NCBI GenBank assembly: GCA_030849065.1
Contig: JASAON010001652.1
Location: 124,001-188,000 of the forward strand
DNA: 64,000 nt
Source: Jaenimonas drosophilae
Taxonomy: Eukaryota > Euglenozoa > Kinetoplastea > Trypanosomatida > Trypanosomatidae
Reading direction: 5' to 3'
Both the position numbers and the translations under genes were made by a program. Of this stretch, positions 1 through 64,000 are shown in pieces. Positions within the stretch are counted from its first letter, which is position 1. Each line of letters begins with the position of its first letter. The notes beneath the pieces are model-generated. The model saw only the letters and a program-made list of their open reading frames with translations, was not told the DNA's origin and did not search any database.

Positions 1-3000
1 GTGCCTCATTTGTTTGAGGTGAATGTAGAAAGTGATGGGATGCACTTTCCCCCCGTTGAGCTCTCCGCAAAGGAGCACGCATACCGCTTCACGGGCCTCT
101 TTCCCAGCAGTACCTACGCCATATCTGTACGGAGCATCTCTGCCGAGGGACGTTGGGGTGCCCGCTCCAACGAGCTGACCGTCTGCACCGCTGACACCCC
201 CACCATCTCCTCCGTCGCGCTTGGCGAGACTTTCCTCTCCTTCACCTGGAGCCGTCCCAATGAAGAAGCTCCAGAGAGCAAGGTGGAGTATCTTCTTCAA
301 TGTAGCGCAACGCAGTACCGCCAAACAGAGGTGGTTGAGCTGAAGCGGTTGGAGGATGGCAGCATGGAAAAGGTCTTCCATGTAGAGTCTCTCAAGGCTG
401 GTACGGAGTACGCGGTGTCCATTCGCACCTTCCTCGATCAGGAGTGGGGCTGCTGGACGGAACCACGCCACTTTACAACCTTACCCAAGGCCGCGTTGAC
501 CTTTTTAGAGCGAGGGGAGGACTTCTTCACCCTTCACTGGCCGGACACCGGTGTGGCCCAGGCAGAGAGTGAGGTCCGCAGCGTCTTCAACATTGTGGTG
601 AACAAGGTGGAGTACTCTGGCGAGCGTGTACGTGTGCTCGACGAGCGCATCACCCCATCTTCTGATCAGCCAGGATTTCGCGTTAGTCATCTTCAGGCGG
701 ACACAGAGTACGAGGTCCAGAGCCGGACATGGCAACGCAACAAGGTTACGGGCTTCGAAGGTTGGGGTGAGTTCTCCTACCCAGTGCACGTGAAGACCCT
801 CCAGCCGGTCGTTCTGAACGTCTTGGACTTGGGCGAGGATTTTGCCCACATCATTTGGCGGCGCGGCCTCTGTGAGGACCGTGGTGCCGGTGACGATGGC
901 CCGGAGTGGGAGTTCCTTAAGTACGAGATTGTGGTGGGCTGCATGGACACTGGCGAGGATGCCGTGCTGCACCGCCAGGTGGTGGAAACGGACTACAGCA
1001 TTACCAATCTTCATCCATCCACGACCTACATTGTCTCCGTTCGAGCCTGCGACAACCGTGACCAGTGGGGTCTCTGGAGCAAGATCAAGGTTCGCACCCT
1101 TGCTTCTGTGGAGACGGCAGTCCATGAGATTGGTGAGGACTTCGTCCGCCTCATGTGGCAACGCAAGGCTGTCGATACCAACTCGACCGACGTCACCGCC
1201 GCTGACATGTTCATCTCCAAGTACTCCATCTTTGTGTACAGCAAAGAACTCCTAGAAAAGGACGTGCTTCCGCATAATGTGAGTGGCTATGGTGCCGGCG
1301 GCAAGTCGGATGTAGCCCGCCACCACATCGTCACCAGCGACCACACCTCATTCTGTGTGACGGACCTACTGCCCGATCGTGAGTTCGTCGCTGTGGTTCG
1401 CGCGTCCACCGCCTCTGGCAAGTGGGGCCTCTGGAGCAAGCCCATCCACTTCCGCACCAATCCGCAGTTCTGCATCCCTGTGAACAACCTGAGCATCGGT
1501 GAAAACTATGTAAATCTTATTTGGAGCCGTGACACGGAGCCTGTCACCGACCCAGGGGTTCTTTTGGGAGACCTCACCGTCACTGGGCAGCAGCTGCGTA
1601 TTCATGGCGTCAACACACAGTACTCCAAGGACCACACCCTCGATGCGGATATTCGAGAGCTGAAGATCTACGGGCTCTCCCCCGCCACCGCCTATACAAT
1701 TCAGCTCCGTGTCTGTGGCAAGAGTGGCTGCTGGGGTCTGTGGAGTCCACCAGTCCACATCCTCACACGTGGAACCATCTTGACGAAGACGGTCGAGGTG
1801 GCTGAGGACTACGCCACCATCGCCTGGGAGCGTCGCAAGGTTCCCAACCCGCACCACTACCCGACCGGACGTGGTGTGGTGACGAGCTATCACCTCCGCG
1901 TGTACAACAATGTTGGAGTACACCTGGAGACCTTCCTTGGAGATGCGGATTGCCCCTACCGCATCACAGGCATGAAGCCAGATACCTACTACTGTGTAGA
2001 ACTCAAGGCCAACTACAATGACGAGGAGTGGGGACTCTGGAGTACCCCATTATGGTGCCTGACGATGCAGCCGATGCGTATCGAGGCCAAGCTCATCTCC
2101 GAGGAGTTCTGCTGCCTCTCTATCAGCCGACCAACACAACAGCGCCGTTTGCCCGAGGATGATGGCAACCGGACAACGGAGGACAAGATGGTTGCCTTTG
2201 GCCACCTACGCTCTCACCTCATGCTCTGCGTCACGACCCCGGTGCTGTCCAAGGCCCCTCACACCGTGAGCGGCTACGTCAAGGCGAAGAGCCACGATAG
2301 TTCACTGCCGCCTGATGCGATTGACCACCGCCTCGCCTACCAGACAGAGATTAGCAGCCTGACGGAGGCGACAGAGCACACGGTTCCGAACCTGAAGTCC
2401 AACACTGTGTACAGCGTCTCGGTACGCTCCAAGCTCCCCAATGGAGACTGGGGTATGTGGGCTCCATCGATGCTCTTTGCCACGGTTCCCACCACCTGCG
2501 TGCAGTTCAACGACATTGGCGAGCACTTCATCCGTGTGGAGTGGAAGCGCCACACGCAGCTGCTTCCTCCTCAGATAACCGACCCAGACAGCGTCATTCT
2601 CGGACTGGGCATGATCAGTGCCTCCCGCGTCCGTATTCGTGAGGTGGGTGGGTCCTACCAACACCTCTACTCCATTGACAGCTCCGTCAAGGCGTTGCGG
2701 CTCGAGGATCTCTCACCCGCCACCACCTACGGAGTCTCTGTCCAGACCTACAACGACAACTTCGACTGGGGTGCATGGAGTGAGGAGAGCAAGGTGCGCA
2801 CCGCACCTGGCATGGACATCAACATTCAGCACCTCACCGAAGATGCCATGTGGGTGTCCTGGACGCGTCTCCGCGATTTGGATAACATCAGCGACCCCGA
2901 CACCGCCATGAACGTCAACATCGCCGCCAAATCGTACGAGGTCTCCATCACTGGTCCTGGACTCTTCCGCTACACAAAGGAGATGAACTCCAACAAGCTC

Positions 3001-6000
3001 TTTTTCCGTGGACTGATGCCAGACACGGTGTACCAGGTCCATGTCCGCGCACTCTTTGCTGAGACGGAGGAGTGGGGCTTGTGGTCCACCAAGTCATTCC
3101 GAACGAAGCCTCGCCTGCGCGTCACTTTTGGCAGCATCGGCGAGCACTTCGCTATTGTGGAGTGGCGCCGACATCTGCCACACAAGCTCGGCGAGGATGA
3201 TCTGCAGGTGAAGGGCCCCATCACTGAGTGTGAGGACTTTGTTCAGCAGTTCCGCTTCAAGGTCCAGCTTGTGGGGAACCCAGTCCCAAAGATTTACGAC
3301 CTCAGCCCCACAGTGAGTAGCTTCCGACTGAAGAACCTGCAGCCTGCCTCAGAGTACCGCGTGTGGATGTGTGCCAAGGGCTACGAAGGGGTATGGGGGC
3401 TGTGGAACGAGGAGGTGCGTGTGCGTACGCTTCCAAAGCTCAAGCTGGAGATCTTGGATATCGGTGAGGACTACGTCCGCGTCTCGTGGAAGCGTGGACC
3501 ATGGGATGGCGAGTGCATGCCAGACAACGATGCCGAGGTTCGGCAGGTGGATGGCGCCGTGAGTGGCTATGAGATTCGTGTACTAGATCGAAATGGAGAG
3601 ACTGTCAGTACGCAGTACACGGGCTCGAAGGAGACGTACTGCGTCTTGGCAGGGTTGGACCTCCTCTCACTCTACTCTGTGGAGGTGCGGGCAAAGGATA
3701 CCTACGACGAGTGGGGACTGTGGAGCGATCCGCGACGCTTTGTGACGCTCCACGCCGTGGAGACGAACCTTCTTCGCTTCGGCGAGGCCTTCGTTGATGT
3801 GGAGTGGGCCCGTAGCGATGTGCTCCGCCAGCGCTTTTACGAGCAGGAACGCATTGAGGAGCTAGAGGAGGATGAGGATGTGGAGGAGGGAGAGGTCTCC
3901 GAGGCTGAAGTGGAGGGCCAGTCGGAGGTCTCCTTCAGCAGCAGCGCCGCCAGTGAGGAGAGCTTCCCCGATGATGTCATGCGTGAAGATGAAACTGTGC
4001 TGGAGTGGCACGTTCGTGTTCAGTGCCTGCGTCTCTACGGTGGTGTCCCCGATGTGGAAGACTTCAAGGAGTTCTACTGCACCGATGAAGACTGGCGTCG
4101 GATTGAGGGATTGCTGCCCAACACAACCTACGTCGTCACGGTGCGTGCGCGCAATCGTGCAGGGGACTGGGGACACTGGAGCCCCTCACTCACGGTACAC
4201 ACCTACCCGCTTGTCGAAGTGGATGTGGAGTGTGTGGGTGAGACCTTCGCCAATGTCTCCTGGGTGCGACCCGATCGTAGCGAGGAGGCCGCTGTGGATG
4301 ACGAGCTTGTCTGCTTCCCTGCGAAGGTGGAGATTCACAACTACCAGGTGACGGTGAAACCCCTCTCCACGGAACTCCCCTTTGACGAAGAGGACGAGCC
4401 ACTCGTGGAGGGGGCGCGTGTCTATGAGACGACTCAGCCCTCTCTGCGCCTTGGCAACCTTCTTCCTGGCACCCGCTACATTGCCACGGTGCGCGAGCAG
4501 CAAATTGACGACGATGGCAAGGCTATTCCTGGGGTGTGGGGTGCCCACTCTGACTGCAATTACCTTGAAACGGTTCCCCCGCTTCGTATTCTGCCCCTCG
4601 AGATTGGTGAGGACTACTGCCTCGTGGAGTGGAAGCGCACGGAGCGTGTGCCAGAGGAGGACAACCTCCTCTTTGCCATCTCCACCTCGCGCTGGCAGCA
4701 GGTCACCGACTTTGAGATCCACGTGCTGCGCCTCACTGACGACGCCGTGACCACCTACGAAGGTCCCATGGCCCTCGACACCATGGTTCCGCTTCCACCC
4801 AACAAGCAGAAGCACCACATTGAGGAACTCCTTCACAACACCATCTACGCCGTGCGTGTGCGCTCCAAGGGTGAGATGGGCACCTGGGGCCCATGGAGCC
4901 CAGTGACCAAGTTCGTGACGCAGTGCCGTCTGTTGCTTCAGGTTCAGGATGTCTTCGAGACGGACTTCGTCGTTTCGTGGACGCGTCCTCGGCCAAAGTG
5001 GTACGATGAGCTGCAGTGCGCTGGCGAGACAACTGACGAGAATGCAGAGGTTGAGCCCTCGCCCTTGTGTGAGGTGCTGCTGGGTGACTACAGCATTGAG
5101 AAGTACGAGCTCGTCATCAAGGGCATGTGCTGCGAACCAAGCCGTATGCTCAACCGCTGCCTCACACTGGACAATGATGTCATGGAGGTGTCCATTGCTG
5201 ATCTACAGCAGAACCAGCTCTACTCTGTCTGTGTTCGTTCTCTGAGCCAAAACCATCACTGGTCACGCTTCTCCAACAAGGAGGCGGTCCTCACGTTGGC
5301 ACCGATGGAGGTCCACATCGCCCACTTCACTGAGAATGCCGCTGTGGTGCGCTGGTACCGCAATCCTTCTGATGTCAGCCAGTTTGCGGAGCTCATGGAC
5401 CGTGATCGCGTGGAGGCAGAACGCCAATGCGATGAACGTGAGCGCCGCGACCTCTTCGAGCTTAAGTGCCGCCTCCAGGAGATGGAAAGCCTGGGTGAGA
5501 AGGTCAGCGGATGGCTGGACCCTGAGACCCGCCGGGAGCTCAACGCCCTCATTCGTGAAGAGACCATTCACCACCTCATTCTGGACAATGTCGTCTGTGG
5601 CAATACGGACAACACCGGTTTTCATCTCCAAATCTTCTCCGAGTGCACGGAAGGCTGCCACTGCTGCCCCTACGTCCGCGGTGTGGAGAAGATGCGCCTC
5701 GTACAGGGCCCGAAGAAGAAGGCGGAGGCTCCCCCAAAGCGGACGGGTGTCAAGAAGCGTGGAGGAGACTACGGTGCCTCTACGGCGAACCTGCTGGATG
5801 CCTCCTCGATCCCGCCCCTTCCCGGTGATGCGGGCGTGACGCTCAACAACTTGGCACTGGAGGAGTCCGCGGTGTTGGAGGAGGGCACCCTCATTGACGT
5901 GCAGCTTCTGGAGACTGTGCAGGAGGTTGTCGTCATGAACCTGAAGCCGAGCAGTGTATTCCACACCTCAGTACGATCCCGCAGCACCCGAGAGGAGTGG

Positions 6001-9000
6001 CAGCCGTGGAGCGCCCGCGCTCCGATTGCCACACTCGCGCCCATTACCCTTGGCCAGAGTCGCTTCGGTGAGCACTACATCAATCTCTTCTGGCACCGCA
6101 TGAATGAAGAGGCAACGCAGGACATGGACCGCAACATTGACCGCTGCCAGGAGCTCAACGAGGAGTTCAAGCACTACGCCCCCGATGATCTTCGCAAGCG
6201 CCAACAGGAGCTCCCGGCTGAGGAGTTCAACAGCCTATTGGAGCGTCTGAAGGAGCTGCGCCGTCTTCGTCGCCAGGTCGCGGCACAGAAGCAGGAGCTG
6301 GCGGACGGCAAGGTGGATCTTATCATTGACCCCAACACTCCCATTCGTGGCTTTCAACTCCGCATCGTGTTGGAGACGGGTGAGTTCACGGAGTACTACC
6401 TGGACAACCTAGAGTCTATTGCTGCCTTCACGGCTACTGGCCTCGCACCAAACCACATGTATGTGTGCTTGCTCTGTGCCGATTACGGCAACAACATTTG
6501 GGGTCAGTGGACAAAGCCTCTCAAGTTCATGACGCAGAATCTCATTCAACTGCAGCTCACCTACACGGGCGAGTCCTTCGTGGATATCGAGTGGCAGCGC
6601 ATGGACAACAAGAAGCTTCCACCCATTGATCGCGACGACACCATCACGAGCGATCCGTTGTCGGAGGAGGAACAAATCTACCAAGTGCGCATCGTTCACG
6701 AGGATATTCACACATCTGAAGAGATTGAGGAGTACCGCGACATGAAGGCGTGCAACGTCTTCCGCATTGACCATTTGGAGCCCGACACCAAGTACACCAT
6801 CGCCGTACGTGAGTGGGATGCCAAGGGTGACTGGGGCTTGTGGTGTGCTCCTCGTACCTGCTGCACCATCCCTGGCCTCTACACCGTCCACGACGATATT
6901 GGTGAGAACTGGGCGGTTGTGTCCTGGGGCCGCAAGGAGAAGCGTGTGGACTATGACAACGACATGCATGTGCTGCAGTTTGGTGTAGAGACCCTCTCCT
7001 ACTACCTGCGGGTGATTGAGATTGCGGAGAAGGAAGAGGAGGAGGATGAGGTTGTGGAGGAGTCCAACGAGGACGAGGAGGCTGGCCACCAGCAGAGCTC
7101 CTTGGAGACGGAGGAGGATCGTCTGGAAGCAACCTTGAAGGATATCGAAGGGTTCTTGGCACCATCGCGCCAGCGTGTTGGCCCGCTCCCGCCCCACGAA
7201 CACCCCAAGGAGTTCGAGGGTGAGGTGCATGGCCTCTACCACCTCGTCAAGCACTTTGAGGATGCTTCGGTGACGACTTTCACCATTGAGAACCTCAAGC
7301 CAGACCATTTCTACTGCGTCCAGGTTCTCTCCGAGACGACGGGCGGGCAGCTGGGTATCTGGAGTGCCGAACAGTTCATGCTCACTACTTCCAAGATCCA
7401 AATCACCACGGAGTGTATCGACGAGCTCTACATCGACATCCAGTGGTGCCGCTATCCACCACGTCAACACCCCAAGCTTCCCGAGGAGTTGGTCTACGTG
7501 GGCAACTACGAGGCGGTGACCTACGAGCTCGACGCCACGGGCCCGAACTACGCCCTAAACACCATTCTCCCTGCTGGAGTGACCTCCTACCACGTGAAGG
7601 ACCTGATGATGGATACGGTCTACAACATGCGTGTGCGTTCCGTCAACACAAAGGAGCAAATCAGTCTGTGGTCAGACGCCCTGTGCGCCGTGACACTGAA
7701 GCCGCTGGTCGTGTGGCCTCTTCAAATCACCGAGAATGCCATTTCGTTGGAGTGGGGACGTGGCGAGCAGCTGCCGGAGAACTACCCGGAAGGGGAAACT
7801 CCCCTGCAGATTGGCAGTCGCACCTCTGCTGGCTACCACCTCAAGGCGTTCCGTGTATGTGAGGAGGGGTTGACGCCCCTCTTTGAGAAGAACTTCAACG
7901 GCGAGGTGACGCAAATGGAGATCACGTCCTTGGCGGCCAACACGGCCTACGTGATGGCTGCACGTGCTTCCAATGATCGCGATGAGTGGGGACTGTGGTC
8001 TGAGGACCGCTGTGTCTACACGATGAAGCTCATTCAAACTGTTGTGGCAGCTGTGGGTGAAGACTTTGTGCGTATCCTCTGGAACCGTGAGGCCCCAGAT
8101 GAAATTCAACCACCCAACACCCCCGACGCCGCTCAGCCCAGCAGCTCGGAGGAGGCCCAGACACCCAGTGAGGCACTGGCACCGCGCCCCAAGAAGAAGC
8201 GCTTCCCGCTGCTCGATCGCCCGGTAGACCAACAACCCATCTATCTCAGTGCGCACTCCACCGTCAAGCACTTTGCCATCTCCGTTCGCCGGGAGGAGGA
8301 GCCCGAAGGCTACACCCTCGAAGCCAAGGCCACCGCCCACAGCTTCACCGTCCCCGCCCTCCGCCCTGATGCGGTGTACTACCTCTCCGTACGCGCGTGC
8401 TACGGCAACGGTGAGTGGGGCCCATGGAGTGAGACGGTCCAGACGGGTACCTACAACCTCCTCGCGGTGGAGCTCAAGGACCTCGGCGAGGACTTCTTTG
8501 CCGCTGCGTGGCAGCGCCAGGCCAACACCGCCAACCTTCATCAGCTTCTTCTGGGCAAGGTGGAGGAGACGATGTGCTATGAGCTCGCCGTGCACGACTT
8601 CACCGACGTCCCATTTGGTGAAGAGGGAGTGGCGGAGCTTGACTCACGTGCCCTGCGAAGCCTCTTCATTCAGCCAAAGCAGCGCAACTGCACTGTGCGC
8701 GATCTCCTCTCCAACCACCGCTACCGCATTTCTGTTCGTCGGTGGTACCAACCGCTGGAGAAGTTCCTCGAGGACTGCCCGCCGGTGAACCCCTCCACCG
8801 ATGACAGCCAAACCCGCGATATGATTGAGCGGACGCATGCGGTGCCCGGCGCATGGAGCGAGCCAGACTTCGCCGTCACCCTCCGCGACATGTACTGCGC
8901 CATGGAGAAGATTGGCGAGGACTTCTTCTGCGTCCGCTGGGAGCGCGACCCCCGCGCACCATCCCTGCCCGTACGCAAGTCCTTTGCCCCTCGTCCCATC

Positions 9001-11682
9001 ACAAACTACCAAATCCGTATTGATGAGCTCGTCTACGACGGGACGGCGATTGAGAGCGGTGGTGACAGTTTCCACGTGAATGAGCTCATTGCCCCAACCG
9101 AATCTCAGTTCCTCGCCACCAGCCTCAAGCCCGACTGCGCTTACCGCGTGGAGGTGCGCTGCTGCATTGAGAAGGTGTGGGGACGCTGGAGCAAGCCCGT
9201 CTACATCCTCACCCTGCCCAAGCTGCAGATTGAGGTCACGGACATTGGCGAGGACACCGCCTCGGTCGCATGGAGCCGCCACTTCCGCGGGCTGCAGATG
9301 CCCGATGGCATCGATGCCGTCATTGGCGACAGTGACAACCATGACAAGTACCAGCTCGAGATCAACGGTCTTGGCATCAGCTTCCAGCTCAACAAGCGCT
9401 TCAAGGGTACCCGAACGAGCTACACGGCAAAGCACCTCGAGGCAAATTCGCTCTACTCCATCCGTGTGCGCTCCAACGATGACATTCGTCAGTGCTGGAG
9501 TCTCTGGAGTGAGGTTGTGCACTTTGCCACCTTGCAGCCACTCAGGCTAAAGGTTGGATCTCCTGCCGAGCAGTTCGTCTACGTGGATTGGTACAGAGAG
9601 GCTCAGCAGCCTGAGGACTACCGTGAACTGCTTCCAGAAGGAAATATTGTCGTCGGTGACCCGGATGTGGTGGCCTACCACCTCTGCGTGTTCAGCACGC
9701 AGGAGACCCCATCGTTGGCGGTGTTGGATAAGCAGTTCCACAAGGACATTTGCCGCTACCGTATCAGCACTCTAACCCCTGACAACTCATACGTCGTCAT
9801 TGTTCGCGCCTGCAACGCCAACTCACAGTGGGGCTTGTGGAGCGAGGAGAAGAACTTCCGCACCCGTCGGCTGCTGGAGCTTCAGCTTCAAATGGCTGGC
9901 GAGACCTATGCCAATCTGCAGTGGGAGCGAACCGAGGAGGATCTCTCCGACGCCAACGCACAAATCTCGAACTACGTGTTGGTCCTCCGCTCCGACGATG
10001 TCACGACGGAGCGCACCTTCCTTCCATCGGAATGTGGTGTTTCTCCCGATGAGTTCAAGCTTAGTACCTTCCACGTGGATCAGCTGAATCCTGGCAAGGA
10101 GTACGTCATGGCCCTCCAGTCATGCTACTTGGAGGGTGACTGGGGTATGTGGTCGAAGCCCATCACCTTCTCCACTCTCAACCCGCTGGAGATGTCAATC
10201 GCCGCCACCCGCGGCAACCTCGAACTCCAGTGGGGCCGCAAGCCCAAGCCGGCACACGTCACCATCGTCACCCCTGCGCCACCTCCTGCGGTGCCTGAGG
10301 TGCCCACGGTGCCCAAGAGCAGTGTCACCAAGTACCAGCTGCTTGCCTGCCGCCAGTCCGAGCGGGCCATTGTTTTTGGAGAGGCTGTGCCAGAGGAGGA
10401 AGAGGGAACTGGCCCAACACGGGAGTTGATCCCGGATCGGGACGAGCCCCTTCCTGTGGAAGGTTCCACCGCGGACATCCCAGACATGGACCAGGAGGAG
10501 AACCTCGAGGGTGCACCCAAGTTGGTAGAGCTCTTCAAGTATGAGAAGGAGCTCTCAGGCGCTGAGGCGGATGAGAATGAGACACACTTGGTGATGGAGC
10601 ATTTAGATATGGACACCGTCTATGTGGTTCGTGTGCGTGCCATGGACGAAAATAAGGAGTGGGGAGACTGGACGGAGAGCATCGTGGAGACACCACCATC
10701 TGCTCCCACAGGTGTGGTGCTCCGTCGCGTCAACGCCCAGTACTGCTCTCTGCAGTGGACCCCACCAGGTGATCCCAAGAACAACTACCGCTACGTCATT
10801 GAGCAGTACATGGCCAACGAGGGTCCGAGCGGACGATCTAGCAAGGCCGCCGCCGCCGCCAATCCCCACGACTGGCGAGTGGTGGACACCATTGACAACG
10901 ATACCGTCTGTCCGATCCCCATTGTGGGCCAACCCAACCGCATGCGCTGCCGCATCAAGTGCGCGCGCAAGGGAGATCATCCGTCCAGTGAGTTCTCCGA
11001 CCCGGTTGGCCTTTCTAGTGGTACGCCACCCGAGCCGGTGAGTGAGCTGATGGTGACGGCCTTGTCGCGGAACTCCGCCACTCTTGAGTGGGCGCCGCCA
11101 CCGAAGCCAGCCAACGGCACGAGGTACTCTCGCCCACTCTTCCGCGTCTACTTGACAGAGAAGGACCATCCTGCCCTCCTCGTCACGACGGCGCACCGCC
11201 CCACCTACACCATCACCGACCTCACCTCTGCCACAGAGTACACAGTTCAGATTGTGGCGGAGAACCAGGATGGCGTGAGCTACCAGAACCCTTCCATCCG
11301 CTTCAATACGAAGCATGAGATTGATCAGACCACCGTTCATTTTGAGGAAGGAATGCAGCCGCTGGGCCGCATCGTTGATCCCGTGGCGGAGGCACGCGCA
11401 CGTGAGGCGGCCCTCAAGGAGATGGAGATCCCTGTAGCCAAGAGCCTCAAGGGCAAGAAGAAGCATGGGGAGGTATTGACACCTCAGCCCCCCAAGGGAC
11501 CAGCTCCTGGTCGCAGTGGTCGCCAAGGATCTGCTGCGATGGGCTCCGCCGCCGAGGGTGGTGCCACCGCGGCTCGTGATAGTGGACGCAAGAGCGGCCG
11601 TAGCAGCTCTAAGCGCAAGGGAAGCAAAGGAAAGAAGAACTCAAAGTCCAAGGGCAAGAGTGTGACACTTCCCCCCATTTAG
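1..11682 (+). CDS. Giant fibronectin type III repeat protein (5'-truncated by window edge)
   Basis: The frame is open from base 1, so the true start lies outside; 3893 residues are visible. I count about 31 modules of roughly 90-150 residues. Most begin with a GE(D/H/N)-F/Y-x-x-(V/L)-x-W-x-R strand and end with a Y-x-V-x-VRA strand followed by a WG-x-W-S-type motif (WGLWS, WGPWS, WGMWS and variants). This is an FN3-like beta-sandwich pattern; the last two modules (about residues 3565-3770) are the most canonical FN3. Inserts include an acidic stretch near residues 1281-1325 and charged helical segments near 1801-1860 and 2041-2100. The tail (about 3815-3893) is rich in Lys, Ser and Gly. No membrane segment is visible, so a cytosolic or cytoskeletal, titin-like scaffold role is inferred. 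The WGxWS motif recalls the WSxWS box of cytokine receptors, but this is probably the same structural ladder rather than homology to receptors. Confidence 0.85.
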   Translation: MPHLFEVNVESDGMHFPPVELSAKEHAYRFTGLFPSSTYAISVRSISAEGRWGARSNELTVCTADTPTISSVALGETFLSFTWSRPNEEAPESKVEYLLQCSATQYRQTEVVELKRLEDGSMEKVFHVESLKAGTEYAVSIRTFLDQEWGCWTEPRHFTTLPKAALTFLERGEDFFTLHWPDTGVAQAESEVRSVFNIVVNKVEYSGERVRVLDERITPSSDQPGFRVSHLQADTEYEVQSRTWQRNKVTGFEGWGEFSYPVHVKTLQPVVLNVLDLGEDFAHIIWRRGLCEDRGAGDDGPEWEFLKYEIVVGCMDTGEDAVLHRQVVETDYSITNLHPSTTYIVSVRACDNRDQWGLWSKIKVRTLASVETAVHEIGEDFVRLMWQRKAVDTNSTDVTAADMFISKYSIFVYSKELLEKDVLPHNVSGYGAGGKSDVARHHIVTSDHTSFCVTDLLPDREFVAVVRASTASGKWGLWSKPIHFRTNPQFCIPVNNLSIGENYVNLIWSRDTEPVTDPGVLLGDLTVTGQQLRIHGVNTQYSKDHTLDADIRELKIYGLSPATAYTIQLRVCGKSGCWGLWSPPVHILTRGTILTKTVEVAEDYATIAWERRKVPNPHHYPTGRGVVTSYHLRVYNNVGVHLETFLGDADCPYRITGMKPDTYYCVELKANYNDEEWGLWSTPLWCLTMQPMRIEAKLISEEFCCLSISRPTQQRRLPEDDGNRTTEDKMVAFGHLRSHLMLCVTTPVLSKAPHTVSGYVKAKSHDSSLPPDAIDHRLAYQTEISSLTEATEHTVPNLKSNTVYSVSVRSKLPNGDWGMWAPSMLFATVPTTCVQFNDIGEHFIRVEWKRHTQLLPPQITDPDSVILGLGMISASRVRIREVGGSYQHLYSIDSSVKALRLEDLSPATTYGVSVQTYNDNFDWGAWSEESKVRTAPGMDINIQHLTEDAMWVSWTRLRDLDNISDPDTAMNVNIAAKSYEVSITGPGLFRYTKEMNSNKLFFRGLMPDTVYQVHVRALFAETEEWGLWSTKSFRTKPRLRVTFGSIGEHFAIVEWRRHLPHKLGEDDLQVKGPITECEDFVQQFRFKVQLVGNPVPKIYDLSPTVSSFRLKNLQPASEYRVWMCAKGYEGVWGLWNEEVRVRTLPKLKLEILDIGEDYVRVSWKRGPWDGECMPDNDAEVRQVDGAVSGYEIRVLDRNGETVSTQYTGSKETYCVLAGLDLLSLYSVEVRAKDTYDEWGLWSDPRRFVTLHAVETNLLRFGEAFVDVEWARSDVLRQRFYEQERIEELEEDEDVEEGEVSEAEVEGQSEVSFSSSAASEESFPDDVMREDETVLEWHVRVQCLRLYGGVPDVEDFKEFYCTDEDWRRIEGLLPNTTYVVTVRARNRAGDWGHWSPSLTVHTYPLVEVDVECVGETFANVSWVRPDRSEEAAVDDELVCFPAKVEIHNYQVTVKPLSTELPFDEEDEPLVEGARVYETTQPSLRLGNLLPGTRYIATVREQQIDDDGKAIPGVWGAHSDCNYLETVPPLRILPLEIGEDYCLVEWKRTERVPEEDNLLFAISTSRWQQVTDFEIHVLRLTDDAVTTYEGPMALDTMVPLPPNKQKHHIEELLHNTIYAVRVRSKGEMGTWGPWSPVTKFVTQCRLLLQVQDVFETDFVVSWTRPRPKWYDELQCAGETTDENAEVEPSPLCEVLLGDYSIEKYELVIKGMCCEPSRMLNRCLTLDNDVMEVSIADLQQNQLYSVCVRSLSQNHHWSRFSNKEAVLTLAPMEVHIAHFTENAAVVRWYRNPSDVSQFAELMDRDRVEAERQCDERERRDLFELKCRLQEMESLGEKVSGWLDPETRRELNALIREETIHHLILDNVVCGNTDNTGFHLQIFSECTEGCHCCPYVRGVEKMRLVQGPKKKAEAPPKRTGVKKRGGDYGASTANLLDASSIPPLPGDAGVTLNNLALEESAVLEEGTLIDVQLLETVQEVVVMNLKPSSVFHTSVRSRSTREEWQPWSARAPIATLAPITLGQSRFGEHYINLFWHRMNEEATQDMDRNIDRCQELNEEFKHYAPDDLRKRQQELPAEEFNSLLERLKELRRLRRQVAAQKQELADGKVDLIIDPNTPIRGFQLRIVLETGEFTEYYLDNLESIAAFTATGLAPNHMYVCLLCADYGNNIWGQWTKPLKFMTQNLIQLQLTYTGESFVDIEWQRMDNKKLPPIDRDDTITSDPLSEEEQIYQVRIVHEDIHTSEEIEEYRDMKACNVFRIDHLEPDTKYTIAVREWDAKGDWGLWCAPRTCCTIPGLYTVHDDIGENWAVVSWGRKEKRVDYDNDMHVLQFGVETLSYYLRVIEIAEKEEEEDEVVEESNEDEEAGHQQSSLETEEDRLEATLKDIEGFLAPSRQRVGPLPPHEHPKEFEGEVHGLYHLVKHFEDASVTTFTIENLKPDHFYCVQVLSETTGGQLGIWSAEQFMLTTSKIQITTECIDELYIDIQWCRYPPRQHPKLPEELVYVGNYEAVTYELDATGPNYALNTILPAGVTSYHVKDLMMDTVYNMRVRSVNTKEQISLWSDALCAVTLKPLVVWPLQITENAISLEWGRGEQLPENYPEGETPLQIGSRTSAGYHLKAFRVCEEGLTPLFEKNFNGEVTQMEITSLAANTAYVMAARASNDRDEWGLWSEDRCVYTMKLIQTVVAAVGEDFVRILWNREAPDEIQPPNTPDAAQPSSSEEAQTPSEALAPRPKKKRFPLLDRPVDQQPIYLSAHSTVKHFAISVRREEEPEGYTLEAKATAHSFTVPALRPDAVYYLSVRACYGNGEWGPWSETVQTGTYNLLAVELKDLGEDFFAAAWQRQANTANLHQLLLGKVEETMCYELAVHDFTDVPFGEEGVAELDSRALRSLFIQPKQRNCTVRDLLSNHRYRISVRRWYQPLEKFLEDCPPVNPSTDDSQTRDMIERTHAVPGAWSEPDFAVTLRDMYCAMEKIGEDFFCVRWERDPRAPSLPVRKSFAPRPITNYQIRIDELVYDGTAIESGGDSFHVNELIAPTESQFLATSLKPDCAYRVEVRCCIEKVWGRWSKPVYILTLPKLQIEVTDIGEDTASVAWSRHFRGLQMPDGIDAVIGDSDNHDKYQLEINGLGISFQLNKRFKGTRTSYTAKHLEANSLYSIRVRSNDDIRQCWSLWSEVVHFATLQPLRLKVGSPAEQFVYVDWYREAQQPEDYRELLPEGNIVVGDPDVVAYHLCVFSTQETPSLAVLDKQFHKDICRYRISTLTPDNSYVVIVRACNANSQWGLWSEEKNFRTRRLLELQLQMAGETYANLQWERTEEDLSDANAQISNYVLVLRSDDVTTERTFLPSECGVSPDEFKLSTFHVDQLNPGKEYVMALQSCYLEGDWGMWSKPITFSTLNPLEMSIAATRGNLELQWGRKPKPAHVTIVTPAPPPAVPEVPTVPKSSVTKYQLLACRQSERAIVFGEAVPEEEEGTGPTRELIPDRDEPLPVEGSTADIPDMDQEENLEGAPKLVELFKYEKELSGAEADENETHLVMEHLDMDTVYVVRVRAMDENKEWGDWTESIVETPPSAPTGVVLRRVNAQYCSLQWTPPGDPKNNYRYVIEQYMANEGPSGRSSKAAAAANPHDWRVVDTIDNDTVCPIPIVGQPNRMRCRIKCARKGDHPSSEFSDPVGLSSGTPPEPVSELMVTALSRNSATLEWAPPPKPANGTRYSRPLFRVYLTEKDHPALLVTTAHRPTYTITDLTSATEYTVQIVAENQDGVSYQNPSIRFNTKHEIDQTTVHFEEGMQPLGRIVDPVAEARAREAALKEMEIPVAKSLKGKKKHGEVLTPQPPKGPAPGRSGRQGSAAMGSAAEGGATAARDSGRKSGRSSSKRKGSKGKKNSKSKGKSVTLPPI

Positions 11683-12601
11683 AGCCCATTAGGTGACTGA
11701 GGGCCATACCCTGGCCACAGCCACAGTGTCGTCACGTGAAGATTGTGGTGAATCGTGATGATGGAATGATGATGAGTTGACTTGCCATGCGACGGCAGCA
11801 CCATTCACTTTTTTTTATTTTTCGTTGGGAGTTCCTCGAGCCAATCCAGAGGACCAACCCGCACGAGCAGTTCTTCTGGCAGAGAGCCGCTTTTTGTTGT
11901 GGTGCCGTCCAAAGCACTTTGGTATGATGTGTGGTGGTTGTCGCCTCATTCCTGCAGCCGTGCGGAGAAGTTGAAGGCGCCGCCCACCCCACACTCGGGA
12001 CTTTACTCTCACTGGATGTATATTTTTCGTCTGACCAGGTGGCCAAGCCATCTATGTTCATGATGCTGTTCGCTTTACTACGACTTTGGCAGGCGATGCT
12101 ACTCCTTCGCCACCCAAACATTGTCGATGTATCATAAACAAAGGAAGGTGTCTTGGTGGTGAACTGTGTAAGCCTGCAGGAGCCATTCACGCGTCTATCT
12201 ATCCCTTGGCTTGACGTGTGCATATGCCTGTATGTTTGCCGGTCACTACCCTCAAGGCCTTGTACCTTTGGTTAACGCCCGCACAACGACGAGTATGTAA
12301 AAGGGGGGTTTCATGCCCAATCTCACTTCATGGATGCTTTTTCGTGTTTGTTCTCCCCTACTTCAGTTGATACACACCACATTGGAAGAAGAGGGCATTC
12401 CCCACTTCGCGTCGCTCAATGCCTTTTGGATGCCGCGACTGGCTCTCCAGTGCATAAATCTGCCTCTTCTTTCTGTTGCGCAACTTTTTTGTTTTGGTAG
12501 GGCGTGTAGCTTCAATTCCATAGATAGGCGAATAGACCCACAACCCGCATACATCTACTCTGAATACAACCAAAACATACATTGTGCATGCAAAAGAAGT
12601 C
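11683..12601. other. Intergenic spacer, 919 bp
   Basis: No credible gene is seen. It contains poly-T tracts near 11810 and 12484. Short open frames here lack coding character. It should hold the 3' end signals of the FN3 gene and the splice acceptor of MCM10. Confidence 0.6.
12484..12500 (+). promoter_or_regulatory. Candidate trans-splice acceptor for MCM10
   Basis: A T-rich tract ends in AG at 12499-12500, about 100 bases before the MCM10 start. This is the expected polypyrimidine-AG layout for spliced-leader addition. The exact site is inferred. Confidence 0.4.
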
Positions 12602-14737
12602 ATGAGCGACGAGGATGATGATTTGTTCAATATTTTCAACTCACCAACAGAGCCTGAAACAGTGCAGGGTGCCAGCTCCCCACCTCCTGTATCGGAGTCA
12701 CTGAAGCCCCAGGTTCCCCTTCATGATGGCAGTAGCACAGAAGGCATCTCTATTGCCACAAACTCATCTTCCACGCAAAGCAGCGCCTCGGAATACCGCC
12801 GTTTGGACCCTTCCGATGGACTGACATTTCTCTCCGCCCCAGTCAACGGGACTGAAGGTGCACCTCAGCCGTCGAGAGTACTCGAGGCCGTTGAGAAGCA
12901 CAGTGGTCTGCGGATACGCCGCCCAACGAGGAGCTTTGAACAACTGGAGGTGTGTCTGGCCCAGTATCCTTTTGTGACATTCTCAAAAGCGCGCAGTGCT
13001 TGTACCAGCACTAGTGCAGGAAGTCCCCTCGCTCACACTATTGTGGGCGTTGTAGTTCGGAAGACGGATCCCAAGCAAGGTGCCCGCTCCCGCTACGCGG
13101 TTGTTACCCTGTGGAATGCTCGGGGGCTCTCACCAGCCCCAACTGAGGAGCTCTCTCTTCTTCTGTGCGGCTCTGCATATGAGCTCACCTACAGCCACCT
13201 TACCCCAGGAAGTGTGATTGCCGTCACTAATCTCCAGCCCATGCCTCGGACGGAGCGAGGTGGGGATGGCATGCTCAAGTTGCATGAGATGGAGCACTTG
13301 AGGCAGCTGGGCTACGCAGCGGATCTTGGCACCTGTGCCTCCACCAATCGGCAGACAGGCGAGCGCTGTCATTCCTTCGTGAATCAGCGACTTACGCAGC
13401 ACTGCATCTATCATTGCGGTGATGCCAAGCGGCAGCTCACGCAAAAACCAGCTCAGCCACGCCAGACGATGAAACCGCTGCTGACGGTGGCAAGCGCGAA
13501 GCGTGTTGCGGGGCCACCATCTCGTCTTGCCGGCAATACCGTCATGAGTGTGGCTTCTTCAACTGTGCCTGTTCCAGGTCACCGCCAGGAAGCTCTTCGA
13601 CTCCTACGGCAACGATCGAACTTCCTCACAGTGAATGCCAAGACAGGCCTCCCGATGGATGGGGGTGGCAGCACTCAGTCCCAAGAAGGAAGTGGGATCT
13701 ATGGTGGGGTAACGAGTGGCGGCCAACTCACAATTAACGCACTGTCGGTGGCAGGACGCAATGGGGGTCCATTGGCGTCTACCCGCCAGCTTGGCGTCAC
13801 CAGCCGCGGGCGCGACGTGCTCGCTGCTCTGAGGGAGAACTCTGATCGTCAAGAGCAGCAACGCTTGCTGAAGGCGGCGCTGCACAACACACCGGCACCC
13901 GAAACCTCTACGCCAACGCCGGAATTGTCCAGTTCCATGAAGCGGCCACGCGCACCAACAACGTCAGACGTGGCACCAGGAAATCGCGCCAGCGCGGTAC
14001 CTCGTAGCCGCGTCGATGCCAGCGCTTTGGCTGCCCTCAAGCAGCAGTTTTCTCCTCTAGCCGCAGCCCCTAACAGCTGCCCAAGCCGTCCCATGTCAAG
14101 TGGAGGTATGAACAGTGTTGTTACACGTCAGGTAAGCTGCAGCCAGCGAGTGGTGACACAGCAAACAGATGGACGCACCAACTTGGTTGTGGAGGCGGTG
14201 GCGAAGGCACTCGACCATGACGCCAAGGCACGCACCGGAGATGCCCACGCGTGGCGTCGTGAGGCAAAGGTCTCCATGACAGCCAAGGAGACTGGCACGG
14301 CTCAGTCTCTTATTGGGGCGGTGGCGGCCGTGTCACGGAGCTCTAACGATGCACTGAGAGAGGAGGCTGAGCAAGACCGCATCTCGGCACTGATTGAACG
14401 TGAAATCGCCCGAGATGCGGTTCGGGAAGCCTTGGACGCCATTACTGAGCAACCTGTGAAGGCAGTCTTCTGCCACACGTGCCAGAAGTGGTTTATTCGA
14501 CCACCCGATACGTGCGTGGCTGGGAAGCACCGTCTCGAAGCACAGCGTACGGTGAAGCGCTTTACCAAGTGTGGCCACTGCGGCTACCGGAGCTACGTAC
14601 TTGGTGAGGAGGTGGAATTGGCGTGGAAGCGTCAGCCCTACTGCCCTCGCTGCTTGAAGGAGTCTTCTTGGCAGGTGGGCTCAGCGGCTCCGGCAGATGT
14701 TCGCGATGTTGATGGCGACGAACTCGTCGTCGTCTAA
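12602..14737 (+). CDS. MCM10: DNA replication factor MCM10
   Basis: The protein has 711 residues from the first in-frame ATG (the frame extends to a GTG at 12584). MCM10 links the CMG helicase and polymerase alpha at replication origins in the nucleus. An OB-like region lies at about 110-235 and is followed by a zinc finger starting at Cys245 with spacing CX10CX11CX2H, the MCM10 signature. A second cysteine cluster at about 624-684 (CX2C, then CX2C and CX2C pairs) matches the C-terminal zinc ribbon of metazoan MCM10, which fungal MCM10 lacks. The N-terminus (1-80) and the middle (280-600) are low-complexity and Ser/Thr-rich. The neighbours are functionally unrelated. The presence of both zinc modules makes the identification strong. 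Confidence 0.88.
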   Translation: MSDEDDDLFNIFNSPTEPETVQGASSPPPVSESLKPQVPLHDGSSTEGISIATNSSSTQSSASEYRRLDPSDGLTFLSAPVNGTEGAPQPSRVLEAVEKHSGLRIRRPTRSFEQLEVCLAQYPFVTFSKARSACTSTSAGSPLAHTIVGVVVRKTDPKQGARSRYAVVTLWNARGLSPAPTEELSLLLCGSAYELTYSHLTPGSVIAVTNLQPMPRTERGGDGMLKLHEMEHLRQLGYAADLGTCASTNRQTGERCHSFVNQRLTQHCIYHCGDAKRQLTQKPAQPRQTMKPLLTVASAKRVAGPPSRLAGNTVMSVASSTVPVPGHRQEALRLLRQRSNFLTVNAKTGLPMDGGGSTQSQEGSGIYGGVTSGGQLTINALSVAGRNGGPLASTRQLGVTSRGRDVLAALRENSDRQEQQRLLKAALHNTPAPETSTPTPELSSSMKRPRAPTTSDVAPGNRASAVPRSRVDASALAALKQQFSPLAAAPNSCPSRPMSSGGMNSVVTRQVSCSQRVVTQQTDGRTNLVVEAVAKALDHDAKARTGDAHAWRREAKVSMTAKETGTAQSLIGAVAAVSRSSNDALREEAEQDRISALIEREIARDAVREALDAITEQPVKAVFCHTCQKWFIRPPDTCVAGKHRLEAQRTVKRFTKCGHCGYRSYVLGEEVELAWKRQPYCPRCLKESSWQVGSAAPADVRDVDGDELVVV

Positions 14738-14964
14738 ATCACGCCAAACCCCCAGGAGAGAAAAGGTGTGTGCTATACTGTGTGTTTGCCATGCTTTTAT
14801 CACCCAAGAAGATGCCTTGGCAGTATACCTGGTTACAAAACTCTTCTGACCCCCTTACACCATTACTCTTCGTGTTGTAGCACAAGGTTCAATCTCGGCA
14901 CGTAGGAAAGTTACGTTTCTCACCAACCCTCGCTCTTGCGTTCTTCGTTGGTTCTTTCATCATT

Positions 14965-15615
14965 ATGGCTGATATTGTCTCACCCGCCTGTCCTTCCGTG
15001 CCGGTCTTGGAGGTGATTAACACCCTCATTCGCAGCGGACGCTACGACGCCGTCTTCAGCGCGCTCAAGGGGTTTCGTAATGGTTTGGTCTACGGCACCC
15101 GCGTGCGTGCACCTCACGCGCTCGTGATGGCTATTGTGTGGAGTCATGCCCCATGGTCCAAGCGACTGAAAAACATTCTCTCCCTTACCAAAACTCATGC
15201 ACTGTGTTTGGGCATGAGTGGGTTGCTCTTCTCGGTCATTCGCGCTCTCCTTCGTGCTGTGACCAAGAGCAAGACGACATCGATGCATGCTGCCATTGGT
15301 GGAATGGTGGTTGGCTACTGCTTTTGGGGTGATGCCAACAGTGCTGTTCATCAGCAAGTGATGATGTACATGCTCGCTCGAGTTTTGTGCGCACTCGTCT
15401 CCATTGCGTTGAAGCGGTCAAGGGTGACTCCCCCCGCTGACTCCTTCCGCTGGGTGGTGGCGATCCTCTGGGCCCTCAACCTCTTCCTGCTGTATGAGTG
15501 CCCAGAGTCGCTGCAGCACTCCATGCGACTGGCACTGGACTACATCTACAAGGATACCGAGCGCTTCAGTAGCTGGTTCGATGTTTTGTGTGTGAACTCA
15601 AGCACCACATTCTAG
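14965..15615 (+). CDS. PXMP4: Peroxisomal membrane protein 4 (PMP24/PXMP4-like)
   Basis: The protein has 216 residues, close to the roughly 212 of animal PXMP4. The segment FRNGLVYGTRVRAPHALVM at about 34-52 is the family hallmark. Several hydrophobic helices follow (about 75-98, 112-128, 135-150 and 168-182), in line with the Tim17/Tim22/Tim23/Pmp24 superfamily. In kinetoplastids this would sit in the glycosome or peroxisome membrane. The specific transport role of the family is not settled. The ATG at 14965 follows a pyrimidine-rich leader with several TTC repeats. The neighbours are unrelated. Confidence 0.85.
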   Translation: MADIVSPACPSVPVLEVINTLIRSGRYDAVFSALKGFRNGLVYGTRVRAPHALVMAIVWSHAPWSKRLKNILSLTKTHALCLGMSGLLFSVIRALLRAVTKSKTTSMHAAIGGMVVGYCFWGDANSAVHQQVMMYMLARVLCALVSIALKRSRVTPPADSFRWVVAILWALNLFLLYECPESLQHSMRLALDYIYKDTERFSSWFDVLCVNSSTTF

Positions 15616-15960
15616 CTCCCGCATGTCTTGGCTGTAACCAAACTGCGTGTGTATCTGCCCAACCCAACCGTCATGCTCCCATTCCACGTGGATGAATGCC
15701 ATGAACACACACACATCTTTTTCTTCATCCACATTGGGAGACTCGAGTATCGTCGTTGTTAACTCGACTTGTGTCATGACCTGAATCATATTGAGGGTTG
15801 AGCTCATCCATTGTGGTGCTGTGGTTCCTATGAAACTCTTGATCTCTTCTTGTTTTTCTTGTTCATGAACGAAAAGGCCAAAGGTGGCTGAACTCCTTCA
15901 GGTTGCCAAGGATAGGTACTTGTACATCGTGGCTTCGTCTGCCCTAGTGCACGTCTCTAT
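15616..15960. other. Intergenic spacer, 345 bp
   Basis: It contains a T-rich patch near 15715-15725 and TTC/TTG runs near 15840-15865. No gene or RNA was recognised. Confidence 0.6.
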
Positions 15961-17232
15961 ATGCCCAGTGTACCATTTTTAGAAGACATCCTTCGCCTGG
16001 CAGAAGCAGCGAAGCGTTCGGGCAATGCGCAGGATTACAAAGCACTGGTAGACGCTGAGGTGGAGTACCTCCGCGCCAAGGAGAAGGAGCTTGGTAAGTC
16101 GAGTACTCTGCGACAGCTCCTCCATCCAGATGAGCTGGATGCTCTTGTGGCCCGTGAGGACCCGCACACCTATGTTGCTGAGTGGAGATCGACGTGTGAC
16201 TCCCTCCGAAGTAAAGAGAGCCTGCTATACTATATTGATGGTCTCAGTGAGCCCAAGTACCGCGCCAATGTGCTTCGCTCGTCGGGAGTCATGAAGTGGA
16301 TGGGTCAGTGGGATGAATTCTCCGCGGCTAGCACAGCCACCATTGACCAACTAGAGGAAAGCAGTCTCGGGCATCCTGAGCTTCCACGTCCGACATCACT
16401 GTCGGTGATTCTTCATCGAACCCTAGTGGAGCTTCGTCAGAGGCTTACGCGTGACTCGGCATTTGTGCAGCTGCGGGGACGTGGTGGGGCTAATTCCCGA
16501 GAGCTGTATCTTAGCAGCAATGCCGAGCTGTCAAAGTGGTGCCGGAAGAAGTCTGCGCAGCTCGATCAGGCTCAGTCCTTTGAGTCCCTCCGCGACGGAC
16601 CTCTCAGCACCTTCGTAGACGCTAGCCACAAAATGGAGATGAACTTCCTACGACTTCTTCAGAACTGCCGGCAACTTGGCACAAGTCGATCGAATGTGCT
16701 TGCACTCGAGGACAGCAATCATGAATGGGCATCGTACACATGGACGCTTTGCGAACGGCTGCGTCGCTGCGTGCTTGACTTCAGCAAGAATTCACTGACG
16801 TACGACAAGTGGAGGCGTACGGAGGGCCCACGCACGGTTGAGTGGCTTCGCAAGGTGGAGCGTTTCCTGCAGCCGAATGACCCCAAAGACAAACAGGGAC
16901 CTCAAGACGAGTTGTTTCATCGTCGTTGTGCCGCTCTCCTACGAGAAGTGGAAACGTTCAATCTATTAGCCACGCACATGTCGGAGCTTCCTCTCCGTGA
17001 GGCTGCACTTCAGCCACACTACAAGATTTTGTCGGAGGAGCTGCTGTCCAAGACTTCGGCTGCAGCTCTTAGTACTCCATCAGAGGTGGAGGATGGCTCC
17101 CCCCTAGACGCTGCCATTGATCAGCTTCAAGATTGGATCGGCGTCCATGACAGCACGCGCGTGCTGGGTGATTTGCGCGCTTTGGGTGAACAGATGCGCC
17201 TCACTGCGGACCCACTTGTACCAGCTTCCTAG
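15961..17232 (+). CDS. Hypothetical alpha-helical protein
   Basis: The protein has 423 residues and I do not recognise its family. It reads as mostly helical and soluble, with no signal peptide or membrane segment. The N-terminal 50 residues are charged and helical. Aromatic and charged stretches recur through the middle (about 165-300), with Trp-containing helices such as ELSKWCRKKS and VEWLRKVERF. The C-terminus (about 350-423) is acidic and Ser-rich and then helical again. The continuous ORF, codon use like that of its neighbours and start right after the spacer all support a real gene. A helical-repeat or scaffold protein is possible but unproven. Confidence 0.75.
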   Translation: MPSVPFLEDILRLAEAAKRSGNAQDYKALVDAEVEYLRAKEKELGKSSTLRQLLHPDELDALVAREDPHTYVAEWRSTCDSLRSKESLLYYIDGLSEPKYRANVLRSSGVMKWMGQWDEFSAASTATIDQLEESSLGHPELPRPTSLSVILHRTLVELRQRLTRDSAFVQLRGRGGANSRELYLSSNAELSKWCRKKSAQLDQAQSFESLRDGPLSTFVDASHKMEMNFLRLLQNCRQLGTSRSNVLALEDSNHEWASYTWTLCERLRRCVLDFSKNSLTYDKWRRTEGPRTVEWLRKVERFLQPNDPKDKQGPQDELFHRRCAALLREVETFNLLATHMSELPLREAALQPHYKILSEELLSKTSAAALSTPSEVEDGSPLDAAIDQLQDWIGVHDSTRVLGDLRALGEQMRLTADPLVPAS

Positions 17233-17611
17233 ACCGCTACTACTGTGTGATCTGATCTATGTGTGTTGAGGCTCAGACGCATCCAAGATGAAGCTCCATC
17301 CAAACAACGCTTGAAGTTGGCAGACATGTTTGTACATTGACAATGAGTTTCCTTTTCTGTATGGACAAATGCACCTTCCTTCGTTGATTGTTCCTTTCTC
17401 TTTTCTTGTTGTGTTTCTCAGGCACCAAGACGGACTCTGCCCGAACGGCTCTGTGCAAGTTTGGCCAAAAAGAAGTCCTATTTTTACCCTCAGAATCTTG
17501 TGGTGCTTCGCTCTGCACTAGAACCCCTTCTACGATCCCTACGCGAGCCTCAACGGCTCTTGTTTCTCGTGAACGAGCACATCAACATTGGCCCATCCCT
17601 GCCAGTACACC
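17233..17611. other. Intergenic spacer, 379 bp
   Basis: It contains a long pyrimidine-rich tract near 17370-17420 ending in CAG at 17419-17421, a plausible splice acceptor for the MATH-BTB gene. Nothing else was recognised. Confidence 0.5.
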
Positions 17612-19447
17612 ATGGAGTTAGTAGAGGCTCTGGAGACCTTCTCTGCCACAAGTGCACGTGTACGGTATCGTGTACCCGTGACGGTGTTGCGGGAGCTGCA
17701 GTACGATGGATCTCGATACAGCCCTGAGTTTGAAATTGGCGGCTGGCAATGGCGTTTCCATCTTCAGGAGCGAGTGATGAATGACGAGCATTTTCTGGCG
17801 GTACATTTGCAAAGTTGCACCGCAGGCTCGGTTGTGGCTCACTTCAAGCTGACGGTGGTGTGCATGCGGGATCCTCTGGCGTCAAAGAGCAAAACCTTCC
17901 ACTGTACTTTCCGTAAAGCGGGGAGTGCGTGGGGTCTACACCAGTTCATTCCCGTGCCGAAGCTGCTCGCACCAGATTCGGGCTTCGTTTACAACGTGTC
18001 CGAGACGGGAACACGTTGTGTGGACTTTGAGGTGACGTTGCAGGTACAGGATAACAGCGGCAGCAACGCCAACTTACGCCCCATCCCTGAGTCTCACCAG
18101 GCAGCTGGCCGCTCCATCTCTGCGGCCCGCTCCATGGCCAGCGGCCGTACCTCCCCCAGCCGTGTGCGTGTTGCCGGCCGCGGGGGCGGATCCTTGGTAC
18201 CGTTGGAGGTCATGGACAGACGCAGTATGAGCGTATCGTCCCAAGCAGGGATTAGGTATACGGATCCAGGAGATGTACTTGCTCATCCAGGACACTACGA
18301 CGACCCAACGGAAGGTACCGCCACCAGCAGCGCGCCACGAGCACCACTTACCTATCCGTTCGATCATCTTGAGGCAATTTGTGATATGAGCTTTGATGTT
18401 CAGGGCGTACGCATCAAGGCACATCGCTGCGTTGTTGCTGCCCGCATGAAGCCATTCCTACCTGACAACATGCTTCCGTTGCAGGTGGGTTGTGTGGTGG
18501 GCATCGCCGTTCCCCTCGACGTGTTTACAACCTTTCTCCGGTACGTCTACACTGAAGAGTGCCCCGAAGTGGGTGTTCTCCCGGTAGAGTCACTCCTAGA
18601 CCTATACCTCCTGGCCGCAGCATGCGAGTTCTATGACTTGAGCAGTGTTTGTCTCCGTTTTGTGCGACCACTTCTGACCCCAGACAACATTCTGCCCATT
18701 GTTCTCACAAGGTACAACGCAGCAGACGAGGTGCTCATCTCACTCTACCTGCGTGTACTGCTGGAGAACTACGATCAGCTCATTCAGGACCGCCAGTTTG
18801 AAGAAATTCCAGGCCACCTGTTCCGCCGGCTGTCTCTCATTCTCTGCCGCAAGGAAACCGTGCCCACGGTACCGATTCCTCCAATGAAGAACACCCTAGG
18901 CAAGCAGCTCGCGTGGCTCGCTGAGAGCGGTGAGTACAGCGACTTCCAGTGGACGGTTGGACCTCAGCAGTATACCATTCGAGCGCATCGCTATATCTTG
19001 GCTAGTCGCAGTGTGGCTTTTTCGCAGCTCATCAAGACACGCGATGCCGCCTCGCTGCCTGACTTCTCCGGTGCTGACTTTGATTTTTCACTGCGCTGTT
19101 GGCAAAAGTTCCTCCACGGGCTCTACCGCCGGCATCTTGACACCTCCCGCGATTTCTCCGCCGAGGACATCGCCATTGTGTACAAGCTACAACAAACACT
19201 CGGCATGGATGGCTACTTGAAGCGGGAGGCAGACCAGGCGCTGGACAACACCAATGCTCTGCGTCTCTTCATCTACGCCATTAAGCATCAAGTTCCAGAG
19301 CTCCACGACCGTGCAATTGGCTACGTTTCCAACAACTTTCATAGCATGGTGCGCAGTGACCCGCAGGCATGGGACCTCATTAGCGACCTCCCCCGTGTTG
19401 CCATTGTCTCCCTCTTTCGCTCGGTGATTGAGCGCCAGCAAGAGTAA
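17612..19447 (+). CDS. MATH domain protein with two BTB/POZ domains
   Basis: The protein has 611 residues; the start is the first ATG in a frame that extends to a TTG at 17588. Residues 1-140 read as a MATH/TRAF beta-sandwich (GGWQWRFHL, a Y-V-E-like core and a terminal FEVTLQV strand). A Ser/Arg/Gly-rich linker covers about 150-245. A BTB domain spans about 250-360, with FDVQGVRIKAHRCVVAAR and FLRYVYTEE as the typical strands and helix. A second BTB region is at about 438-545 (FQWTVGPQQYTIRAHRYILASRS), followed by a BACK-like helical tail. MATH-BTB proteins are usually Cullin-3 substrate adaptors for ubiquitination; two BTBs in one chain is unusual. A cytosolic or nuclear adaptor role is inferred from the family. 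Confidence 0.8.
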   Translation: MELVEALETFSATSARVRYRVPVTVLRELQYDGSRYSPEFEIGGWQWRFHLQERVMNDEHFLAVHLQSCTAGSVVAHFKLTVVCMRDPLASKSKTFHCTFRKAGSAWGLHQFIPVPKLLAPDSGFVYNVSETGTRCVDFEVTLQVQDNSGSNANLRPIPESHQAAGRSISAARSMASGRTSPSRVRVAGRGGGSLVPLEVMDRRSMSVSSQAGIRYTDPGDVLAHPGHYDDPTEGTATSSAPRAPLTYPFDHLEAICDMSFDVQGVRIKAHRCVVAARMKPFLPDNMLPLQVGCVVGIAVPLDVFTTFLRYVYTEECPEVGVLPVESLLDLYLLAAACEFYDLSSVCLRFVRPLLTPDNILPIVLTRYNAADEVLISLYLRVLLENYDQLIQDRQFEEIPGHLFRRLSLILCRKETVPTVPIPPMKNTLGKQLAWLAESGEYSDFQWTVGPQQYTIRAHRYILASRSVAFSQLIKTRDAASLPDFSGADFDFSLRCWQKFLHGLYRRHLDTSRDFSAEDIAIVYKLQQTLGMDGYLKREADQALDNTNALRLFIYAIKHQVPELHDRAIGYVSNNFHSMVRSDPQAWDLISDLPRVAIVSLFRSVIERQQE

Positions 19448-19819
19448 AGCACGGAGCAGGGGGGAAGTAGGGCATCCATCTGTTTCAGTGGATGAATAGA
19501 GCTCGGCGCTACACGCATAGAAGCTACGTCATGACGTTCTCTGTACGACACTCCCTAACATTTTGCGTTGACCATCGAGGACCGATGGTTCTGCTGCTCA
19601 CCTCTGGCAGACCTCCTTTTTTTTCAATTACATCCTTCGTACTGTACTCATGCTTGACAATGTCGTGCTCCTCTTCTTTATTCATCATGTTAGAAATCGT
19701 GTCACACGCCTATGACACTGTGTGGGAAGTGTTGCCAAAAAAAACCTCACGCTGATCCGTCATCTTTTCACACACATTTGTTATTGACACCCCGTGTAAA
19801 TTGACGTGACCTAAAAAGG
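19448..19819. other. Intergenic spacer, 372 bp
   Basis: It contains a T-rich tract at about 19616-19626 and pyrimidine-rich DNA through 19700. No gene was recognised. Confidence 0.6.
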
Positions 19820-20746
19820 ATGACTGACCAGCCTCCACCCCTGTCGCATATTTTTGTGACGGACAACGTGTTACAACAGTGTTGGGCTCATGCATTCTCG
19901 TCAGAGAAGGAGGAGATCCTCGGGGTCCTCTTTGGCTCCATTGACCCTGCCGAAGTAACTGACGCTTCTGTGGAAAAAGCCACCCCAAAGCCATCTGGAC
20001 CCTCCATCGCACGTGTGTGGGGTTCCATGGTTCTCCCCCGTAGTGTCAAGGCCGCTGATCGCGTCGAGGTCAGCCCAGAGGCCCTCATTGCAGCGTCAGA
20101 CCGAGCGGAAGAGATGAAGCGTGAGTCTGGACGCCCCACTCAAGTGATTGGGTGGTACCACAGCCATCCAAAGATCACCCCCTACCCTTCCGCCGTGGAC
20201 CTTCGTTCACAGTGGACGTATCAGCAGATGGAGCCTGGCTGGGTGGGACTCATCTTCAGTGTCTTCAACGCTGACAAGCGAGAGGAGCGCGGTGATTGCT
20301 CCGTCCACGCCTTTCAGGCCATCAGCCCAGATGGTACGGTGGCCAACCTCCAACACGCCAAGATTCCGTTGGAGGTGATTAGTCGCCACAACTTGGGGGA
20401 GGGATTGGACAAGATTACCATTGACGGGACCTACGACGTACTCCAACAACTACATTCAGAGGTGCATCTTGGGGCTTCTCAGCTCGAAGCGCGCTTCAAG
20501 CGTCATCCTGGGGTGGTTAAAGCAACGGAAGGGATGCTTCATGTACAGGAGTCCGTGCTAGACTTCGTGGCTGGGGAGCCAGGCTTGGAGTACTACCATG
20601 CATCTTCCATTCCAGTGTTGGAGGCGGAAGTCAAGAGGTTGGAGGCGGAACTAGCTGCTGCTACATTGGCCAAGAAGAAGCCACAAGAGCAGCAAACGCA
20701 GCAAACTGAGCGCCCACGACGCAGAAAGTCACAACCATCCGCCTGA
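19820..20746 (+). CDS. BRCC3: BRCC36-like JAMM/MPN+ deubiquitinase
   Basis: The protein has 308 residues. It carries an MPN+ metalloprotease domain at about 8-190 with a complete JAMM motif: Glu32, then His114-x-His116-x7-Ser124-x2-Asp127. The surrounding text (WYHSHPKITPYPSAVDLRSQ and GWVGLIFSVF) is closest to BRCC36, which cleaves Lys63-linked ubiquitin in the BRCA1-A and BRISC complexes, rather than to Rpn11, CSN5 or AMSH. The C-terminal 100 residues are helical and end in a Lys/Arg/Gln-rich tail, as in BRCC36, whose helical region pairs with a pseudo-MPN partner. No partner subunit lies in this window. All catalytic residues are present, so activity is expected. The ATG at 19820 is the first in frame. 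Confidence 0.82.
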   Translation: MTDQPPPLSHIFVTDNVLQQCWAHAFSSEKEEILGVLFGSIDPAEVTDASVEKATPKPSGPSIARVWGSMVLPRSVKAADRVEVSPEALIAASDRAEEMKRESGRPTQVIGWYHSHPKITPYPSAVDLRSQWTYQQMEPGWVGLIFSVFNADKREERGDCSVHAFQAISPDGTVANLQHAKIPLEVISRHNLGEGLDKITIDGTYDVLQQLHSEVHLGASQLEARFKRHPGVVKATEGMLHVQESVLDFVAGEPGLEYYHASSIPVLEAEVKRLEAELAAATLAKKKPQEQQTQQTERPRRRKSQPSA

Positions 20747-21093
20747 AATTCGAGACTCGGTTGCGTTTGTTTCCATAGACGATCTTCAGTCTGTCACCTC
20801 CACGCCAATCCACCCTGCAACTACCACCTTACGTAGTGGTAAAAGAGGCGCGTAGTAGCCGTTCACTGTTTTGGATGAGGCAATTCTTTGATTCTTCTTC
20901 AACCATCTTCAGTGATTTTGCAGGTCACGATAGAGATCATCACCATATAACACAAAACCATACATACACAACGACGGGAAATTGAGCTTGCGTGTCGTCA
21001 TAGAAAACTTCACACTTTCTCAACTCTTCAACTTACACACGCTGCACTACTTCGTTGGAGGAACAAAAAAACAGACGTTGCCGACAAATTATC
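20747..21093. other. Intergenic spacer, 347 bp
   Basis: It contains moderately pyrimidine-rich stretches (about 20885-20905 and 21008-21030). No gene or RNA was recognised. Confidence 0.5.
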
Positions 21094-21133
21094 ATGGCTT
21101 CTTTTGATTATTTGGAGGTACGGAGGCAGCAGG

Positions 21134-22858
21134 ATGAGTATCTATCCTTTACAAGTCAAGTCTCTGATGGTCAGTACTACCACTACCTGCACCCCTGCCA
21201 TCGGTCTTGATGACCCCATTGCACAGCTGCACTCGTCGAAGGCCTTTAGGTCGCTGCTTCCTCCCATAGATACTACAGACCTTGGGCCTACAGCGCTGTG
21301 TGGACCATGTACCTGGACCTACGCTACCACAAACCAACAACAGTGGTACAATATAACCACAGAGGTGTACTCTGAGGAGGATTCCATTGAAGACGAGATT
21401 CCCTCAATCATCCGCACTGCCACAGACAACTCCCCATGGACGGCGCCAGCTACATCTCGCAGTGCACATCGTACCACGAGTAGCCCCAGTATTGCCTCCC
21501 CTGAGGGAAGTGGTCGCGGGCTGTGCGATTCGCATGACAGAACTTCCTCTGCCTCCCTCTCATTGGAGGACTTCGTTGTTGGCCGTTGTCTGAGCCGTGG
21601 TTCTACCGATGGATCAACCATGTTTCTTGCGCGCGACAAGCGCACCGCACGCCCGCTGGTGCTTCAGTGCTATCCAGCTCCTCTTTTTGATGGTGTGGAT
21701 GAGGCAGAGGTTGTACCCCGATTGGAGCATCGATTGAGGGCCTACCGAGAAGTTAGCCGCCGCTTCCGACCGGTGCAGGTGGTGGAGCTGCTTGACTTCT
21801 TTTGGGACTCTGCCGGCTTGATTCTCGTCATGGAACGTCTGGACGGAAGCCCAGTGAAGGATGTACTTCGTCAACGCTCCAACCATGTGATGAGTGAGGA
21901 GGAGGTGAAGCAGGTGTTGCGTCATGTGCTCGAGGTGCTTCGTGGCTTGCATCAGCACCACATGGTACATGGATCACTGCGCCCGAGCCATGTTTGGCGG
22001 ACGGATGGCTCCATCGTCCTAACTGGGATGCTTGCCCATCTTGCATCAAGCATCTTTTCCACCTATGGCTGCACACGACCCATAATTGACTATGCTGCAC
22101 CAGAGCAACTTCGATCAGGCCACCGTGGCACCGTCACGCCGGCAACTGACCTCTGGCAGGTGGGGGTATTGGGCTACGAACTTCTCTGCGGATGCCTCCC
22201 CTTTGAGCACGTCTCGGAGCGTTTAACGATGGAGTACATCAGCGAAGGTGTGGCCTTTTACCCATCCTTCTTGTCCAGTGACGCGCAATCCTTTCTTGCC
22301 ACGTTGCTCTGCGTGGATGAGGCGGATCGACCAACGGCAGACGACGCACTTCGTCATCCATTTCTACAAACGGTGCAGAGTGGTTCAAGGGAGGCATGCG
22401 AAGCGACGCCGGCCTTGGTGCGGCCACTCTTTGCCCACAGCACACCACCACCACCAACAGAGGCTACTCCGTGCACCGAGGCCGACCTCTCTCACGGAAG
22501 CCGCCCTCGGTCGACACAAGGAAGCCATCTCAACCCCGGTGCTTCACACTCAGTGCTTAGTAACTCACCTGACGCAGTGCCCGTCACCTCCATTGGTATG
22601 CCGGGGATGGGGGGAGTGAGCACACAGCAACCGAAAAACGTCAGGGCACACGATCTATATCCGTCCACCTTGTGGAGCGAAGTAACGGTAAACGGTAAGT
22701 GCGAGCACCAGCAGCAACGACTCACGGCGACAGTCTCTGGCTTCTGCAGCCACCGTCTTCCATCCATCCACCAGCGCTGTTGGGCTCAGCAACAACAGCC
22801 TGACCCTCTGCGTGAGCAGTCTGAGTGCCCCCTCCATGGACTGTCTGAGTGCACGTAG
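21134..22858 (+). CDS. Pseudokinase, probably frameshifted at both ends
   Basis: The main open frame starts at ATG 21134. About residues 140-410 form a protein-kinase fold, but the catalytic residues are gone: the beta3 Lys position reads VLQC, HRD reads HGS, the catalytic-loop Asn is His, and DFG reads TGM. The structural APE (YAAPEQL) and the alpha-F Asp (TDLWQVG) remain. It is therefore a pseudokinase, possibly a scaffold. A better N-terminus (ATG at 21094, about 34 residues beginning MASFDYLEVRR) sits in the preceding frame and runs to a stop at 21208. The Ser-rich C-terminal tail appears to continue in the next frame to 23426. Both joins need the same one-base shift, which suggests assembly error, a decaying gene or programmed shifting. 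The full gene is likely 21094-23426. Confidence 0.65.
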   Translation: MSIYPLQVKSLMVSTTTTCTPAIGLDDPIAQLHSSKAFRSLLPPIDTTDLGPTALCGPCTWTYATTNQQQWYNITTEVYSEEDSIEDEIPSIIRTATDNSPWTAPATSRSAHRTTSSPSIASPEGSGRGLCDSHDRTSSASLSLEDFVVGRCLSRGSTDGSTMFLARDKRTARPLVLQCYPAPLFDGVDEAEVVPRLEHRLRAYREVSRRFRPVQVVELLDFFWDSAGLILVMERLDGSPVKDVLRQRSNHVMSEEEVKQVLRHVLEVLRGLHQHHMVHGSLRPSHVWRTDGSIVLTGMLAHLASSIFSTYGCTRPIIDYAAPEQLRSGHRGTVTPATDLWQVGVLGYELLCGCLPFEHVSERLTMEYISEGVAFYPSFLSSDAQSFLATLLCVDEADRPTADDALRHPFLQTVQSGSREACEATPALVRPLFAHSTPPPPTEATPCTEADLSHGSRPRSTQGSHLNPGASHSVLSNSPDAVPVTSIGMPGMGGVSTQQPKNVRAHDLYPSTLWSEVTVNGKCEHQQQRLTATVSGFCSHRLPSIHQRCWAQQQQPDPLREQSECPLHGLSECT

Positions 22859-23426
22859 CTCCATGACAGATGTACGGGAAAGATCCAGCCCCGCACCTGA
22901 AGTGCTACCGGTGATGTCAGCTCCATCAACTGCTGCTCATGTGAACCTTGTGCAACGAGGGAAGGAACAGCGGGAGAGTGGATCACGTAGCGCAGAAGGT
23001 GTGACGAGCACACAAGGTGAGAGCATTGCGCGGAGCTGGAGTGAGGGGACAAGTGTCAGCCATCGCCCCTCCTACAACGGTGCAGATCTTCCGCCCTCTG
23101 CCCAGGCAGTACTTCAATCCGGTGTTGCCGTGGTTGTGAAGCGTCGCACCTCCGTCGGGGAAATCGTCCAACCGAGGTCCAATCAGCCGGCAACACAAAC
23201 CCCACAAGAGCGCCACCAGCTTCCCAATGCGTTGAGCTGCGCCCAACAACTTCACTTCTGCACCAGCAGCGGCAGCAGCAGCGGCAGAGACGAGTCCGAT
23301 GACGACAGCTGTGATGACTCCACGAGCACCTCATCGGTTATTGTTAGTCACCCACCACCTTCCTTTTTTTCACAACCACCATCCCAGGGTACACCCACTG
23401 GGGAACCAGAGGGTCTCCAATGGTAA
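22692..23426 (+). other. Probable out-of-frame C-terminal part of the pseudokinase gene
   Basis: This frame is open after a stop at 22689-22691; its first ATG is at 22812, giving 204 residues. The text before that ATG already looks coding (a Ser/Thr/Asn-rich run ending at the ATG), and the rest is Ser/Pro/Gln-rich with islands such as VVVKRRTSVGEIVQP. It overlaps the end of the upstream frame, whose last residues look less natural. I read it as the continuation of the kinase-like gene after a frame break at 22692-22856, not as an independent gene. No splice acceptor or spacer precedes it, which argues against a separate transcript. Confidence 0.5.
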
Positions 23427-23604
23427 ATACTGCACAAGGAACCTTGAATAGAGTGTACGGATGTGGAGTGTGGAGCCACCATGTACCAATGATGCGTGCA
23501 ACTTTACTGACGGTAATGCCCCTGTTCTTTTCCTTGGTTTCTTTGTTCGTGTATTCTTGGATTCCGTAGCGTGTGCTTGGTTTTTTTCTTCACCGTCCGA
23601 CTTC

Positions 23605-24210
23605 ATGCCGCTCGATCTCGTAGGGAAGCTCCACCGCACCATCTACATCACCGGATGTGAAGCAAATGCGGAAGAGGCGCTCGTGAGGTTGCTCATGCAG
23701 CGCTGCGGGGCGGTGGATGGTTGGGATATCGCAGATGGCCGCATCATTGTTGTGTTTGCCTCCATGAATAGCATGAGTAGTGCCCTCGTCTTTAACGGAC
23801 TCTCCTTCGTGAATATGACAACGCACATTTCGCTGTGGAAGGCCACCGATCCGCCACCGAAGGAAGCGGTGCACCAACTTGCCATCACATCCACAGATGC
23901 AACAGCAACGGTAGCTGAAGATGATCCGGAGAGCTTGGCGCGCCGTGAGGAAGTTCGCCGACGGCGAGAAGCGCTACGCGAAGCGCTGAAGCAAATGTCA
24001 TCTGGGACGGGTGAAGTGGATATGGCCACCTACCGCGAGGAGCGACTTGTGCAGCTCTGCATGCGGCAGGCACGTGCCCTGTGCGCCTTGACAAAATCTG
24101 CACTCGAAGAGAAGCGAGCGGAGCTTGCGGAGGAGGAACGAATCTTGTCCATCTCAGGGACACTGCTCCAATCACTCTCCAACGCCTCCAACACTCACGT
24201 ACAAGTGTAA
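23605..24210 (+). CDS. RRM-like RNA-binding protein
   Basis: The protein has 201 residues from ATG 23605. The frame is open from 23461, but the DNA before 23605 contains a poly-T stretch at 23580-23590 and hydrophobic junk, so the later start is preferred. Residues 10-80 follow the beta-alpha-beta-beta-alpha-beta order of an RNA-recognition motif: HRTIYITGC as RNP2, then RIIVVFASMNSMSSALVFNG as the RNP1 region and helix. RNP1 is degenerate. The rest (about 110-200) is a charged helix, probably coiled coil. A role in RNA processing or control of mRNA fate is likely, since kinetoplastids regulate mostly after transcription, but the target is unknown. The layout also resembles small RRM-plus-coiled-coil proteins of splicing complexes. 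Confidence 0.68.
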   Translation: MPLDLVGKLHRTIYITGCEANAEEALVRLLMQRCGAVDGWDIADGRIIVVFASMNSMSSALVFNGLSFVNMTTHISLWKATDPPPKEAVHQLAITSTDATATVAEDDPESLARREEVRRRREALREALKQMSSGTGEVDMATYREERLVQLCMRQARALCALTKSALEEKRAELAEEERILSISGTLLQSLSNASNTHVQV

Positions 24211-24393
24211 ACTGCCACGTTGGGGTGAAAGATTGTCCTGCTTCCCTGCTACCACCATCATATACATTCATCATAGCAACCACGCTGGGTGTGCGCTTGC
24301 CATGGAGGTTATCACCACTTCTCTTCTTGTGGCGTGTAATGCAGGTATTTATTTCCCTCTTCCTCGCACACATGCTGTAGGGTAGTTCTGGAG

Positions 24394-25473
24394 ATGATGC
24401 TTCATCATTTAGTCCGCCGGCGGTGCGGAGGTTCGCTGTGCATACACTCGGCTGCCGCTATCCGCTTCTGCTCCACAACCTCTACGGTGCGCCGTCCTCC
24501 AGGCGGGCGTCAGGTTCCCATCACGAACCTCAGCGCAGCTTCTTCTGGCGGCATGCGTGAGGGTGTGGCAACCCCGGCGTCCGACGATCATCCGCGTCAT
24601 ATCTTCTTGGATGATGAACCCATTGAGGGACGACGTGTGCAGACCTTGCGCACCGAAGAGGAGTTGGGGGAGTCCTCGGGCAATCTGGCGATGCTTGTGG
24701 GACTCTTTGGCCCACTCATGGCGCTCTATCTTGCCTACTGCTTCACCACACGGACGTACGTGCTGACGAAGGACCCCTCACCCTTCAGTAACACGTTACT
24801 CCAGCACTACCCCAGCGACATGTGCATTGTGGAGAACCGCTGGACAGGGAGACGAACTGTGGTCATGGCTAGTGATGATGAGCTCACTGAGGGAGTGGTG
24901 GATGGGATGCATGCCACTTCCACCAACATGGAGGAGGAGAAGACCAATGCGGTGGCGCCCATCGTGGGCAGCCACTTTCCCCGCAGGTCAATTCGCGTAA
25001 ATTCTCTTCTCAGTCGTGTCCATGTGTACCTTCAACGATGCACCAGTACGGTAGTGGTGGACCTCAACGCACTGAATAAACAGCCCTCCACAAGCCCAGG
25101 AAGCAGTGGTGGGAAGGTTGGAGGACAGCTACTCATTGCCAGTGATGTTCGCATGCGTGCTACCAAAAATGGATACTCAAAGGGTCATTGGGCCCGCTTT
25201 GAGCGTACCGTTGCTGCCGTCACGGAGCGACGATTGAAGGAGCACCTCGCTGCGAAGCCCCACGAACAGGGGCAGGGGAGTGGGTCTCAGTCCAGCAGGA
25301 TGGCATCATTACTGGAGCCACGTGCATTGCCCGTTCCAAGTAGTACTGCCATCCGTGCTGAATTCACACCTGTTGTGTTGAAGCAATTTGCCGAAGGTGT
25401 TCTTGGCGAAGTTCGGGAGCGGTTGGGGGATGCAGTCATTCTCTACGGCTTTTCCATTCAGATGGTTGGTTAA
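24394..25473 (+). CDS. Hypothetical protein, probable mitochondrial membrane protein
   Basis: The protein has 359 residues. The N-terminus is rich in Arg, Ser and His and lacks acidic residues for about 60 positions (MMLHHLVRRRCGG and onward), which fits a mitochondrial presequence. One membrane helix lies at about 98-118 (LAMLVGLFGPLMALYLAYCF). The C-terminal domain of about 240 residues is soluble and mixed alpha/beta, with strands near 195-225 and a final helix-strand pair. The layout of presequence, one helix and soluble domain resembles inner-membrane proteins such as TIM21 or Coa1, but I see no specific signature. Two ATGs are adjacent (24394 and 24397); the first is used. Confidence 0.7.
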   Translation: MMLHHLVRRRCGGSLCIHSAAAIRFCSTTSTVRRPPGGRQVPITNLSAASSGGMREGVATPASDDHPRHIFLDDEPIEGRRVQTLRTEEELGESSGNLAMLVGLFGPLMALYLAYCFTTRTYVLTKDPSPFSNTLLQHYPSDMCIVENRWTGRRTVVMASDDELTEGVVDGMHATSTNMEEEKTNAVAPIVGSHFPRRSIRVNSLLSRVHVYLQRCTSTVVVDLNALNKQPSTSPGSSGGKVGGQLLIASDVRMRATKNGYSKGHWARFERTVAAVTERRLKEHLAAKPHEQGQGSGSQSSRMASLLEPRALPVPSSTAIRAEFTPVVLKQFAEGVLGEVRERLGDAVILYGFSIQMVG

Positions 25474-25638
25474 GCCACTGCCATCACGGGACAATTTGGA
25501 ATACAACGCAGAAACATTGTGAAGAACGGCTTTTATTTCGTTACTCGCTGCACTCTACTTTACCAGTACCCATGCCGTCAATGTCCTTCTTTTCACCATT
25601 TGCCATTAAAAAGGTACAATCAATCAGCTGTGACACAA

Positions 25639-26031
25639 ATGCGCACGAGTCTTGCTCGTTGGGTGAGCAAGAAACATCTCCGCTTGACCTGCTCCAGTTG
25701 CCGACAACTGCTACCAGCCGAGCACTTCCCCAATGTTAACGGGCCCAAACATGCGCTTACCTGTGTGAGCTGCAAACGACTGTGCCAACGTTGTGGCATT
25801 CGGCAGCCACTAGCTCACTTCGACCTCGATGATGATCCCCATTCTAGTACTTCTCACCTCCATAATTCAGTGAGTGGTGACGATGATGTCTGCCGCTCAT
25901 GCTGGGCCAAGGAACACACAGCGCGTACCAATGTATACTTCCGCTACCCCACACTCAACTACCGGGCCTGCCCATTCAGTGTGGATGACATGCGTGAGGA
26001 GATTCAAAGGGAGAAACCTCCGATTCGGTAA
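25639..26031 (+). CDS. Small CxxC zinc protein, Stc1-like arrangement
   Basis: The protein has 130 residues from the first ATG; the frame continues upstream only to a GTG at 25519. Four CxxC pairs follow one another: CSSC, CVSC, CQRC and CRSC, with the pattern 'CxxCxxxLPxxxF ... C ... CxxCxxxxPLxxF ... CxxC'. This recalls the Stc1 zinc domain, which links RNAi to chromatin in fission yeast, though the same knuckle pattern occurs in other small proteins. The C-terminus is Tyr/Pro-rich and ends in a charged helix. It has no signal peptide or membrane segment. Codon use is like its neighbours. Function is unknown. Confidence 0.7.
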   Translation: MRTSLARWVSKKHLRLTCSSCRQLLPAEHFPNVNGPKHALTCVSCKRLCQRCGIRQPLAHFDLDDDPHSSTSHLHNSVSGDDDVCRSCWAKEHTARTNVYFRYPTLNYRACPFSVDDMREEIQREKPPIR

Positions 26032-26504
26032 TTCGTTGTTGTTGCAAACAACGTTCTAATCCATCCATTCTCACATCTGTGTTACCTCGTTCATTCCTTG
26101 GTACAAACGTACAGCGTTTACACATTGTAGAATTCTATCGTTTCTTCTTCTTCTCCTCTGGATGAAGCAACAACGTTAGTAGCAACAAGGTGGTGCCTGA
26201 CACCACCCAAGAATCAGCGTTCTACAACAACCACAACATACCAATCACACAAACACACATTTCCTTGTTGCTTTCCTCGTCAAAATCGTGTGTGGCGCGC
26301 TATCAATCCATCACCCAAAACTTCAGCCCATCACCTCCACACAACACAACTCATTCATTGACGCAGCGTATATATACACCCTTTTTGGTTGCTTTCTGCA
26401 TCTTGTGCTTTACCATTTACTGGATATCTCACGCACCTGGAAGAGTCTGGTTGCCGACCTCCTGTCGTGAGAGGTGCTTGTTTGCTTGTGTAGGGTAGTG
26501 CAGG
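26032..26504. other. Intergenic spacer, 473 bp
   Basis: It contains T/C-rich runs at about 26135-26160 and CAC/ACA-rich DNA at 26215-26350. No gene is supported. Confidence 0.6.
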
Positions 26505-29500
26505 ATGAGCCCCCAGCGCCTGAAGCAGCTGGAGGCGGAAAACGCTGCCCTCGCGAAATCCCTGGCGCAGGTATGCGATGAGAACGCATCACTCATTCAT
26601 CAAGTAGTTTCCCTCGAGGAGAAGACGGTGGAGCTTGCGCAGGCCCCGTTGAAGCAAACCTCTGTCCTGCGGTCGCTCTATGAGCCCAGCAAGTCCGGCT
26701 GGTTTGGTGGCTCGAAATCCACCACACGTGAGCAGCTTGAGAAGCTGACGGAGGCACTACAAAATGAATTTATGGAGTACAAATCTTCACATGCCTCCTC
26801 CAACGAGGAGTTCTCAGCCCTCATGTCGGAGCTGAAACGCTCCACGGCCCATGCCGCCGAGCTCGGCAAGGTGATTCATGATCAGCAACAGCGATTGTCT
26901 GTGGCAACATCGGCAGCACACCACCATGACGACATGAGCAGGCGCAGTAGCACAACGGCGGATCCAGACGGTTACGAAGAAGAAGTCAAGGGTCTGCGCA
27001 AGCAGTGTGCCGAGCTCTCCACGCAGCTCTTGAAAGCTCAGCAACAAATCAAGACGTCGGATGGGGAGTTGGCACGGATTAGGAAGGAGCTGCGCTCTGT
27101 CTCTGAGGGTCGCGATGCACTCAAGGCAGAGGTTTCGCAACATCAGTTTGATGCCGAGTTTGATCGTTCCAAGGCTGAGGCGGACGTACTTCGAAAGGAG
27201 GTGGAGCAACTGCGTGAGGCTCTCGCGGCGGAGGAGCGTCTTCATGGGCTGAAGTCTGAGGAGAGCGCCAAACGTGCTGCTCGGATTGAGGAGCTGACGG
27301 CAACTCATGCTGAAGAAATCCAAGCACTGAAGCAGTCACTGCAAGCAGAGAAGGCGCATTCATCATCTTCTGACTGCCCCAACTGTGCACGTACGCACCA
27401 AGATCTCCTCGCACTTCAAGATCAACTAGAGGAGTCACGGAAGAATGCCGTGGCTGCTCGTTCGCAGCTGGCTGAGACCACGTCCGTGCACGAACAACGC
27501 TTCGCTGCGATGGAGGCAAAGATGTTGGAGACGCAGGCTCATTTGGATGAGAAGGAATCTCAAATTGCTCACTCCGTCACCGCAGATGCCTATGCGCAGG
27601 TTCAGGCAGACAACAAGAGGCTCAACCACGAGCTCACTCTGCGTCAGTCGCGTATTACACATCTGGAGACGTTGCAGAAGTCTTCTTCGACCACCTCATC
27701 ACCTTCCATGAAGGGCATCATGGTTGGTGGTACGGAGCTTGATGAGGCTGAGGTCATTGAAACGATCGATGCTCTCAATGAGCGCGTCTCACGTCTGGAG
27801 TTCGAGCGAGATGAGGTCAAGAGCCAAATGGAGCAGGCCAAGACCTTTGCGGTGGAGCGGAATGAGGAGGCGCAGCGCGCGGAGCGCTCCGCTGCGGAGG
27901 AGAAACAGCGGGTAGCCTTCTTGGTGCAGAAGTGTGCCGCCACCAAGAGTGAGCTCACGGCACTAACCTTGACGTGTGAGGGCCTCACCGAAGGCCTGGA
28001 CAAGTGCAAGCGTGAACTGAAGCAGCAGACGCGTGTGGCGGAAGAACTCCCCGCCCTCCGCACCAAGCATGAGGAACTCACAAAGGAGAAGCAAGTCCTT
28101 GAGGGACGCGTGGAGTCCACAAAGCAGCTGGAAGACAAGCTTGTGCAGGCGAAGGAAACCATTGCCTACATGGAGTTGGCACAGTCGCGTACCATCAACA
28201 TGAGCCAGTACGCTGAGCTTGAGGCGGAGCGGGACCGCATGAAGAGTTCCATGGAGCCCCTCACACGACGGTTGGAGGAAACCACCAAGGAGGTGGAGCG
28301 GCTCCGAAACGTCACGGAAGCACAACAGACGGTCTCCAACACGCAGCAAACCGCCGTACAAAACTTCAAGGACCAGGTTGAGGTGCTGACAGACAGCGAG
28401 TGCAAGATGCGTGAGTCTGTGGCAACCCTCTCCGCGGAGAACTCACGACTCCAGAAGCTCAACGCATCGCTAGAGGCCCAGATGAATGATATGCAAGATG
28501 GCATCAAGGAGATGGCCGTTCACATGGATAGAGAACGCGGCAATGCTCGAATTGCTGCCGAGGCCGCTCAGCAGAAGGAGGTGGATGACCTCCGTGCGCA
28601 ACTGGCCAAGGCCACCGCAACGTTGGCTGAGGTGGAAGCCTCGCGTGGTGAGCAGGTGTCCGAAGGTCTCTACAAGTCCGTAGTGAATGAGCGCACGTCT
28701 CTCACCAACGACTTGGCCAAGACTCAGGGAGAGGTGGAGCGCCTCAAGTCGGAGATCTTGATTTACCGCCAAACCATCTTGGACTTGGAGGCGGAGAACG
28801 ATGAGCACGTGAAGGAGCTGGAATCGATGCAGGAAAGGCTGCAGACCGACCGATCTGGTCTGGGAGACAAGCTGGCCAGTGAGCAGCACAAGATTAGTGA
28901 GATCAGCAATGAGCTGGAGGTGCTCAAGGAGGAGTATGCCGCCAAGGAGAAATTGTGCGAGGAACAGAAAGCTTCCATCACTAGTCTGGAGGAGAAGCAG
29001 ATTGCACAGCAGCGCGCCTTTGAGAACCGCTGCCGCAGTGACGAGCCACTCAACGATCGAATTGCCATGCTGACAACATCTCTCGAGGAAGCACGAGGCA
29101 CGGAAGCCACGCTGCACTCGCAACTTACTGCCGCTCAGGAGGCCCTGGAGGCTGAGCGAACGCAGGTTGAGGAGCTGAAGCACCAGGTGGCGGTGGCAGA
29201 GGAGGCCAAGTCGGCGGCACTCGCCGAGCGCGACGTCCCTGACGCAGATGAAAATGCTCGGGAGCACCTTGAGCGTGAAAATGCATCTCTTCGAGAGGAG
29301 GTGGAGCGCCTGCGGCTCGTGCCAGTTCCAGTGGCAACCCCAATATCGACGCCTCCTCCTGAAGTGGCGAAGAGCCCTGATATGGCGGGACTTCCCCCAG
29401 CACCACGCTCTGCCTCCGCAGCAAAGAAGCTGAAGAAGGTGCCCAAGAAGAAGCGGAGTTTGGCGGAGCAAATGAATGAGAGTGACGAGGTCGATGTGCT

Positions 29501-30047
29501 CGCCGCCCCTGCCGCAGTAACCGCCACGAGCGAGGCCACCGAGACCGACGCTTCACGTTTGCAGCAGGCACAGGCGAACCTGTCACGAGCTCAACGAGAA
29601 GTGGAATCACTCAGCATGCAGAATGCTACCCTCAAGGAGAAGATCAGTCAAATGACCAACACCCACCAACAGTGGCAGCAGGATATGTCAGCGCAACAGG
29701 CAAAGTACCGCAGTGAGCTAGAAGCCCTCCAAAGCAATCAGGGCGCTGCCGCTGCCATTTCAGCGCATCAGTCCAAGTCCGGTTCCTCTGAGGCTGAGCT
29801 CAAGAAGGCAACGAAGCAACTTCGGCAGAAGGATGCGGAGATCAAAGCCATTAGTGATCAGCTTCTGCCAACAAAGGGCAAGTTGGCGGCGTACATGGCA
29901 GTGACGGACCGCCTCGGGATTTCATACCCCTTTCCAGATGATGTGGCACGTGTTGTGTTGCAGCATCTTCAACCCACCGGCCTTACAAATGGACGTCGTG
30001 CGCATCGCAGCCAACGAGATGATATAGCTGAGGACTCACTGCGGTGA
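26505..30047 (+). CDS. Long coiled-coil protein
   Basis: The protein has 1180 residues. It is almost entirely heptad-rich and Glu/Lys/Gln/Ala-rich coiled coil from residue 1 to about 930, with a short CPNC motif near residue 290. A Pro/Ala-rich, Lys-rich break lies at about 940-1010 (KKLKKVPKKKRS, nuclear-signal-like). A second coiled coil covers about 1010-1115. The C-terminal 65 residues form a small, more conserved-looking region (YMAVTDRLGISYPFPDD, VARVVLQHL). No membrane segment is seen. Such proteins in kinetoplastids are often found in the cytoskeleton, basal body, Golgi or kinetochore; nothing here decides between them. The ATG at 26505 follows a short spacer and is the first in frame. 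Confidence 0.78.
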   Translation: MSPQRLKQLEAENAALAKSLAQVCDENASLIHQVVSLEEKTVELAQAPLKQTSVLRSLYEPSKSGWFGGSKSTTREQLEKLTEALQNEFMEYKSSHASSNEEFSALMSELKRSTAHAAELGKVIHDQQQRLSVATSAAHHHDDMSRRSSTTADPDGYEEEVKGLRKQCAELSTQLLKAQQQIKTSDGELARIRKELRSVSEGRDALKAEVSQHQFDAEFDRSKAEADVLRKEVEQLREALAAEERLHGLKSEESAKRAARIEELTATHAEEIQALKQSLQAEKAHSSSSDCPNCARTHQDLLALQDQLEESRKNAVAARSQLAETTSVHEQRFAAMEAKMLETQAHLDEKESQIAHSVTADAYAQVQADNKRLNHELTLRQSRITHLETLQKSSSTTSSPSMKGIMVGGTELDEAEVIETIDALNERVSRLEFERDEVKSQMEQAKTFAVERNEEAQRAERSAAEEKQRVAFLVQKCAATKSELTALTLTCEGLTEGLDKCKRELKQQTRVAEELPALRTKHEELTKEKQVLEGRVESTKQLEDKLVQAKETIAYMELAQSRTINMSQYAELEAERDRMKSSMEPLTRRLEETTKEVERLRNVTEAQQTVSNTQQTAVQNFKDQVEVLTDSECKMRESVATLSAENSRLQKLNASLEAQMNDMQDGIKEMAVHMDRERGNARIAAEAAQQKEVDDLRAQLAKATATLAEVEASRGEQVSEGLYKSVVNERTSLTNDLAKTQGEVERLKSEILIYRQTILDLEAENDEHVKELESMQERLQTDRSGLGDKLASEQHKISEISNELEVLKEEYAAKEKLCEEQKASITSLEEKQIAQQRAFENRCRSDEPLNDRIAMLTTSLEEARGTEATLHSQLTAAQEALEAERTQVEELKHQVAVAEEAKSAALAERDVPDADENAREHLERENASLREEVERLRLVPVPVATPISTPPPEVAKSPDMAGLPPAPRSASAAKKLKKVPKKKRSLAEQMNESDEVDVLAAPAAVTATSEATETDASRLQQAQANLSRAQREVESLSMQNATLKEKISQMTNTHQQWQQDMSAQQAKYRSELEALQSNQGAAAAISAHQSKSGSSEAELKKATKQLRQKDAEIKAISDQLLPTKGKLAAYMAVTDRLGISYPFPDDVARVVLQHLQPTGLTNGRRAHRSQRDDIAEDSLR

Positions 30048-30327
30048 ATGACATGTTCCTCGTGAACCTCTTGGCACTCAAGGGAATTGGCTGCTACTTC
30101 CTGTGCTTATCCATACTGTATTTTTGTTGTTTGCGTCTCGGGATGCACCCGCTGCACGTCAGCCCATCTTCGTTATGTTTGTGGTTTTGTTGTACGTTCA
30201 TTACCACACAACGTGTCCTCACTCCTGCTTTCGGAATGTACAACTAACTATGCCCCCCCCCCTTTCACTTTTGTGTTGTTCTTTGACTTTCATAGTTCTT
30301 CATCCACCTAGCTTAGCCTCCCGACCA

Positions 30328-30756
30328 ATGGCACCGGTGGAGGAAGTGGCGCCCTGTGCGGTGGAGGCAAAGATCTGGCGTGAGTGCTTGAAGGAGTTCG
30401 ACTACGGCCCCGACCGGCCCGAAGGTGCCTGCGAGAAGTCCCGCCTCGGCTACTACGCGTGCATTAAGTCATGGACGAATCGAACCCAGGAGAAGCCCTA
30501 CAGCTACACCAACTTTGAGCTCCCCAAAGCCTGCCGGCATGAGGCAGAGGTTCTGCATCAATGCATGATGATGAGCATGTTCGAGGTTTCTCATTGCCAA
30601 AAGGAGATGACGAAGCTGAAGAAGTGCGCGTCGCTCAATGACAAGGAGGTGTGGCGTGCGTTGCAGGGAGATCCCGCGCTTGATGGCCTCAACCGTGACG
30701 TGGACAACTCCACAGGACTCAAGCGCTTGTGGTACAAGGCGATTGGTAAGTTGTAG
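30328..30756 (+). CDS. Mitochondrial CHCH protein with four CX9C motifs
   Basis: The protein has 142 residues from ATG 30328, just after a pyrimidine tract ending in AG. It has four CX9C pairs: CAVEAKIWREC, CEKSRLGYYAC, CRHEAEVLHQC and CQKEMTKLKKC. These form two helical-hairpin (CHCH) folds held by disulfides. Such proteins enter the mitochondrial intermembrane space through the MIA40 relay. Four CX9C motifs recall complex I subunit NDUFA8, but twin-CX9C assembly factors are alternatives. There is no presequence, as expected for MIA40 substrates. The final 40 residues are charged and may be a partner-binding tail. Confidence 0.78.
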   Translation: MAPVEEVAPCAVEAKIWRECLKEFDYGPDRPEGACEKSRLGYYACIKSWTNRTQEKPYSYTNFELPKACRHEAEVLHQCMMMSMFEVSHCQKEMTKLKKCASLNDKEVWRALQGDPALDGLNRDVDNSTGLKRLWYKAIGKL

Positions 30757-30960
30757 GATGATGAGAGGTCCGACGGTTGTGTGCCTTCGTCGCAACGGAC
30801 CACACCTTTCACATTTGGATGCAAGTAAAGTGATGTGCGGCGTGCGCAGCAAACACAAGTTCATGGCGTCATTGTTGCAGTTGGGTTGTTGCACATGCGT
30901 TGATCTGATTGCTGATGTACTTTTCCTTGGATACATGTTGTTCTGTCTTGGTCCTACTCT

Positions 30961-30988
30961 TTTCTTTTTCTTTTGCACACACTCGCAG
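30961..30988 (+). promoter_or_regulatory. Candidate trans-splice acceptor for the epimerase/reductase gene
   Basis: A strong T/C-rich tract is followed by CGCAG with AG at 30987-30988, 32 bases before the ATG at 31021. This would exclude the upstream in-frame ATG at 30973 and supports the later start. Confidence 0.55.
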
Positions 30989-31020
30989 TGTCTGACTACA
31001 GAGATATCTTATTTACCGTC

Positions 31021-31923
31021 ATGAAATTTTTGATCTGGGGACATAAGGGGTGGATCGGCCAGCAGGTGATGGCTGCCCTGACGGCTGCTGGACATACCGC
31101 CGTTGGCGCCAACTCACGCGCCGATTGTGAAGCAGATGTGGAGGCTGAGCTGGAGCAGGTAAAGCCGGATCGCGCCATCTCCTTGATTGGACGTACGCGT
31201 GGCGGTGAGTACCTCACTATTGACTATCTCGAGCAGAAGGGAAAGCTGGTGGAGAATATGCGCGACAACCTCTGGGGGCCTCTCGTGCTTGCCTCCCTCT
31301 GTGAGCGCAAGGGTGTGCATCTGACGTACCTCGGCACCGGCTGCATTTTTCACTACGATGACGGCCACAAGATTGAGGGTCAGCCATTCACGGAGGCTGA
31401 TGCACCCAACTTCTTTGGTTCTTCTTACAGCACGGTGAAGGGCTACACCGATCGCATGATGCATCTTCTCTTCCAAGAAAAGGTGCTGAACTGCCGCATC
31501 CGTATGCCCATCACAGCGGATGACAGTCCGTACAACTTCATCACAAAAATTGCCAACTACGACCGTGTGGTGAACATCCCCAACAGCATGACTGTGCTCC
31601 CAGAGCTGCTTCCTGTCATGATCGATATGTCCGTCAAGGCTGTCACGGGGACCGTGAATCTCACCAACCCTGGTGCCATCTCCCACAATGAGGTACTAGA
31701 CCTGTATAAGAAATACGTGGATCCTGGCTACACCTATCAGAACTTCACTGTGGAAGAGCAGGACAAGATTCTCTGCTCTGCGCGCAGTAACAATACGCTG
31801 AGCACTTCCCGGCTGAAGGAGTTGGCACCGGCCGTTGATGACATCAAGACCGCGGTGGAAAAGGTGTGCAAGGAGATGGGTGCCAAGTACCCCAAGGGAA
31901 TTGTCAAGCGTCGTATGGCATAG
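31021..31923 (+). CDS. Nucleotide-rhamnose synthase/epimerase-reductase (NRS/ER, UER1-like)
   Basis: The protein has 300 residues, the normal size of the plant-type bifunctional 3,5-epimerase/4-keto-reductase. The family converts NDP-4-keto-6-deoxyglucose to NDP-L-rhamnose in the cytosol. The N-terminal Rossmann motif is GHKGWIG (Gly-x-x-Gly-x-x-Gly). The catalytic short-chain dehydrogenase set is visible: a Thr in YLGTGCIF and the Tyr-x-x-x-Lys of YSTVKG. The start at 31021 is chosen because the likely splice acceptor lies at 30988. No other rhamnose-pathway gene is in the window, so the sugar precursor (UDP or dTDP) cannot be told. A role in cell-surface glycan synthesis is inferred. Confidence 0.85.
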   Translation: MKFLIWGHKGWIGQQVMAALTAAGHTAVGANSRADCEADVEAELEQVKPDRAISLIGRTRGGEYLTIDYLEQKGKLVENMRDNLWGPLVLASLCERKGVHLTYLGTGCIFHYDDGHKIEGQPFTEADAPNFFGSSYSTVKGYTDRMMHLLFQEKVLNCRIRMPITADDSPYNFITKIANYDRVVNIPNSMTVLPELLPVMIDMSVKAVTGTVNLTNPGAISHNEVLDLYKKYVDPGYTYQNFTVEEQDKILCSARSNNTLSTSRLKELAPAVDDIKTAVEKVCKEMGAKYPKGIVKRRMA

Positions 31924-32248
31924 GTGTGGAGCAATGACGTACGTGCAGTGCGATTTACTATTTATTTTTTTCTTCAGCGTTCGTCTATGCGTTTAGCGTT
32001 GTTGTGTTATTGACCCTCGGCGCAACATCCTCCAATGGCTACTTTCACACGTGGGCACTTATGTGAGCACCTCCTACCTTACGAACTTTGTATCTTCTCT
32101 GGCCCATACTTGTTTGTATTCATCTTCACAAAGGTTCTGATAAGGCAACCAATTGTACTTGGTGGCTGTGCACGCGACACTTATTCATACACACACTTCA
32201 ACTCGCACAGCCCAACCTGCAGCTGGTCTTTGTTGCCCATCACGCACC
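31924..32248. other. Intergenic spacer, 325 bp
   Basis: It contains a T-rich tract at 31957-31974 followed by CAG. Nothing else was recognised. Confidence 0.55.
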
Positions 32249-33523
32249 ATGGGAGCGACACTCGCAACAGATGCAAAGGAGACCATCTTCGCCGGTGCAG
32301 ATTGGCTCCCCGATGAGGAGGCAACGCGCTGTGGAAACCGCCACTGCCCACGGCCCATCTTTTCCATGATCAACCGTCGCCATCACTGCCGATTGTGTGG
32401 TGGCATCTTTTGTAATACCTGTGCTCCACGCACCTACCACCACTATGGCCGTCTTCTACGCTGTTGTAACCACTGCCGCCTCCCTATCGTCTTTCGTGCC
32501 CACTTTAACCCCGTGACTGGCCAACTTGACGCCAGACCTGCCGTGACCATCCTTTCCTACCTCACTGTAGTGGACACCACAGCACTCTTACAGAGCTGCT
32601 TTGCGATGATGTCTCAACTGCCAGTGAGGAACTACACTTACATTGCTCGCCTCAGTCAGAGATTTCCTCAGGTGGGGCCTTCGACCATCGCAGGAAGCGG
32701 CAGCTTTGGCACGGTGTATCTCTGCCAGGACACCACCCTTGGGCGTTCGGTGGCGGTGAAAATTCTGCCCAAGTCACTGCACGTAGGAATGAATGACTGG
32801 GCAGAGGCCATGTATGAGGTGGATATCTTGACGCGCTCTCGTCACCCAAATATTGTAGAGCTTCTGGAAGTGATGCAGACGCAGACGGAGCTTTTGCTAA
32901 TAATGGCCCCGTGTGGGCAGACACTTAGTGCCGTTGTACGTGAGGGAATGGCCCGCGGGTGGGGTGTCGAAGAGAAGGAGAGCTTTGCCGCCGATGTTGT
33001 CCGCCAAGTGGCAGAGGGACTGGCCTACCTCTACGCGGACCAACACGCTGTACATCGGGACGTCAAGCCCAGCAATATACTCATCCAAGACAAGGATGGT
33101 CGCCGAGTCGTCACCCTCATTGACTTTAGCGTGGCACTGACAATGACATCCATGTCGGAGGAGGTCTCACTCATTCCAATGGGAACCAAGTGTTTTTGCT
33201 CGCCAGAGGCCCAAAAATGCCTCACAGAACACGAACTGCAGACGACGACGATGCAGGCACTGCACAAGGGTGATGTGTACAGTCTTGGTGTTGTTCTCTA
33301 CTCTATCCTGGCGCAAGTTGTTGTGGATGACAACATTGGCAGTAACCAGTGCGCAGATGTGAAACGCGCAAAGCTATCGAGTGTGGAGCAAATGGATCCC
33401 AAATTGTTGGAAGGCACTTCAGCGGAATTAATGAGTCTCTTGTCATACATGACCTCTGCAGACCTCCACACACGTCCTACGGCCACAGAGCTACTGCAGC
33501 ACACAACACTGAAGATGCTGTGA
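32249..33523 (+). CDS. FYVE zinc finger-protein kinase fusion
   Basis: The protein has 424 residues from ATG 32249. A FYVE finger occupies about 20-80: WLPDEEATRC, then the RRHHCRLCGG core that contacts phosphatidylinositol 3-phosphate, then two more cysteine pairs. A kinase domain fills about 145-424: GSGSFGTVYL loop, VAVK lysine, HRDVKPSNIL catalytic loop, and a DFS in place of DFG that keeps the metal-binding Asp. The catalytic residues are present, so activity is expected. FYVE would recruit the kinase to endosomal membranes. FYVE-kinase fusions have been noted as a kinetoplastid speciality. The C-terminus ends at the kinase domain, and a decayed copy of this 3' end follows at 33570. Confidence 0.85.
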   Translation: MGATLATDAKETIFAGADWLPDEEATRCGNRHCPRPIFSMINRRHHCRLCGGIFCNTCAPRTYHHYGRLLRCCNHCRLPIVFRAHFNPVTGQLDARPAVTILSYLTVVDTTALLQSCFAMMSQLPVRNYTYIARLSQRFPQVGPSTIAGSGSFGTVYLCQDTTLGRSVAVKILPKSLHVGMNDWAEAMYEVDILTRSRHPNIVELLEVMQTQTELLLIMAPCGQTLSAVVREGMARGWGVEEKESFAADVVRQVAEGLAYLYADQHAVHRDVKPSNILIQDKDGRRVVTLIDFSVALTMTSMSEEVSLIPMGTKCFCSPEAQKCLTEHELQTTTMQALHKGDVYSLGVVLYSILAQVVVDDNIGSNQCADVKRAKLSSVEQMDPKLLEGTSAELMSLLSYMTSADLHTRPTATELLQHTTLKML

Positions 33524-33850
33524 GTCTCTGACACTTCGCCTCCCCATCCCCCCCGCCACCCCTCCACTAAAGGATGTCCTGCGCGACCCAACACTGAAGA
33601 AGATGTGAGCCCCTCGCGTTCTTCTCCCTTCCAACAAAGGATGCCTTTACACTTCATCCCTCTCTCGACCGCCTACACTCCGCTGCGTTCTTTGCAATGA
33701 AATGACATACCCCACAACTTGCCTCACCCTGTATGGAATGAGTTTCACATATCTGCCCACGAACTCCACAACTCCGTCTTTCTCTTCATCTTCTTGGTTC
33801 ATCATGTCATTAATTTATCAGATAGCTACACAGCGAGCATTGAGCGAAGC
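33524..33850. other. Spacer holding a decayed copy of the upstream gene end
   Basis: It is pyrimidine-rich with no intact gene. It contains the remnant described at 33570-33608 and a further AAGGATGC echo near 33639. Confidence 0.5.
33570..33608 (+). pseudogene. Remnant of a duplicated kinase 3' end
   Basis: Read in frame, this stretch gives KDVLRDPTLKKM followed by a stop. The end of the FYVE kinase reads ELLQHTTLKML followed by a stop. The nucleotides around ACACTGAAGA and the stop match closely, about 80 bases apart. It is best explained as the tail of a tandem copy that was lost or deleted. Confidence 0.5.
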
Positions 33851-34933
33851 ATGGCGAGTCTGGTGGAGGCAGTCATCTCACACGGTGCTGAGCCCCTGGC
33901 TACGCTGAGCTTGGCAGCTGGCCTTCCTCCCGTTACACGTACCACCTCCATTGCTGATGGCCGCCGCAACTACCTGAAGTTGGCATCCATCCTGCATCCG
34001 GACAAGCTTCGCGATGTAAGCCGCGAGCGGGCGACGGAGTGCTTTCAGCTTCTTGTGCGTGCCTTTGAGGCATTCTCAGCCCTCACGAAGAAGAAGTCGG
34101 CGGCGCGGGGAAAGAAGGCAACTCCACCTGCTCGTCCAGCCGAAGGAGTGACGACGACCAAGGTGAAGCAGACCTCCACATCCAAGAAGGCTTTCGCAGC
34201 GAAGGAGGAAGAGGCTGAGCTCTCGTCTGAGGATGAGGCAGACAACCTGACAGCGATTCCACCAGCGGTCTCCACAAGCCGCACGCCGATCGGTGAGCCG
34301 CGCACTGGTTCGGGCTACACCCCCACCATCATTGGCTGCCCCCACTGCCGCACCCCGTGGGAACCGGACAGCCGCCCACAATACAGCCTTGTGATGGGGC
34401 AGTGGGGTATGAAGGTGCATTGCCAGCTATGCCTCTTCGTATTTGGTGCCGCAACGGCACTGCACAGCTGCCCGCACTGCAATCACTCCTTTGACTATGA
34501 TTCATCCATGTACGACGGGACTGTCTCCTGTGTGAAGTGCAAGAAAAAGATTGGTTTTCCCTACTTCCCCGTCAACCAGATGCTCATTGACCAGATTCGT
34601 CTGAATGAGTGGAAGGAGAAGCAGGAGGACACCAAGAAGGCGGGCAGAGACGAGCGGGCCAAGCGACGAGGTGGTGATGCTGCCGAGGAAACACTGCTTT
34701 TGTCGGTTGGAACGTGCATCATGGAGGATGAGTGTCCCATCTGCCACAAGCGTGTGGTACGCAATCACAAGTCTCATGTGGAGGAGTGTATGGTGAAGGG
34801 GCCGCCACAACCCAAGAAGCGCACCACCACAGCAGGAAGTGGCAAGTCTGCTGCTAAGGCGTCTCCGACTCGTGCGGTGACGCCCGCTGCACGCAAACCC
34901 AAGGCTCCAATCAAGAGAAGTCGAAGTGAGTAG
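33851..34933 (+). CDS. J-domain protein with zinc-ribbon region and C2HC finger
   Basis: The protein has 360 residues from ATG 33851; the frame is open further up, but the region before is hydrophobic spacer-like text. A J domain at about 25-80 carries the essential His-Pro-Asp (SILHPDKLRD), so it should stimulate an Hsp70. After an Ala/Lys-rich linker, three or four CxxC pairs at about 165-240 (CPHC, CQLC, CPHC, CVKC) form one or two zinc ribbons. A C2HC finger follows at about 297-316 (CPICHKRVVRNHKSHVEEC). The tail is Lys/Arg-rich and suggests a nuclear location. The domain set is unlike the standard DnaJ type A cysteine repeat. A co-chaperone linked to nucleic acid or ribosome work is plausible. 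Confidence 0.8.
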   Translation: MASLVEAVISHGAEPLATLSLAAGLPPVTRTTSIADGRRNYLKLASILHPDKLRDVSRERATECFQLLVRAFEAFSALTKKKSAARGKKATPPARPAEGVTTTKVKQTSTSKKAFAAKEEEAELSSEDEADNLTAIPPAVSTSRTPIGEPRTGSGYTPTIIGCPHCRTPWEPDSRPQYSLVMGQWGMKVHCQLCLFVFGAATALHSCPHCNHSFDYDSSMYDGTVSCVKCKKKIGFPYFPVNQMLIDQIRLNEWKEKQEDTKKAGRDERAKRRGGDAAEETLLLSVGTCIMEDECPICHKRVVRNHKSHVEECMVKGPPQPKKRTTTAGSGKSAAKASPTRAVTPAARKPKAPIKRSRSE

Positions 34934-35174
34934 CTTCGGTGTGCGAGCGTTTACAGACAGAGTGCGGAGGCTTCTTGCATCCTCTTGCATGCGCTATTCT
35001 TTGAGATGTTTTTTTTGGAGGGGATGATGGTCCAAGTGGTGTGGCGGACATCACCTCGTGAAAGCGTACCCAGAGGTGCACGTACATTCAGAAGTCATTC
35101 TCTTCTTCACTGCTGGTTTTATGCCAAGACACATGCTCCATGTGTGTGGCAGTCAAGTCCATCCATGTACTTCA

Positions 35175-35208
35175 TTTCTTCTCTTTTTTTTTTTTTACGA
35201 TGCATCAG
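35175..35208 (+). promoter_or_regulatory. Candidate trans-splice acceptor for calcineurin A
   Basis: A run of 13 T residues inside a pyrimidine tract is followed by ACGATGCATCAG with AG at 35207-35208, 19 bases before the ATG at 35228. It is the clearest such site in the window and rules out the upstream in-frame ATG. Confidence 0.6.
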
Positions 35209-35227
35209 TCTGTCCTGTACACCGAGA

Positions 35228-36709
35228 ATGAGCGCGGTGAGTGTTGACCACCATCGGCGGAAAACGGACCGCCACGGCGAGACGGGTGAGTACAGCAACA
35301 TTCAGCGCATGCTTTCTACGCACAGAGGTAACCGTGAAACACCCATGCCCCTGTGGGAGTACCTCCCCCATGACGAGCTGTTCGACGACAAGGGTTTTCC
35401 ACGTCCGCAGGCGCTCCGAGAGCACCTAAGCAAGGAAGGATTGCTGCACGAGGAAGATGTGTTGGAGCTGGTTACTCGCTGTGCTCTCATTTGGAGGTAT
35501 GAGCCCAATGTCATCCACATGGACGACCCCGCCGTCATTTGTGGTGATATTCACGGCCAGTTCTACGACTTGCTTTCTATCCTTGACATTGGGGGCAACC
35601 CGGCAGAACAACGCTATGTATTCCTAGGAGACTACGTGGACCGTGGCTTTTTTGGGATGGAGGTTATCTTGCTGCTCATGAGCTACAAGATCTGCTACCC
35701 ATCCACCATGATTATGCTTCGCGGAAACCACGAGAGTCGTCACCTCACCGCCTACTTCAACTTCCGTCGGGAGGTTCTTTACAAGTATTCTCCAGCCGTG
35801 TACAAGGCCATCATGGCAGCCTTTGACTGCCTTCCTCTTGTCTGTATCCTCAACCGGCGCTTCATGTGCGTTCATGGAGGCCTCTCCCCCGAGCTGCGCT
35901 ACATCTCGGACATCAACGCAGTGCATCGCTTTCGTGAGCCCCCGTCATCGGGTCCCATGTGTGATATGCTGTGGTCGGACCCGATGGATGAAAAAGAAGT
36001 GGACCACAACACCCCACAGCTCTTCGTACCAAACACAACACGTGGCTGCTCCTATCTCTACAGTCACGCTGCGGTGTGCCGCTTTCTGAAGGACAACAAC
36101 CTCTCCACGGTGATTCGTGGCCATGAGGCGCAGGATGGCGGCTATCACTTGTACGAAAAGTCAGAGGCAGGCTTTCCCGCTGTTATTTGTGTCTTTTCCG
36201 CGCCCAACTACTGCGATACGTACAACAACCTCGCGGCGGTGGTGATGCTACGGGATCGTGTCATGAACATCCGCCAGTTTCACAGCCGTCCACACCCTTA
36301 CTATCTCCCCAACTTCATCAACGCCTTCACCTGGTCCCTTCCCTTTGTAGCTGAGAAGGTCATTGACCTGTGGTCAGGGATGCTGGACGTGGTGGATGTG
36401 GTGGAGGATGCCATCTCCCTCACTGTGGATTCCTCCACCTCCCCCGCACAGGTGCTGAGCGCTCGTGGCGATGCCATTCGGGAACGGGTGCAGGGCATGG
36501 GTAGCATTGGCGCCAGCCCGACAGAACAAGGTGGGCTCCATCTTCAGCCTGCTTCTCCTGGTGTTCCGCCCAAGAGTGAGTTTTCGCTGCTCCGCAAGTT
36601 TGAGAACGCCGAGGAAGGATTAGCCCTCCGACACATGGAGCAGGAGGAACACACTGGAGGGAGCACCCCACGTCGCACCGTGGAACGCTCGCCGCCACCC
36701 ACGCCATGA
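35228..36709 (+). CDS. CNA: Calcineurin catalytic subunit A (PP2B)
   Basis: The protein has 493 residues. It is a PPP-family Ser/Thr phosphatase with all metal motifs: GDIHGQ near residue 105, GDYVDRG near 134, RGNHES near 165 and HGGLSPE near 217, plus SAPNYCDTYNN. The segments FHSRPHPYYLPNFINAFTWS and LPFVAEKV are specific for calcineurin A and include the helix that binds regulatory subunit B. A later Arg-rich segment (AIRERVQGMGSIGA, about 417-430) sits where a calmodulin-linked region ends in animals. The classical autoinhibitory sequence is not obvious; a SLLRKFENAEEGL segment may replace it. It is expected to act in the cytosol, controlled by calcium. The start is fixed by the acceptor at 35208. 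No B subunit is nearby. Confidence 0.92.
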   Translation: MSAVSVDHHRRKTDRHGETGEYSNIQRMLSTHRGNRETPMPLWEYLPHDELFDDKGFPRPQALREHLSKEGLLHEEDVLELVTRCALIWRYEPNVIHMDDPAVICGDIHGQFYDLLSILDIGGNPAEQRYVFLGDYVDRGFFGMEVILLLMSYKICYPSTMIMLRGNHESRHLTAYFNFRREVLYKYSPAVYKAIMAAFDCLPLVCILNRRFMCVHGGLSPELRYISDINAVHRFREPPSSGPMCDMLWSDPMDEKEVDHNTPQLFVPNTTRGCSYLYSHAAVCRFLKDNNLSTVIRGHEAQDGGYHLYEKSEAGFPAVICVFSAPNYCDTYNNLAAVVMLRDRVMNIRQFHSRPHPYYLPNFINAFTWSLPFVAEKVIDLWSGMLDVVDVVEDAISLTVDSSTSPAQVLSARGDAIRERVQGMGSIGASPTEQGGLHLQPASPGVPPKSEFSLLRKFENAEEGLALRHMEQEEHTGGSTPRRTVERSPPPTP

Positions 36710-37344
36710 CATTGGTGGCTGAGGTGCGTCTGCGTAGACGAGAGACGGGTGAGCTCTCCCTCCAGCTACCATTAATTCGTCCTTGATTGACATCAACTAC
36801 ATCCCAACTCTACGCATTTGATGTGCTCTGCTCATGAAGAAGAAGAGGAACCTCTCGTTGCAATTCTGAGAGCTACTTCACCTCACCCCGTTGCCCCTCC
36901 TCCGCACGGCGAACATGTACGGAGTCGGTCTACCCGAACACACACACACAGGCACGCACGAGAGCACGAAAACGATGATGGGCTTTCCTTCAGTTCATCC
37001 ATCCCCCCTTCAATATTTCGTTTCACACAAACACACGCATCCTTCCTTCCTTTCGGGGTCATACGTGTGTGTTCAATGGAAGAGAGCCACCAACACCATA
37101 GGTGCTTCGTGGAACTCAGCAGTTGCCCCCCATGTGCATTCTCTGACTATGGATAGATCGGAGTATGGCAGGAAAAAGCGGTGGGTTGGTTCTTCGCCAC
37201 TGTGAAGAAGAATGTGCTACTGTTTTGGACGTGTATCCACCTTTGCCGTCATGTGTGTGCCATTCATTCCTCCTCCACCAGCATCAATCTTCTGGTCAAT
37301 TCTTCTTCTTCAACTTCAGCGTAGCACCACTCCATGCCTACATC
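36710..37344. other. Intergenic spacer, 635 bp
   Basis: It contains a CA-rich simple stretch at 36940-36952, a pyrimidine run near 37020-37060 and T/C-rich DNA before 37321. Two overlapping short frames in this region look noncoding. Confidence 0.55.
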
Positions 37345-39681
37345 ATGAAGAAGCGAATACATGACAGTCTTGGAAAGGCCGCACGACGGCGGAAGCAGAT
37401 CCAGACGGTACTAGGTGATGTGGATCCATCAACAACAACAACAACAGATGTAGCCCTCGGTCTTTCAGAGAGCTCTGCACGTCTAAAGACCTATTCGGAG
37501 CAACGAAAGCCTCTTGCGGTTGCCACAAACTCCGCCGCCACTCTTCTTACGGCCAATGTGGCCTACCGCAACGCCCTTCTTCATCGTGGTGATGTCGTGG
37601 AGAACCCAGCTCAGGTAGAACTACGTAAATCCATTGAAGTCGCGGAATCCAAGGATGCCGCGAGGGAGGCCTTCCTCCTTGTGGCTCACTCCGCTCCAGA
37701 CCTCATCAGCTCACAGTCCATCCGCAGTCTCTGTCAGACGCTACTGAAGCTCGATGTGCAGAGCCGAATGGGCACCGCGGCATATCACACTGCCTTGGCT
37801 GACGTCAGCGGCAGTGGAGAGGACCGCTGGAGTGCCGTGAAGCCAGAGGAAGAGGCAACCTTTCTTCGCTACCAAACACGTCAGTTGGAGCGCTACGCAA
37901 CACATGGAAGCTCTCGGAGCCCAGAGCTGGAGTGGGTGTCGGAAGGCGCAGACAACAACACCGTGGCGGTGTTGAATCACCAACTTCAGCGTCATGCAGA
38001 GCGGTCAGTTCCCATCTCTTCGGAAGTCTGGATGGATCTGATGCGACTGGATATTTCTTGGTCAAGTGCCCTGCGGATTTTTGATCGCGTGAGGAGCCAA
38101 GATGCTGGTGTGTTGCCACCTGTGGAGATGAGTACGCGTGTGATGGCCCTGATGACGGGTTACAAAACCAACGGATTGGGATCACGTCCATGGAAGGAGG
38201 CATTGCGGATGTACCACGACGTGCTGCAGTCGGGCTACGATGTGGAGGTTCGTACGCACACCGCCGCATTGGATGCACTGTGGCGAAGCGCCGACAACTT
38301 CGTCCAGCCCCATCGATCGGTCTCGGAGGCTCACAAGGAGATGATTGCGTCATCCATCAAGGAGATCCGCCAGCGATGTGAGGTGGAGGAGCGAAAACGC
38401 ATTGCTGGAGAAGATGGTTGTGCGTACGTTGAGGGTCTCGTGAAGGCCATGAGCGCGGCTGGACAGTGGCAGGCCGCGATGGAGGTGCTGTCGAGCACCG
38501 ACCTGGCAGCCACCGACGCTTCCTTCCGAATGTTGGTTCCTACCCCAGAAAGCTACGCCTTCGTCATGGCTGCCTGCCACGTTCAAGGCCACGCCGCCCA
38601 CGCCATCGCCCTCCGTGAGATCTTCAACGCGAGTGGATGGACCCTCCGCAGTCTTCACCCTGAGGTACTTCAGGTTTATCTCCAGTCACTCCGCAACGTT
38701 GTACGACGTATTCCGTCCATTGGAAAAGATGTGGAAGAACTCATTGGAGATGGCTACGGCCTGGATAGACCCTGCTCCATCGCCTGTCTGCAGCTGCTCT
38801 CCAGCATCTTTGTTGAGACCAAACAGCCTAAGGAGGAGGTGGCGGAGAAGGTGGTGCGGCAGTTTCTGGAGAAGAATGTGTGGCTCCAGCAGCCACTGGC
38901 ACGTAAGGTGGAGCTTCAGACGGTGTTTCGTTGCATGTTCCTCATTTCGACCGCACGCTCACGTGGTGGATCGGCCGCCCCATCCAGCCTTGCCTATCTC
39001 GAGACCTACCTCAGCGATGTGTTTGGACCATCATCTCCTGAGTTGGAGTGGTTTCGTGATGCGGAGATCTACGGACTGCGGTGTACCCGAGATTGGAAGT
39101 ACGCCCTGGATCTCTTTCATCGCATAGTGGAGTGTAGGCCTCCCTCGCACCTCAAGTATCTGCCCATACCTCTCCGACAGGCCAAGGTGGAGCTTCTTGC
39201 CACCCTTCTTGCCTGTTCCAAGGGACGATCTGCCAGTGGGGAGGAGCAGGAGTTCCTTCTCGACGATGAGGCCTTTGATGCCTACACGCGTGAGTCGGAA
39301 GAAGTGGCGGCGATTGGGGTCCAACGTGCCAGCGACCTGTTTGATTGGGAGGAAGTGGTGCCGCATGCCATGGTGGGCGAGCTCGTCCTGGAGCAGGCTG
39401 ACAGCATGCGCTCCGAAGAAGACGGCGTCGATGGTGAAGCCTCTCAGCAGTCCAAGCGGGCCCTGGCCTTGACCGCGATGCGTCATTTTGCCTTTGCCCC
39501 ATCCCACGACCTCTCACCTGGCATGTACCGCATGCTGGGCAGGTTTTTGGGTCTTGCCGAGACCCACGTGGAGAGTACGATGGTGGAGGGTCATGCACGG
39601 CTTCTTGGCAATGTGCTGCGGACACTGGACTCGGGTCGTACAGTTGGGAAAGCTGCACCACTGGAGGCCTACCTTTGCTAG
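37345..39681 (+). CDS. PPR-like helical-repeat protein
   Basis: The protein has 778 residues from ATG 37345; the frame opens upstream at 37165, but that part includes T/C-rich spacer. Helical pairs of about 35 residues recur, for example around 225-330 (SSALRIFDRVRSQDAG, WKEALRMYHDVLQSGYDVE) and 360-470 (YVEGLVKAMSAAGQWQAAMEVL, SYAFVMAACHVQGHAAHAIAL). These match the pentatricopeptide repeat pattern. PPR proteins bind organelle RNA, and in kinetoplastids many work in the mitochondrion and its ribosome. The first 20 residues are Lys/Arg-rich, but a clear presequence is not certain. The C-terminal half is also helical with weaker repeats. The repeats were counted by eye and are degenerate. Confidence 0.65.
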   Translation: MKKRIHDSLGKAARRRKQIQTVLGDVDPSTTTTTDVALGLSESSARLKTYSEQRKPLAVATNSAATLLTANVAYRNALLHRGDVVENPAQVELRKSIEVAESKDAAREAFLLVAHSAPDLISSQSIRSLCQTLLKLDVQSRMGTAAYHTALADVSGSGEDRWSAVKPEEEATFLRYQTRQLERYATHGSSRSPELEWVSEGADNNTVAVLNHQLQRHAERSVPISSEVWMDLMRLDISWSSALRIFDRVRSQDAGVLPPVEMSTRVMALMTGYKTNGLGSRPWKEALRMYHDVLQSGYDVEVRTHTAALDALWRSADNFVQPHRSVSEAHKEMIASSIKEIRQRCEVEERKRIAGEDGCAYVEGLVKAMSAAGQWQAAMEVLSSTDLAATDASFRMLVPTPESYAFVMAACHVQGHAAHAIALREIFNASGWTLRSLHPEVLQVYLQSLRNVVRRIPSIGKDVEELIGDGYGLDRPCSIACLQLLSSIFVETKQPKEEVAEKVVRQFLEKNVWLQQPLARKVELQTVFRCMFLISTARSRGGSAAPSSLAYLETYLSDVFGPSSPELEWFRDAEIYGLRCTRDWKYALDLFHRIVECRPPSHLKYLPIPLRQAKVELLATLLACSKGRSASGEEQEFLLDDEAFDAYTRESEEVAAIGVQRASDLFDWEEVVPHAMVGELVLEQADSMRSEEDGVDGEASQQSKRALALTAMRHFAFAPSHDLSPGMYRMLGRFLGLAETHVESTMVEGHARLLGNVLRTLDSGRTVGKAAPLEAYLC

Positions 39682-39941
39682 GACGGCACACCTTGTCGTC
39701 CTTCACAGTCTTGTTTTTCTCTCTCTTCTTCGATTAATGCTCGCTACTTGTGCTTCTTGTCGTACGTGTACGACCCACAAGCCTCTTTTGGCCGTTCTTG
39801 TGGCTCGTTCAAACAATCGCTTCACCTCTTTCCTTGTTTCTTCAACCACCAACACCACCTAGACTGAGATCTTCACACGCTCAACCACCTTCAATCTATC
39901 TTTTTTTTCATCACATTCAACGTGAATTTGACGATAGCATC

Positions 39942-40271
39942 ATGCACGGAAACCAGCAGAACGAGCAGATGGCCGGCAAGCCCTACAAGATGTTCGATCG
40001 CCACCCCGACGCTGGAGCCGTCAGCGTCAACTTCCCCATTCCCCGCATCACCGCGGAGAAGTGCATGGATGATGACTACCTGCTGAACCGCATGCATGGC
40101 GTCAATGACAACCCCACCGAGGATGGCCTTCCCCTGCGCAAGTGGGTCATTCGTGAGGCGCACACTGCCTACGCCAAGAACCCCAAGCTCACGGAGCTCC
40201 GCCTCAAGCCCAAGGATGACAAGACCTCCAAGATCACCTTCGTCGTCAACTTCACCGAGTCGGATGCCTAA
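39942..40271 (+). CDS. Small conserved-looking protein of unknown function
   Basis: The protein has 109 residues and I do not recognise its family. It is soluble, charged, with no signal or membrane segment. Codon use is strikingly biased to C or G at third positions, more than in the neighbours, which suggests high expression. Features are NFPIPRITAEKCMDDDYLL at about 29-47 and a Lys-rich C-terminus ending in a possible beta strand (KITFVVNF). The ATG at 39942 lies just downstream of a T-rich tract (39900-39908). A structural or mitochondrial subunit would fit the expression bias, but this is a guess. Confidence 0.7.
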   Translation: MHGNQQNEQMAGKPYKMFDRHPDAGAVSVNFPIPRITAEKCMDDDYLLNRMHGVNDNPTEDGLPLRKWVIREAHTAYAKNPKLTELRLKPKDDKTSKITFVVNFTESDA

Positions 40272-41175
40272 TTGTGCAGTACGTCGAGGCACTTTTGGCT
40301 CCCAGGAGTAATAGCTCGGGAATGGAGTGAGCGATCGAGTGTGGTCTTCGCGGGGGGGATCACCCCCCCCCCCATTACCGCACTACCCTCGTCCTTCATT
40401 GTTTGCTCAAGCTAGGATTTCTTTTCTATTGTTGTTTTGACATGATCTGTCTTTTGTTTTGTTCATATATTGTTCTCTTCTTACTTTTTCCGGACGATTT
40501 CGTGACGAGCTCTCCAATCACCAATGAAGTGCCCTGCATCACTCCCGTGCATGCGGTGATGGGGATGACCCTCCCCCCTCGTGGAGATACTCGTCACATC
40601 GATCCTCAACGCACCACCACAACGATCGATGCGACTGGATGACCGACTTCATACACTGCGTGTCTTCTACCGTATCCTCTCTTCGTTGTTCTTCTTGATT
40701 CACGCTTTTCATGCTCTCCCTTCTCATTTCTTTTTGGCTGTTATTGGATTGTTTTCTACGATTTTTGCCATCGAGAATGCATGGTACGCTGGAGATAAAT
40801 TTTCGCGTACAGCTTCTCCCTGGCGAAGAAAAGTTTCCACCGCGGTTCATGTGGATGATGCGTCATTCGATGCAACACATCGACGATGATCCGCGCCGAC
40901 AGACAAATTCCGTAGGTCGGGCAAGAAAAGTTGGATGAGAGAAGTCTTTTTTTTTCGCGTCGTGGGCATGAGAGAGCGTTGCCCTATCCATACCTAATCC
41001 AAACACATCTGATTGGCGCCATCCCACAACGCAATGGTGATGGTTTATTATCCGTACCTCACGTCATGAAAACAACATGTTTCGTACTTGTTACTTCTCT
41101 TCTTCTCTCATCAAGTTGTGCTGCACAAAGTACACGCATTAGTAGTCACTCCTCTTGAACCAGAGTGCATTCACC
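40272..41175. other. Intergenic spacer, 904 bp, with G7/C11 hairpin
   Basis: It contains a perfect G-run/C-run hairpin at 40352-40373 and several T-rich tracts. Overlapping frames of 60-100 codons here show no coding character, so no gene is called. Confidence 0.55.
40352..40373 (+). repeat. Homopolymer inverted repeat (G7-ATCA-C11)
   Basis: Seven G are followed by ATCA and eleven C. The transcript would form a very stable stem of seven G-C pairs with a four-base loop, about 80 bases after the stop of the small gene. It may mark an mRNA 3' end or RNA stability element. The length of the C run may vary. Confidence 0.6.
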
Positions 41176-41394
41176 ATGTCTAGCCCCTACTTGCACGACG
41201 AGGAGTCGTTCCTCGTCATGGCCACACGTGAGTACGTCTTCCCTACAATTCTCTTTGGCTTAATGTTGTACTACCTCATCACCCGCGTTGCCGCGCCAAT
41301 GTATGAGTGGAGGAATGAGGTTACTCGCAATCCTGATGGAGTGGTGGTGGAGACCAAGGAAGCGGATGACAATAGCGAGACGCAACAATCTTGA
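41176..41394 (+). CDS. Small single-pass membrane protein
   Basis: The protein has 72 residues from ATG 41176. One membrane helix lies at about 20-40 (VFPTILFGLMLYYLITRVAA). It is preceded by a short acidic N-terminus and followed by a hydrophilic, acidic C-terminus. It is the size of small mitochondrial respiratory or ER-membrane subunits, but no family is recognised. A real gene is suggested by the clean helix and flanking charges, and by spacing like its neighbours. Confidence 0.55.
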   Translation: MSSPYLHDEESFLVMATREYVFPTILFGLMLYYLITRVAAPMYEWRNEVTRNPDGVVVETKEADDNSETQQS

Positions 41395-41587
41395 TGGTTG
41401 TTGTTTTTTGTTGTTGATGATGATACTTCGCTGCTGTTTGATGATGGTAAATGAAGACTATTAGGCAAATCTGTGATTAAGCACAGAGCGGCCTACAACA
41501 GATGCTCTTATTCATGCACTTCTCTCCTGGCGTTGCTGTTGTTTGGCCTGTGAAGGACATTAGCTTTCTCGTGGAAGAACGGAAATC

Positions 41588-43159
41588 ATGGCAGATGGAA
41601 ATCCCATTCGCGTGTGCGTTCTTGCCTGTTCGTATGAAGGTTCAGATAGTGAGTTGAAGGCCTTTGAAGGGGATCTAATTCAAACTCCGCAGCACTACTT
41701 CACCCCAGATGAAGACAAGGGTTACGTGTTCCACCTTGAGCTCATCAAGAAGGCCACGGCCTATCGCCAGGTGCGTCAACTCGTCATGTCTGGAAAGTAT
41801 GACGTTTTTTACAACCAATGTGATGGGGCAAAGGATGAGGACCGGGCTGGGGTGGAGGTGGTACAGGCACTGGAGGAGTTCCGCGTGCCCTTCACAGGGG
41901 CCATCTCCAAGTACTACGAGCTCTCAAAGCCTGACATGAAGCTGGTGGCACACTACTACGGCATTCCTACCGCACGTTTTGCGGTGGCCAAGGACGGAGA
42001 CGATGTGCAGGATCTTTGTCGTGGCCTTACCTTTCCAGTCATTGTGAAGCACATCTCTGGTTATAGCAGTGTTGGGATGGATCGTAGCTGCAAGGTAGCC
42101 ACCATGCCAGAGTTGGTGGATCGCGTGCGGCGGTTTGTGGAGGAGTACCAGTTTGCCCTCATTGAGGAGTTCATTGTTGGTGATGAGGCCACGATTCTGT
42201 GTTGCGGAGATGCCACACAGCCTGACGGGGTACGTGTGATGCCCCCCGCCACCATTAGCTTTCCCCCTGGTGAAGACTTCAAGCACTTCCAGCTCAAGTG
42301 GGAGTCCTATGAAGGCATGGACTGGGAGTTGGTGAAGAAGGACGACCCGGCACTCGCCCACATGATTGAGATAGCACGCAGGTCCTTCAAGCGCATGATG
42401 GGGGGAGTTGGATATGGGCGAGTGGATGTACGCATTCGTCGATGTCCTCTGCAGGTTATCTTTCTGGAGATCAACCCCAATTGCGGCATCATGTACCCCT
42501 ACGGTCAAGAAGGTTCTGCCGATTGGATCCTTCGGCTCTCGGACTTTAAGCAGAGGGACTTCGCCAAGCTACAGATTCGTGAGGCCATGGATCGTGCCCA
42601 CAGAAACCGGCCACTCTTTGCGCGTCAGTATGACCCCATCCGCGGCTACCACCTTCGTGCCGTGGAGGCCATCCCGAGCGGCTCGATCATCTTCAATGAC
42701 GAGTGCAAACCTGTTCGGCTCTGCACGAAGCCGTTTGCTCAGAAAACATTCACCCCCGAGGATTACGATGACTTCGTCAAAAATGCCTGGCCGATTGGTT
42801 CCGATAGCCACTACTACGCCCTCTGGGATCGAGATCCTGCCCAGTGGCGTGCATTCAACCACAGTTGCTCGCCCAACATGGCCTTTGACTTCTGCCGCTC
42901 TCTGAATGTGCGCGCGCTTCGTGATATTGAACTTGGTGAGGAGCTCACGATGGACTACCGTCAGTTCATGGATGGAACGATGCCTCCATTCCAGTGCCAC
43001 TGCGGCTGCACCAACTGCGAGAAGTTAGTTGTTCCTGGTTCCTTGACGGGTACACCCCTTCACGAAAGTTGCCAGACTTCGATTGATTTACATGATCATC
43101 AAGAACCCATCGCCGTGAATCGCAACATTCTCGCTTCTGAAGGGGAGGACTTGGCGTAG
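41588..43159 (+). CDS. ATP-grasp (D-Ala-D-Ala ligase-like)-SET methyltransferase fusion
   Basis: The protein has 523 residues. Residues 1-325 resemble the ATP-grasp fold of D-alanine-D-alanine ligase: a substrate-side N-terminal part (DVFYNQCDG), a central FPVIVKHISGYSSVGM segment with the ATP-binding Lys and flexible loop, ALIEEFIVGDEATI, and the metal-binding FLEINPNCGI. Residues about 345-485 form a SET methyltransferase: RGYHLRAVEAI at the cofactor-binding start, FNHSCSPNMAF (the NHSCxPN motif), ELGEELTMDY, and a post-SET CHCGCTNC zinc triad (CxCx4C). All key SET residues are present. SET enzymes methylate lysines using S-adenosylmethionine; ATP-grasp enzymes join a carboxylate to an amine. 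How both act together is unknown. No bacterial-type cell-wall gene is nearby. Confidence 0.85.
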   Translation: MADGNPIRVCVLACSYEGSDSELKAFEGDLIQTPQHYFTPDEDKGYVFHLELIKKATAYRQVRQLVMSGKYDVFYNQCDGAKDEDRAGVEVVQALEEFRVPFTGAISKYYELSKPDMKLVAHYYGIPTARFAVAKDGDDVQDLCRGLTFPVIVKHISGYSSVGMDRSCKVATMPELVDRVRRFVEEYQFALIEEFIVGDEATILCCGDATQPDGVRVMPPATISFPPGEDFKHFQLKWESYEGMDWELVKKDDPALAHMIEIARRSFKRMMGGVGYGRVDVRIRRCPLQVIFLEINPNCGIMYPYGQEGSADWILRLSDFKQRDFAKLQIREAMDRAHRNRPLFARQYDPIRGYHLRAVEAIPSGSIIFNDECKPVRLCTKPFAQKTFTPEDYDDFVKNAWPIGSDSHYYALWDRDPAQWRAFNHSCSPNMAFDFCRSLNVRALRDIELGEELTMDYRQFMDGTMPPFQCHCGCTNCEKLVVPGSLTGTPLHESCQTSIDLHDHQEPIAVNRNILASEGEDLA

Positions 43160-43468
43160 GCTCTCGTGCTTGTGTCATGGCGGTCACCGCTCATACAGAT
43201 ACAGCCCCACCCCCTCACCCAACCACATCACTTTACTCCATTTTGATAGAGCCACTGTGTACCCAACGACGACCGGGGTGGTATCATCAGTCATTCCATA
43301 GAAAACGTTCCGGAGTAGGCAACGAAGAACACTGTTCTTTCAATACGATCTGCCAAATTTATGGCATTCAATGGTTTTGCCGATCGTACTCTTCATCACA
43401 TACTTCTTCACTTGTCTTCCACTTTGCCTGTTCTGTTTTGTTGTTGTTCCTCTAGACCAACTGTAGGG
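43160..43468. other. Intergenic spacer, 309 bp
   Basis: It ends in a T/C-rich tract and CTCTAG with AG at 43454-43455, a good acceptor for the next gene. Nothing else was recognised. Confidence 0.55.
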
Positions 43469-44770
43469 ATGCCTCCCTCTCGTAATGGCCTCAACATGGG
43501 TGAAGCCTTGACCCGTTACAAGCGCATCATTGACCTGGAGGCTCAGCTCGTCTCGGTGATTGGCAATGGAGCCTTTGGCAGAGTGTTCCTGGCACGACCC
43601 ATTCGTCGTCTCCTTCGCATGAGTAAGTTTGACTACCCTGACACCTTCGTCATCAAGATCATTCACCGCGAGCATTGCACCGCCTCTGTCGTAAACTTCA
43701 TTCATTGTGAGATTGAAACAATTCAGAAGCTACACCATCCCAACATCATTCGCTATATTGGGTCGTGGATGGAGGCAGGGAAGGGAAAGTTCCTTGGCTG
43801 CTATTGTATCGCGATGGATTACTGCGGTGGGGGAGACATGAAAACACTCGTCAAGGACTACAAAGCCCGGAATAAGTTTGTGCCAAGAGACTTGGCAGTT
43901 CGGCTGATGCTGCATGTGTTCTCTGCGCTTAACTTCATTCATTCCAACCGTATCATTCACCGAGATATAAAACCCGACAATGTCTTTCTGGCCACGGGAA
44001 GAAATGGAATCATTGAAGGGGCCGTCGTTGGAGATTATGGCTTGGCACGGCCGCTGAAGGAATCGATGCAGATGGTTGCTACACGAGTTGGGACGCCCTA
44101 CTACTTCTCCCCAGAGATTGCGGCTGGGGAGCCCTACTCCTGCCACACCGACATCTTCTCCGCAGGGGTCATGTTTTTTGAAGTCCTGGCAAAGGAGAAG
44201 CCCTTTGGCGTGAACTGCCGCACTGAGCGCGACACACACCGGGAGATTCTGTACAAGAACCCCCTTCCCCGGTTTCGTGAGCTCTGCGGGGATTACTACC
44301 ATGGAATCGAGGATATCCTGGTCGGATGCCTTCGCAAGCACGAGGCACACCGTCTCTCCGCCTATGACATCTTGACGAACTTCTGCTCACGCTTGACCTC
44401 GGAGATGCCCATGACGCCCATCAGAACAACCCCGGTCATCGCCAAGGGCTTTTGTGGAGGGCTCACGGTGGAAGAAGTGAATGCCGAGCTTACACAGAAG
44501 GAGCGACCTCAGCCCGCAGATGGGAGCCTGGACATGCTGGCTGATGTTGTTCGGCAGTCCTTCTCCGCCAGCACCGACGATGAACTGTTGCAGGCACTTA
44601 ATAATGACCTTGAGTGTTTTCTACTGCTGAAAGTTCTTCAAGTTTCACGCCGTGGGTATCCTTCACTGGAGAGAGCAACGCAAGTGGTGCTCCAACACCT
44701 ACAGCCCAGGCATCGCAAGACCTACTCGTTTGCCTACACGCTGCTTCAACGTCCCTTTTCTGACGAGTGA
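43469..44770 (+). CDS. NEK-like Ser/Thr protein kinase
   Basis: The protein has 433 residues from ATG 43469, which lies 13 bases after a probable splice acceptor (43454-43455); the upstream frame start at 43361 falls before it and is rejected. The kinase domain spans about 25-300: GNGAFGRVFL loop, VIKIIHREH lysine, HRDIKPDNVFL catalytic loop, DYG in place of DFG, then GTPYYFSPE. All catalytic residues are present. The text (CEIETIQKLHHPNIIRYIG, YCGGGDMKTLV) is closest to the NEK group, many of which act at basal bodies and flagella in protists. A helical C-terminal tail of about 130 residues follows, of unknown partner. Confidence 0.85.
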   Translation: MPPSRNGLNMGEALTRYKRIIDLEAQLVSVIGNGAFGRVFLARPIRRLLRMSKFDYPDTFVIKIIHREHCTASVVNFIHCEIETIQKLHHPNIIRYIGSWMEAGKGKFLGCYCIAMDYCGGGDMKTLVKDYKARNKFVPRDLAVRLMLHVFSALNFIHSNRIIHRDIKPDNVFLATGRNGIIEGAVVGDYGLARPLKESMQMVATRVGTPYYFSPEIAAGEPYSCHTDIFSAGVMFFEVLAKEKPFGVNCRTERDTHREILYKNPLPRFRELCGDYYHGIEDILVGCLRKHEAHRLSAYDILTNFCSRLTSEMPMTPIRTTPVIAKGFCGGLTVEEVNAELTQKERPQPADGSLDMLADVVRQSFSASTDDELLQALNNDLECFLLLKVLQVSRRGYPSLERATQVVLQHLQPRHRKTYSFAYTLLQRPFSDE

Positions 44771-44918
44771 CGAACGCAAACGCAGCCACACAGATTTTGG
44801 GTTGGATTTTTTTTTCTTCTGCTACCTCAGGTTGACCAAACGACACATTCAATCTCAGTTGACGAATCCGTCTCTACTGAAGGAGTAAACACGTTGTTGT
44901 TGCTGTTTCCCAAACATA

Positions 44919-44971
44919 CCCCTCCCCTCCCCTCCCCTCCCCCCACTCTCTCTCCATCTCTCTCATCACAG
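44919..44971 (+). promoter_or_regulatory. C-tract polypyrimidine and trans-splice acceptor
   Basis: Four CCCC units and one CCCCCC, each separated by T (44919-44944), run into a CT repeat and CACAG with AG at 44970-44971. This is 13 bases before the ATG at 44984. The complementary strand could fold as a G-quadruplex. Confidence 0.55.
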
Positions 44972-44983
44972 ATCATAGTAAAC

Positions 44984-45433
44984 ATGTCCGCATTGAAATT
45001 AGCCACACGGCAGCTCTACCGCCAAGCTTCTCTGCAGCCACGTCTGGCCCTTCCGGCTGGCCGCACCATCTCGCTCGAAGAAGGTCGTCAGCTAGCGAAG
45101 TTAGTGGCGGAGGAAGATGAGCGCATTCACCGCGTAACAACGGAGCTTCTCAACGCCACAGCTGACTCCCCCGTCATTGTAGAAGAGAAAGTCTCCAAGA
45201 AGATTGCCCTTCTTCGTCAGCAGCAACAAAAGGATGAAAATGTTCGGGCTGCGGTTCAGTACGCCAAGCGTCAGGCTGCCAAGCACGCTAGCACACTTAC
45301 CAAGAAGGACGCCGACCATGTCACGGGGATTGCCCAGCAACTCCTGCACCGCAAGGCACCAGGAAATGCAACGGTGATGAAACACCGTCTTGAGCGTGCC
45401 GTACCAAAGCAGTCAAAATCCAAGAAGAAGTGA
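44984..45433 (+). CDS. Small basic protein, probable mitochondrial
   Basis: The protein has 149 residues from ATG 44984, 13 bases after the acceptor. The N-terminus (ALKLATRQLYRQASLQPRLA) is basic and amphipathic, without acidic residues, which fits a mitochondrial presequence. The remainder is helical, rich in Gln, Lys and Ala, and ends in a Lys/Ser tail (SKSKKK). No family is recognised. It could be a mitochondrial ribosome or assembly subunit, a class with many lineage-specific small members in kinetoplastids. Confidence 0.65.
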   Translation: MSALKLATRQLYRQASLQPRLALPAGRTISLEEGRQLAKLVAEEDERIHRVTTELLNATADSPVIVEEKVSKKIALLRQQQQKDENVRAAVQYAKRQAAKHASTLTKKDADHVTGIAQQLLHRKAPGNATVMKHRLERAVPKQSKSKKK

Positions 45434-45746
45434 GCTGCTTCTCGCGCGTCCTTTGCTGCTTCCTAATCATAAACCTCCCCTCGACCGACTAAACTGTCTT
45501 CTCTCGTCATGTACGACTGCAATGTCCATGTGCGTAATACGCATCTTCACCTTAGTAGTGATTCTCACTTGATTGATGTTGCCTTCTTCGCTGTGTTTCT
45601 TGTTGTTGTTGCTCTACATGATAGTCAGTAGCGGCTCTTCATTCTGCCTGCACATCTCCCCCCCCCCTTCCCCCTTCTTGGCTATACCGCTGCGAGGGTG
45701 CGAGGGCTATTGATTGGCTGACATCACAATTATCAGGCCCTGAATC
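45434..45746. other. Intergenic spacer, 313 bp
   Basis: It contains a poly-C tract (about 45658-45675). Nothing else was recognised. Confidence 0.6.
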
Positions 45747-48203
45747 ATGGCACCAAGTTGTTTGGCTGTGGTGGCACTCTTCTCCACCCTTTCTCTCTCC
45801 ATGTTCAATTGGCCGACCTTTTCCTATGAATACTCCTCCGCCCACGCCCATAACCTGTCCTGCACGGAGGTCTTCCTCAATACCACTCATTCCTCTGTGA
45901 ATGCGTCGAAGTGGTACATGAACTCTGCCCCAACCGGACGTGTGGCCTGCTCCTCTCAACTAGACTGGCATACCTACAAGGGGGTTGCTTACTTTGAGAT
46001 TGAGGTGGATGCCGCCAACCTCATCCTACCAACAATGATGGACTGCAACGACTGCACAACGATGATGATTGACACAGACCACAAGCACTGTGAGGTGAAG
46101 ACACGTGTTACCTCATTCCATGTCGTGCCACCCAATGGGATGGTGGAGATCATGATTCAGCAATTCCGATCCTTCATTTCCAGCCGCATCAACAATGAGA
46201 TTTGTGGGAACGGAGAGCCGTCGTTGGAAGAGGCGTTGCTGAACCACACAGATGCCGCATGGTTTGCGGTTCCCGATTTGCTTCCTGGAGCTCTTCCGCT
46301 CGCATCCTCCCCTCTCTTTCGCTCCATTAACCACATTATTGGTGTGCTGCCTCAAGAGGTTGGTGGCCTGCACATATCTTCGTCATGGGTTGGTCAATCA
46401 ACCATGCGGCTCACCGCCCATGTGGTGGAGCCCCTTCCCGTCATGATATACTCAGACACTGAAGATGACTTGATGACGTTGGTGGGCCCGCCGAGCTGGC
46501 TGCCACGTGCACTCCAGCCGCTCTACCAACACGTACAACAGGAGCTGATGGAACCCTTTGTGGCAGGTAACCTCTCCAACTGGGCGATTGAGGGCCACAT
46601 TCCTGTGGATGCATCTCTGTCAATGGACGTCTCCTTCAAGAACCTCAGCTGCGACGTGTTCTCCTACGCGTGCGCAGTAGACCTTGTGGGCGGGATTGCC
46701 ATATCCAATCTGCGCGTGGACGGTGCAGGAGATGTTGGGCGGCTCCTGACCCTTCACGCTGTTCCAGCCATTCAAAATCGAAGCAACGAGCTCCTGCAGG
46801 AGCTTCTCAACACCTCGGATGATGCAACACGCTATACCATCCCAACGGCTGAGAGGGCAGTGGTCAACTCTCGCCCATGCATCCCGATGCTTGCACTTCT
46901 TGCAGTGTTTGTCCTTAGCGCTGGTGCGTATGCAACGTGGCGCAACATCAAACGGCAGGCAACCTCAGAAGCAGTCAGGGTTGCAGGGGCTGCAACGGAA
47001 GACGAGGATGATGATGATGATGCACAGCCCGTTTCTGTGAAACGAATCCTTGTAGAAGACGCCCTTCTCACGTTGGGAGTCCTGGTGTGTGGGCTGGGTT
47101 TCTGCTGGTCCAACACCACAACGGGCTCAACGGTAGTTGTGGGTGGCGAGATGGAGTTGTACGCCTTCTCCTTGAAGCACACAGTGTCAGACCTCTGGCA
47201 ATCAGGACTGAAGCCCCTCTCCGTCTGTGTTCTTCTCTTTTCCGGTGTATACCCCTACATCAAACTACTCAGTCTCCTCTACTTCACTCTGATTCGGCAG
47301 GACCCACGCAATCCTGTACTCGAGTTCGTGGACTACTTTGGAAAGTTCTCCTTCATTGACAGCTTCGTGATGATGGTGATGGTGGCTGGCCTCGAGGTTC
47401 GCGGTATCGCGGATGTACGGATGGACCCCTCCTTCTTCATCTTTCTTGGGTCCACGATTGGCTCAATTGTCATGGGAAACTACGCCATGTACGGCTGGCG
47501 CAGAGGAACGTCTCTTGCCCCACCTCATCACAGTGCTCCATCGATACCCACCACGACGGAAGAACACAACGAGGTGGCTGATGGCCACGTGGCCACCACC
47601 ACGGAAGAAGAAGAGACTGCTGGCGATGCGGCAGATCAAGACGATGAAGAAGCCACTCTTCTTCCTCCCTCACAGGAGGAGGCTCCACGACGAGCCACCT
47701 TCTCACTACCTACACTTCGGACGTTGTCCGCGTTGCTCATTGCGTCATGCACATTGGTGGCATGGATCTGGCCAAGCTTGACCTTCGTTGTGTCTGGCAG
47801 TGCAACCCTCATTGTTCCCACCCGTCAATCCTACTCCCTCTGGGGTCTTGCCACGCGCGTGGGTACCTGGGGTGTTGTGCTTCTCTGCACGACAGTGTTC
47901 GTGGCTCCCGTGCTGTATGCCCTCACCTACCCCCGTATACCATTACTGGCATCGTGGTGCGCTGCCGATGTGTTCGTGGTAGCCTGTGTGGCGGGACTCC
48001 TTCAGCTCAGCGACTTCATTGGCTTCATTCTTGGAGATCAGATGCAGGATGTTTTCACAGCTGAAGCGGTTCTCCTGCCACCCCTCGCTGGACTGGTTGC
48101 CGCAGCCGCAGCTGTGTGGGCACTCATGCTGTTCCGATTCCAAGGGCATGGCATGCAAAAGATGCATCATCACCACATCGATGTCAGCGATCCTCTCCCT
48201 TGA
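45747..48203 (+). CDS. PqiA-like membrane protein with ectodomain, paralogue 1
   Basis: The protein has 818 residues and is the most divergent of the four. A signal peptide covers about 1-20. The ectodomain (about 20-370) has many Cys and N-glycosylation sequons. A membrane helix at about 378-396 leads to the first PqiA-like unit (about 430-590). Its clearest text is TVSDLWQSGLKPLS followed by a Val-Tyr-Pro-Tyr-Ile-Lys helix, then GKFSFIDSFVMM; these match the 'LWxSGxxPL ... P-x-x-K' and 'G+(W/F)SxxDxFV' elements of bacterial PqiA. After an acidic/Ser linker (about 590-650), a second unit (about 650-800) keeps WCAADVFVVACVAGL. Bacterial PqiA works with MCE proteins in lipid transport; the zinc-ribbon cysteines of PqiA are not seen. 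Function here is unknown; a lipid-handling role is inferred. Confidence 0.75.
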   Translation: MAPSCLAVVALFSTLSLSMFNWPTFSYEYSSAHAHNLSCTEVFLNTTHSSVNASKWYMNSAPTGRVACSSQLDWHTYKGVAYFEIEVDAANLILPTMMDCNDCTTMMIDTDHKHCEVKTRVTSFHVVPPNGMVEIMIQQFRSFISSRINNEICGNGEPSLEEALLNHTDAAWFAVPDLLPGALPLASSPLFRSINHIIGVLPQEVGGLHISSSWVGQSTMRLTAHVVEPLPVMIYSDTEDDLMTLVGPPSWLPRALQPLYQHVQQELMEPFVAGNLSNWAIEGHIPVDASLSMDVSFKNLSCDVFSYACAVDLVGGIAISNLRVDGAGDVGRLLTLHAVPAIQNRSNELLQELLNTSDDATRYTIPTAERAVVNSRPCIPMLALLAVFVLSAGAYATWRNIKRQATSEAVRVAGAATEDEDDDDDAQPVSVKRILVEDALLTLGVLVCGLGFCWSNTTTGSTVVVGGEMELYAFSLKHTVSDLWQSGLKPLSVCVLLFSGVYPYIKLLSLLYFTLIRQDPRNPVLEFVDYFGKFSFIDSFVMMVMVAGLEVRGIADVRMDPSFFIFLGSTIGSIVMGNYAMYGWRRGTSLAPPHHSAPSIPTTTEEHNEVADGHVATTTEEEETAGDAADQDDEEATLLPPSQEEAPRRATFSLPTLRTLSALLIASCTLVAWIWPSLTFVVSGSATLIVPTRQSYSLWGLATRVGTWGVVLLCTTVFVAPVLYALTYPRIPLLASWCAADVFVVACVAGLLQLSDFIGFILGDQMQDVFTAEAVLLPPLAGLVAAAAAVWALMLFRFQGHGMQKMHHHHIDVSDPLP

Positions 48204-48533
48204 GCAAGAGGCACAAGCCTCATTCTTGCTCTCTCTGTCCTTCTCCCTCAGGAGGTGATGGATCTTTCCCCCCCCCCCCATATGTGCGTGCACCCCCCTG
48301 CTTCAACCACCATCATCAACAACGACAATCATTGTGCTCTGCATCGATCTTGATTATCCTCGCGATTGCTCGTGTACATCTCCGACAACATCTTCTCTCC
48401 TTGTTTCCTTCTTTGGTTTGTGTGTGCTCATCACAGCTCTTACATCTCACACGAAGCAATCAAAAGATCTTCCCTCTACGCCACACTCATCCACTTCCAC
48501 CTCCAGTACAATCTTCCGCAGCAACGCTCGACG
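48204..48533. other. Intergenic spacer, 330 bp
   Basis: It contains a run of C residues at 48267-48279 and a pyrimidine tract at 48390-48420 leading to CACAG (AG at 48435-48436), a likely acceptor for paralogue 2. Confidence 0.55.
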
Positions 48534-50894
48534 ATGGCCGCGGCGGCACCTTTTGTGTCGTTCCTTCTCAGCCTTCTCTTCTCCCAGGTCTATGAGCTGA
48601 ACCTGATGGATGGGCTGGCCCTGGCTGGCCCACTTGCAGCGCCTGACTCTTCCACGGCACTGACGAACCTCAACTTCCATCGCGTGAACCTCTCCAAGTC
48701 ATTTGTGGTTTCTTCCTACGGGCCACTCTTTCAACTTGACCTTGGCACTGACTGCATCGTCGCGACAGGAGTGGCCGATATCCATGCAGGCGAAACCATC
48801 ATCCCAAATGCGTCGTTGGATATGTCCGTGTGTGGTGCTCTCCACGTAGGCACCACACCACCAGCCGCGGCATTGAGTATCCGGGCCTCGACGACACCCA
48901 CTGCCCAAGACCCATCCATTACCTGCACCCTTCAAGCCACCATGGACACCATGGGCTCTGCCACACCCATCAATCTATGCCCAATGGTGCTTTCGTTGCT
49001 CACCGACACAAGTACCCTTCCCGCACCCGTGGCACCTCCCCCACTATACCCCGAGGCCTCACCCATTTCCGCCTCAAGGCTGCTCCGCGCTGCTATGCAC
49101 ATCATTCCCCAGTTAGAGCGCGCCTTTCCTCTCCGCATCTCCTTGTTGCCACTCTCCATGACAGCCATTCGTCTTCAAGTCAGCACGCTGGAACTGGTGT
49201 CCATGCAGCAATCGGGCCAAGGCTCCGCCATCACCAACCTTCTGCAGATGATGCTCAAGGCGGTGGCGGTGAACGGTCCCATTCACTCGACGGAACAACA
49301 CGAAGTTGCCATCCCGCAAGGCACAACGATGCACGTGGATCTCCTTCTGACCAACCTCACATGCAATTCAGCTGGCTATATCTGCTCATTTCCTGTGCAG
49401 GGGGGACTTCAACTGGCCAACTTCGTCTTGGAGGGTGAGCAGCAACCACTGGCTGTGCCCTTTGCGAAGCTGGGCCCGAGCTTGGCCTCGATGCTCCTGT
49501 CAGGGATGCTGCTTCCTAAGATTTGTACCATGAAGGGTGATCGCTGCAGCGTTGAGATGGTCTACGACACAACCGTCTCGGCACCACCAACTTGGCTGAT
49601 GGTCTTCTTCCCACTACTCGCCGCCGTGCTCATTCCCCTGCCTGTCTTGTACAACCTCCGCCGCCACAAACGCCAGCCCGTACTCAGCACCAAAGGCAAG
49701 CCCGTCTCCATGTGGCGCCTCGGTGTGGAGGACGCACTTCTTGGAACCTTGATTCTCGCCACCTGCGGCTGCTTCCTCTTTGCCGACACCACCTCGGTTG
49801 CTCGAATTATCATTGGAGAAGACATGACGAGCTACGTCTTCAACTTGAAGGGAACGGTGCGGCATCTGTGGCAGGCAGGGATGGTGCCACTCTCCATCGT
49901 CATGATCGTCTTCTGTGGCGTCTATCCCTTCATGAAGATGGCGTGCGTGGTGTACTTCTCGATGCTCCGCTATCAGCAATACTCGAGGATTCTTCGTGCG
50001 GTGGACGTGTTTGGCAAGTTCTCCTTCATCGTCACAATGGTGCTGATTGTGTGTGCGGCAGGTCTGAGTGTTCCAGGAGCGGTGTCTTTGGAAGTGTTGC
50101 CATCCTTTTATGTGTTCTTGGTGGCAACAATCTGCTTGGTCATCGTGGGAAACTATGGTATCTACGCCTACCGCTTTGGCACGAACGTTCGTCCGGCTGC
50201 CATGTCATACGCAACTTGTGTTGGCACATCGGAGAAGGAGAGCACCCACCCAGATGACTTGGTGGGGCAGGACTCGTTGGAGGTGGAAGCGGCGGAGGAA
50301 GACGTCAAGCGCCTGGATGGCACGGAGCCTGTGTCAGAGGCCAATGCACTGCCAGCAACACTCAACGCACTTCTTCAGGGAGTGTGGTGGAAGGTTGCAC
50401 TGCCGTCATCAACCATCATCTTTGCCCTCACCATCCCTGCCTTCGTCGTCACCTCCATCTCCTTTGAGGTCTCTGGTGCTGCACAGCTCCTCACTGGACC
50501 AACACGCCATTACAGCCTCTTCCAACTGGCCACTTTCACCAATTCGATTTGCGCAGCAGTTGCGATTTGCACGGTGATCATCGCACCCACTGTGATGGCC
50601 ATGTTCTACGAAGTCACCATCTTCATTGGGTCCTGGACAGCAGCGGATGTCATTCTCTTTGCCTGTGTGGCGGGTCTGCTGCAGCTCAACGACTACGTGG
50701 AACTCGCCATCGGGGAAGGATTGAGCCCCATCTTCCACGTGAAGGCACATCTTCACTGGCCTCTTATTCTGCTTTTGCTGGCAGCTATCTTGACGTGGGC
50801 CCTGCAGGCGTGCCATTACTTTGACGTACGAGACTTCATCGCACGTCGCCGCCGCCTTCGTGGAGAGCGGAACAATCGTGAGCCTGTTCCTTGA
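48534..50894 (+). CDS. PqiA-like membrane protein with ectodomain, paralogue 2
   Basis: The protein has 786 residues from ATG 48534, about 98 bases after a probable acceptor. The signal peptide is at about 1-20 (PFVSFLLSLLFSQVYELNL). The ectodomain runs to about 350 and a membrane helix to about 375. The first PqiA-like unit (about 393-550) shows TVRHLWQAGMVPLSIVMIVF and GKFSFIVTMVL, where the usual Asp is replaced by Thr. A variable acidic linker follows. The second unit (about 613-760) keeps GSWTAADVILFACVAGLLQL. The tail is short and Arg-rich. The architecture is identical to that of its neighbours, but the protein is clearly divergent from paralogues 3 and 4 over the whole length, so it is an older duplication. 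Confidence 0.75.
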   Translation: MAAAAPFVSFLLSLLFSQVYELNLMDGLALAGPLAAPDSSTALTNLNFHRVNLSKSFVVSSYGPLFQLDLGTDCIVATGVADIHAGETIIPNASLDMSVCGALHVGTTPPAAALSIRASTTPTAQDPSITCTLQATMDTMGSATPINLCPMVLSLLTDTSTLPAPVAPPPLYPEASPISASRLLRAAMHIIPQLERAFPLRISLLPLSMTAIRLQVSTLELVSMQQSGQGSAITNLLQMMLKAVAVNGPIHSTEQHEVAIPQGTTMHVDLLLTNLTCNSAGYICSFPVQGGLQLANFVLEGEQQPLAVPFAKLGPSLASMLLSGMLLPKICTMKGDRCSVEMVYDTTVSAPPTWLMVFFPLLAAVLIPLPVLYNLRRHKRQPVLSTKGKPVSMWRLGVEDALLGTLILATCGCFLFADTTSVARIIIGEDMTSYVFNLKGTVRHLWQAGMVPLSIVMIVFCGVYPFMKMACVVYFSMLRYQQYSRILRAVDVFGKFSFIVTMVLIVCAAGLSVPGAVSLEVLPSFYVFLVATICLVIVGNYGIYAYRFGTNVRPAAMSYATCVGTSEKESTHPDDLVGQDSLEVEAAEEDVKRLDGTEPVSEANALPATLNALLQGVWWKVALPSSTIIFALTIPAFVVTSISFEVSGAAQLLTGPTRHYSLFQLATFTNSICAAVAICTVIIAPTVMAMFYEVTIFIGSWTAADVILFACVAGLLQLNDYVELAIGEGLSPIFHVKAHLHWPLILLLLAAILTWALQACHYFDVRDFIARRRRLRGERNNREPVP

Positions 50895-51695
50895 GGTACT
50901 ACTCCGATTGTCATCGCCATCCTTCTTTTCTCTCTCTCCCCCTCACCCTTGCTTTTTCTTTCTGGCATTGTGTGCCCACGTTCGTGCGTATGCCACTTTT
51001 GTGCTCTTTCTTTTTGACTTTGCGTTCATACCGTCCGTTCTTCCATCCTCGACGAACCTTGGTTTTTTTCTTTTCTATCATCATCAGCTCCTACAAGTGA
51101 CTGACAACATACACAACGCACCTCCGCACTAGAATGGCTGGTGAATACTGCCGTGCATTGTTTGTCGGTGAACGAAGAAAGACACATGTTGTCTTCTTCC
51201 AGGTGATGCTGCTTTGTAGCTGACGCCCGCCTTCCGATATCTTTCATTGGCATCATTTCTCTTTTTTTTGTGATTTATATATGTGTTTATTGTGTGTATC
51301 TTCGAGTAGGTGGAACCTCTACGTTGTACTACAACGAGAGTAGTACTCTCTCGCTGGAACTTTTTTTCCTCAGCCGCCACCGATTCTGTGGCTGCCAATA
51401 TAGGTACTTCCTCTGGTGGGTCATTCATGAAGTGAGTGTGTGTGAGCACACGTAGCCGTGGTTGATGGTATATATATCGCTCTCTCTATTGAAGTGTGCA
51501 ACACATCCATGGCAGTCCTCCTGCTTATTGTACCGACTAATGAGCATCAACCAACAAACTAACCTTGCCTCTCCGTCTTTTTTTCATGTTTTCTGTCTGA
51601 TGTTGGTGCATCGAAGAGACCCATTAATCAATCATTACACAATCAATACCGATCATTATCACCCTCAACAAGAAAAAGTGGCCGAACCTGTTGTT
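50895..51695. other. Intergenic spacer, 801 bp
   Basis: It is T/C-rich with poly-T runs near 51006, 51061 and 51263, and a TATATATAT stretch at 51470-51478. It contains no credible gene. Confidence 0.55.
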
Positions 51696-54068
51696 ATGTC
51701 ATCAGACATGTTCAAGTGCTTCGCACTCTTCCTTACCCTTCTCTTCAGCGATGACTACACCCTCAATGTGCCGGACGGGTGGACGTTGCCGCTGACGGAA
51801 CTGCCTCCTGCCCCAGCACCCTTTGCACAAGTCACTGAGCTGCGCATCTACTCCATTGGCCTGCCAACGGGCCTCGATGTGAAGGTGGACAGCAAAGGCA
51901 TCTACATGAACCAAACCGATTGCTTGACGATCCTCCTCGACTTGCCTGCAGTGGACTGGAATGACGTCCACATCGACGTGTGTGGCGGTGTGATGTACGA
52001 GGTTGTTCCCGATGCACCGCAAACATGCGGTTACCACCCCATGAGATTGACTGACTGCGATGCACAACTCAAGATCAGCTTCGGACCAGTCAACGTACCA
52101 TTCAACTTGTGCGCCACTATCCCGAACGCAACGGGAGATGTACCCAAACAACAAAGCTCGTTGCCGAGTGCACTTCCCCTCCGGCAAACTCTTGCCATCC
52201 CAGAGCGCATCAATCAGGTTCCGCCAATTCTGCGTGCGTTGCAGCGCATTGCCGCACGAGCGAGCGATGTGCTTCCTGTTTCGATACAAGTAACCATTCC
52301 CACGAGAGACGCCATCCACTTCCAACTCACCACCCGTGAAACCGTCAACGCGGACACCAACACCAACATTAACGCCAGTGCACTTCCGTCGATCCCATAC
52401 TTGAACTTCATCTACACCGCTTTCAAACAGCTCAGCAATGAAAGCCTCCTCATCTCTGTGATGGGGCTCATGGATCACGTGCACTTGAACAAGGAACCGA
52501 TGGTGGGAGTGGCCAACCTTCTCGCCAACCTTCCCCCAGGCATACAACTATCTTTTGACCTCCTCATCCCAGATTTTCAGTGCAGCAGGGATGGCTACAC
52601 CTGTACAATATCCCGCCATGAGCCCGTGGTTATTGACGGGGTTCTCGTGAAGGGATTCAACACGCTGGACGCGATGGCCAACTCCTTCGCCCATCTTGTG
52701 TCCTCCACTGCAATGACCATCATTAACCGCGCCATAATCCCTGCCTACTGCCAAAGAACCAGTGATGACGCTTCGTGTTCTTTTGTTATACCCCACCACT
52801 CCCCACGTCACTCCCCACCCCTGTGGCTGCTCATTCTCCTCCCCCTGGCATCCGTTGTATGCACCGTGTTGATTGTGGCCTTCAATCTCCGTCGTCACCG
52901 TCGTACGCCGCTCGTGAACCACGACGGAAGCCGCGTCTCAGAGTGGCGCATCATTGTGGAAGACTCCGCGCTGTGCATGGTCATCTTTGGCTGCATGGCG
53001 TGCTTCATCACCTCCAACATCACCTCTGCAGCCACAGTGGTCATTGGGGGTGAAGTGACGTCCTACGCATTCGGCCTCATCAACACCGTTTCCGACCTGT
53101 GGAAGGCAGGTCTGCAGCCCCTCTCCTTCTTTGTGATGGTCTTCAGCGGCATCTACCCCTACTTCAAGCTGCTCTGCATGCTGCTGTACACGGTGCTGCT
53201 GTACCGACCGGACTCCATGGTACTCAAGATCATCGACGTCATTGGCAAGTTCTCCTTCCTGGACATGTTTGTGATGCTCATCTTTGTTTCCGGACTGGAG
53301 ATTCCTGGCGTTGCGGATGTGAACATCCTGGCCTCCTTCTATCTCTTCATGGGAGCCACCACCTTCTCCATCGCATGCGGCAACTACGCTACCAACCTCT
53401 GGCGCCGCGGCACCTCCGTTCGCTCGCGGGTGGCACGTGATGTATCATCGAGTGACACCAATCCTCTAAGCCCCGATGTCTCCATCAAGTCCACCGACTC
53501 CAAACGTGAGACGGACGCTGAAGCTATTGTGTTAGCAGACCGGAACATCTTCATGCGCTTTTTGCACCGCGTGTGGTGGTTGGTCTCTATTCCAGCCTTT
53601 GTACTGGTGTTGTGCCTAACAATCCCCTGCATTGCCGCCACAACCCTCTCCTACCGTGTGGGCGGAGTGGCCTCCATCACCGCCCCACCTTCAGACTTCA
53701 CTTTGGTTTCGCTGGCCAGTGCCGCAAATGTAACGCTGCTTCTTCTTGTGGTCATCACCGTCATTCTGGCACCCTTACTGTTTGCCATCTTCACCGATGA
53801 AACAGCCTTCATTGGGGCGTGGACAGCAGCCGATGTGATGCTCCTTGCCTGCGTTGCCGGACTGTTGCAGCTCAACCAGTTTGTTCAGTTCATTCTTGGC
53901 GGTGACTACGATGCGCTTTACAGCGCTGATGCCCAGCTTCACTGGCCGCTGATTCCACTCTTGATCGCTGCATTGCTGAGTTGGGCATTGCAGATCCTTC
54001 ATTTGTGTGGGGTGCGACCAAGATGGGAACCACGCTTGAAGCGATGGCTAACGGCGTGTAGTGTATAA
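51696..54068 (+). CDS. PqiA-like membrane protein with ectodomain, paralogue 3
   Basis: The protein has 790 residues from ATG 51696; ATG 51708 is equally possible and would give 786 residues, the length of paralogues 2 and 4. The signal peptide is MFKCFALFLTLLFSDDY. The ectodomain (about 25-370) is rich in sequons and Cys. A membrane helix lies at about 372-395. The first PqiA-like unit (about 417-575) has TVSDLWKAGLQPLSFFVMVF and GKFSFLDMFVMLIF. A linker with Asp/Ser/Thr follows, then a second unit (about 618-770) with GAWTAADVMLLACVAGLLQL. The block 52862-53422 is almost identical to paralogue 4, unlike the flanks. A membrane lipid-handling role is inferred from bacterial PqiA. Confidence 0.77.
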   Translation: MSSDMFKCFALFLTLLFSDDYTLNVPDGWTLPLTELPPAPAPFAQVTELRIYSIGLPTGLDVKVDSKGIYMNQTDCLTILLDLPAVDWNDVHIDVCGGVMYEVVPDAPQTCGYHPMRLTDCDAQLKISFGPVNVPFNLCATIPNATGDVPKQQSSLPSALPLRQTLAIPERINQVPPILRALQRIAARASDVLPVSIQVTIPTRDAIHFQLTTRETVNADTNTNINASALPSIPYLNFIYTAFKQLSNESLLISVMGLMDHVHLNKEPMVGVANLLANLPPGIQLSFDLLIPDFQCSRDGYTCTISRHEPVVIDGVLVKGFNTLDAMANSFAHLVSSTAMTIINRAIIPAYCQRTSDDASCSFVIPHHSPRHSPPLWLLILLPLASVVCTVLIVAFNLRRHRRTPLVNHDGSRVSEWRIIVEDSALCMVIFGCMACFITSNITSAATVVIGGEVTSYAFGLINTVSDLWKAGLQPLSFFVMVFSGIYPYFKLLCMLLYTVLLYRPDSMVLKIIDVIGKFSFLDMFVMLIFVSGLEIPGVADVNILASFYLFMGATTFSIACGNYATNLWRRGTSVRSRVARDVSSSDTNPLSPDVSIKSTDSKRETDAEAIVLADRNIFMRFLHRVWWLVSIPAFVLVLCLTIPCIAATTLSYRVGGVASITAPPSDFTLVSLASAANVTLLLLVVITVILAPLLFAIFTDETAFIGAWTAADVMLLACVAGLLQLNQFVQFILGGDYDALYSADAQLHWPLIPLLIAALLSWALQILHLCGVRPRWEPRLKRWLTACSV
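52862..53422 (+). repeat. Gene-conversion tract, copy A
   Basis: This 561-bp stretch matches 56022-56582 with only two mismatches, both adjacent at 53393-53394 (CA versus GC). The flanks on both sides differ strongly. The tract begins in the membrane helix and ends exactly where the variable linker starts. Confidence 0.9.
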
Positions 54069-54882
54069 GAGGTGAGCACAGCGTGAGCCGGCTACGAACG
54101 TGTAGTAACTGCCCTGTGTTCATGTCCTTCTTCCTCTCTCTACCCCCCTCAAAAAATTATTTTCATTTTCCAACAGTTGTGTTTCTCCCATCAATGTAGC
54201 GTGTTCTTCTTTACTTTTTTTTTTGCGACCACTTTCGCGAATGTGCGGCTGTGTGTCCGGCTTCTTTTTACTGGTGTGTTGTTATGTGCTTCTTTTGTGT
54301 GTTTTTTTTTCGAATATATTGCTAAGGACAGCTGCATTGCATCTCACCCCTTTAACGGCACAACTGTATTTGGTGGTGGTGTGTGCATGTGATTTTTTTC
54401 TTTTCAATGTTCGGTTTTTTGGGTGACTGAAGTCATTGGGCGTCGCAACTGTTGTTTCTTTGTTTATTTTACTGAAAAAAAAAGGTCCACTTTCTTTTGT
54501 ACTTTTGTGATGTCTTATCTTCTTCAGATCTTTATTGAGACCTATGTTTTACCTACGTCAAAACAAAACAAGTACACTGTTGGTGTGTTGGTATCATCTG
54601 CGATACGCAACATTATCCTGAGTCTGACTTTCATCTGCCATCACTCATGTATATTTCCTCACGCCACTTGCATCTTACTCTTACTCTCATAGTTCCATTC
54701 ATCATCAACATTCCTATAAACCAGTCATTACTCCATCTTTGACGTCATCACTACTACACAACAAGCCCGCGATATCACCCGTCCCTGCTACGCGTGTTTG
54801 ATACTTTTTTATTTGCTTTTTCCCCCCACTCTATACCCATACACCACCAAACACACGCCTTCTTCTTCGGTCACGGGGCACC
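54069..54882. other. Intergenic spacer, 814 bp
   Basis: It is T-rich, with poly-T at 54216-54225, 54302-54312 and 54391-54398 and an A-run at 54475-54483. Frames of up to 89 codons are AT-rich and lack coding character. No gene is called. Confidence 0.55.
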
Positions 54883-57243
54883 ATGATCCAGCAATGTTTT
54901 ACCCTGCTGCTGGCGCTCTTGTTTGCGGATGTATACACGGTGGATATGAATAAGTGGGTGATCGCCAAAGGCCCCATCAGTCTTCCCAACAACGCCGGAA
55001 CCTTGAAGGATGTCACCGTGAAAACCTTGACCCTCCCAGAGGAACTCCATGGCAACCTCAACCAACACTCCTTCTCCGTGGATTTGGGGAGCAAGTGTCT
55101 TGTCATATCTGGAAGTGCCAAGATGAAGCTCATCACCCTCCCTGCAACCGTTCAGCTCTGTGGTGCCGCAACATTTGATCGCGTGTGTATATCCGACTCA
55201 GACACCTGCCACAGCCAATACTACGAGGTCAGCTCCACAACGCCATGTACCCTGCGTTCATCTGTTGGCATGGGGGTGATTCAAATGTCCCAGGACCTCT
55301 GCACGATGCTCCCGGAGGTGGTGGTCAACTACACAGAAATGGTTCCCATCTACCCGGCATTTGAGGAAGGAAGCTCACCAGTGACCGATTTCCGTTTGTT
55401 CAAGGCCATTGACCAAATCTCTCGAGGAATCCAAAACCTTCCGGTTGACGTTGCTGTTTCCTTCCCCTCCGAGACAGCCGTGCGCTTTAACATAACGGTA
55501 CTCCAGAAAATCCAGATTGATTTGAATAAAACCACCGCCAACATGTTCAACGGCGATGCATTCCCCTCCCTCATATCCAACGCCCTCACCACCCTCAGTG
55601 GGCGCTCCCCGGTCCTTGCCAATGTGATGGACGCCTTCAGTGGATTCACCGTGAAGAATGGCCCTGCTGCAGGCTCCATGATGCTGGATGCCTTCATTCC
55701 AGCAGGCCTCAGCATTCAATTCGACCTGCTCTTCAGTGACTTCCAGTGCAACCCAAGTGGATTCAGGTGTACCTTCCCCGAGGAGGATGGATTCCGTGTG
55801 GGCAACATGGCCATCAAGGGTCTCTCCGACTTTGACATGTTTTTTTCCCACTTCTCGTCCTCCGTTGAAGATGCCATTCAGGCCGCCCTTGTCACCAATG
55901 TATTCCCACTCATTTGCAGCAACAACACCGGTCGATGCACCTTCTTCATTCCCAGCACAGCACCAACCATCGTTCCGCCAATTTGGCTCATGGTTGTGAT
56001 GCCTGTGGTGGCCATTACCGCCACCGTGTTGATTGTGGCCTTCAATCTCCGTCGTCACCGTCGTACGCCGCTCGTGAACCACGACGGAAGCCGCGTCTCA
56101 GAGTGGCGCATCATTGTGGAAGACTCCGCGCTGTGCATGGTCATCTTTGGCTGCATGGCGTGCTTCATCACCTCCAACATCACCTCTGCAGCCACAGTGG
56201 TCATTGGGGGTGAAGTGACGTCCTACGCATTCGGCCTCATCAACACCGTTTCCGACCTGTGGAAGGCAGGTCTGCAGCCCCTCTCCTTCTTTGTGATGGT
56301 CTTCAGCGGCATCTACCCCTACTTCAAGCTGCTCTGCATGCTGCTGTACACGGTGCTGCTGTACCGACCGGACTCCATGGTACTCAAGATCATCGACGTC
56401 ATTGGCAAGTTCTCCTTCCTGGACATGTTTGTGATGCTCATCTTTGTTTCCGGACTGGAGATTCCTGGCGTTGCGGATGTGAACATCCTGGCCTCCTTCT
56501 ATCTCTTCATGGGAGCCACCACCTTCTCCATCGCATGCGGCAACTACGCTACGCACCTCTGGCGCCGCGGCACCTCCGTTCGGGAACTCCCTCCCGCAGC
56601 CCTCCAACGCAGCGGCAGCTCCTCAAGCAATGCACTCTCCAGCCCCAGTCATGCACCGTGCAGCCCTCAGCACGGCCGCCAGATGACCGAATCCGATGTG
56701 GACCCGATGTCTCCCTTGAAGATTGGCGGATCTGCGGTGGCGGAACAAGGAAACATCTTCATGCGCTTTCTGCACCGGGTGTGGTGGTTGGTCTCTATCC
56801 CAGCCTTCTTGTTGGTGCTGGGCCTCACCCTCCCCTGCATCGCCACCACAACTCTCTCCTACCGTGTGGGCGGAGTGGCCTCCATCATCGCCCCACCTTC
56901 AGATTTTACCCTCATTACCCTCTCCAACGCCCCCGGCATCCCCTCGTTGCTCTTGGGTCTCGTCACCGTCATTGCTGCTCCCTTGTTGTGTTCTCTCTTC
57001 TACGAAGAAACGGCCTTCATTGGGGCGTGGACGGCTGGTGATGTGATGCTCCTTGCCTGCATTGCCGGACTGTTGCAACTCAACCAGTTTGTTCAGTTCA
57101 TTCTTGGCGGTGACTTTGATGCCGTTTACAACGCACATGCCCAGCTTCACTGGCCGCTGATTCCACTCTTGATCGCGTCGCTGGTGATTTGGGCACTGCA
57201 GATTGCCTACTTCATTGGGGTACGCAAACGTTGGTTCAAGTAG
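54883..57243 (+). CDS. PqiA-like membrane protein with ectodomain, paralogue 4
   Basis: The protein has 786 residues. The signal peptide is MIQQCFTLLLALLFADVY. The ectodomain (about 20-362) has Cys and sequons and an alternating hydrophobic pattern at about 180-215 that suggests long beta strands. A membrane helix lies at about 365-387. The first PqiA-like unit (about 408-563) carries TVSDLWKAGLQPLS and GKFSFLDMFVML. The Ser/Pro-rich linker (about 565-620) is unrelated to that of paralogue 3. The second unit (about 623-770) has GAWTAGDVMLLACIAGLLQL. It ends in a short Arg/Lys tail (VRKRWFK). Close identity to paralogue 3 in one block only marks recent conversion. Confidence 0.77.
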   Translation: MIQQCFTLLLALLFADVYTVDMNKWVIAKGPISLPNNAGTLKDVTVKTLTLPEELHGNLNQHSFSVDLGSKCLVISGSAKMKLITLPATVQLCGAATFDRVCISDSDTCHSQYYEVSSTTPCTLRSSVGMGVIQMSQDLCTMLPEVVVNYTEMVPIYPAFEEGSSPVTDFRLFKAIDQISRGIQNLPVDVAVSFPSETAVRFNITVLQKIQIDLNKTTANMFNGDAFPSLISNALTTLSGRSPVLANVMDAFSGFTVKNGPAAGSMMLDAFIPAGLSIQFDLLFSDFQCNPSGFRCTFPEEDGFRVGNMAIKGLSDFDMFFSHFSSSVEDAIQAALVTNVFPLICSNNTGRCTFFIPSTAPTIVPPIWLMVVMPVVAITATVLIVAFNLRRHRRTPLVNHDGSRVSEWRIIVEDSALCMVIFGCMACFITSNITSAATVVIGGEVTSYAFGLINTVSDLWKAGLQPLSFFVMVFSGIYPYFKLLCMLLYTVLLYRPDSMVLKIIDVIGKFSFLDMFVMLIFVSGLEIPGVADVNILASFYLFMGATTFSIACGNYATHLWRRGTSVRELPPAALQRSGSSSSNALSSPSHAPCSPQHGRQMTESDVDPMSPLKIGGSAVAEQGNIFMRFLHRVWWLVSIPAFLLVLGLTLPCIATTTLSYRVGGVASIIAPPSDFTLITLSNAPGIPSLLLGLVTVIAAPLLCSLFYEETAFIGAWTAGDVMLLACIAGLLQLNQFVQFILGGDFDAVYNAHAQLHWPLIPLLIASLVIWALQIAYFIGVRKRWFK
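56022..56582 (+). repeat. Gene-conversion tract, copy B
   Basis: Partner of 52862-53422, at a constant offset of 3160 bp with no indels. It covers most of the first PqiA-like unit, from the membrane helix to the start of the linker. Confidence 0.9.
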
Positions 57244-58492
57244 CACATATCCCCAACCCGCAGCAGCAACACACAGGCAGCCTTTCAGGCACAAGATTCT
57301 TCTTTTTTTTTTTCGTTGTGAAACTTATACATTTATTGGTTGTTTTTCTTGTTGTTGTGTTTATCACCAGGCCCCCAAAAAGAGTAGTTATATCGCGATG
57401 GTAGAGGACGCAGTGGCCATTCATTGCGTTCGTCTCTCTATGATTTTTTCCAGTTAGTTTTTTTTCTTTTTGCTCAAGTGTGTACGTCTGCCCATAGCCA
57501 TGAAGGAAGCAAACAAACCAATTCGGTGTTGTGTTGGGGTTGTGGCTTCACCGTAAGGTGAGTTGTCGGCTACGGAGGCATCATGATTGTGAGTGTTTCT
57601 TTGTTTCCTCCTCTTCATTTTTTTTTTTTACTCTCTCCAACTGGAGTTGTTGTGCAGCATTTTTGGGCGTGTTACTTTGTGAAGCAGTACATTGATTCGT
57701 GTGGGTGGATATCTTTGTTGTTTCGCGCACTGCCCGTCCATGTTTCAGCCACGGCTCTTTTTTTTCCCCCCTTTCCCCTTTCTTGTGTGTGTGTGAGGTC
57801 CGATGCACTTCTGGCGTTTCATCCATTCTCATGCTCGTGTGTGGTGTGGTGATGCATGCCTCCTTCTCTTTCATCTGGTCTAACAACCTCCTTCCCGCCG
57901 TCGAACTGATGTAGTTCGCGTGGATGAACAGGTAGTAGCTGAGAAAGAGAGTGAAGGTATCGACGGAGACTTCTTGCTCCTTCAGTGTTTATACTTTGAT
58001 GTTGTTTTTGTGCTTTACTTTTTGTACATAACTCGTGGTCTTTTGATTGGTCCGCATTGAGCAGAGGGGGGCAACGAGATGTACAACACCGTGTACAGCA
58101 CGAATACCAAAAAAAAAAAATACCGAATTTGTTTTGTTTGCTGTACGTTGCCATGTGTGTGGGGAGTGAGGAAAAACAACCAAAAGGAAGACAGAGTTGA
58201 CGTCTTCGACAAGCATCACGGGCCAATCCGCTTTTACCACGAAGGACGAATCAAAAAAGGGAAAGAGAAAAAAAAACTTCGGTTTTCAGTTTTGTTCGCT
58301 TGTCTGGGTCAGGCAACACAAAAGAAAGCAACCACATGTTTTGCTGCTCGTGCATGCCTTGCATGATACCCCACTCCAAACGTGTGGGATTAAACAACCG
58401 CGTACACATGAATCACTATCTTCTCTCCGTGTTTTATTTCTGCATTGACGTGTAGCAGATTTATTAGATATTTCTTCACTGGTGTTGTGCAG
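57244..58492. other. Longest spacer in the window, 1249 bp
   Basis: It is strongly T-rich, with poly-T tracts at about 57302-57315, 57457-57472 and 57617-57630 and an A-run of 12 at about 58109-58120. Short frames occur, but none looks coding, and no tRNA or other RNA is recognised. It ends in GTGCAG directly before the next ATG. Confidence 0.5.
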
Positions 58493-60214
58493 ATGTCCTC
58501 CAGTGCATCGGACGTGTGCATCATCGATGATGCCTCTTCCGCTGGCCAGGAGCAGGACTTTGACGTGGATCCTCCTCGCGAGAGCAGCGGGTCCTCCTAC
58601 TCCTACCACAGCAGCTTCGTGGGGGAAGAAGAAGTGAGTACCCCGTCCACGCATCGTGAGGTGGTGCGAGTGAGTGTTGCCACCGCCACCGACGATGTGC
58701 TTCCGCAAGAAGCCGTCGATGGTTCCTTGGCCAACAGGTTGGAGGATCTCGCCCAGCGCATCACTTCATCATCATCTCCCCTGCACACCACGAGGCACGT
58801 GGCGGCATCAACATGGTCTCCGCCTCCTACCCAGTGGAGAGAGCACTGGGCAGCCAAACGCTTGGCCCTGAAGCGCGCTCGCTCTACATCCGCCGAGGAG
58901 GCATCTCAGGTTTATGGTGGTGCAACATGCAAAGCCGAAGTGCATCAGCCCGTATGGATGGACGCGCTCTCCACCCAACTGTCTGCGGTGGAGGCGGCAC
59001 TGCAATCGGTGCCACACAAGATGGATGGTGGTGGCATCAAGCATGAGGCCATCTCTCTCTTTCCGGCGGCAGTCATCCTCACACGGTCTAATCACCCACA
59101 GTCAGCAGCCACATCGGCACTAGTACAGCCAACAAAGCCACAAAAGCAAGCCGTCTTACGTGGAGCTGGCAAGGGCAGCTGCAGCACCACCACCACCAAC
59201 AATTTGGATCATGTGGCGGCTGAAATGATGGACCGCGCGGCCACCTCCACAGCCATCACCGCCTTGTATGAGGAGATGCACTCCAACCTCGTCAATCACC
59301 TACGCCTGCTCAGCATTATCTTCGCACGCGACGCTGGTGCCGTGGATGTACAGGAGAACCTTCAAGTGCTGGAGGATGTGGCAGAGAGGCTCTCCGCCCT
59401 GCGTGTGCAGGCACAGGCACTGGCTTCTTTCAACCATGTGCGCGAGGATCATCCTTCAGCCTTGGAAGCATCCACGAGCTCTTCCATGGTGGCGGGCAAT
59501 CCACCTCACCCATGGGGGCCTGCTGGCCTGGCATACATCCAGTCGTTGGAGAGGAAGGTGGCGGAGGCATCCAGGGCTGAGTCGGTGATGGGGGAGAAGG
59601 TCAAGGCTGCACAACAGAGCATTGTTGGGTGGATGGAGAAGTGCCGAGCGTTGGGTGAGCGTCTTGAACAGGAAGAGGATGGGATGGTGAAGAAGGATGT
59701 GCTGAAGCAGATCTACACCAACCAAAAGGAGCACCTCTGTGCTGTTGTGCGGCGATTTGGTTGGACGGTGCTTGAGAGCAGCAACCAGCAGTTGGTGCTT
59801 CAACATGCCCTCAATCCATCTCTGCGTCGGACGGTGGTGATGGGGGAGGCTCTTGATGATGGGATTGCCATGGCATTGGCTCGTGATGTGCTGAGTACGG
59901 CGGAGATCCTCCCCACGCCGCCCATTACCACACACGTTGCTGCGCAGTTAGAAACGAAGGAGGAAGCTGGGCCTCCCGCAGATGTGCAGGCAGAAGTGGT
60001 GAAGGATGCCCCACAAGAAGAAGAAGATGCGGCTACTGAAGGAGATGAAAGTGCTCCCGAAGAGGATGCAGAGGAGGAACATGTGGGCGAAGTACAAGCT
60101 GAGGAGTTGGAGAAAGATGGAGATGAAGATGATGATGATGATGCATCCACTACAGACACAGAGGAAGATGATGAGGCCTTCAGCAATCCATTTGCTCAGC
60201 CAGAATGTGTGTGA
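58493..60214 (+). CDS. Hypothetical protein with coiled coil and acidic C-terminus
   Basis: The protein has 573 residues from ATG 58493; this ATG directly follows CAG, so the mRNA leader may be formed by the spliced leader alone or the acceptor may lie further up. The N-terminal 180 residues are Ser/Thr-rich and low complexity. A helical region spans about 240-420 (NLVNHLRLLSIIFARDAG, YIQSLERKVAEASRAESV). A compact alpha/beta-looking segment follows at about 415-460 (VVRRFGWTVLESSNQQLVL). The C-terminal 90 residues are mostly Glu/Asp. There is no signal or membrane segment. A nuclear or cytoskeletal protein is possible; no family is recognised. Confidence 0.7.
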   Translation: MSSSASDVCIIDDASSAGQEQDFDVDPPRESSGSSYSYHSSFVGEEEVSTPSTHREVVRVSVATATDDVLPQEAVDGSLANRLEDLAQRITSSSSPLHTTRHVAASTWSPPPTQWREHWAAKRLALKRARSTSAEEASQVYGGATCKAEVHQPVWMDALSTQLSAVEAALQSVPHKMDGGGIKHEAISLFPAAVILTRSNHPQSAATSALVQPTKPQKQAVLRGAGKGSCSTTTTNNLDHVAAEMMDRAATSTAITALYEEMHSNLVNHLRLLSIIFARDAGAVDVQENLQVLEDVAERLSALRVQAQALASFNHVREDHPSALEASTSSSMVAGNPPHPWGPAGLAYIQSLERKVAEASRAESVMGEKVKAAQQSIVGWMEKCRALGERLEQEEDGMVKKDVLKQIYTNQKEHLCAVVRRFGWTVLESSNQQLVLQHALNPSLRRTVVMGEALDDGIAMALARDVLSTAEILPTPPITTHVAAQLETKEEAGPPADVQAEVVKDAPQEEEDAATEGDESAPEEDAEEEHVGEVQAEELEKDGDEDDDDDASTTDTEEDDEAFSNPFAQPECV

Positions 60215-60389
60215 TGGTGCATGTACTCCTGTTTCGTTAAAGCTGTGTTGCGCAGAGCCACTACCTGTGTGCCTCAGTGCATTCACCTTCACCTTCTTGC
60301 CATGTATGTACCATACCCCCCCCTCTTCTTCACTTCATGATGTTGTTTAGCTTCCTTGTTCTAGCACACACGCAGAGGGCGCACTCATC
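60215..60389. other. Short spacer
   Basis: It contains a C-run at 60316-60325 followed by T/C-rich DNA, then TTTAG with AG at 60350-60351, a candidate acceptor for the monooxygenase gene. Confidence 0.45.
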
Positions 60390-61745
60390 ATGCGGGTACT
60401 CATTGTGGGTGCTGGACTCTCCGGCCTTACCTTGGCCACTTTTCTTCGCCGGCTGAACATTGACTGCCTCGTGCTGGAGAAGGCTCCGTATCTCCTGGCC
60501 AACTACGCCAACCCTTTTGTGCTCTACGCCAACGCCCTGAGCTGCTACAAGGCCTTTGGCCTGGACCACATTTATCGCCACGAGGATGTGGATCAGATGG
60601 AGGCCCCTTTTGGCATCATGGATGACCATCAACGGTGGCTGTTGCGGCTGCGCAATCGCACCGTGCGGCTCAGTGCCTTGGGTGCCGAGGACGTGATTCC
60701 GTATAGCACCGCACCAAAGGCCAATAGTGAATCGGTTGTTTCCACGCGTCTGGCGGAGCAGCGCAAGATGGAGCTCGGTGAGGTGCCCCTTCGCGCCGTC
60801 CTCTCCTCGGAGAATCTGCGTGAGTCTCTGCGGCGCCACATCCCAACCATCAAGTTTGGTTATGATGTGGTGGATCTTGTGCCGCATGATGGCATCAAGG
60901 GTGGTGTGCATGCCCTTGGCGCAGATGGCAGCACCGAGTGGGGTGATGTGGTGGTTGGTGCCGATGGCATGTTCTCCACCATTCGACGGCTCCTGTACCC
61001 AGAGGAGCACATTGGCACCAGCTGGCGCTCACTCGGCATCACCCAAGTGGATGGCTGCTCCGCCTCCACCACCCATGGCGTACAGCATCCCTGTGAATTG
61101 TGGGGCGATGGGGTATCTCTCTCCATTTACCCGCACGCCGGCCTCCATCGCAACCGTGTGGGCTTCACCGCCACCCTCGCCACCCCACTGCACACCCTCG
61201 TGGACCCATCCACGGCAGACCGCGACGGGTGTGAGGCACTTCAACCACTGCTGGAGCGCTCCTTCGCCCACTTTGGGGATGGGGTGGCCTCCATCTTCCG
61301 CCAGATGGACTACGCCGCACCGTCAGAGCTGTTGGAGGTGCCCGTGATGCCGCGCTGGTTTAATCGCCGCGCCGTTCTCATTGGAGATGCGGCGCACGGC
61401 TCATTGCCATCCTTTTTGCAACAGGATGCCTCACTCTGCGTCGAGGATGCCGCCATCTTGGCCACCTCTCTCGTGGACATCCCACTTCAGCGTGATTCCG
61501 GCTATGAGTACGCCTTTGCGCAGTATGAATCCGTGCGACGAGATCGTGTGGAGCGGTACATTCGTCAATCCCGACGCGCACGGCGCTTCTCCAACACTTC
61601 CCACACCACACTCCGCAACACGGCACTCCGCCTCACCCCATCACCACTGGTTTATGCACTACAACGTTGGCTCTCCAACTGGACGTACAGTGCGCAGCAG
61701 CTCGAGGTGGATCCCAAGACGAAGATGGAAACGGCCTTTCGTTGA
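60390..61745 (+). CDS. FAD-dependent monooxygenase (aromatic hydroxylase/epoxidase type)
   Basis: The protein has 451 residues. The N-terminus has the FAD-binding Rossmann motif VGAGLSGL ending at Glu30 (LVLEK). The second conserved patch VVVGADGMFSTIRR at about 189-202 and the GD motif LIGDAAHGSLPSF at about 330-342 are the hallmarks of class A flavin monooxygenases (the PHBH/UbiH/zeaxanthin epoxidase superfamily). The substrate cannot be read from sequence; aromatic or polyketide hydroxylation are options. No membrane helix is clear, although a hydrophobic C-terminal stretch (VYALQRWLSNW) might touch membranes. It looks intact and active. The adjacent DPH3 gene is unrelated. Confidence 0.82.
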   Translation: MRVLIVGAGLSGLTLATFLRRLNIDCLVLEKAPYLLANYANPFVLYANALSCYKAFGLDHIYRHEDVDQMEAPFGIMDDHQRWLLRLRNRTVRLSALGAEDVIPYSTAPKANSESVVSTRLAEQRKMELGEVPLRAVLSSENLRESLRRHIPTIKFGYDVVDLVPHDGIKGGVHALGADGSTEWGDVVVGADGMFSTIRRLLYPEEHIGTSWRSLGITQVDGCSASTTHGVQHPCELWGDGVSLSIYPHAGLHRNRVGFTATLATPLHTLVDPSTADRDGCEALQPLLERSFAHFGDGVASIFRQMDYAAPSELLEVPVMPRWFNRRAVLIGDAAHGSLPSFLQQDASLCVEDAAILATSLVDIPLQRDSGYEYAFAQYESVRRDRVERYIRQSRRARRFSNTSHTTLRNTALRLTPSPLVYALQRWLSNWTYSAQQLEVDPKTKMETAFR

Positions 61746-61891
61746 GTCGGTCCGAGTTTTTTGGATGTTCACAGAAGATGCCAGTGAGATGACGGTGTAT
61801 CACACACCTCCTACTACTTCTTCACCTATGTGTATGTGTCTGTTGTATGTGATGGTGCATCTATATAATTTTTCATTTCTAACACCAACGA

Positions 61892-61936
61892 TCTTTTCTC
61901 TCTCTCTCTCTCATTGTTTCTTCATCATGGGTTTAG
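61892..61936 (+). promoter_or_regulatory. Candidate trans-splice acceptor for DPH3
   Basis: A CT-repeat tract is followed by AG at 61935-61936. It removes the ATG at 61927 and supports the DPH3 start at 61968. Confidence 0.55.
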
Positions 61937-61967
61937 ATTGCTATTGCTTGTGTTCGCCTCCATCAAC

Positions 61968-62198
61968 ATGGAGTCCTTCCACTATGAAGAGGTGCAGCTC
62001 ACAGAGATGGAGCTGGATGGAGGCTGCCTCCGGTACCCATGCCCATGCGGGGATCTCTTCGAGCTCCTCCTCGTTGACCTCGCTGCAGGCTCAGACGTGG
62101 CACAATGCCCAACCTGCTCGCTCACCATCAAGGTTCTCTTCACCCCACAGGAGCGCGATGCGATGCTCAAGCGCGGAGGCATCACTGCGACGCACTAA
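61968..62198 (+). CDS. DPH3: Diphthamide biosynthesis protein 3 (CSL zinc finger)
   Basis: The protein has 76 residues, the usual size. The text YPCPCGDLFEL (about 23-33) and CPTCSLTIKVLF (about 47-58) gives the CxCx...CxxC zinc site of the CSL family. DPH3 is the iron/electron carrier for the DPH1-DPH2 radical enzyme that starts diphthamide formation on elongation factor 2; yeast Kti11 also supports Elongator-dependent tRNA modification. It acts in the cytosol. The start at 61968 is supported by the acceptor at 61936, and the family N-terminus (F-Y/H-x-E-V-L) is preserved as FHYEEVQL. Confidence 0.92.
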   Translation: MESFHYEEVQLTEMELDGGCLRYPCPCGDLFELLLVDLAAGSDVAQCPTCSLTIKVLFTPQERDAMLKRGGITATH

Positions 62199-62579
62199 GG
62201 CATTGGTGTGCATGAGCTCTCTCCCTCCCTGCTTCAGACTTCCCTCTACAACTTCCACGTCATAGGGGCATGAATGAATTGATATTTCCCCAACTTTTGG
62301 ATTGTTTTGCGTGCTTCAGCAACACTAATCTAATTCATACACATGTTGTGTGAGTACCTGCCACTAACTACGACTCCTCTTCTCAATATATCTTTGATTG
62401 ACTTGATGTGTGCCTTCAACCCCCCCCCTCCTTTGGTTCTGTGTACGTACGTGTTTGTTCTTCATCTCCCTTTGTTGAACTTCAGCTAGGCGAGGCATTT
62501 GGCTGCTTCATAAGAACCAGTTCCAACTGTGTACGAATAAAAATCCAGACCTCCACACAATCACATCTTGTGCTGAGAG
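62199..62579. other. Intergenic spacer, 381 bp
   Basis: It contains a C-run at 62420-62429 followed by T/C-rich DNA. Nothing else was recognised. Confidence 0.55.
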
Positions 62580-63749
62580 ATGCTGCGTCGCTTCATTCTT
62601 CGTGGGGCCACCCACACCCCTTCTCCACAGACATCCAGCACCTCCCCTTCCTCCTACTTGTGCTACGCCGTACGTTTGTGTTCTGGCGTGAGTGGGGCCA
62701 CACGAGAGGCCATCACCAAGTCTCTCACCTCTCTCAAGGAAGAGAGCAAAGGCCAGAGCCTGGACTTGGGCGATATGAGTGATGCCATGAAGATGGTGAG
62801 TAGGTCCTTGCAGGAGTGCAGCACCAAGCACAAGGTGGAGGATGTGAAGGTGAAGGCAAAGATGGCCACTCTCGCTGCGTCGCTGAAGGCCTACAACTCA
62901 CGTCTAGCCAACATGCAGAATGAGGCCCGCTCTCTCCAAGGAGATGTGGATGCACTCCTCAAGCTCATGTGGGGCACGGATTCGCCCAGCCCAGCTAGCT
63001 TCTCCACGCCACCACCACCACCATCAACGCCCACGCCGGCAGAGGAAGTGGCGAAGGCGGCACCTGTCGCGGAGGCGGAGACGTTCGAGGTGGATCCACC
63101 CATCCTCTCCAAGATATTGGATGAGAAGCCGGCGGTGGAGCAGGTGGAAGGGGAGAAGGTGATGAATGGGGGTGGCAAATCTCAAGATGCATCAGCATCC
63201 GCCACGGAAGAGATCGAGGTGGAGTCTATTGAGGTGGAGGTGGAGCAGCCCGAGGATGCCGTCGATAGCATGGCCGTCACCGACATCACCAAGGAGCTCT
63301 TTGAGCATGGCGTGAGCTTCTCCGACTGCCTCGATGCTCAATCTCTGCGCACACGCTATAAGGAGTACCTTGGTGGCATGCACAAGCCCAAGGAGGCCGC
63401 CTCACCACACACAGCGCCTCTCGAGACCAACACCCAACAACCCCGGATGCCCCCCAGGACGCAGGACTACCAACAGCAGCAGCAGCAGTACAACCAAGGT
63501 GCCCCCAACACCAGTGAGAGTGGGGTGGCGCATGATCCCTACCCCAACGCACACCGCAAGATGGTGGACCCGATGCGAACGGTGTGGGAGATCAAGCAGG
63601 AGCTGGCGTCGGAGAAGGGCATCGACGTGAACTCCGTCGATTTGTGGAGCGGCAAGACGAAACTCGAGGATAAGAAGCGGCTCTATGACTACCCATCCAT
63701 CCAGAGCTACCCGATTGAGGTACGCCAGAAGGGGGATGTACCACAGTGA
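62580..63749 (+). CDS. Protein with N-terminal targeting-like region and C-terminal ubiquitin-like fold
   Basis: The protein has 389 residues. The first 35 residues are rich in Arg, Ser and Thr without acids, resembling a mitochondrial presequence. Residues about 40-120 are helical (KVKAKMATLAASLKAYNSRL). The middle is Pro/Glu/Ala-rich and acidic. A helical segment at about 235-265 (ELFEHGVSFSDCLDAQSLR) resembles a SAP-like helix pair. The last 60 residues (about 328-385) follow ubiquitin secondary structure: TVWEIKQELASEKGIDVNSV, LWSGKTKLEDKKRLYDYPSI, SYPIEVRQKG. The final Gly-Gly of ubiquitin is absent, so conjugation is not expected. Function is unknown. Confidence 0.68.
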   Translation: MLRRFILRGATHTPSPQTSSTSPSSYLCYAVRLCSGVSGATREAITKSLTSLKEESKGQSLDLGDMSDAMKMVSRSLQECSTKHKVEDVKVKAKMATLAASLKAYNSRLANMQNEARSLQGDVDALLKLMWGTDSPSPASFSTPPPPPSTPTPAEEVAKAAPVAEAETFEVDPPILSKILDEKPAVEQVEGEKVMNGGGKSQDASASATEEIEVESIEVEVEQPEDAVDSMAVTDITKELFEHGVSFSDCLDAQSLRTRYKEYLGGMHKPKEAASPHTAPLETNTQQPRMPPRTQDYQQQQQQYNQGAPNTSESGVAHDPYPNAHRKMVDPMRTVWEIKQELASEKGIDVNSVDLWSGKTKLEDKKRLYDYPSIQSYPIEVRQKGDVPQ

Positions 63750-64000
63750 GCTGCGTGTGCTGAATGATGATGATGATGGATGAAGAAGTTGTCTTTGCAG
63801 GCGCGCGGGTGTGTGTTTGGCGAGTTGGGGGGCCCTTTCGTAGCAATGAATGGCCTATGCGAGCATTAAGATGATGCCTCCTCCCAGTGAAGCTACTGGA
63901 GTACAGATGCTCCAGTGCTGTAACGCCACGATGCGTTTGGCTGAAGGTGAATCTACTCTTCTACACAAAGCGTTCATTATGTCTGTCTTCTTCTTCTTCC
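63750..64000. other. Trailing spacer to window edge
   Basis: It contains a GATGAT repeat near 63762-63780 and ends in a TTC-rich pyrimidine tract, probably the acceptor region of the next gene outside the window. Confidence 0.45.

Follow-up and report, generated by a model that had tools for sequence, protein, structure and literature searches.

A tandem array of four PqiA-type genes with diverged ectodomains in the kinetoplastid Jaenimonas drosophilae

Bacterial LetA (YebS) and PqiA are two-unit inner-membrane proteins paired with the MCE proteins LetB and PqiB, and in Escherichia coli both carry CxxC pairs. Should PqiA be a transporter, three modes have been suggested for it: a passive one, one that uses an unknown ATPase and one driven by the proton motive force (2024 paper, PMC10897342). 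Among eukaryotes, CETP/BPI proteins whose C-terminal domain is PqiA have been described from protists and amoebae (Wong and Levine, 2017, section 2.1; PMC5507252), and the Leishmania adleri gene LaHO174_262450 is annotated as 'Paraquat-inducible protein-A (PqiA)', being found in the order kinase, hypothetical, PqiA inside a copy-number-variable segment (PMC5335649). Other studies of such eukaryotic proteins were not recognised from the titles and abstracts covered, a coverage outside which most subscription papers fall.

The window analysed here, a 64,000-nt stretch of one J. drosophilae contig, contains at 45747-57243 on the forward strand a head-to-tail run of four intact PqiA-type genes, none of which has an internal stop in ORF analysis (Table 1). 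No introns are apparent, and the reading frame of gene 3 stays open upstream of its ATG. These four are the PqiA loci found in the 18.8 Mb assembly (370 contigs). The pyrimidine runs upstream of genes 1-4 measure 27, 24, 18 and 17 nt, the control mean being 14.5 and the control maximum 24, and are not counted as evidence. The host had been predicted to be eukaryotic, and indeed KMP-11 (PF03037, E 3.4e-54) is matched twice in the same assembly, indicating a kinetoplastid; this identity is based on KMP-11 together with the named gene order. A spliced-leader exon was not found in the assembly with two patterns, perhaps because its array is collapsed or the exon has diverged.

The array is adjoined by a protein kinase gene and a small ORF. 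The same order of neighbours, kinase, hypothetical and PqiA, is seen in L. adleri, where the position of the small ORF is held by a 'conserved hypothetical' gene, as far as a comparison by gene names only can tell (PMC5335649). The table entry from which the L. adleri locus is known lists one PqiA gene, as against four here (PMC5335649). Elsewhere in the window, a 523-aa ORF (41588-43159, forward strand) combines an ATP-grasp domain (PF07478, D-Ala-D-Ala ligase C-terminal type) with a SET domain (PF00856), a pairing that looks unusual, and a 3893-aa open frame running in from the window edge (1-11682, forward strand) appears by eye to hold a long series of repeated beta domains.

Table 1. Features of the PqiA-type array and its immediate neighbours (positions in the window)
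Feature	Position	Strand	Remarks
Protein kinase gene adjoining the array	43361..44770	+	PF00069, E 2.6e-44
Small ORF, 179 aa from TTG	44894..45433	+	148 aa scanned, without a Pfam match
PqiA-type gene 1, 818 aa	45747..48203	+	ORF; PF04403 48.9 bits
Gene 1 ectodomain	45825..46871	+	8 sequons
Gene 1 PqiA unit 1	47028..47516	+	4 helices, S-x3-P-x2-K, GKFSF
Gene 1 PqiA-like unit 2	47706..48131	+	4 helices, without P-x2-K; limits approximate
PqiA-type gene 2, 786 aa	48534..50894	+	ATG at 48534; PF04403 24.1 bits, barely above cut-off
Gene 2 ectodomain	48591..49583	+	
Gene 2 PqiA unit 1	49701..50189	+	
Gene 2 PqiA-like unit 2	50394..50828	+	Limits approximate
PqiA-type gene 3, 790 aa	51696..54068	+	ORF; ATG at 51696; PF04403 41.3 bits
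Gene 3 ectodomain	51756..52814	+	
531-nt tract, copy in gene 3	52862..53392	+	Identical to 56022-56552
Gene 3 PqiA unit 1	52932..53420	+	
Gene 3 PqiA-like unit 2	53580..54020	+	Limits approximate
PqiA-type gene 4, 786 aa	54883..57243	+	PF04403 44.6 bits
Gene 4 ectodomain	54934..55974	+	Most TULIP-like matches from its C-terminal part
531-nt tract, copy in gene 4	56022..56552	+	Identical to 52862-53392
Gene 4 PqiA unit 1	56092..56580	+	
Gene 4 PqiA-like unit 2	56764..57216	+	Limits approximate

The proteins share one plan, as originally predicted except for the linking helix and now borne out by the ORFs and by hydropathy: a hydrophobic N-terminus, an ectodomain, a linking helix and then two helix clusters, each read as four helices. 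The N-terminal hydrophobic stretch is seen in genes 1, 2 and 4, the peak of gene 3 falling below the hydropathy cut-off of 1.5. With the topology plan taken from the gene 4 model and transferred to genes 1-3 by alignment, 22 of the 23 sequons are predicted to be lumenal and none cytosolic, the remaining one lying just within the edge of a predicted helix. In the membrane part, lysine and arginine make up 70 of 488 residues in the cytosolic loops versus 15 of 418 in the lumenal ones. The large secreted-side domain that had been proposed is upheld by these two distributions and by the ectodomain length of 331-353 residues. The sequons and the N-terminal hydrophobic stretch place the proteins in the secretory pathway, with the plasma membrane, the flagellar pocket or the endolysosome as likely destinations.

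A match to the Pfam PqiA family (PF04403) had been expected and was obtained above the 23.8-bit cut-off in all four genes (Table 1), narrowly in gene 2, the strongest stretch being unit 1 in every case. Together with the best structural match and at least 22 bacterial relatives of unit 1, this supports the relation to bacterial PqiA. E. coli LetA is the top solved structure for the full-length model, a poor one, and is aligned across both units. Unit 2 is backed by this alignment, which reaches it in the same poor model, by a short motif that the units have in common (E 0.021) and, to a weak degree, by HMM scores. Sequence searches of the PDB gave one chance match for gene 1 (E 0.95) and, with profiles of the ectodomain and of the membrane part, no match up to E 10. 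As for the motifs in the original prediction, GKFSF is present in all four genes, and TVSDLW is replaced by TVRHLW in gene 2. The motif S/C-x3-P-x2-K, whose serine and lysine we take to be part of the polar site required for LetA function, is found in unit 1 of all four genes, and P-x2-K is found in unit 2 of none. The proteins resemble LetA/PqiA in having two units, each read as four helices, exoplasmic-side loops and a G-[KR]-x-S motif. They differ in the added N-terminal ectodomain and linking helix, in having no MCE partner found in the assembly and in lacking zinc ribbons: according to the cysteine lists, CxxC spacing is absent from the cytosolic stretches of all four proteins, its only occurrences being in the ectodomain of gene 1 and, for genes 3 and 4, in the helix that opens unit 1.

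The PqiA domain is short and divergent. Relatives were retrieved from genome contigs by similarity to gene 1 unit 1, and at least 22 related loci, all bacterial and 25-31% identical to it, were found; a first genome-contig scan (79 pattern matches) and a scan of viral contigs (95 pattern matches) contained no relatives, and phages gave no match. ORF inspection of the 22 matches listed revealed 10 single-unit proteins without CxxC pairs, 11 proteins with zinc-ribbon-like CxxC pairs, and one further locus, L024 (2743-3735, from a Pseudomonadales MAG), which encodes a 330-aa protein with two PqiA units, no inter-unit zinc ribbon and a single CxxC near its start. The HMM built from the 10 ribbon-free sequences scored unit 1 of genes 1-4 at 62, 35, 55 and 55 bits, and that of the ribbon class (11 sequences and the two from E. 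coli) at 34, 17, 24 and 24 bits. Among the matches listed, unit 1 therefore scores best with the small zinc-ribbon-free bacterial PqiA proteins, of which L014, L015 and L022 are examples. Unit 2 could be assigned to neither the N-type nor the C-type class of bacterial units (-1.9 to 15.4 bits).

The order of the units also differs from that of LetA. P-x2-K lies in the second unit in nine of nine two-unit ribbon proteins (seven among the matches listed, and E. coli LetA and PqiA) and in the first in none, its position in L027 and in three single-unit proteins having been read directly from the ORFs. In the four genes described here the P-x2-K unit comes first, which among the other two-unit proteins compared is the case only in L024; they therefore share their unit order with L024, and LetA has the opposite one. 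L024 differs in keeping one CxxC near its start, and both it and the single-unit ribbon-free proteins are bacterial and have no ectodomain.

The original prediction linked the array to MCE lipid transport, a link that does not carry over from the bacterial systems, since no MlaD/MCE domain was found in the assembly and unit 1 goes best with ribbon-free bacterial PqiA. MCE (PF02470) gave no match at E <= 1 in this possibly incomplete assembly, 4 of 14 control genomes being positive. Ten of the proteins listed as neighbours of bacterial PqiA loci were also scanned (two each at L014, L015, L022 and L029, one each at L017 and L024), and neither the nine at the five single-unit loci nor the one at L024 is an MCE protein; one neighbour of L015 is an ABC ATPase. 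PqiA units without an adjacent MCE gene thus seem to occur in bacteria too.

Low-confidence models built on a four-sequence alignment suggest a TULIP (BPI/CETP-like) fold for the ectodomain, which may carry lipid as TULIP domains do. No homologues emerged when 5.8 billion proteins were searched with gene 4, the full-length alignment and the ectodomain alignment, so that the AF2 models had four sequences only and the fold is unproven. The sequence tests for the probable TULIP fold failed. TULIP Pfam models did not match any of the four ectodomains at E up to 10, and hhalign against BPI, LBP and CETP gave no support, 2 of 150 shuffles being equally good. In 12 full pairwise comparisons with shuffles the best score (gene 4 versus CETP, z 3.1) fell in a non-equivalent region. 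LBP_BPI_CETP (PF01273 and PF02886) was matched neither in the genome itself nor in any control; such a match is sufficient, not required, for TULIP membership. Twelve comparisons of C-terminal stretches gave z 4.4 for gene 1 versus LBP (1 of 500 shuffles as good), 3.4 for gene 4 versus LBP (4/500) and 3.2 for gene 3 versus CETP (7/500), the other nine lying between -1.4 and 0.9; these scores are not counted as evidence because the stretches were hand-picked after a by-eye likeness to the helix-B region of BPI/LBP.

Genes 3 and 4 share an identical 531-nt tract with abrupt edges, spanning from the linking helix to close to the end of unit 1. Outside the tract, the encoded proteins are 14-36% identical per 50-residue block in the ectodomain and 56-80% identical in the blocks that follow unit 1. 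Provided that the assembly is correct, such a tract is, at the sequence level, the mark of a recent gene conversion. The abrupt edges and the 370 contigs would also suit an artefact, in which some copies or the identity of the tract result from collapsed or mis-joined repeats; this is very improbable, as the four ectodomains are distinct, every gene is intact, and genes 3 and 4 differ strongly outside the tract. We propose that the permease has been kept more alike than the ectodomains across the four paralogues, partly through gene conversion, as one would expect of ectodomains that differ in the lipids or partners they serve.

The gene structure, the homology of unit 1 to PqiA, the predicted topology, the failure to find an MCE domain in the assembly and the conversion-like tract were computed directly. 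The reading towards which we lean is that of a LetA-type lipid exchanger that works without MCE and has a lipid-binding domain tethered to it, its transport, direction, ligand and location being inferred. Alternatively, the ectodomain could be that of a receptor or adhesin, of another fold and with a non-lipid ligand, on a tetraspanin- or claudin-like scaffold that is not a transporter. Below LetA and TTYH3, the structural matches of unit 1 are mostly claudins and TARPs, which serve as scaffold or auxiliary proteins; identity to the gene 4 ectodomain is no higher than 19-23% in the ectodomains of genes 1-3, as for surface receptors; and the TULIP assignment is based on poor models. LetA, however, ranks first in two structure-comparison programs, the S/C-x3-P-x2-K motif common to bacterial PqiA units is retained, and the similar architecture in the part of the literature consulted has CETP/BPI lipid-binding domains (PMC5507252), making the scaffold rather unlikely. 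Less likely still is a lipid-modifying or lipid-sensing ectodomain built as another sheet-around-helix domain, hotdog-like or of a new fold, with which the many hotdog thioesterases and FabZ proteins in the Foldseek list for the ectodomain model would agree, as would its N-terminal ~140 residues, which have no consistent structural match.

As a lipid exchanger, each protein would be a secretory-pathway membrane protein in which a signal peptide is followed by an ectodomain of probable TULIP fold, bearing glycosylation sequons and located in the lumen or outside the cell, then by a linking helix and by a LetA/PqiA-type permease of two units, with 9 membrane helices and a cytosolic C-terminus in all. 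The permease would move lipid from the bilayer to its exoplasmic face or back. In the aqueous space the tethered ectodomain would take up or hand over this lipid, substituting for the bacterial MCE tunnel (LetB/PqiB). This would possibly be a one-piece device for lipid import or export, in a genome that yielded no bacterial tunnel partner. More tentatively, kinetoplastids could have an MCE-free LetA-type transporter with a covalently attached TULIP shuttle in place of the tunnel. The four paralogues of this species would then combine a partly homogenised permease core with four different lipid-binding ectodomains and form a small family of exchangers, differing in the lipids that they handle in the lumen or outside. 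The stress role also suggested originally goes back to the name 'paraquat-inducible' and is not supported.

The system had been thought new, yet PqiA is already annotated in L. adleri in the same gene order (PMC5335649) and the CETP/BPI-PqiA architecture appears in the 2017 review (PMC5507252), so that, on these sources as far as consulted, the architecture is probably not new. Like the protist and amoebal proteins of that review, those described here have a secreted-side lipid-binding domain, in this case putative, followed by a PqiA membrane part (PMC5507252). Compared by description only, they are set apart by the four-copy array, and their ectodomains of 331-353 aa, which Pfam does not recognise, contrast with the review's full-length homologues of over 450 aa (PMC5507252). 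New here are the four-gene array, the diverged ectodomains and the 531 nt that genes 3 and 4 have in identical form, and the array is more interesting than an isolated domain match. The mechanism by which LetA and PqiA move lipids is unsettled, and a natural MCE-free fusion would make a permease and a lipid carrier testable in one protein. The finding suggests a bacterial-type gene working in the eukaryotic secretory pathway, and would bear on lipid uptake or sorting in kinetoplastids.
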